DNA from: a virus
DNA: 21,791 nucleotides
Strand: one strand, 5' to 3'
IMG/VR virus record: IMGVR_UViG_3300031566_000422
Coordinates: 1 to 21,791 of that record
The position numbers were made by a program, and so were the translations under genes. Shown piece by piece: positions 1 to 21,791 of this stretch. The notes beneath the pieces were generated by a model. That model saw nothing but the letters and a program-made list of their open reading frames with translations. It was not told the origin of the DNA and searched no databases. Positions within the stretch are counted from its first letter, which is position 1; each line of letters starts with the position of its first letter.

Positions 1-1
1 G

Positions 2-214
2 TCCGGTAGGATACCACTGGACGAGGATCAGGAAGTGCTGAAAGAGAAACTTGAAGTCATAAAGAAAGAACTTTATCTGTTCCTGTTTGAGAATAAGTCG
101 GCACAGGGAAAGATTCCAGGATTTGAGGATATAGAAACAGAAAGCGTTTCCGAAGAAAAAAGTATCAGTAATTTTGAGGGTGAACCACCAGTACAGGAAC
201 CATCCGTCAACTAG
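2..214 (+). CDS. 3' end of an unrecognised protein (partial)
   Basis: An open frame enters from the left edge of the window and ends at a TAG at 212-214, leaving the last 70 codons. The visible tail is highly charged. It opens with a helical Glu/Lys-rich stretch (DEDQEVLKEKLEVIKKEL), then becomes an acidic, Ser/Glu/Pro-rich, probably disordered end finishing in EPPVQEPSVN. No domain can be recognised from this fragment. A hairpin terminator follows eight bases after the stop, so this gene is probably the last of an upstream transcription unit. It could be the tail of a structural or a DNA-metabolism protein; nothing visible decides between them. Confidence 0.7.
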   Translation, partial: SGRIPLDEDQEVLKEKLEVIKKELYLFLFENKSAQGKIPGFEDIETESVSEEKSISNFEGEPPVQEPSVN

Positions 215-221
215 ATTATCA

Positions 222-248
222 GGGAGCCTCCGGGCTCCCATCTTTCTT
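222..248 (+). terminator. Probable intrinsic terminator after the partial gene
   Basis: GGGAGCC at 222-228 pairs perfectly with GGCTCCC at 233-239 around a four-base TCCG loop. It is followed by a short, imperfect T-rich run (ATCTTTCTT, 240-248). The stem is GC-rich against an AT-rich background and sits immediately after a stop codon, as expected of a terminator. The T-run is broken by two C residues, so termination may be partial. The next ATG begins directly after the T-run, so the hairpin could instead lie in the leader of the sulfotransferase gene. Confidence 0.55.
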
Positions 249-854
249 ATGATCATATCAACAGATCACAGGATTGTCTTTATGGCAATACCAAAGACAG
301 GAACAAGAAGTATCTATGCATGCATGAAAGAGTACTTCGGGGGTATAGTGACCTCTGACCATGCCAGAAGCGTTCCACTTGGATATAAGCACTTCTACCT
401 GTTTACAGTAGTGCGTAATCCATACCACAGGGCAGTATCTATATGGTGGAGCACCTGTAAGCGGAATAATGACAAGAGACACTTTATAAGCAAGTACCTT
501 AAAGAAGATAATACATTCCTAAACTTCTGCAGAAGGATTGGAGATATTGATCAGGGAGAGAATCTTGTAGTGACACACCGGCAAGCAGAATGGTTAAGAT
601 CGAATTACTTTGATAAGATACTTAGATTTGAAAATCTTAATAAGGAGTGGCTTGACATGCCATTTAATACCAAACAGATCCCTCTTGATAATATTAATTC
701 AACAACGGCAGTTCGGAAAGGAAGCCTTGGGCCAGGGAATCCGGTAGCCCGTGGTCCATATGATCAATACCTTTGTAATGAAAGCATAGACCTTATTAAT
801 AAATACTACAGTCAGGACTTTATCCTGGCCGGGTATAAAAAAATAGAAACATGA
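249..854 (+). CDS. PAPS-dependent sulfotransferase-family protein (first copy)
   Basis: The 201-residue product carries the two signature elements of the sulfotransferase superfamily. The 5'-phosphosulfate-binding loop is IPKTGTRS at residues 14-21, and the 3'-phosphate-binding motif is VRNPYHRAVS at residues 55-64. Enzymes of this family move sulfate from PAPS to a hydroxyl or amine, most often on carbohydrates. The length fits the compact phage and bacterial Sulfotransfer_2-like forms. An upstream in-frame ATG at 174 exists, but it would overlap the previous gene and run through the hairpin, so I chose the ATG at 249, which places the first motif at the usual distance from the N-terminus. 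The stop overlaps the next start by four bases (ATGA), which suggests translational coupling. Family assignment is confident; the acceptor is unknown. A second, divergent copy lies at 2311-2898. Confidence 0.85.
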   Translation: MIISTDHRIVFMAIPKTGTRSIYACMKEYFGGIVTSDHARSVPLGYKHFYLFTVVRNPYHRAVSIWWSTCKRNNDKRHFISKYLKEDNTFLNFCRRIGDIDQGENLVVTHRQAEWLRSNYFDKILRFENLNKEWLDMPFNTKQIPLDNINSTTAVRKGSLGPGNPVARGPYDQYLCNESIDLINKYYSQDFILAGYKKIET

Positions 855-1732
855 AAGTAGGAGTATTTCATCCCTTCCTTGGGATCCCACTTATTGATGA
901 TCTTATGGAATCAGTGATAAGAGGATTTGAAAACTATGAACCAGATAGCTTTATCATCCGGAATAATCAATACCATGAATGCGATGTTGCTATACGCTTT
1001 GGTATGCATTCTTTAAAGTTCCCACATACAACAACCTACAGGGATATTATTGATCGTGCTCATACAGGTCGTACAGGAGTCATTGAACTTGGATGGATCG
1101 GTGATCGTGAGAAGTACTTTCAGTTTGGCTTTGGAGGGGTATCCGGAAGAGCAAAGTTCTACGTACAGCCTGAGCTCAGTATACGGAAAATATCAGAACC
1201 AGATTATTATCTTGCGGAGCAAAGAGAGAATACCAGTGATGACTATATATTATTGTGTGGTCAAGTGCCATGGGACACATCTGTTCAGCATATCGATTAT
1301 GAAGCATGGGTTCATCGTACAGCATATGATTTACGACAGATAACCAGTTTGCCAATTGTTTTCCGTCCTCACCCAAAACATCCGAGAGCAGTTCATACAA
1401 ATGCGCTTGTCTCTTTATTGGGTGTCAGGATCTCTGATCCGGCTAAGAGAACGCTTTATGAAGATCTCGATCAAGCACGATGCGTAGTAGTGTACAACTC
1501 TAATGCAGCTGTAGAAGCACTTATGCATGGAACACCGGCTATTACAATGGACCACGGCTCTATGGTATACTCTATTACACATCACGACCTAAGAATGGTT
1601 GATGATCCCTTGTTTCCGGATCGTGAAGTACTTGAAGACAAGTTGGACTTTATTATCAGCTGTCAGTGGACCGCTGAGGACTGGGCTCTGAATACACCAT
1701 GGAAGTCAACTAAAGAACAACTCAATGGATAA
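851..1732 (+). CDS. GT-B/capsule-synthesis-like glycosyltransferase
   Basis: The 293-residue product resembles the C-terminal half of GT-B-fold transferases of the KpsS/capsule-synthesis type. Seen in the sequence: a Rossmann-like strand with LLCGQVPWD at residues 134-142, RPHPKHP at 172-178, and YNSNAAVEALMHGTPAI near 215-231 followed by an acidic and His-containing stretch. The RPHP element and the N-S-N-A-A-x-E-A-x-x-x-G-x-P-A element are typical of these sugar transferases, where they line the nucleotide-sugar pocket. The N-terminal half is short for a full GT-B enzyme, so it may use a bound acceptor or be divergent. Its start overlaps the upstream sulfotransferase stop by four bases and its end overlaps the next gene by eight, placing it inside the glycan-modification operon. 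Donor and acceptor sugars cannot be read from sequence. Confidence 0.7.
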   Translation: MKVGVFHPFLGIPLIDDLMESVIRGFENYEPDSFIIRNNQYHECDVAIRFGMHSLKFPHTTTYRDIIDRAHTGRTGVIELGWIGDREKYFQFGFGGVSGRAKFYVQPELSIRKISEPDYYLAEQRENTSDDYILLCGQVPWDTSVQHIDYEAWVHRTAYDLRQITSLPIVFRPHPKHPRAVHTNALVSLLGVRISDPAKRTLYEDLDQARCVVVYNSNAAVEALMHGTPAITMDHGSMVYSITHHDLRMVDDPLFPDREVLEDKLDFIISCQWTAEDWALNTPWKSTKEQLNG

Positions 1733-2318
1733 ATGGGATAAGTCATATCAAATATGTAAGACAGGATGGAAACAGGGCATGCCTGAGACTGCTTGTGGTG
1801 GTGGTGCCCGTAAGGAGAAAGCAACTTATCTTATTCAGTGGCTCAGTGACTTTATAAAGGCAAATGATATTCAATCAATAGCTGATATAGGATGTGGGGA
1901 TTTTAACTGGATGTCAGAGGTTGCCTTTGGAGATGCTCAATATATTGGCTACGATTGGGTATTTAAGCGAGACATGAATTCTCTCATGATGGCTGATCCG
2001 AGGCTTTCCTTTATTGAATGTAATGCAGCTCTATGGCCATTGTTTCCCGCAGACCTTATGATATGTCGAAGTGTTATGATTCACCTGAATAGCGAAGAGG
2101 CTAAATTATTGCTCGATAACATGCTCCGATCAAAACCGAAGTACCTACTTATTACATCCTATGATATTCCATCCAATTATGGCAGGAATGTAGTTAACTA
2201 TGCCCCACTGAATATTGAACTGCCACCATTTGGTATTAAAGATCCTATTCAGCGTGTATATTCCGATCCGGAGAACAAAACAAATAAATACCTTAACCTA
2301 TACCATTTAAATGTTTAG
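1725..2318 (+). CDS. Class I SAM-dependent methyltransferase
   Basis: This 197-residue protein has the glycine-rich SAM-binding motif I as IADIGCGDFNWM at residues 52-63. It follows an N-terminal helix with the ETACGGGARKEKA segment, and YIGYDWV sits near 73-79 as the acidic second strand. A later strand, PADLMICRSVMIHL, corresponds to motif IV. The CGDFNWM form recalls a methyltransferase family that I associate with polysaccharide loci; this is recall, not a search. No DNA-methylase catalytic motif such as DPPY or NPPF is visible, so a small-molecule or glycan acceptor is more likely than DNA. The start overlaps the upstream transferase by eight bases and the end overlaps the second sulfotransferase by eight, indicating tight co-translation. 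Confidence 0.75.
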   Translation: MDKWDKSYQICKTGWKQGMPETACGGGARKEKATYLIQWLSDFIKANDIQSIADIGCGDFNWMSEVAFGDAQYIGYDWVFKRDMNSLMMADPRLSFIECNAALWPLFPADLMICRSVMIHLNSEEAKLLLDNMLRSKPKYLLITSYDIPSNYGRNVVNYAPLNIELPPFGIKDPIQRVYSDPENKTNKYLNLYHLNV

Positions 2319-2898
2319 ATCAGACAAATATAAATTCTATTTCGTGCATATTCAGAAGACGGGTGGTACATCTATTAAAAAAGCATTACTCCCATTTGCA
2401 AATCCTAAGCAACTATACTTCGATGGGGAGAAGGTAACAGATGGTCCAGGATTTCGTCCACATCAACCAATGACATATCCACTGGCAAGAGAGTATTCCA
2501 ATTACTTTAAATTTGCTATTGTACGCAATCCTTGGGAGCGTCATGCATCGATCTGGAAGTTCCTTAAAGGACGAAGAAGTACAGACATCGGAGACATCGA
2601 TTTTGACACCTATATATATAAGGTGTATAATAACGAACTTGGGATCTATTCAAAAAGCCAATTAAGCTACGTTTGTGACAACGGATTCTGGATGGTAGAT
2701 TACATCGGAAGGTTCGAATCTCTTGACCTTTCATTTGATTATATATGTGATAAGATTTGTATTGACCGGCCACCACTCCCACATTATAAGAATCAGGGTA
2801 ACTACGATTGGAGATTGATGTATAATCCAGAAACCCATGAAATGATAAAGGAACATTGTAAAGCAGATATTGAAGAATTTAATTATTCATTTGAATGA
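2311..2898 (+). CDS. PAPS-dependent sulfotransferase-family protein (second copy)
   Basis: The 195-residue product begins with a textbook phosphosulfate-binding loop, FVHIQKTGGTSI at residues 11-22. The 3'-phosphate-binding motif VRNPWERHASIW follows at 71-82. Both match the Sulfotransfer_2 pattern more closely than the first copy does. Apart from those motifs the two proteins differ widely, so they are unlikely to be a recent tandem duplication and probably act on different acceptors or positions. A His/Pro-rich stretch (FRPHQPM, 48-54) between the motifs may belong to the acceptor site. The gene overlaps the methyltransferase upstream by eight bases and the next gene by four. Family call is strong; the substrate is unknown. 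Confidence 0.88.
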   Translation: MFRSDKYKFYFVHIQKTGGTSIKKALLPFANPKQLYFDGEKVTDGPGFRPHQPMTYPLAREYSNYFKFAIVRNPWERHASIWKFLKGRRSTDIGDIDFDTYIYKVYNNELGIYSKSQLSYVCDNGFWMVDYIGRFESLDLSFDYICDKICIDRPPLPHYKNQGNYDWRLMYNPETHEMIKEHCKADIEEFNYSFE

Positions 2899-3224
2899 GC
2901 ACACATAAGATGTTTGTGATTCCAATATATTTATTGGATTCAGAAGAAGAAGATGAACGTGATCACATGAAGGACCTTGGTGTTGAGAGCGAGGATCCAT
3001 TGACTATAAAGCAAACTGCTTTTCATACGATCTTTATAGATTCTTATTGGATCGATCCGGACAAGAATCGTCATACAGGAATAAAGGATATAGTGTTCTA
3101 TGTGAACGGGATTTCATTCCGTACACCATTCTCTCAGAAGATAATTAATGAAGTTATACATCCAGCTATGATGATAAGAGCAGGATCGTTGGAAGAGGAA
3201 CAATTTATAACAGGACCGAACTAA
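2895..3224 (+). CDS. Unrecognised 109-residue protein
   Basis: I do not recognise this protein. It has an acidic segment early on (LLDSEEEDERDHMKD, residues 14-28). A mixed hydrophobic core with alternating strand-like stretches follows (AFHTIFIDSYWID and DIVFYVNGISF). There is no signal peptide or membrane helix. It is bound into the cassette by a four-base ATGA overlap upstream and a one-base TAATG junction downstream, so it is almost certainly translated. The N-terminal half could be compared with phage small proteins of unknown function that accompany structural or accessory genes. No catalytic pattern is visible. Confidence 0.6.
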   Translation: MSTHKMFVIPIYLLDSEEEDERDHMKDLGVESEDPLTIKQTAFHTIFIDSYWIDPDKNRHTGIKDIVFYVNGISFRTPFSQKIINEVIHPAMMIRAGSLEEEQFITGPN

Positions 3225-3448
3225 TGAACAGAAAACAATTACTCATTCGGATCGAAAAGATCTGGGAAAAACATGCCACTGGTAAAAGGAACATGATTGC
3301 TACCTTTCTCCCGCATGCTAATCAAGCAGCGATGTTTAAGGAGCTCGCTGATCTCTTTGATGAGATAACTCCCTACTCAGATCCCGTTACGATAGATAGT
3401 GTACGAAAAGCAGTTAACGATGTGATACAAGATGAAAAGATATCCTAG
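3224..3448 (+). CDS. Unrecognised 74-residue helical protein
   Basis: This is a short, mostly helical protein starting MNRKQLLIRIEKIWEKH. It is translationally linked to the upstream gene through a TAATG stop-start junction, the main support for its being real. Composition alternates basic and hydrophobic residues, with two likely amphipathic helices separated by a Pro-containing turn (ITPYSDPVTIDSV). No known domain, metal-binding Cys pattern or membrane segment is visible. It may be a small regulatory or binding partner of a cassette enzyme, but that is only positional inference. Confidence 0.55.
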   Translation: MNRKQLLIRIEKIWEKHATGKRNMIATFLPHANQAAMFKELADLFDEITPYSDPVTIDSVRKAVNDVIQDEKIS

Positions 3449-3468
3449 GATATTTATAATATTTCTTT

Positions 3469-4335
3469 ATGAACTATTGGTATATAAAAGATGATTTCGT
3501 TCGTGCGAGAACAAATCAATCAACTTGGTATGACGGATTCTCTCCTGATGCCATGGGAGATGGTGCCCTACATACAGTATCCGTTGGACTTGTAAAGAAT
3601 ATGGATAACCTTATCACAAGGACCATATGGTTACTCAGGGAGCGCAAACGCTGGCCGGATAGCGCCATGCAGGGTAATGAGCATCATATAGCAAAGAACC
3701 GGTTAGATAAGCTCCTACACCCAAAGAAATACAGGTGGCAACACCGTATGTCACGGGACCCATTTACAGCATTAATATTTGTTATGGAAGTAAAGGGTTG
3801 TGTCTGGAGTTCCAGAATCAAGGATATAAAGATCCCATGGAGAATACAACGTCCTGATTTCTATTACTGGGTGAGGTTCATGGCAACCAAGGAACCTAAG
3901 TATAAGAAGAGATATGAGTTCTGGACAAACATCTCCCTGACTCTATTCGGACGATGGTATCCAATGTATGCTCTTCGCTTGCAGACATGGAAAGCATATT
4001 CTGCTAAGAGTGAAAAGATTAAGAAGAAACTACATAAACTTATTCCGGATTGGAATATGTATTGCTGTATCCTTATTGATAAGCCATGCATCTACAAACC
4101 TGGGTTCATTGAAAAAGCTCAGAAATATATAGCTAAAACTAAGTGCCAGTGGAGTTATAAGGAATGGATAACACCAACAATGTTTTACTCTACTGGAAAA
4201 TATTTTGATCTTGGATATTGGGATGATGATATAGAATTTACGAAAGGTAATGTCTTACGTGAAGAGGACGAGATTAAACTTGATAAGGATGAACTTGACT
4301 GGGCATTAAAAACTGTAATGAATGTTGGGGGGTAA
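3469..4335 (+). CDS. Unrecognised 288-residue aromatic-rich protein
   Basis: This is a substantial soluble protein without a recognisable family. It is unusually rich in Trp and Tyr, starting MNYWYIKDDF and including RMSRDPFTALIF, FYYWVRFM and WDDDIEF. A basic central part (KSEKIKKKLHKL) and a long acidic C-terminal stretch follow. The mix of aromatic and charged residues would suit carbohydrate binding or a nucleotidyl- or sugar-handling enzyme, but no catalytic signature is visible. It starts twenty bases after the preceding stop without an evident Shine-Dalgarno and overlaps the next methyltransferase gene by fourteen bases. Its place among sulfotransferase, glycosyltransferase and methyltransferase genes makes a part in the same modification pathway plausible. 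It is the largest protein of unknown function in the cassette. Confidence 0.6.
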   Translation: MNYWYIKDDFVRARTNQSTWYDGFSPDAMGDGALHTVSVGLVKNMDNLITRTIWLLRERKRWPDSAMQGNEHHIAKNRLDKLLHPKKYRWQHRMSRDPFTALIFVMEVKGCVWSSRIKDIKIPWRIQRPDFYYWVRFMATKEPKYKKRYEFWTNISLTLFGRWYPMYALRLQTWKAYSAKSEKIKKKLHKLIPDWNMYCCILIDKPCIYKPGFIEKAQKYIAKTKCQWSYKEWITPTMFYSTGKYFDLGYWDDDIEFTKGNVLREEDEIKLDKDELDWALKTVMNVGG

Positions 4336-4927
4336 AGGAGTAATCCTTAAATATATCGATAGGCCGGAAGCCAAGACATACCTTAATATAGGTAGTGGAT
4401 CTGATAAGACAGCACGGTTCCTTATAGACCGGGATAAGAAAGTCACTGATATAGATATAAAACGCACCCATTCCTTCAAGCATGAGAACTATTCTTTTAT
4501 AGAGTGGAACTTGGAACTTGGTATTCCTGTTGGTGGATTTGATGTTATTATTGCAAACCACGTTCTAGAGCACATCCGGAATACTGGCATTTTTCTATTA
4601 GGATGTAATAGTGCCCTGAATGATGATGGTGTGCTTTGCATTGCTGTACCGCCATTTAAACATGCCCTGGCTGGTGGTCATGTCCATGTATTTAATATGG
4701 GTATCCTGATGTATAATCTCGTGCTTACTGGATTCAATGTAGTAGATGGACATTTCAAAAAAGAAGGATATAATATCATTGGAATAGTAAAACCACGGCA
4801 TGATAAACTACCTAAACTAAACTATGATAAAGGTGATATTGATATCCTTGTTCGTAATGGATTATTACCTTCATTCTTTCGTCAAGGAATGAATGGAGAC
4901 ATGAAAATGTATAATTGGATTATATGA
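4322..4927 (+). CDS. Class I SAM-dependent methyltransferase (UbiE/Methyltransf_23-like)
   Basis: The 201-residue protein shows a SAM-binding motif I, YLNIGSGSDKTARFL, at residues 20-34. An acidic strand with DIDI at 43-46 follows, then FDVIIANHVLEHIRN at 73-87 as motif IV and LNDDGVLCIAVP near 99-110 as the following strand. The ANHVLEH pattern is typical of UbiE-type and glycan or lipid-modifying methyltransferases rather than DNA methylases. The start codon lies inside the preceding gene with a fourteen-base overlap; no better in-frame start is present. It is unrelated in detail to the methyltransferase at 1725-2318, so the cassette carries two different methylation activities. It is the last gene before the AT-rich gap at 4928-4975. 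Substrate unknown. Confidence 0.75.
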   Translation: MLGGKGVILKYIDRPEAKTYLNIGSGSDKTARFLIDRDKKVTDIDIKRTHSFKHENYSFIEWNLELGIPVGGFDVIIANHVLEHIRNTGIFLLGCNSALNDDGVLCIAVPPFKHALAGGHVHVFNMGILMYNLVLTGFNVVDGHFKKEGYNIIGIVKPRHDKLPKLNYDKGDIDILVRNGLLPSFFRQGMNGDMKMYNWII

Positions 4928-4975
4928 TCTAAAACATATAATTAAATTATATAAAAATAAATTATATATTTATAT
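4928..4975 (+). promoter_or_regulatory. AT-rich gap, possible promoter for the SSB/co-chaperonin pair
   Basis: Forty-eight bases of almost pure A and T separate the modification cassette from the SSB-like gene. It contains ATTAAATTATAT at 4941-4952, a 12-mer that recurs exactly in the gaps at 5889-5900 and 11774-11785. It also contains AAATTATATATTT at 4959-4971, which recurs at 5892-5904. A TATATTTA at 4965-4972 is one base from the Bacteroidota -7 box, but no upstream TTTG is present at the right distance. If the box were used, transcription would begin inside the start codon region, so the promoter may lie at the first copy of the 12-mer instead. Promoter activity is inferred from position and recurrence only. 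Confidence 0.35.
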
Positions 4976-5398
4976 ATGGAATCATATCAATTAAGTGGAA
5001 AGGTTGACGTAGTATGGGAAACCAAGAAAGTATCAGAGAAATTCCGTAAGAGGGAATTTGTCGTAATAGTCAATAGCAGTACGGTTAGTGGGACTTTTGT
5101 TGACTACATAAAACTACAGCTCGTACAGGACAAATGCGAGCTTCTGGACGGTGTTTATCCCGGAGACATGGTTGTGGTCCGCTGGGCCCTTGCAGGTCGC
5201 AGATGGGGCAAAAAGCCTGAAGAGAAATACTTTACCAATGTAGAGTGCCTTGAGATAACAGTTGTTACTCGTGGTGATGGTGTAGGAGCTTCAGATTCAA
5301 TTGAAGATGAACTTCCACTGGAACCGGAAGATACAATATTTGATGTACCAAAAACAGAAAGTATCCCTGATGAGGGAGTAGATGATTTACCATTCTAA
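4976..5398 (+). CDS. DUF3127-like OB-fold single-strand-DNA-binding protein
   Basis: The first hundred or so residues fit the DUF3127 pattern of Bacteroidota OB-fold proteins. Elements in order: an initial strand (YQLSGKVDVVWE), a conserved basic patch (FRKREFVVIV), a glycine turn before the third strand (GVYPGDMVVVRWALAGRRW), and an aromatic end (KYFTNVECLEI). The C-terminal forty residues are acidic and disordered, and end in DDLPF at 136-140. That matches the SSB C-terminal tip, which in bacterial SSBs recruits replication and repair partners. The protein therefore probably coats phage single-stranded DNA during replication or recombination. It is followed nine bases later by the GroES-like gene, and the pair may form one unit. 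The family call is from memory of the domain pattern. Confidence 0.72.
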   Translation: MESYQLSGKVDVVWETKKVSEKFRKREFVVIVNSSTVSGTFVDYIKLQLVQDKCELLDGVYPGDMVVVRWALAGRRWGKKPEEKYFTNVECLEITVVTRGDGVGASDSIEDELPLEPEDTIFDVPKTESIPDEGVDDLPF

Positions 5399-5407
5399 AT
5401 TATAATT

Positions 5408-5842
5408 ATGAAAGCAGCAAAAGAATCAAAAATGAAACCCGGAGAGTTCAAGTTTCAACCTATTGGAGACTGGGTAGTACTTGATAAAATTGACATCCTC
5501 TCTAAGATGGATAGAGCGGCCAAGAGAGCTGGTCTTAATATCGTTGGCGCTCCTGATCCTAAGAACATCCTGGAAGCTGAAAAGAAAGCAGCATCGGAGT
5601 ATATGAGCTATGTAGACTATACAAAAAATGCTCTTGATGTATACGATGGCAAGCATGGATGGCAGGGTATTGTTAAAGCTATCGGTCCATTGATCGATGA
5701 AGATCTTGGACTGAGAGTAGGTCAGAAAGTATACTACCGTGGTAATACCGGAGAGCCAATGATACATAATAAAAAACTCTTCTGGATGATGAAGCCACAT
5801 GAGATCTTCGGATCAGCACCAAAGAACGAACACACTATATAA
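5408..5842 (+). CDS. GroES-like co-chaperonin
   Basis: This 144-residue protein follows the GroES layout. FQPIGDWVVLDKI (residues 16-28) corresponds to the family's PLxDRVxV strand. GIVKAIGP (87-94) matches the GxVxAxG strand. LRVGQKVYY (102-110) matches the VGDxVLF strand, and a final LFWMMKPHEIF segment ends the barrel. Between the first two elements lies an insertion of about fifty residues rich in Lys and Ala, longer than the GroES mobile loop. T4 gp31, the phage co-chaperonin that adapts GroEL for capsid protein folding, also has an enlarged loop. I infer that it caps the host GroEL-type ring to fold the phage capsid protein. It sits between the SSB-like gene and the regulatory gap. Confidence 0.78.
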   Translation: MKAAKESKMKPGEFKFQPIGDWVVLDKIDILSKMDRAAKRAGLNIVGAPDPKNILEAEKKAASEYMSYVDYTKNALDVYDGKHGWQGIVKAIGPLIDEDLGLRVGQKVYYRGNTGEPMIHNKKLFWMMKPHEIFGSAPKNEHTI

Positions 5843-5872
5843 TTTTATTTTATAATAAATAATTATATATAA

Positions 5873-5905
5873 TTTGACTTGTATATGAATTAAATTATAT
5901 ATTTG
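5873..5905 (+). promoter_or_regulatory. Bacteroidota-type primary sigma promoter
   Basis: TTTG at 5873-5876 is followed by 21 bases and then TATATTTG at 5898-5905. This matches the established Bacteroidota primary-sigma consensus, TTTG at -33 and TAnnTTTG at -7 with a spacer of about 19 to 21. It lies in an AT-rich gap downstream of the GroES-like gene and upstream of the packaging genes. Transcription would begin at about 5909-5912. It is the only place in the window where I found both boxes intact. Confidence 0.7.
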
Positions 5906-5908
5906 TTG

Positions 5909-5989
5909 TGCTCGATTACAGTGTGGAGTTAATTTAAAGTCATCGTCTTTGAAATATGAAAGCCAGGTCAGATTGATCTGGCTTTTGTT
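5909..5989 (+). ncRNA. Candidate short RNA or attenuated leader between promoter and terminator
   Basis: The predicted start just after the promoter and the terminator ending near 5989 delimit a transcript of about 80 bases with no start codon followed by a useful frame. The first fifty bases contain only a weak AAAG/CTTT hairpin (5937-5940 with 5948-5951 region), then the terminator stem. It could be a small phage RNA, or a leader in which termination is relieved to express the packaging operon beginning at 6015. The ends are predictions and no RNA family was recognised. Confidence 0.35.
5959..5989 (+). terminator. Intrinsic terminator in the gap before the packaging genes
   Basis: AAAGCCAGGTC at 5959-5969 pairs with GATCTGGCTTT at 5975-5985, eleven pairs with one G-U, around a five-base AGATT loop. 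TTTTGTT (5983-5989) forms the U-rich tail. It lies only about 50 bases downstream of the promoter and 26 bases upstream of the next start codon. It can end transcripts arriving from the SSB/co-chaperonin genes, and it also stands in the path of the promoter just before it. Confidence 0.8.
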
Positions 5990-6014
5990 ATAACCAAAGA
6001 AACTTGTCAGGAGC

Positions 6015-6422
6015 ATGCATACAGAAAACATAGAAATCGTCACCACTAAAGAGAGGTTTTTTTTGGAGTATTTGACGCTTAAAAAACCAATCATTGACAG
6101 TATGCTTACGAGACTTAATCGTAAGAAGACTACCCTGAGTGATGCACCTCTGAGAGTGCTGGCTCAGTTACTTTATTACTATGATCTTTTTAAGGATGAA
6201 CAGGATGATGAGAAGAGATGGGCAATGGTATTTTCACGGGAGATCAAGATTGATATATTGGGTAAATTAAAACTTAAAGAACATTATCTGAATAATTATC
6301 TTTCACATTTACGGGCAATTAAAATTTTGGAAGATAAGAAAATTAGAAATCTGTTTGTTGTTTCTGCAGATGATGATCTGGCTCTAAGCTTTACATTTAA
6401 ACTCAATGGACATAAAGAGTAA
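6015..6422 (+). CDS. Unrecognised 135-residue protein, possible winged-helix
   Basis: This is the first gene of the packaging block. A CAGGAG sequence at 6008-6013 lies one base before the ATG, unusually close for a Shine-Dalgarno. Predicted helices include LSDAPLRVLAQLLYYYDLF (residues 41-59) and a later pair, LKEHYLNNYLSHLRAIKIL, followed by a strand-like end (LALSFTFKL). This helix-helix-hairpin order resembles a winged-helix DNA-binding domain, which would suit a regulator or a DNA-packaging accessory, but I did not recognise a family. A run of eight T residues at 6057-6064 lies early in the frame. The next gene overlaps it by seventeen bases. Confidence 0.6.
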   Translation: MHTENIEIVTTKERFFLEYLTLKKPIIDSMLTRLNRKKTTLSDAPLRVLAQLLYYYDLFKDEQDDEKRWAMVFSREIKIDILGKLKLKEHYLNNYLSHLRAIKILEDKKIRNLFVVSADDDLALSFTFKLNGHKE

Positions 6423-6684
6423 AGAATTTAACAGGATCGTTCGTAAGATTGCTCGTATAAACGAAACCGATCCGGAAATTGTTAGGGATGTTATAATATC
6501 ACAATTTGAATGTGCAAGAGCTAACATGAAGAGGGCGGATCATTATAATGATTTTTTTCCTTATATTAAGCTACCCTATTTATTCACCTTTAAGGTGCTT
6601 CCAGGCAAAAGAAACTTCTTTGTCAAGAAGGCCAAAAAAATAATAGACGATGTTTATTCTGAATCAGGGCAGTCCGACAATTGA
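6406..6684 (+). CDS. Small basic protein, possibly HU/IHF-like
   Basis: This 92-residue protein has two N-terminal helices (FNRIVRKIARIN, then DPEIVRDVIISQFECARANM). A strand-rich part follows with FPYIKLPYLFTFKVLPGKR at residues 49-67. That helix-turn-helix-then-strands order, with a basic end after the strands, recalls the HU/IHF nucleoid proteins in which the motif GFGxFxVR follows two helices. The long DNA-embracing arm of HU is absent, so it would be a reduced relative or an unrelated packaging accessory. It overlaps its upstream neighbour by seventeen bases and its downstream neighbour by thirty-five. The resemblance is structural inference only. Confidence 0.5.
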   Translation: MDIKSKEFNRIVRKIARINETDPEIVRDVIISQFECARANMKRADHYNDFFPYIKLPYLFTFKVLPGKRNFFVKKAKKIIDDVYSESGQSDN

Positions 6685-7204
6685 ACCAAAGGCGCTATTC
6701 ATTCCAGAATTTAAGAAGGTATGGAGTCGTGATACTTCAAAATCAAAGGCAAGGGCCAATAAGGATCTTGCCTATGTTTATTTTATGGCTGACTTTCAAA
6801 GTGAATATAATATATATGGTATAGAGAAATCTTCTATGGTTGGCCTTGAGATCATGAAGGACAAGAACTTTGAACCTGATGAACTCATGCTGGATGCTAT
6901 TAAAAAGTATGAGCGCATACAGGAAACATATTCCATGAGGTATCTTAAGTCTGTACGTGCTACAGTAGATTCTTTAATGAAGTTCTATAACGACCTTCAG
7001 TATCAATCGGGACAGGATGATATGAAAGATTATAATCCTAAGAAGGTTACTGATGCACTCAAGGATGTTGAATCAATTATTGAGAAGATAGAAAAGTGGG
7101 AAAAGAAAGTACGTGGTGAGGATGAAGAAATGCAGATACGTGGAGGTGGGAAGGTTGGTTTATTTGAAGATTCACATAACGCAACTTGGTTAAAGCAGAA
7201 TTAA
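6650..7204 (+). CDS. Candidate terminase small subunit or packaging accessory
   Basis: This 184-residue protein lies immediately before the large terminase, the usual site of the small subunit. It opens with a short extended region containing LFIPEFKKVWSRD (residues 16-28). A helical middle and a C-terminal coiled-coil-like run (KVTDALKDVESIIEKIEKW) follow. A Gly-rich end (RGGGKVG) leads to the last residues. Small terminase subunits are commonly helical oligomers, which fits, but I saw no helix-turn-helix that I can name. Its stop and the terminase ATG share one base (TAATG at 7202-7206). The ATG at 6650 forces a 35-base overlap with the upstream gene, and no nearer start was found. Confidence 0.5.
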   Translation: MFILNQGSPTIEPKALFIPEFKKVWSRDTSKSKARANKDLAYVYFMADFQSEYNIYGIEKSSMVGLEIMKDKNFEPDELMLDAIKKYERIQETYSMRYLKSVRATVDSLMKFYNDLQYQSGQDDMKDYNPKKVTDALKDVESIIEKIEKWEKKVRGEDEEMQIRGGGKVGLFEDSHNATWLKQN

Positions 7205-9309
7205 TGGAAGTTGAACAGGAAGTAATTGAAACCGGGTATTACAAGAATACCCCGCATTACAATACCGAGGAGTGGTGTCAGTCGTCATTGCATTTCAAAG
7301 AGTTTGGTCGTTATACAAATTATCCAGTGAATTCCCATAGCTCAAGTAACTACTATAAGTTTTGGGAAGAAGAGGCTCGTAGATCTCTTTATGGTTATAA
7401 TATTGGCCGGGATTGGATTCCTGGCTATTTTTATTGGTACCTGAATTACTCACCTATATTTATTGCTGTTGAGATTGATGCTCCACAAACGGATGATATA
7501 TTAAAGATGGATCTTGATATATTAACCCAGCAAGCAAGGGCAGACAGGGAGTTTAACTTTCCGGATTTCTGGGATGGTGATTATCAGTATTTCCATTATC
7601 TCGAAGATGCTGAACGATCCGGAACCCATGGAGCAGTTATTAAAAGCAGGCGTAAGGGATATTCCTATAAGGGTGGTGGGATGTGTAATAGGAATTATTA
7701 CTTGATCCCAGGATCTAAGTCCTATGTGTTTGCTGATGAAAAGGAATATCTTATTAGCGATGGCTTGTTAACTAAGGCGTGGGAGATGATGGACCATGTT
7801 GAGTCTCATACACCATGGGGGAAGCGCAGGCAATATCATAATTCTATAATGCACAAGAGAGCCTCTTATAGAATCGATCATGGAGGGTTAAGCATAGAGA
7901 AAGGGTTTAAGAGTGAGATTATCGGAGTTACCCTTAAAAACAACTGGAACAAGGCTCGTGGAAAGGCAGGTAAGTTGGTTATATTCGAGGAATCGGGTAA
8001 GAACCCACATTTACTTAAAGCATGGAATATCTCCCTAAAGAGTATGCAGCAGGGCCGTTTAACGTATGGTCTGCAACTTGCTTTCGGAACAGGAGGTACG
8101 GAGGATGTCGATTTCATGGGTCTTGAACAGTTGTTTTATGAGGGCGGAGCACATAACGTACATATGGTCCCTAATGTATGGGATGATGTCGCAGGAGGAA
8201 AGTGTGGTTACTTTGCATCTATAGAAAAGAACCTTGAGGGTACAATGGATAAATTTGGTAATACCAAATTGGATATTGCCCGTTCACTTACAGATGCCTC
8301 AAGAGACAAGGTTATAAAAGCCACTAAGAATCCTGAGATTATAACCCGGTTCATTGCTGAGGAACCACGTAAACCACAGGAAGCGATCATGCGTCTTGGT
8401 GGGACCATCTTCCCAATAAATGATCTTAAGGAACATCTGAACAACCTAAGATCAAATCCTGAGAAGTTTGAAGAACAAGAATGGGTTGGTAAGCTAGTGA
8501 TTAATCCGGAAACTGAGAAGATAGAGTGGAAGCTGGATCCCGATGCACGACCTATCAGGGTATTCCCACAAACTGATAAGCGGGATATTGACGGAGCGAT
8601 TGTTATCTATGAACATCCGGTAGCAAATTCAGAAGGTATCATTCCTTATGGAATATACTTAGCCGGTAATGATACATACGATCATGATGAGTCAACAACC
8701 GATTCCCTTGGGAGCACCTTTATTTTAAATAAACTTACTGAACGTATTGTTGCAGAATATACAGGAAGACCTAAAACTGCAAATCAATACTATGAGAACG
8801 TAAGACGTTTATTGTTGTATTATAATGCAAAATGCAATTATGAAAACAACTGGAAAGGATTATTCACTTATCTCAACGGCAGACATCACGCCCACTTATT
8901 ATGCGACACACCAAAAATTGTCCATGACAAGATCTACGATAAGTCATTACTCAACCGTGGTGCCGGTACACCAGGAACACTTCCTATACAAAAATGGGGA
9001 AGAGAACTCATTCTGATATGGCTTACAACACTCGTTGCACCAGGAAGCGAGAGACTCAACCTGCACACTATACGTAGTGTACCTCTACTACAAGAATTGA
9101 TCTACTGGCACAAGCTTGGTAACTTTGACCGTGTAGATGCAATTCAGATGTTAATGATATTAAAAGAAGATGTTCAAAATATTATTCCTGAAGAGGAAGC
9201 AGCGCAACAAATGGTATCACCCTTCTTTCAACGCATGGAGATGTTTAAGGAGAAGTATAGAACAACAAATGATCCTTTTGCTGTTATAGATAAAAGGATG
9301 CAAGCTTAG
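7204..9309 (+). CDS. terL: Terminase large subunit
   Basis: This is the packaging ATPase-nuclease that drives phage DNA into the prohead through the portal. The product is 701 residues from the ATG at 7204, which follows the small-subunit stop in a TAATG junction; a TTG at 7186 would also read in frame but lies inside the previous gene. Visible elements are an ATPase core with SRRKGYSYKGG at 148-158, acting as a divergent Walker A, and the hydrophobic-acidic Walker B LVIFEESGK at 258-266. A C-terminal nuclease-like region carries LAGNDTYDHDEST near 486-498, supplying paired acidic residues for metal binding. The length suits terminases of large Bacteroidota phages. The portal follows 26 bases downstream. 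Assignment is strong on motif order and neighbours. Confidence 0.88.
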   Translation: MEVEQEVIETGYYKNTPHYNTEEWCQSSLHFKEFGRYTNYPVNSHSSSNYYKFWEEEARRSLYGYNIGRDWIPGYFYWYLNYSPIFIAVEIDAPQTDDILKMDLDILTQQARADREFNFPDFWDGDYQYFHYLEDAERSGTHGAVIKSRRKGYSYKGGGMCNRNYYLIPGSKSYVFADEKEYLISDGLLTKAWEMMDHVESHTPWGKRRQYHNSIMHKRASYRIDHGGLSIEKGFKSEIIGVTLKNNWNKARGKAGKLVIFEESGKNPHLLKAWNISLKSMQQGRLTYGLQLAFGTGGTEDVDFMGLEQLFYEGGAHNVHMVPNVWDDVAGGKCGYFASIEKNLEGTMDKFGNTKLDIARSLTDASRDKVIKATKNPEIITRFIAEEPRKPQEAIMRLGGTIFPINDLKEHLNNLRSNPEKFEEQEWVGKLVINPETEKIEWKLDPDARPIRVFPQTDKRDIDGAIVIYEHPVANSEGIIPYGIYLAGNDTYDHDESTTDSLGSTFILNKLTERIVAEYTGRPKTANQYYENVRRLLLYYNAKCNYENNWKGLFTYLNGRHHAHLLCDTPKIVHDKIYDKSLLNRGAGTPGTLPIQKWGRELILIWLTTLVAPGSERLNLHTIRSVPLLQELIYWHKLGNFDRVDAIQMLMILKEDVQNIIPEEEAAQQMVSPFFQRMEMFKEKYRTTNDPFAVIDKRMQA

Positions 9310-9335
9310 GAAAGACAAACTTTAAATTTACTACC

Positions 9336-11759
9336 ATGGCAATGAGACTTCATCAGTTCCCGGCTCAAAAGAAAACCCTGACACAGAAAACTGAAAAGTG
9401 GGGAAAGGAATGTGTTCTGGCTGGTATAACGATTACAACGAGCGATACCAGTAAGATACGCAAGAGTCGATCAGCAAAGAAACTTAACTATGACCTTATA
9501 AAGGGTATCATAGATGAACATGATATTGAGAGAGCATTTAACCCAATGGGTATTCGTGGTGTGCATTTCCCAGCTAAGACACAGAACTATCCTATTGAAG
9601 TTGCAAAATTTAATGTTCTAAAGGGAGAGGAATCAAAGCGTAGATTTGACTGGAGGGTACGATCAGTTAATGAAGATGCTATTAGTGAAAAGGAAACTCA
9701 GATGGGTGAGCAGATATTTGGTCTGCTGGCTCAGGAGATACAAAATGGAAATTATACCGAGGAGCAAGTTTCACGTAAGTTAAAGAAGATCGAGCATTAC
9801 CAGAAGTATAACCTGCAGGATTATGGTGAGAAGGTTGGGAGCAGGATTATAGAATATTTCTGGCATACACAAAAACTTAAAGAAGTCTTCTCAAGTGCAT
9901 TTTATGATGTTCTTGTTGGTGCTGAAGAAATATACAGTGTTGATATCTCTCATGGGGAACCTGTTGTTAAGAAAGAAAACATCCTTGGTATATCAACATT
10001 TGGAATGGGGGATAGTCATAAGGTGGAAGATTCAGATATAATTGTCTCTGATAACTATGTATCAGTAGGAAAAGTGATAGATGAGTTTTGGGAAGAGTTA
10101 GATGATAACGAGATTGATCAACTTGAAGAGGGAGCCCGAAGAAACTATATGTCTGGAGATGTAGTATTAGCTGGCCCATTTGATGCTACACAGGAAGCAC
10201 AAGATATGTCCACATCACAACTTATTACTGTAGATGGTAAGGATATATGGGCTTATGATGGAAACTATGATCAGGACGGCAATATCCGTGTGATACGTGT
10301 AGTGTGGAAGTCACGTAGAAAGATAGGTAAACTTACATATTACGATAAGCAAGGAGATGAACAGGGAACTATTGTTGATGAGAACTTTCCAATAGATCAA
10401 TTCAAAGGACAGGGATGGACCGTAGACTGGAGATGGATCAATGAGTGGTGGCAGGGATATCGTATAGGTCCTGATATGTATAAGCGTATTGAACCGTTAC
10501 CAAGGATAGGAACAAAGATGAGCAATCCCTCAATCTGTAGTTCACCATATTGCGGCACCGTATATTCTATAGGTGGAACGGGTGTTAGTCTAATGGATCG
10601 AGTAAAACCTTATAAATATCTTTACAATGTATACATGAAGCGTACTGAACTTGCTTCAGCACGTAATAAAGGAGTAATAGCAGAATTGGATCTGGCTGAG
10701 ATCCCGGATGGATGGGATGAAGAACTTGTCATGATGTTTGCCGAAGCAAATGGGTACATGATTAAAGATTCATTTAAAGAAGGTAAAAAGGGTAATGCAA
10801 CAGGCAAACTTATTGGAACCGTTAAGCAACGTGGATCCGATATACTAAATCTTAACTCAGCTGATGTGATCCGGGCAAACCTGGAACTAGCACGATATGT
10901 CAAGAATGAACTTGCAGAAGTAGCCGGTGTGTCTCCTCAGCGTGAGGGGGATATTGGAAACAGGGAAACCAAAGGTGGAGTAGAGATGGCTGTTACAAAT
11001 AGTTCACATGTAACAGAAGAGTGGTTTGCCTTGCATGATAACACAAAAATAAGAGTCCTGCAGTTGCTTGTTGAAACAGCCAAACATGCATGGAGATATG
11101 CCGAGGGAGAGAATGCTAAGAAGCTGCAATATGTTGATGATGGACTTATCACACATCTTATAACTGTTGATGGTAGACGGTTTGCAGAAACAGAGTATGG
11201 TTATTATGTCTCAGATGGACGTAATGATGCAGAGCTTATCAATGCAATCAAAACCCTGGCACAAGCCGCCCTGCAAAACGACAAGGCAACATTTAAGGAT
11301 ATCTTCGCTATCTATCGTGATACTTCAGTATCCAGTATGATTAATAAGCTTGAACATAGCGAAGAGCAATCTAATCAGAGAGAGGATGATGCACGTAAGG
11401 AGCAACTAGAAAGTAATGAGCGCATGCAGGAAGCAATGAATCAAATTAAGCAGATGGAGCTTGAACAGAAGGAGCGTATTGAGATGAATAAGATCGAAGC
11501 ATCATTGATTGAAACTGAAATGCAAATACGTGGTCGTTTGGCAGAAGTTGAACTCATGGAAGAGGGAAGTAAGGACAGAGAAAAACTAGAGTTTGAACTT
11601 ACTAAACTAAGAGAGACACTTGACCTGAAAAGAGATGAGATGAGAGAGAAGTCAAAACAGTTTTATGATGGCTTAAAATCACAAGAGGATCGAACACGAC
11701 TGCAAATTAAAAGCGCTGAAACCATAGCATCCAAGCGACCTAAAGCGAAAGTTATATAA
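9336..11759 (+). CDS. Portal protein
   Basis: The 807-residue protein directly follows the large terminase and precedes the scaffold and capsid genes, the standard portal position. The N-terminal part has YPIEVAKFNVLKGEESKRRF at residues 85-104, resembling the conserved L-x-G-E segment near the start of many portals. A long mixed body follows with LDRVKPYKYLYNVYMKR-like helices typical of the stem. The last 145 or so residues are a Glu/Lys/Met-rich coiled coil (from about 660), which could sit in the crown or contact DNA. The size matches portals of crAss-like phages. It forms the twelve-fold ring at one capsid vertex, contacted by terminase during packaging and then by the connectors encoded at 15594-19018. 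Confidence 0.85.
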   Translation: MAMRLHQFPAQKKTLTQKTEKWGKECVLAGITITTSDTSKIRKSRSAKKLNYDLIKGIIDEHDIERAFNPMGIRGVHFPAKTQNYPIEVAKFNVLKGEESKRRFDWRVRSVNEDAISEKETQMGEQIFGLLAQEIQNGNYTEEQVSRKLKKIEHYQKYNLQDYGEKVGSRIIEYFWHTQKLKEVFSSAFYDVLVGAEEIYSVDISHGEPVVKKENILGISTFGMGDSHKVEDSDIIVSDNYVSVGKVIDEFWEELDDNEIDQLEEGARRNYMSGDVVLAGPFDATQEAQDMSTSQLITVDGKDIWAYDGNYDQDGNIRVIRVVWKSRRKIGKLTYYDKQGDEQGTIVDENFPIDQFKGQGWTVDWRWINEWWQGYRIGPDMYKRIEPLPRIGTKMSNPSICSSPYCGTVYSIGGTGVSLMDRVKPYKYLYNVYMKRTELASARNKGVIAELDLAEIPDGWDEELVMMFAEANGYMIKDSFKEGKKGNATGKLIGTVKQRGSDILNLNSADVIRANLELARYVKNELAEVAGVSPQREGDIGNRETKGGVEMAVTNSSHVTEEWFALHDNTKIRVLQLLVETAKHAWRYAEGENAKKLQYVDDGLITHLITVDGRRFAETEYGYYVSDGRNDAELINAIKTLAQAALQNDKATFKDIFAIYRDTSVSSMINKLEHSEEQSNQREDDARKEQLESNERMQEAMNQIKQMELEQKERIEMNKIEASLIETEMQIRGRLAEVELMEEGSKDREKLEFELTKLRETLDLKRDEMREKSKQFYDGLKSQEDRTRLQIKSAETIASKRPKAKVI

Positions 11760-11879
11760 AAAAATTATATAATATTAAATTATATGTTTTAACTATATAG
11801 AATGTACCATAGTAACGGTGGTATACTTGAAATGAGGTCTATTATTAACTAAAATTGTAACTATTGAAAGGAGAAAAAA
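11760..11879 (+). promoter_or_regulatory. Leader region of the scaffold-capsid operon
   Basis: This 120-base gap begins with AT-rich sequence containing the shared 12-mer ATTAAATTATAT at 11774-11785. TATGTTTT at 11783-11790 resembles a -7 box, with one mismatch to TAnnTTTG, but no TTTG lies at the matching upstream distance. Farther on, TACCA and TGGTA arms at about 11806-11824 can form a five-pair hairpin. A 16-codon open frame spans 11802-11852. The gap ends with a strong Shine-Dalgarno before the scaffold start. I infer a start of the late structural unit here; the evidence is positional. Confidence 0.4.
11867..11873 (+). promoter_or_regulatory. Strong Shine-Dalgarno for the scaffold gene
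   Basis: AAAGGAG at 11867-11873 lies six bases before the ATG at 11880 and is nearly complementary to the 3' end of 16S rRNA. Most genes in this window lack such a site, in line with Bacteroidota, where Shine-Dalgarno use is weak. It fixes the scaffold start and suggests strong initiation. Confidence 0.7.
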
Positions 11880-13157
11880 ATGGCAGAAAAAGCAGCAGAA
11901 AATTCTGGTGACGATGTGTTATTTGGAGGCATCGATATAGCAGGATTGGAAGAATCGCTACTTACTGTTGACGTTGGCCCTGATGATCCAGTGGTCACTG
12001 AAACAATTAAGGAAGTGAGCAAAGACGGGGGTGGGGACCCGGCAAATCCAGATGATCCACCGGCAGGTGAGGAACCTGGAGCAACGAAAGAACCAGAGAC
12101 AAAACCACCAGATCTACTCGAAGTAGATAAACCAATAGCAGCAAGCGGAGAACCAAAAGAAAAAATATCTGATCCTATAGACGGTGAAGATAAATCAGGG
12201 AAGGGTAAAGGGGCCGCAGAAGAGATTGAATCTCCGATATATCTCCATGCTGCAACTCTTCAGGAAAACGGCCTCTTACCCAACTTTGATCTTGATGAGC
12301 TTAAAAGTCTTAAAACAGATGAAGAACGATTCGTTAAGATCAATACTGTAATACAGAAGAATTATGATGAAGCAATAACGGAAGGTATCGAAAAGGAAAA
12401 AGCAGTAATAGGCGAAGCCCTTAAAATATATGAGGGAATTAAAGCCGGTGTTAATCCTGAAGATCTTGCCGCTAATGCAAGCCTTGAAGAGCAGTATGGA
12501 AAACTTGAGGTAAAGGACCTTGAGGATAGTGAAGAAAACCAGGAGGCTATCTATGCTGATTCCCTGTTTATGAAAGGACTTTCTGAAGCTAAAGTAAAGC
12601 AGCTTATTGATGTTTCAAAGAACAATGAAACACTTCTTGTTGATGCGACTGAGGGATTGAAAGAGATTAAAGGTGAGATAAAGAAGGAGAGAGATGCTTT
12701 ATTTGCGGAGGCTGAACAAAGAAAAAAAGTCAAAGAAAAGCGTGATCAGGAAACGCAAGAGAAGGTTAAGACTACTGTTGGGAGTATTAAGGAGATTATT
12801 CCGGGAGTAGAAGTTACCAAAGCGGAGCAGGATACCCTTATCAAAAACATGACCGTACCTGTAAAATACACTGAGAATGAACAAGGACAACAGGTGCCTG
12901 TAAGTAGAGTTATGGAACTACGGGCTAAGGATCCTATATCATTTGAAATGAGATTGAATTATTTTATAGAAAAAGGATTCTTTGATAAGGATGCCAAGTT
13001 TGATCCTATATTAAAAAAGGCTGAGACAAGTGCTTCTAAAAAGTTTCTTCAAAAAATGAGTTCTGATAAACCCGAAGTTACAGGGAAACCTGCAGCTGAG
13101 GAAGATGAGAATAAAGGGGAACCAAAGTTTACGTTTCCTACAAACATTTCTATTTAA
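11880..13157 (+). CDS. Scaffold-like internal head protein
   Basis: The 425-residue protein lies between portal and capsid, the usual scaffold position, and has scaffold-like composition. The first 110 residues are acidic, Pro/Gly-rich and presumably disordered (PANPDDPPAGEEPGATKEPE). A central helical region is rich in Glu and Lys, with coiled-coil stretches (KGEIKKERDALFAEAEQRKK and around). The end is again disordered before a short hydrophobic finish FPTNISI. Scaffolds direct capsid assembly and then leave or are cleaved. No protease motif is visible here or elsewhere in the window, so removal may be by exit rather than cleavage. It follows the AT-rich leader and carries the strongest Shine-Dalgarno in the window. 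An alternative is a packaged internal head protein. Confidence 0.65.
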   Translation: MAEKAAENSGDDVLFGGIDIAGLEESLLTVDVGPDDPVVTETIKEVSKDGGGDPANPDDPPAGEEPGATKEPETKPPDLLEVDKPIAASGEPKEKISDPIDGEDKSGKGKGAAEEIESPIYLHAATLQENGLLPNFDLDELKSLKTDEERFVKINTVIQKNYDEAITEGIEKEKAVIGEALKIYEGIKAGVNPEDLAANASLEEQYGKLEVKDLEDSEENQEAIYADSLFMKGLSEAKVKQLIDVSKNNETLLVDATEGLKEIKGEIKKERDALFAEAEQRKKVKEKRDQETQEKVKTTVGSIKEIIPGVEVTKAEQDTLIKNMTVPVKYTENEQGQQVPVSRVMELRAKDPISFEMRLNYFIEKGFFDKDAKFDPILKKAETSASKKFLQKMSSDKPEVTGKPAAEEDENKGEPKFTFPTNISI

Positions 13158-13183
13158 TATAAATCGATTTAAATTAACACACA

Positions 13184-14671
13184 ATGCAAAGAGTATCACC
13201 GTTACAAGAGTATGAACCTCAAGATTGGTCTGGTCTGACAACCAAGAATCATCTAGGGGCGATCTATCAGCTCAAGCCACAGGAAACAAGTCAGCTCGTT
13301 TCATTGCTGTACAAGGCTAATCGTGGTGTGAACTTCGGACTCTTCTTAAAGAAATTCAATACTCTGTATCTTGAAACAGATGATGATTTCCGCTGGAGAC
13401 TACAAGGTTCTGCCAAGAAGAATGTGCCTCTTATTTCCTGTACTGTAAATGGCTCTGCTATTTCTGCCACCTCACAAGTTGGTAAGAATGGGGCACGTTT
13501 TACCTTGACATTCCCTGAACAATATTTCTCAGATACCAACCTGATTGTTGGTGAGAGGAATTCAGTTTACCCGATTCGAATTACCAATATCCCTACCCCT
13601 AATGGGACTAACTGGGATTATGAATGTGAGCTTTTCACTGGTGACCCGGATCTTTATATTCCTTTTGCTGAACTTGCCGCAGGTAAGAGGTTCTCAAAAG
13701 AATGGTCTATTGTAGAGAAGACCCTATCTATCAAAGGTGGGACTCCTAACTATACCAGCCCATTCTCCATGAAGAACACTTTCTCAATGGTACGTATGCA
13801 AGACACCCGTCCTGGTAATATGATCTCCCGTCCGGTAGCTTGGTCCTGGAAAGCACCAGATGCTGATGGTAAAGAGCATGTTATGACTACATGGCAGCAA
13901 TATGCTGATTGGGAGTTTGAGCAGCAGTTTCAGGATATGAAGGATAAGCTTATCAACTTTGCTACTACCAACCGTGCTTCTGATGGAACATTCAAGCAAA
14001 TTGGATATTCCGGATTTAAGATTGAGCAGGGAGCAGGTCTGGAGCAACAGATTGAAGCAACCAATGTCCTTTACTACAATGATTTTGATATCGATATCGA
14101 ATGGCTTACAGAAGCTATTATGGACCTTACTGATGACACTCAGGGAGGTTATGGACAGACACGCCAGGTTCTGATGAGAACCGGGAAATGGGGTGCCTAT
14201 CTTTTCCATAAGGCTATTAAAAGTTACAGTACCCTGTATCAGCCAATGCAAACCGAACATCCGATCTATAAGACCGGTAATGGTTGGGGATATCGTGAGA
14301 ACTTCGTTGAGTATTGGGGTCCCGATGGAACTCGCCTGAGTGTTATGATTGATCCAGTGTATGATGACCGTGAGCGTAATAAGATTATGCATCCAAGTGG
14401 GAAAGGCGTAGCCAAGTCCTACGAATATCAGATTCTTAATGTTGGTCGTACCGGTGGGGAAGATAACATCAGGTTGGTATTTGAAAAAGGAATGGAAGAC
14501 TATATGGGATATGTTCCCGGTCTGAGAGATCCTTATCAGGTAAACAATGAAAGAAGGTATATGGGATCACCCGAAGATGGATACACGATGCATAAAGCCT
14601 TTACCGGTGGATGCATGGTTAATGATCCTACTCGTTGTGCTACTATACGCCCGAATATACTGGCAGCATAA
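13184..14671 (+). CDS. Major capsid protein
   Basis: I call this 495-residue protein the major capsid protein from its position right after portal and scaffold, its size, and its soluble, beta-rich composition without repeats or membrane segments. A HK97 fold is expected for a tailed phage but cannot be read directly. Features seen include a helical N-terminal arm (MQRVSPLQEYEPQDWSG), a hydrophobic strand-rich middle, several Gly/Asn loops, and a Cys near the end (GGCMVNDPTRCATIRP). It is preceded by a 26-base AT-rich gap without a clear Shine-Dalgarno. No frameshift or internal start is indicated. High output is expected, and the GroES-like protein encoded at 5408 may assist its folding. Confidence 0.75.
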   Translation: MQRVSPLQEYEPQDWSGLTTKNHLGAIYQLKPQETSQLVSLLYKANRGVNFGLFLKKFNTLYLETDDDFRWRLQGSAKKNVPLISCTVNGSAISATSQVGKNGARFTLTFPEQYFSDTNLIVGERNSVYPIRITNIPTPNGTNWDYECELFTGDPDLYIPFAELAAGKRFSKEWSIVEKTLSIKGGTPNYTSPFSMKNTFSMVRMQDTRPGNMISRPVAWSWKAPDADGKEHVMTTWQQYADWEFEQQFQDMKDKLINFATTNRASDGTFKQIGYSGFKIEQGAGLEQQIEATNVLYYNDFDIDIEWLTEAIMDLTDDTQGGYGQTRQVLMRTGKWGAYLFHKAIKSYSTLYQPMQTEHPIYKTGNGWGYRENFVEYWGPDGTRLSVMIDPVYDDRERNKIMHPSGKGVAKSYEYQILNVGRTGGEDNIRLVFEKGMEDYMGYVPGLRDPYQVNNERRYMGSPEDGYTMHKAFTGGCMVNDPTRCATIRPNILAA

Positions 14672-14694
14672 AACACTATTAAACGGAGATTAAC

Positions 14695-15597
14695 ATGGAG
14701 AATGAAGTAAGTGGATACTCAAAAAGTATCAGGGAATTACGAACAAAAAAGGTTGTCGTAAGACCCATCAGACGTAAGGGAGGCTGGCTCGGACCGGAGC
14801 ACGATTCAGCCTTTCTAAATGAAGGAAGTACCCGTGATTACACAGTACCATCAAGAGCACGGGGAAGAGTTCTTGTAAATCCTTGCCCGGATTTTACCCA
14901 AGCCGACTTGGAGTTCCTGAGAGATGAACTGGGACTGGAGAATATTAGGGATCTTAATCCTAATACCCCCAAGGGCTTTTGGATGCGTGAAGCAGAATCT
15001 ACTGTTAAGCTTGATCGAAATGGTAAACATCTTGATCTTAGTCAAACAAGGGATTTTATTGAATATCTTGTATTGCGATCCAATAGCCACCTGATATCTC
15101 CAAACTGGGCTTCTCGGTTTGATAATGGTGAATTTATGTTTGCCCTTGTAGAAGAAGGAGAAGAAATGGTTGATAAAGTTTCTAATCTGGAAGAGAAGAA
15201 GGCGGCATATAAATACCTTGGTGAGATTGATCATAGTGCTGAGAAGATGACGGATTTCCTTCATGTTTATTATCTAAACAAGAAGGAAGCTAAGAGGCCA
15301 CCACGTAATGCAGCTGTTGACTGGCTTAAGAGCGAACTGGGAAAGATTATAGAATCTGATCTTAAGGTCTTCAATGAGATCCTTAGTGATAAAGATTATA
15401 ATCTGAAATTATTGATTCAACGATCAGTAGAGACAGGCGCTCTTTTAAAAGACAGGCATTATTATGCATTACCTGGAGCAGATGAGCCAATAGGAGTTCT
15501 TGAGGATCTTATATTTTATTTGGATGATCCAAAGAACCAAACCGTTAGAATCAAGTTAATGCATCATGTTGAATCAAAAACAATGACAACGACATGA
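14695..15597 (+). CDS. Unrecognised 300-residue virion-associated protein
   Basis: This protein lies between the capsid gene and the first connector-like gene and is probably a head or neck component, but I do not recognise it. Its first fifty residues are basic (RTKKVVVRPIRRKGGW), then comes a turn-rich region with NPCPDFTQADLEFLRDELGL (residues 62-81). A helical C-terminal half ends at KTMTTT. ACGGAG at 14683-14688 lies six bases before the start and can serve as a Shine-Dalgarno. The stop overlaps the next start by four bases. The basic N-terminus could contact DNA or acidic capsid surfaces. A role in head completion or decoration is positional inference. Confidence 0.55.
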   Translation: MENEVSGYSKSIRELRTKKVVVRPIRRKGGWLGPEHDSAFLNEGSTRDYTVPSRARGRVLVNPCPDFTQADLEFLRDELGLENIRDLNPNTPKGFWMREAESTVKLDRNGKHLDLSQTRDFIEYLVLRSNSHLISPNWASRFDNGEFMFALVEEGEEMVDKVSNLEEKKAAYKYLGEIDHSAEKMTDFLHVYYLNKKEAKRPPRNAAVDWLKSELGKIIESDLKVFNEILSDKDYNLKLLIQRSVETGALLKDRHYYALPGADEPIGVLEDLIFYLDDPKNQTVRIKLMHHVESKTMTTT

Positions 15598-16316
15598 CAG
15601 GAGCAGAAATAATAAGTGCGTTTAAGGTTTATTATGATAGGGTAACGAGTTTCTCGGCACCTGGTTATCGTGAAGCTGATATCTTATTGTTTCTGAATAA
15701 TGCACAAGATCAGTTCATAAAGGACAAAGTGTTTGGAGGAAACTTTCAGCCGCCTGCTTTTGAAGATAATCAGAAGCGGGTGGTTGATATCCTTCCACTA
15801 ACAAAAAGAGCATTAATTGCATCATCACAGATTTCTCCGGTAACATTGTTTGGTGTAAAAGCATATGGAGCTAATAAATCAGCTCATCTAACAGGGAGGG
15901 GTCTTTATACAGTTCAGTTTGAAATACAAGTAACAAGAACCAATCCTGTAATAACAGAAGAATATGTGCGATGTGAAATGATTAAAAGCGAACATATAGG
16001 TCGCTTCGTTCAAAATGCAGCCAATAGGACACATTTCATTTATCCTAAATTGGTTGAAGAAGTTAATAAGTATTATGTGATATGTGATTATTATACTGAT
16101 TCAGTGCTTAATGCACGAGCTACAGTAGTTGTAAAACCATATCCTATTACTGCCGGGATAGGAGAGTATGATGGAACCTACGGTGCAGGTGTCATGAATC
16201 TACATAATTCAGTTCATCAGGAAATTGTAGATCTAGCGGTACGACAAGCATTACAAAGCATCTCAGATCCACGGTTTCAAACTAATGTTGCACAGGGTCA
16301 AATAGACACTAATTAA
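15594..16316 (+). CDS. Connector-like protein, paralog 1
   Basis: The 240-residue protein shares a pattern with the products of 16316-17203 and 18332-19018. An N-terminal helix carries LLFLNNAQDQFIKDKVF (residues 31-47), then a middle strand-rich part, then a C-terminal helix containing VHQEIVDLAVRQAL (207-220). Such small proteins after the capsid gene form head-to-tail connector or ring layers in Bacteroidota podovirus-like phages. The start overlaps its upstream neighbour by four bases (ATGA) and the end meets the next gene in TAATG. The alignment with paralog 3 starts at the first residues, MTGAEI and MTAQEM, supporting both starts. Function as a neck ring is inferred from order, size and paralogy. 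Confidence 0.65.
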   Translation: MTGAEIISAFKVYYDRVTSFSAPGYREADILLFLNNAQDQFIKDKVFGGNFQPPAFEDNQKRVVDILPLTKRALIASSQISPVTLFGVKAYGANKSAHLTGRGLYTVQFEIQVTRTNPVITEEYVRCEMIKSEHIGRFVQNAANRTHFIYPKLVEEVNKYYVICDYYTDSVLNARATVVVKPYPITAGIGEYDGTYGAGVMNLHNSVHQEIVDLAVRQALQSISDPRFQTNVAQGQIDTN

Positions 16317-17203
16317 TGAATTTACTTGAGTTACAAATATTGTTTCAGCAAAAGATATCGGATGTCAATCGGGTTTTCGAGATTGAGCAGCGTCCTGACA
16401 CATATACTATTGTCAATTATCTGAACAGGGCAATAGATGATTATCTTAAAGTGACATTCCTTGGATTACTCACATTTGAAGAACAGATCATAGCAATCGA
16501 TAGGGCTCAGGATAATCTGAGATACCTGTTAGTACGTGATGGCAATCTTACTTATGTTAATTCCACATTCACAGAGAACTGGAATGGAAGGGCAAAGCGC
16601 TATAGATATCCCAGTAACCTTTTGGTCCCTTTAAGCCTTACAACTACGATCACACGTACTGAGATAGCACCAATGACAGATCAAAAGGTGTTTGCTGAAT
16701 TCACAACACGAAGAAAAGCTGAGAGGTTAATACGTGATAGTAATGATCGTGTCATCCATATTAAACCAGCAGCATTCTTTGAAGATGAATTTTATATTGT
16801 GGTTGTCGGTGATGCATATGTAACTGCTATTACTGCAGATAATATAAATTTTGTACGTAGACCAGATAAGTTATCCTTTGATTATACGGAGCTTTCTGGA
16901 GCAGCATCTATTGATATAACAGCTATAAGCACTGGCGTTTTAATGAGAGCACTTACTGGGATCACTTATGTAGATTCTGGAGGGACCCCCACAAGCTATA
17001 AAGCAGGAGAGCAAGTAACAAAGGTAGCCGGATATGATACTATTACAGCTCTTGCGGGGGAACCACCCAGTATTGGTTATCCGTGGGGCTATACGGATAC
17101 ACCGGATTTTCCAGATCATCTACATGAGGATCTTCTTAATAGAGCAACGCAGTTCTTTTTAGAAGAGGCTAAACTTAAACTTGTACCAAATGAATCAAAC
17201 TGA
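16316..17203 (+). CDS. Connector-like protein, paralog 2
   Basis: This 295-residue member is the longest and most divergent of the connector-like set. YTIVNYLNRAIDDYLKVTF at residues 30-48 lines up with the first helix of the other two. HEDLLNRATQFFLEEAKL near 270-287 lines up with their last helix. The middle has many Thr and Ile residues, as expected for beta strands, including VPLSLTTTITRTEIAP near 105-120. A C-terminal insertion before the last helix accounts for the extra length. It is joined to paralog 1 by the TAATG junction at 16314-16318 and followed by a 19-base gap before the repeat-bearing gene. I infer a stacked neck or ring component; which layer it forms cannot be told from sequence. 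Confidence 0.62.
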   Translation: MNLLELQILFQQKISDVNRVFEIEQRPDTYTIVNYLNRAIDDYLKVTFLGLLTFEEQIIAIDRAQDNLRYLLVRDGNLTYVNSTFTENWNGRAKRYRYPSNLLVPLSLTTTITRTEIAPMTDQKVFAEFTTRRKAERLIRDSNDRVIHIKPAAFFEDEFYIVVVGDAYVTAITADNINFVRRPDKLSFDYTELSGAASIDITAISTGVLMRALTGITYVDSGGTPTSYKAGEQVTKVAGYDTITALAGEPPSIGYPWGYTDTPDFPDHLHEDLLNRATQFFLEEAKLKLVPNESN

Positions 17204-17222
17204 TAATTAAAAACATAAGACG

Positions 17223-18323
17223 ATGAAATCAAGAAAAATCACATCAACGAATCATAATGACGGAATCGGATCATCCGATGATGTTATTATTGTAAGAGGA
17301 GGTTTCTATAACCAACTAAAAGATGATTGGGATGCTCATGTTCCTTCTGATGGAAGTGCTAAGTTTAATACAATTGCTGAATATACAGCTGGACAAGGAG
17401 TGACTATTGATGGCGTTTTAATAAAAGACGGTATAGTAACAACTACCGGTCCTGTAATTAAATCTGTAGCTCCAGCAGTTACGGCTTTTGCTACTGGAGG
17501 GAAGCCTTCAGCAACACCATTGACAGAAGAGATTAATGTTATTACAACATGCGCTACTGCATTAGATAGCGTTTTGTTACCTGCAGCTGTCGTTGGATTA
17601 AAGATAACAATAGCTAACCTGGGCGCTGCTACTTGTGCAGTATATGCTGCCGGAACAAATACCATTGATGATGTAGCAACCGCTAATCCAGTAGTCTTGC
17701 AGGTTGAGGATGTTGTAACATTTTATTGCTATACTACAGCTAAGTGGCAATCGGATTTTGAATCTGATGGATCGTATGGGACAGTATATGTTGATACTAT
17801 TGCAGAAAACACAGCCGCAAATGGTGTTGCTATTGATGGTGTTCTATTAAAAGATAATGCTATAAGCCTTGTTACTGGTGGTGTTAGTATGACTCCTAAT
17901 GCAGTGCAGTATGTTACCGAAGTTACTCTTACGGCAGGACAAATTGTAGGTACTGCCACAGGAGATCTTGGACATACCGCTGGTGCTCCTCTTGTAGCCG
18001 CTCAGGGTGCCGGATCTGTTGTTCAGTTCGTTCAAGGGCTTTTAGTATATGATTTTGATACTACCGGTTATACTGGTGCTGGATCAAATGATCTCGTTGT
18101 TCGTCAAGGAACAACTGCAGTATCTTCAGTTATTTTGGATGCTGATTTACTACTTGCTACTGAAGATAAGATTGTAAGTATAAACAATCTTGCTGCTGGA
18201 GATATTGCTCTTACAGCAAATACAGCTCTTAATTTGAAATCTTCTGCAGTTGTAACAGCAACAGGAGCTGCAGGTGTCATTAGAGCATTTATTACATATA
18301 ATGTGATTACAACAGGTTTATAA
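17223..18323 (+). CDS. Repeat-bearing decoration or head-fibre-like protein
   Basis: The 366-residue protein is Ala/Thr/Val/Gly-rich and beta-strand-like, with two copies of a conserved motif about 142 residues apart, at residues 50-72 and 192-214. Each has the form T-I-A-E-x-T-A-x-x-G-V-x-I-D-G-V-L-x-K-D; 15 of 23 positions are identical. Motifs of this kind are, from memory, common in phage fibre, decoration and appendage proteins. The protein is low in charge and lacks signal sequence or membrane spans, as virion surface proteins often are. It is inserted between the second and third connector paralogs. The N-terminus (NHNDGIGSSDDVIIVRGGF) may be the attachment region. A capsid-decoration or head-fibre role is the most likely reading, not a firm one. 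Confidence 0.6.
   Translation: MKSRKITSTNHNDGIGSSDDVIIVRGGFYNQLKDDWDAHVPSDGSAKFNTIAEYTAGQGVTIDGVLIKDGIVTTTGPVIKSVAPAVTAFATGGKPSATPLTEEINVITTCATALDSVLLPAAVVGLKITIANLGAATCAVYAAGTNTIDDVATANPVVLQVEDVVTFYCYTTAKWQSDFESDGSYGTVYVDTIAENTAANGVAIDGVLLKDNAISLVTGGVSMTPNAVQYVTEVTLTAGQIVGTATGDLGHTAGAPLVAAQGAGSVVQFVQGLLVYDFDTTGYTGAGSNDLVVRQGTTAVSSVILDADLLLATEDKIVSINNLAAGDIALTANTALNLKSSAVVTATGAAGVIRAFITYNVITTGL
17370..17864 (+). repeat. Two degenerate copies of a 23-residue coding repeat
   Basis: The stretches at about 17370-17438 and 17796-17864 encode the two repeats within the gene at 17223-18323. DNA identity is lower than protein identity (many third-base changes), so selection acts on the protein motif rather than a recent duplication. 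Confidence 0.6.
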
Positions 18324-18331
18324 GATAGAAG

Positions 18332-19018
18332 GTGACAGCGCAGGAAATGCAATATAACTTTGAACTCAAGATTGGTGAGCAGTCTGGATTTAATAAGACA
18401 TTCACCAGTTATGATGTTGCATTCTTTCTAAATGCATCTCAGGATGATTTGGTTGAAGGGTTCTATTCAGCCAGAATTAATCCCAGTAGTAGATATTTTG
18501 AGATGGATGAACGGGCAAGGGCAATGCTTGCCTTGCTCATAGAAAGCACAACTATACTTGCAGCTGCTTTTGATAGTTCGGATAGTGCCTTGCATAGTAA
18601 TGCTGTATTTGTGGATCTTCCTGCAGATTTTCTATATGCCCTGGAAGAGAGATGTACAGTATCCTATACTGATTGTAACAGCGTAACAACGACAACAGAG
18701 TCGAGGGTGCTTCCTGTAAGGCATGATGAATATAGTATGAATGTTAATAATGTCTATAAGAAACCCTGGAAGGATCTTGTTTGGAGAATGGATATTGGTG
18801 ATACAGGAGGAAACAAGAAACACGAGTTGATTTATGGAGATGGCACTTCAATTACTAATTACACCTTGAGGTATCTTCGTAAACCGGTTGCTATAGATAT
18901 TATCTCTGGAGTAGATTGTGAGCTAAATGATATTATACATCAGGAAATTGTTGATAGGGCTGTATCTTCAGCTATTATCTCAATGCCAAAACAAGTTGAA
19001 TCAAATTTACAAACATGA
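18332..19018 (+). CDS. Connector-like protein, paralog 3 (GTG start)
   Basis: The 228-residue protein carries SYDVAFFLNASQDDLVEGFY at residues 26-45, matching the first helix of paralogs 1 and 2. The C-terminal helix HQEIVDRAVSSAII (203-216) is close to HQEIVDLAVRQAL in paralog 1. The reading begins with GTG at 18332. An ATG at 18347 is possible, but using GTG gives MTAQEM, which lines up with MTGAEI of paralog 1, so I prefer GTG. GAAGG sits just before it at 18328-18332, slightly close for a ribosome site. The stop overlaps the small basic gene by four bases. It is probably another ring or tail-interface subunit of the neck. Confidence 0.64.
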   Translation: MTAQEMQYNFELKIGEQSGFNKTFTSYDVAFFLNASQDDLVEGFYSARINPSSRYFEMDERARAMLALLIESTTILAAAFDSSDSALHSNAVFVDLPADFLYALEERCTVSYTDCNSVTTTTESRVLPVRHDEYSMNVNNVYKKPWKDLVWRMDIGDTGGNKKHELIYGDGTSITNYTLRYLRKPVAIDIISGVDCELNDIIHQEIVDRAVSSAIISMPKQVESNLQT

Positions 19019-19263
19019 AAAACAGAGGGATTATTGCCAGAATTTTGGCTAAGACTAAGAAACAAAAGGCCCCTAAGAAGGCTAAGAAAGCTCCTGAGCC
19101 AGTCAAGAAAATTCTGGCTATAGACCCTGAAACCGGTAAAGTTGTACTGGAAATTAATAAGTTTGAGGATGCTCCTGCTTTAGGATTTACTCCTAATAAC
19201 ATTAAAAGCGCCCTGAAAACTGGTAAGAAATATAAAGGACATCTTTGGGAATTAACAAAGTGA
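19015..19263 (+). CDS. Small basic protein with a NUMOD1-like domain
   Basis: This 82-residue protein starts with a Lys/Ala/Pro-rich tail of about thirty residues (KTKKQKAPKKAKKAPEPVKK). A domain at 34-80 then resembles NUMOD1: a strand with DPETGKVVLEINKF, then a helix pair with EDAPALGFTPNNIKSALKTG, then GHLWEL. NUMOD1 units bind DNA and are usually attached to HNH or GIY-YIG homing endonucleases; here no nuclease is attached. The basic tail would favour DNA contact. It could be a DNA-binding virion or neck protein, a remnant of a homing endonuclease, or a host-sequence-binding partner. It is coupled to paralog 3 by a four-base overlap. The match is from recall of the domain pattern. Confidence 0.6.
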   Translation: MKNRGIIARILAKTKKQKAPKKAKKAPEPVKKILAIDPETGKVVLEINKFEDAPALGFTPNNIKSALKTGKKYKGHLWELTK

Positions 19264-19295
19264 CCTATCATTTTAATAACTAAATAAATATAGAC

Positions 19296-20597
19296 ATGAC
19301 ACAAAATGATGTAATGCAATTGTTAATCGGGAAAGATATCGGGGCTGTACCATCAGTATCTGCTGGTAGTTTAGTTACTGCTTACGGTGATCTGGTAGAT
19401 GGTGAAATTGCTGTTGTAAATGCACACCACTCTGTTCTTTCTGCTTCTTCTGTACTTACCGATGATATTGTTGCTGAAAGTGGAATTAAGCTTCTTCAAA
19501 GAAGTGGGACAGAATTATTGTCTTCGGACTTTATTAAGCAGAATAACATTTTGAGCTACAAGGGAACAACCGATGCTGCCGGTGCTGAACAGATCTCTTA
19601 TATCGGGTACAATGGTACTTCCGGTGCAATTGAGGTCCAAAACTCTAAACTCTATGTTGTAAGATTGAGCCTTCAGGAAAAGGATCAAACTGGACAGGGA
19701 CAGGAATTTATTATTAATGCTCCCTATAAGTCTACTGCTTCTGCAACTGAGTCTGCAATAGCTAATGGCCTTGCTCTTTCTCTTGCAAATGCAGTTAATC
19801 GTCAAGCTGTTAAGCCATTGAAAGTTGAATTGATTACTAATGTAGCTCATGCCGCTACAGGAGCATTTGATGGTACAGGAACCGTTGTATATGGTGAGAA
19901 GTTGGTTACTATCGATACTGATCGTAGTTACAATACCAGTGTTGCACTGGCTGTTGGTGATTATGTTCGTTTCTCCGCTGCTCCTGCAACGACTGGTTGT
20001 CTTGTAAGCGATGGGATCTATAAGGTAGTTGAACTTGTTGGCACAACCCAGTTTAATGTTGACAGGCCAATTGAACAGGCAAGTCAGGTTTATGCTCCTG
20101 GACTGGCAGGATGTACTGTACTCAATGCTGTCAAGATTGCTGCAGCTGATTTTGGGATCAGGCTTACAGGTATTGCCCGTGCATTCGCTCTTGGGAAGTA
20201 CAGGTATTCGAAGGTAGAATTTGAGATTGGGCTGGATAGCCCTGAATCCTTTGGTGATACACCCATTACCCTGAACACAGCAATGTCACTTGGTAGTGGA
20301 ACTTACAATCAGATTGCTGAACTGGAGTATTCTCTTGAGGGAAATCGAGGAGATGTCTATAAAGGAGACTTTATGCATCCAGCAGAAAAATCAGATGCTG
20401 CAGCTGCCGCTACGTATGATCAGATTGCAATTACCTATTTCAATGATCATTCTATAATGGGTGTTGGAGCGACTCCACGTAGAACTAAGCAACTTATTGT
20501 TGCCCTGGCAACAGGATTCTCAAATAATGAGGCTCCAGATATTGTTGTTGATGTTCTCGATGCTTATTCAACTCAGTCTTCAGGGATAGGTGTATAA
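19296..20597 (+). CDS. Large structural protein (tail or capsid-associated)
   Basis: The 433-residue protein is rich in Ala, Gly, Thr, Ser and Val with few charged clusters, as typical of virion proteins. It contains GDYVRFSAAPATTG...TQFNVDRPI near residues 221-259, resembling the beta-rich FCCH-like phage adhesin or fibre fold also suspected in the next gene. Its C-terminal half has SLGSGTYNQIAELEYSLEGN and a DVYKGDFMHPAEK stretch that I associate with virion assembly proteins only by position. A 32-base gap precedes it and a strong terminator follows twenty-odd bases after the stop, so it ends a transcription unit. It might be a tail-hub, neck or surface protein. I cannot assign a specific role. 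Confidence 0.55.
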   Translation: MTQNDVMQLLIGKDIGAVPSVSAGSLVTAYGDLVDGEIAVVNAHHSVLSASSVLTDDIVAESGIKLLQRSGTELLSSDFIKQNNILSYKGTTDAAGAEQISYIGYNGTSGAIEVQNSKLYVVRLSLQEKDQTGQGQEFIINAPYKSTASATESAIANGLALSLANAVNRQAVKPLKVELITNVAHAATGAFDGTGTVVYGEKLVTIDTDRSYNTSVALAVGDYVRFSAAPATTGCLVSDGIYKVVELVGTTQFNVDRPIEQASQVYAPGLAGCTVLNAVKIAAADFGIRLTGIARAFALGKYRYSKVEFEIGLDSPESFGDTPITLNTAMSLGSGTYNQIAELEYSLEGNRGDVYKGDFMHPAEKSDAAAAATYDQIAITYFNDHSIMGVGATPRRTKQLIVALATGFSNNEAPDIVVDVLDAYSTQSSGIGV

Positions 20598-20601
20598 GAT
20601 C

Positions 20602-20681
20602 TATCTTTTTGATATATAGCAAAGGGGGAGGAAGGAGGTTATTCCTTCCCCTTTTTTAAGATTTTAACATTCAAAAAGATA
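20602..20681 (+). repeat. Eleven-base inverted repeat flanking the terminator
   Basis: TATCTTTTTGA at 20602-20612 is the exact reverse complement of TCAAAAAGATA at 20671-20681. The arms enclose the terminator hairpin, so the whole 80-base region can fold as a nested structure with the strong hairpin at its centre. The right arm ends four bases before the ATG at 20686. AT-rich arms make chance possible, though an eleven-base perfect pair placed symmetrically is notable. Confidence 0.6.
20621..20657 (+). terminator. Strong intrinsic terminator after the structural gene block
   Basis: AAAGGGGGAGGAA at 20621-20633 pairs with TTCCTTCCCCTTT at 20642-20654, thirteen pairs with one G-U, around an eight-base loop, followed by TTTTTT (20652-20657). 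The GC-rich inner stem and T-run make it the strongest terminator in the window. It separates the capsid and neck genes from the appendage genes starting at 20686. Confidence 0.9.
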
Positions 20682-20685
20682 AGAT

Positions 20686-21447
20686 ATGTTTACACCAGAC
20701 CTTGATCTGCAAGTTGTAACTCGTTGTACTAAGTTCCGGATAATTGATAAGACTGGTGTTGACACAGGTGACGGTGATAAATGGGATGGGGTCGCAGGAT
20801 TAGATCGTACCCTTATCACTTCAGCTGTTATCCGGATTGTTAATCCATCTGGGACTTATAATGATTATGATGTTTTATCACAAATATCGGATCCAGTAAC
20901 GGGTAATATTACGTTCAATGATTATATAGGGACCGAAGTAGATGGTCTACATAATCTCATTTATCGTCTTCATACCGGAAGCGTATCCATTTCTCAATGG
21001 ATCAACTATAATTCTACAGTTGTTAATACAACAAGATGTTTAGCGACATCACATGGCCTATCAACAGGACAATACATAGATATTGATGGGACAACAAATT
21101 ATGATGGTGAATATTATGTCACCGTTATAGATGTTAATAATTTCTATATCTCAAAGGTCTTTGTTGCAGATGATGGTGCATCAACCGGTACGGCAATGTT
21201 TCTAAATACATTTTATCCCTATGTATATTGTGAAGCAGAAGCAGGGAAAGATAAGATGTTTGCTAATCTTTCTTTTATGACAGCAGGAACTGTACGTGAT
21301 AATTATCTAAAAGATGCTAATACTGTTAGGGGTTTGCTCGAAGCACTGAAAAGCGCAATCACATCGTCTAATACAACTGCGCTTACTGCTATTCTTGCAG
21401 AGATTAACCAGATATTAAGCTATAATAATGTGGATCCTCAACTGTAA
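20686..21447 (+). CDS. Structural protein with beta-rich adhesin-like domain
   Basis: The 253-residue protein follows the terminator and starts [11 protein letters not shown]. Its first part has repeated hydrophobic strands with DG-type turns. Residues 120-170 carry a recognisable arrangement: [19 protein letters not shown], then [17 protein letters not shown], then DDGASTGTA. This pattern is like the FCCH-type domains of phage fibre and tail-associated proteins, where a glycine turn precedes paired strands. The C-terminal 50 residues are helical ([12 protein letters not shown] and [10 protein letters not shown]), a possible trimerisation or anchoring segment. It is followed at once by the collagen-like gene, so it is probably part of an appendage or its attachment. 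No tail-specific motif was seen that decides between tail and fibre. Confidence 0.55.
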
Positions 21448-21452
21448 AGAAT

Positions 21453-21791
21453 ATGCCCACTGGTGCTTCAATGCTCGGACCCTCTCCTTCTTTAACAGGA
21501 GGACAGATATATATAGAATCTGCTGATCCGCTTGCTAAGAATATCATACTTCTTGGTTATGCGCCACCTGGTTCTATTGCTCAGGGTGGAACAGGAAGTG
21601 TTGGCATTCAGGGTCCAGCCGGACCTATTGGTCCTACAGGACCTAGTGGATTATCTATAACAGGTCCAACCGGAGCAACGGGTAGTGTCGGTCCAGCTGG
21701 TGCTATTGGACCAACAGGAGTAATTGGTGTTACTGGATCACAAGGTATAACCGGACCAACAGGCGCAGCTGGACCAACGGGACCAACAGGT
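21453..21791 (+). CDS. Collagen-like (Gly-X-Y) protein, N-terminal part
   Basis: Reading begins at an ATG at 21453, five bases after the previous stop, and runs off the window after 113 codons. After an N-terminal part ([20 protein letters not shown], then a hydrophobic strand) the sequence becomes a Gly-X-Y repeat. Glycine recurs every third residue through [13 protein letters not shown], and after a break of two extra residues (SIT) through [19 protein letters not shown], to the edge. Pro and Thr/Ala at X and Y fit the collagen fold, which in phages forms trimeric stalks in fibres. There is no signal peptide. The C-terminal region beyond the window would normally hold a receptor-binding or trimerisation domain. 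It is likely part of a tail or head fibre. Confidence 0.75.

Follow-up and report, generated by a model that had tools for sequence, protein, structure and literature searches.

The DNA analysed here (the window) is a 21.8 kb virus fragment from an environmental sample (IMG/VR record IMGVR_UViG_3300031566_000422) and represents an incomplete genome. Near its left end, five genes follow one another on the plus strand: a PAPS sulfotransferase gene (STA, 249-854, 201 aa), a glycosyltransferase-like gene (851-1732, 293 aa), a gene for a SAM methyltransferase (MT1, 1725-2318, 197 aa), a second PAPS sulfotransferase gene (STB, 2311-2898, 195 aa) and a gene for a small phage protein (g5, 2895-3224). 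The STA and STB frames are open throughout and start with ATG. Successive genes overlap by 4, 8, 8 and 4 bases, an arrangement suggesting that all five, from STA through g5, are probably co-translated. Just before STA, where the cassette begins on its left side, lies a terminator-like hairpin (222-239, plus strand; GGGAGCCTCCGGGCTCCC) with a T-rich tail behind it. The equivalent place in contig L012 (590-660) is occupied by another strong hairpin and T run, of different sequence.

Both sulfotransferases match the Pfam Sulfotransfer_2 profile (PF03567), STA with 35.1 bits (E 2.1e-8) and STB with 52.6 bits (E 9.4e-14), the curated cut-off being 22 bits. Both also match PHROG 3347, "Galactose-3-O-sulfotransferase" (STA, E 1.7e-10; STB, E 3e-23), a phage moron/auxiliary metabolic gene family whose functional name is an annotation only. 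The Sulfotransfer_1 profile (PF00685), which detected its positive controls, gave no match at E 1 in the window or in the records of 15 relatives, and membership in that family was rejected. Assignment to a P-loop family other than sulfotransferases was discarded as well, given the PF03567 scores and the sulfotransferase fold described below. The diagnostic motifs read AIPKTGTRS and VVRNPYHR in STA, HIQKTGGTS and IVRNPWER in STB. A preliminary description of this DNA had recognized two PAPS-type sulfotransferases from such motifs, had placed them in one operon, and had proposed searches with PF03567 and PF00685 together with structure prediction. These analyses uphold its reading in part: the two enzymes belong to the carbohydrate-type family, their models resemble PAPS sulfotransferases, and their genes are joined by overlaps to those for a putative glycosyltransferase and a methyltransferase. 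Its proposal of a sulfated virion or host-surface glycan that perhaps blocks other phages stays a hypothesis.

A profile made from STA, STB and two relatives collected, in one iteration, 106 homologous ORFs from the viral contigs examined. Residues conserved in the alignments are K16, H38, R56, N57, S64 and E128 in STA (39 sequences) and K16, H51, R72, N73, S80 and E136 in STB (40 sequences). K16 of either protein is the lysine of the PAPS loop, a position held by K (or R) in nearly all relatives, while R56/S64 of STA and R72/S80 of STB belong to the 3′-phosphate motif, whose R, N and S are invariant across the 39-40 aligned relatives. Between both motifs lies a candidate catalytic histidine (H38 in 38 of 39 rows, H51 in 38 of 40), which we take, by analogy with HS2ST/HS6ST, to be the putative base.

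AlphaFold2 returned confident models (mean pLDDT 88.3 for STA and 89.3 for STB, pTM 0.86 for both). Foldseek matches were weak, the top ones being sulfotransferases. VIA-align superimposed STB on heparan sulfate 6-O-sulfotransferase (5t03; Z 10.6, 3.7 Å, 170 residues, several others tied) and STA on heparan sulfate 2-O-sulfotransferase (4ndz; Z 10.1, 3.3 Å, 160 residues, SULT1C3 tied). Z scores to 5t03 and 4ndz ranged from 9.8 to 10.6 across 160-174 residues and, among the matches listed, all were sulfotransferase-fold enzymes. Single-sequence searches of the PDB with STA and STB found no match; at the sequence level, HS6ST was reached only with profiles of the two alignments (E 9e-4 and 5e-4). 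The phage proteins share with the heparan sulfate enzymes the fold, the PAPS loop, the conserved histidine and the 3′-phosphate motif; they differ from them in having no membrane anchor, in sequence (some 14-23% of residues identical in the aligned core) and in the substrate-binding part, which cannot be aligned. Sequence and models together suggest that STA and STB would be working PAPS-dependent sulfotransferases.

Aligned over 150 aa, STA and STB show 26% identity (E about 1e-6). The earlier statement that, motifs aside, the two proteins differ holds for this low identity but not for their descent, since homology extends along most of either protein and the fold is shared. In a tree of 43 rows (IQ-TREE, long branches flagged), an all-viral clade of eight rows (support 96/91) includes STA, and a group mixing cellular and viral sequences includes STB. 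A topology constrained to unite the two loses 57.9 log-likelihood units (AU p = 0.0005). On this test we rejected the idea that one sulfotransferase was duplicated in place, bearing in mind the length of many branches, which also makes the exact sisters of STA and STB uncertain. It is nonetheless very unlikely that the pair arose by recent local duplication, and the tree points to two separate acquisitions. Such a non-recent pair is in line with the suggestion, made at the outset, that two copies imply two positions or substrates.

The protein encoded between STA and MT1 matches Capsule_synth (16.1 bits), Glycos_transf_1, TIGR04331 and TIGR04396 (surf_polysacc), all below cut-offs, and might be a glycosyltransferase of the surface or capsular polysaccharide type. 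Identification of MT1 as a methyltransferase is solid by sequence, through PHROG 3382 (E 9.4e-23); it also matches Methyltransf_25 below cut-off and, weakly, a pseudaminic-acid-associated methylase. We considered whether MT1 and a sulfotransferase form a fixed pair and rejected the idea: they are paired in the window, in L015/L016, in L046 and in L197, and unpaired in most MT1 relatives. Membrane-type hydrophobic segments were absent from STA, the glycosyltransferase-like protein, MT1 and STB.

The terminase, portal, g16 and major capsid protein genes (7186-14671, plus strand) mark the phage as crAss-like. In the phage collection, the best matches of the terminase and capsid protein are Crassvirales, at 35-43% identity (cr118_1, cr85_1, DAC15 and Cellulophaga phage phi14:2): TerL is up to 43% identical to that of cr118_1, and MCP about 37% identical to those of DAC15, cr85_1 and phi14:2, each classified in Crassvirales. 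The gene order TerL-portal-g16-MCP matches that of phi14:2. By the homology and order of its terminase, portal and major capsid protein genes, the phage is a member of Crassvirales. Closer terminases (67-100%) were found in 15 environmental contigs. From the placement of the terminase and capsid protein we infer a Bacteroidota host. Contig L003, assembled separately from another metagenome, matches positions 95-15688 of the window at 99.96% identity and carries STA and STB intact; within STA, the two differ by a single base, which is silent. Presence of identical joins in this independent contig argues that the region is no chimaera, and an assembly artefact was rejected on this ground.

The operon sits in an island whose gene content varies from phage to phage. 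The island extends, upstream of the terminase gene, from a conserved left-flank gene (3′ end at 2-214, plus strand; homologue of L012 118-600) to the genes for a DUF3127 protein (ssDNA-binding in PHROG) and a GroES-like cpn10 (4976-5842, plus strand), which are kept in all eight regions compared. Neither the island nor the crAss-like identity of the phage had been noticed in the preliminary description. Within the island, g5 recurs in five of the eight slot regions compared. Farther right on the plus strand lie the remnant start of a membrane-protein gene (3433-3468), a gene for a 288-aa protein with no Pfam or PHROG match (3469-4335) and MT2, a second SAM methyltransferase gene (4322-4927; Methyltransf_23, 33.5 bits, cut-off 27). 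Among the regions compared, the 288-aa gene is limited to this phage and near-identical contigs, and clusters with L004 alone. L004 (99.98% identical) contains about 1.14 kb, absent in the window, between g6 and the 288-aa gene. The additional DNA codes for an intact multi-spanning membrane protein (L004 44-1045; about 6 hydrophobic segments, no family match). Because only the first codons of this gene are kept in the window and L003, it was lost there.

Eight distinct phages, each with at least some 6 kb of upstream sequence, were counted in the comparison (the window, L005, L012, L016, L010, L017, L217 and L222). Sulfotransferases occupy the slot in four of the eight and represent four lineages. 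The L012 island encodes a GT2-like protein, a radical-SAM enzyme, two methyltransferases, a PF03567 sulfotransferase and a UDP-sugar dehydrogenase; L005 harbors a shorter version of it, in which an isochorismatase-like protein is present. In L015/L016, a Sulfotransfer_3 (PF13469) gene lies beside an MT1 homologue. Most slots without a sulfotransferase have glycosyltransferase, radical-SAM, methyltransferase or UDP-sugar dehydrogenase genes instead, as in L010, L222 and L017, with their glycosyltransferase-like, radical-SAM and methyltransferase genes. The L005/L012 sulfotransferase constitutes a third PF03567-type lineage, adjoining cellular sequences in the tree, so sulfotransferase genes have entered the slot on at least three occasions, in addition to one from a different family. 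Between L005 and L012, cassette genes are 67-82% identical at the amino acid level and portal proteins 93%. The orthologous sulfotransferases of these two phages are under purifying selection (pN 0.215, pS 0.776). Judged by gene content, the operon is one among several interchangeable cassettes in the island upstream of the terminase gene. Six reference Crassvirales records contained no Sulfotransfer_2 or Sulfotransfer_3 genes.

What might the enzymes modify? Among the families listed within two genes of sulfotransferases in other viral contigs are FkbM and TylF methyltransferases, CMP-sugar synthetases, GT25, GT61, UDP-galactopyranose mutase and mannose-phosphate isomerase. Six or more genes away on the same contigs, the families listed are mostly of replication or nucleotide metabolism (pyrophosphatase, helicases, thymidylate synthase), with few sugar genes. 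These are descriptive counts, drawn from 80 genes per set and the 25 commonest families of each. In marine Flavobacteriia, cellular relatives are found at loci for polysaccharide export: a Tamlana nanhaiensis homologue lies beside an ABC-2 exporter, a chain-length protein and a GT2, and a locus in a Flavobacteriales MAG combines a Wzx-like flippase, Wzy_C, three homologues and two Sulfotransfer_3 genes. The sugar-gene neighbors and the cellular export loci argue for a glycan target. In our judgement, this glycan is more likely a host envelope polysaccharide than part of the virion, considering the homologues in envelope loci, the membrane protein of the L004 island and the fact that capsules govern infection by crAss-like phages, capsular polysaccharide determining crAss-phage sensitivity in Bacteroides (PMC12118408). 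The sugar clusters of cyanophages have been proposed to change host polysaccharide against other phages (PMC7824862).

As for the sulfate donor, searches of the window and 15 relatives, all of them possibly incomplete records, recovered neither APS kinase (PF01583) nor PAPS reductase (PF01507), and the initial remark that no PAPS-synthesis gene is visible extends to these relatives. Phage-borne synthesis within the lineage was rejected on these searches, by which PAPS must come from the host. No flippase, bactoprenol transferase or polymerase was recognized in the window, so that for these steps too the operon has to depend on what the host provides.

We tentatively favor an explanation in which the four-gene operon builds, methylates and sulfates a glycan, likeliest an envelope polysaccharide of the Bacteroidota host. 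The glycosyltransferase (851-1732) would add a sugar, MT1 would methylate it, and STA and STB would sulfate two different positions or sugars, drawing PAPS from host sulfate assimilation. As all four products are without membrane segments, they would work inside the cytoplasm and modify a precursor ahead of export or virion assembly. The host capsule or O-antigen could be altered in this way late in infection, and the changed envelope might adsorb sister virions and competing phages less well. Literature searches linking sulfotransferases with superinfection, base modification or the Bacteroidetes surface returned nothing. Several points weigh against this explanation: all glycosyltransferase matches are below cut-offs; the operon depends on the host for flippase, bactoprenol transferase and polymerase functions; the virion genes adjoining the island would fit decoration of the virion equally well; the neighbor counts are descriptive; and the sulfotransferase of phage DLP6 is a single gene among replication genes rather than sugar genes.

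Virion decoration is the strongest of the alternatives, if a rather unlikely one. A capsid, appendage or tail protein would be glycosylated in the cytoplasm, methylated and sulfated, providing negative charge or a shield. The position of the island, directly upstream of the terminase, portal and capsid genes and on the same strand, would suit such a role, as would the absence of predicted membrane segments from the four enzymes and the presence of a collagen-like tail-fibre gene from 21453 onward. However, the nearest cellular homologues reside in envelope polysaccharide loci, and the multi-spanning membrane protein of the L004 island suits an envelope glycan better. Less probable still are targets other than a polysaccharide: a secondary metabolite or other small molecule that would be sulfated, or a protein or lipid of the host. 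The fold is common to small-molecule enzymes, with SULT structures ranking close, and radical-SAM enzymes accompany the L012 and L010 cassettes, an isochorismatase-like protein that of L005; yet STA and STB belong to PF03567, not PF00685, and sugar genes dominate the surroundings. Hypermodification of phage DNA, in which glycosylated bases would be sulfated for evasion of restriction, has very little probability. Glycosyl-, methyl- and sulfotransferases do co-occur here, and systems for nucleotide glycosylation and sulfation are said to have been reported in phages (PMC10829341), but no thymidylate-synthase-like gene was found in ten larger records that are related or carry sulfotransferases, the 94 kb relative G008 among them, and the neighbors are of the polysaccharide type. 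Finally, that the operon is decaying cargo with no current function, as deletion of the adjoining membrane-protein gene in the window and L003 (kept in L004) could indicate, is highly improbable in view of the intact STA and STB frames, the retention of every conserved catalytic residue, the silent nature of the sole base difference from L003 in these frames and the low pN relative to pS in the L005/L012 orthologues.

Phage sulfotransferases as such are already known, from PHROG 3347, from OM43 phages (PMC10580990) and from DLP6. In comparison with PHROG 3347 at large, the window has two non-sister members in one operon of a Crassvirales phage. The sulfotransferase of Stenotrophomonas phage vB_SmaS-DLP_6 (KU682439) is 27% identical to STB over 96% of the length of STB and, unlike the two enzymes in the present operon, stands alone among replication genes; STA has no match at E 0.01 among 50,697 phage records. 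The OM43 phage genes likewise code for PAPS sulfotransferases, but these are single, non-Crassvirales and of another Pfam family (Sulfotransfer_3), the one also found in the L015/L016 slot; the role of phage sulfotransferases has been described as unclear (PMC10580990). The capsular polysaccharide clusters of cyanophages and jumbo phages (PMC7824862) are similarly polymorphic in glycosyltransferases and sugar-modifying enzymes, and were proposed to pre-empt other phages; sulfotransferases are unmentioned there, whereas the short cluster described here is built round two. Serotype-conversion gtrABC cassettes comprise a flippase, a bactoprenol glucosyltransferase and a membrane glucosyltransferase. 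The first ten genes of the window give no such Pfam match, and the L004 island has one membrane protein, with no family match. What looks new is the occurrence of sulfotransferases in Crassvirales, of two non-sister enzymes in one operon with glycosyltransferase and methyltransferase genes, and of the cassette island. We found no literature joining crAss-like phages with sulfotransferases. Crassvirales rank with the most abundant of phages, a success linked to the capsules of their hosts; as far as we found, sulfotransferases are undescribed in them. Two such enzymes beside a glycosyltransferase and a methyltransferase offer a concrete, testable target: a sulfated glycan on infected cells or virions.

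Single-sequence searches of IMG/VR with STA, STB and the glycosyltransferase retrieved only the same phage and no other close relatives. A motif scan confirmed at least 176 phage sulfotransferases in IMG/VR, and some viral contigs accommodate four to seven of them in about 17 kb. More speculatively, environmental crAss-like phages could use the slot to swap sulfotransferase lineages, glycosyltransferases and methyltransferases, placing differing sulfation and methylation on a host envelope glycan (or on virions) in competition with one another, and arrays of up to seven sulfotransferases, some with an APS-kinase-like gene, might reflect a common phage strategy. The contigs with APS-kinase-like genes are multi-sulfotransferase contigs unrelated to the present lineage. 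Several of these genes are fused to an NMN-adenylyltransferase-like nucleotidyltransferase domain and may serve NAD salvage instead. The best candidate, in G021, matches adenylyl-sulfate kinases along nearly its full length; it adjoins an NMN-adenylyltransferase-like gene and lies near a Sulfotransfer_1 gene.

Comparison of the window with L004, a near-identical contig of the same phage, revealed that a segment of about 1.14 kb (L004 80-1218) is absent at window position 3467, the two phages being otherwise 99.98% identical. This strain-level loss removes a membrane-protein gene. In the crAss-like relative L010, the UDP-sugar dehydrogenase gene (5206-7725) of the cassette, the set of swappable sugar-modifying genes upstream of the terminase, is broken by a Hint/LAGLIDADG intein. 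The presence of an intein in this gene suggests that the glycan cassette is targeted by mobile elements.

The terminase genes of six other crAss-like relatives (L012, 9144-12314; L013, L014, L015, L016 and L017) are approximately 1 to 2.2 kb longer than that of the window, the L016 protein reaching 1429 aa, and the match to these longer terminases comes in split pieces. The extra length and split match conform to the pattern expected of inteins. The window's own terminase lacks one. Close to the latter lies a gene for a GroES-like co-chaperonin (5408-5842); chaperonin genes likewise precede the terminase in the reference Crassvirales cr118_1 and phi14:2. A collagen-like protein with G-x-T repeats (21453-21791, continuing past the window's end) is probably a tail fibre.

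L046 (1517-9026), a different phage from the metagenome that also yielded L004, carries a homologue of the window's methyltransferase MT1, a sulfotransferase of the STA clade and a Sulfotransfer_3 gene; the methyltransferase and sulfotransferase genes lie upstream of what appear to be head-tail genes. Other viral contigs harbor arrays of Sulfotransfer_2-type ORFs, seven within about 17 kb in L068 and four apiece, over about 17 kb, in L043, L062, L078 and L088, all interspersed with glycosyltransferase and methyltransferase genes.

APS-kinase-like proteins are encoded by the sulfotransferase-bearing viruses L184 (1893-2715; G021), L185, L186 and L188 (phage DLP6, 129 kb region). These proteins, which adjoin or are fused to a HIGH-motif nucleotidyltransferase, could serve in viral PAPS supply or in NAD salvage.
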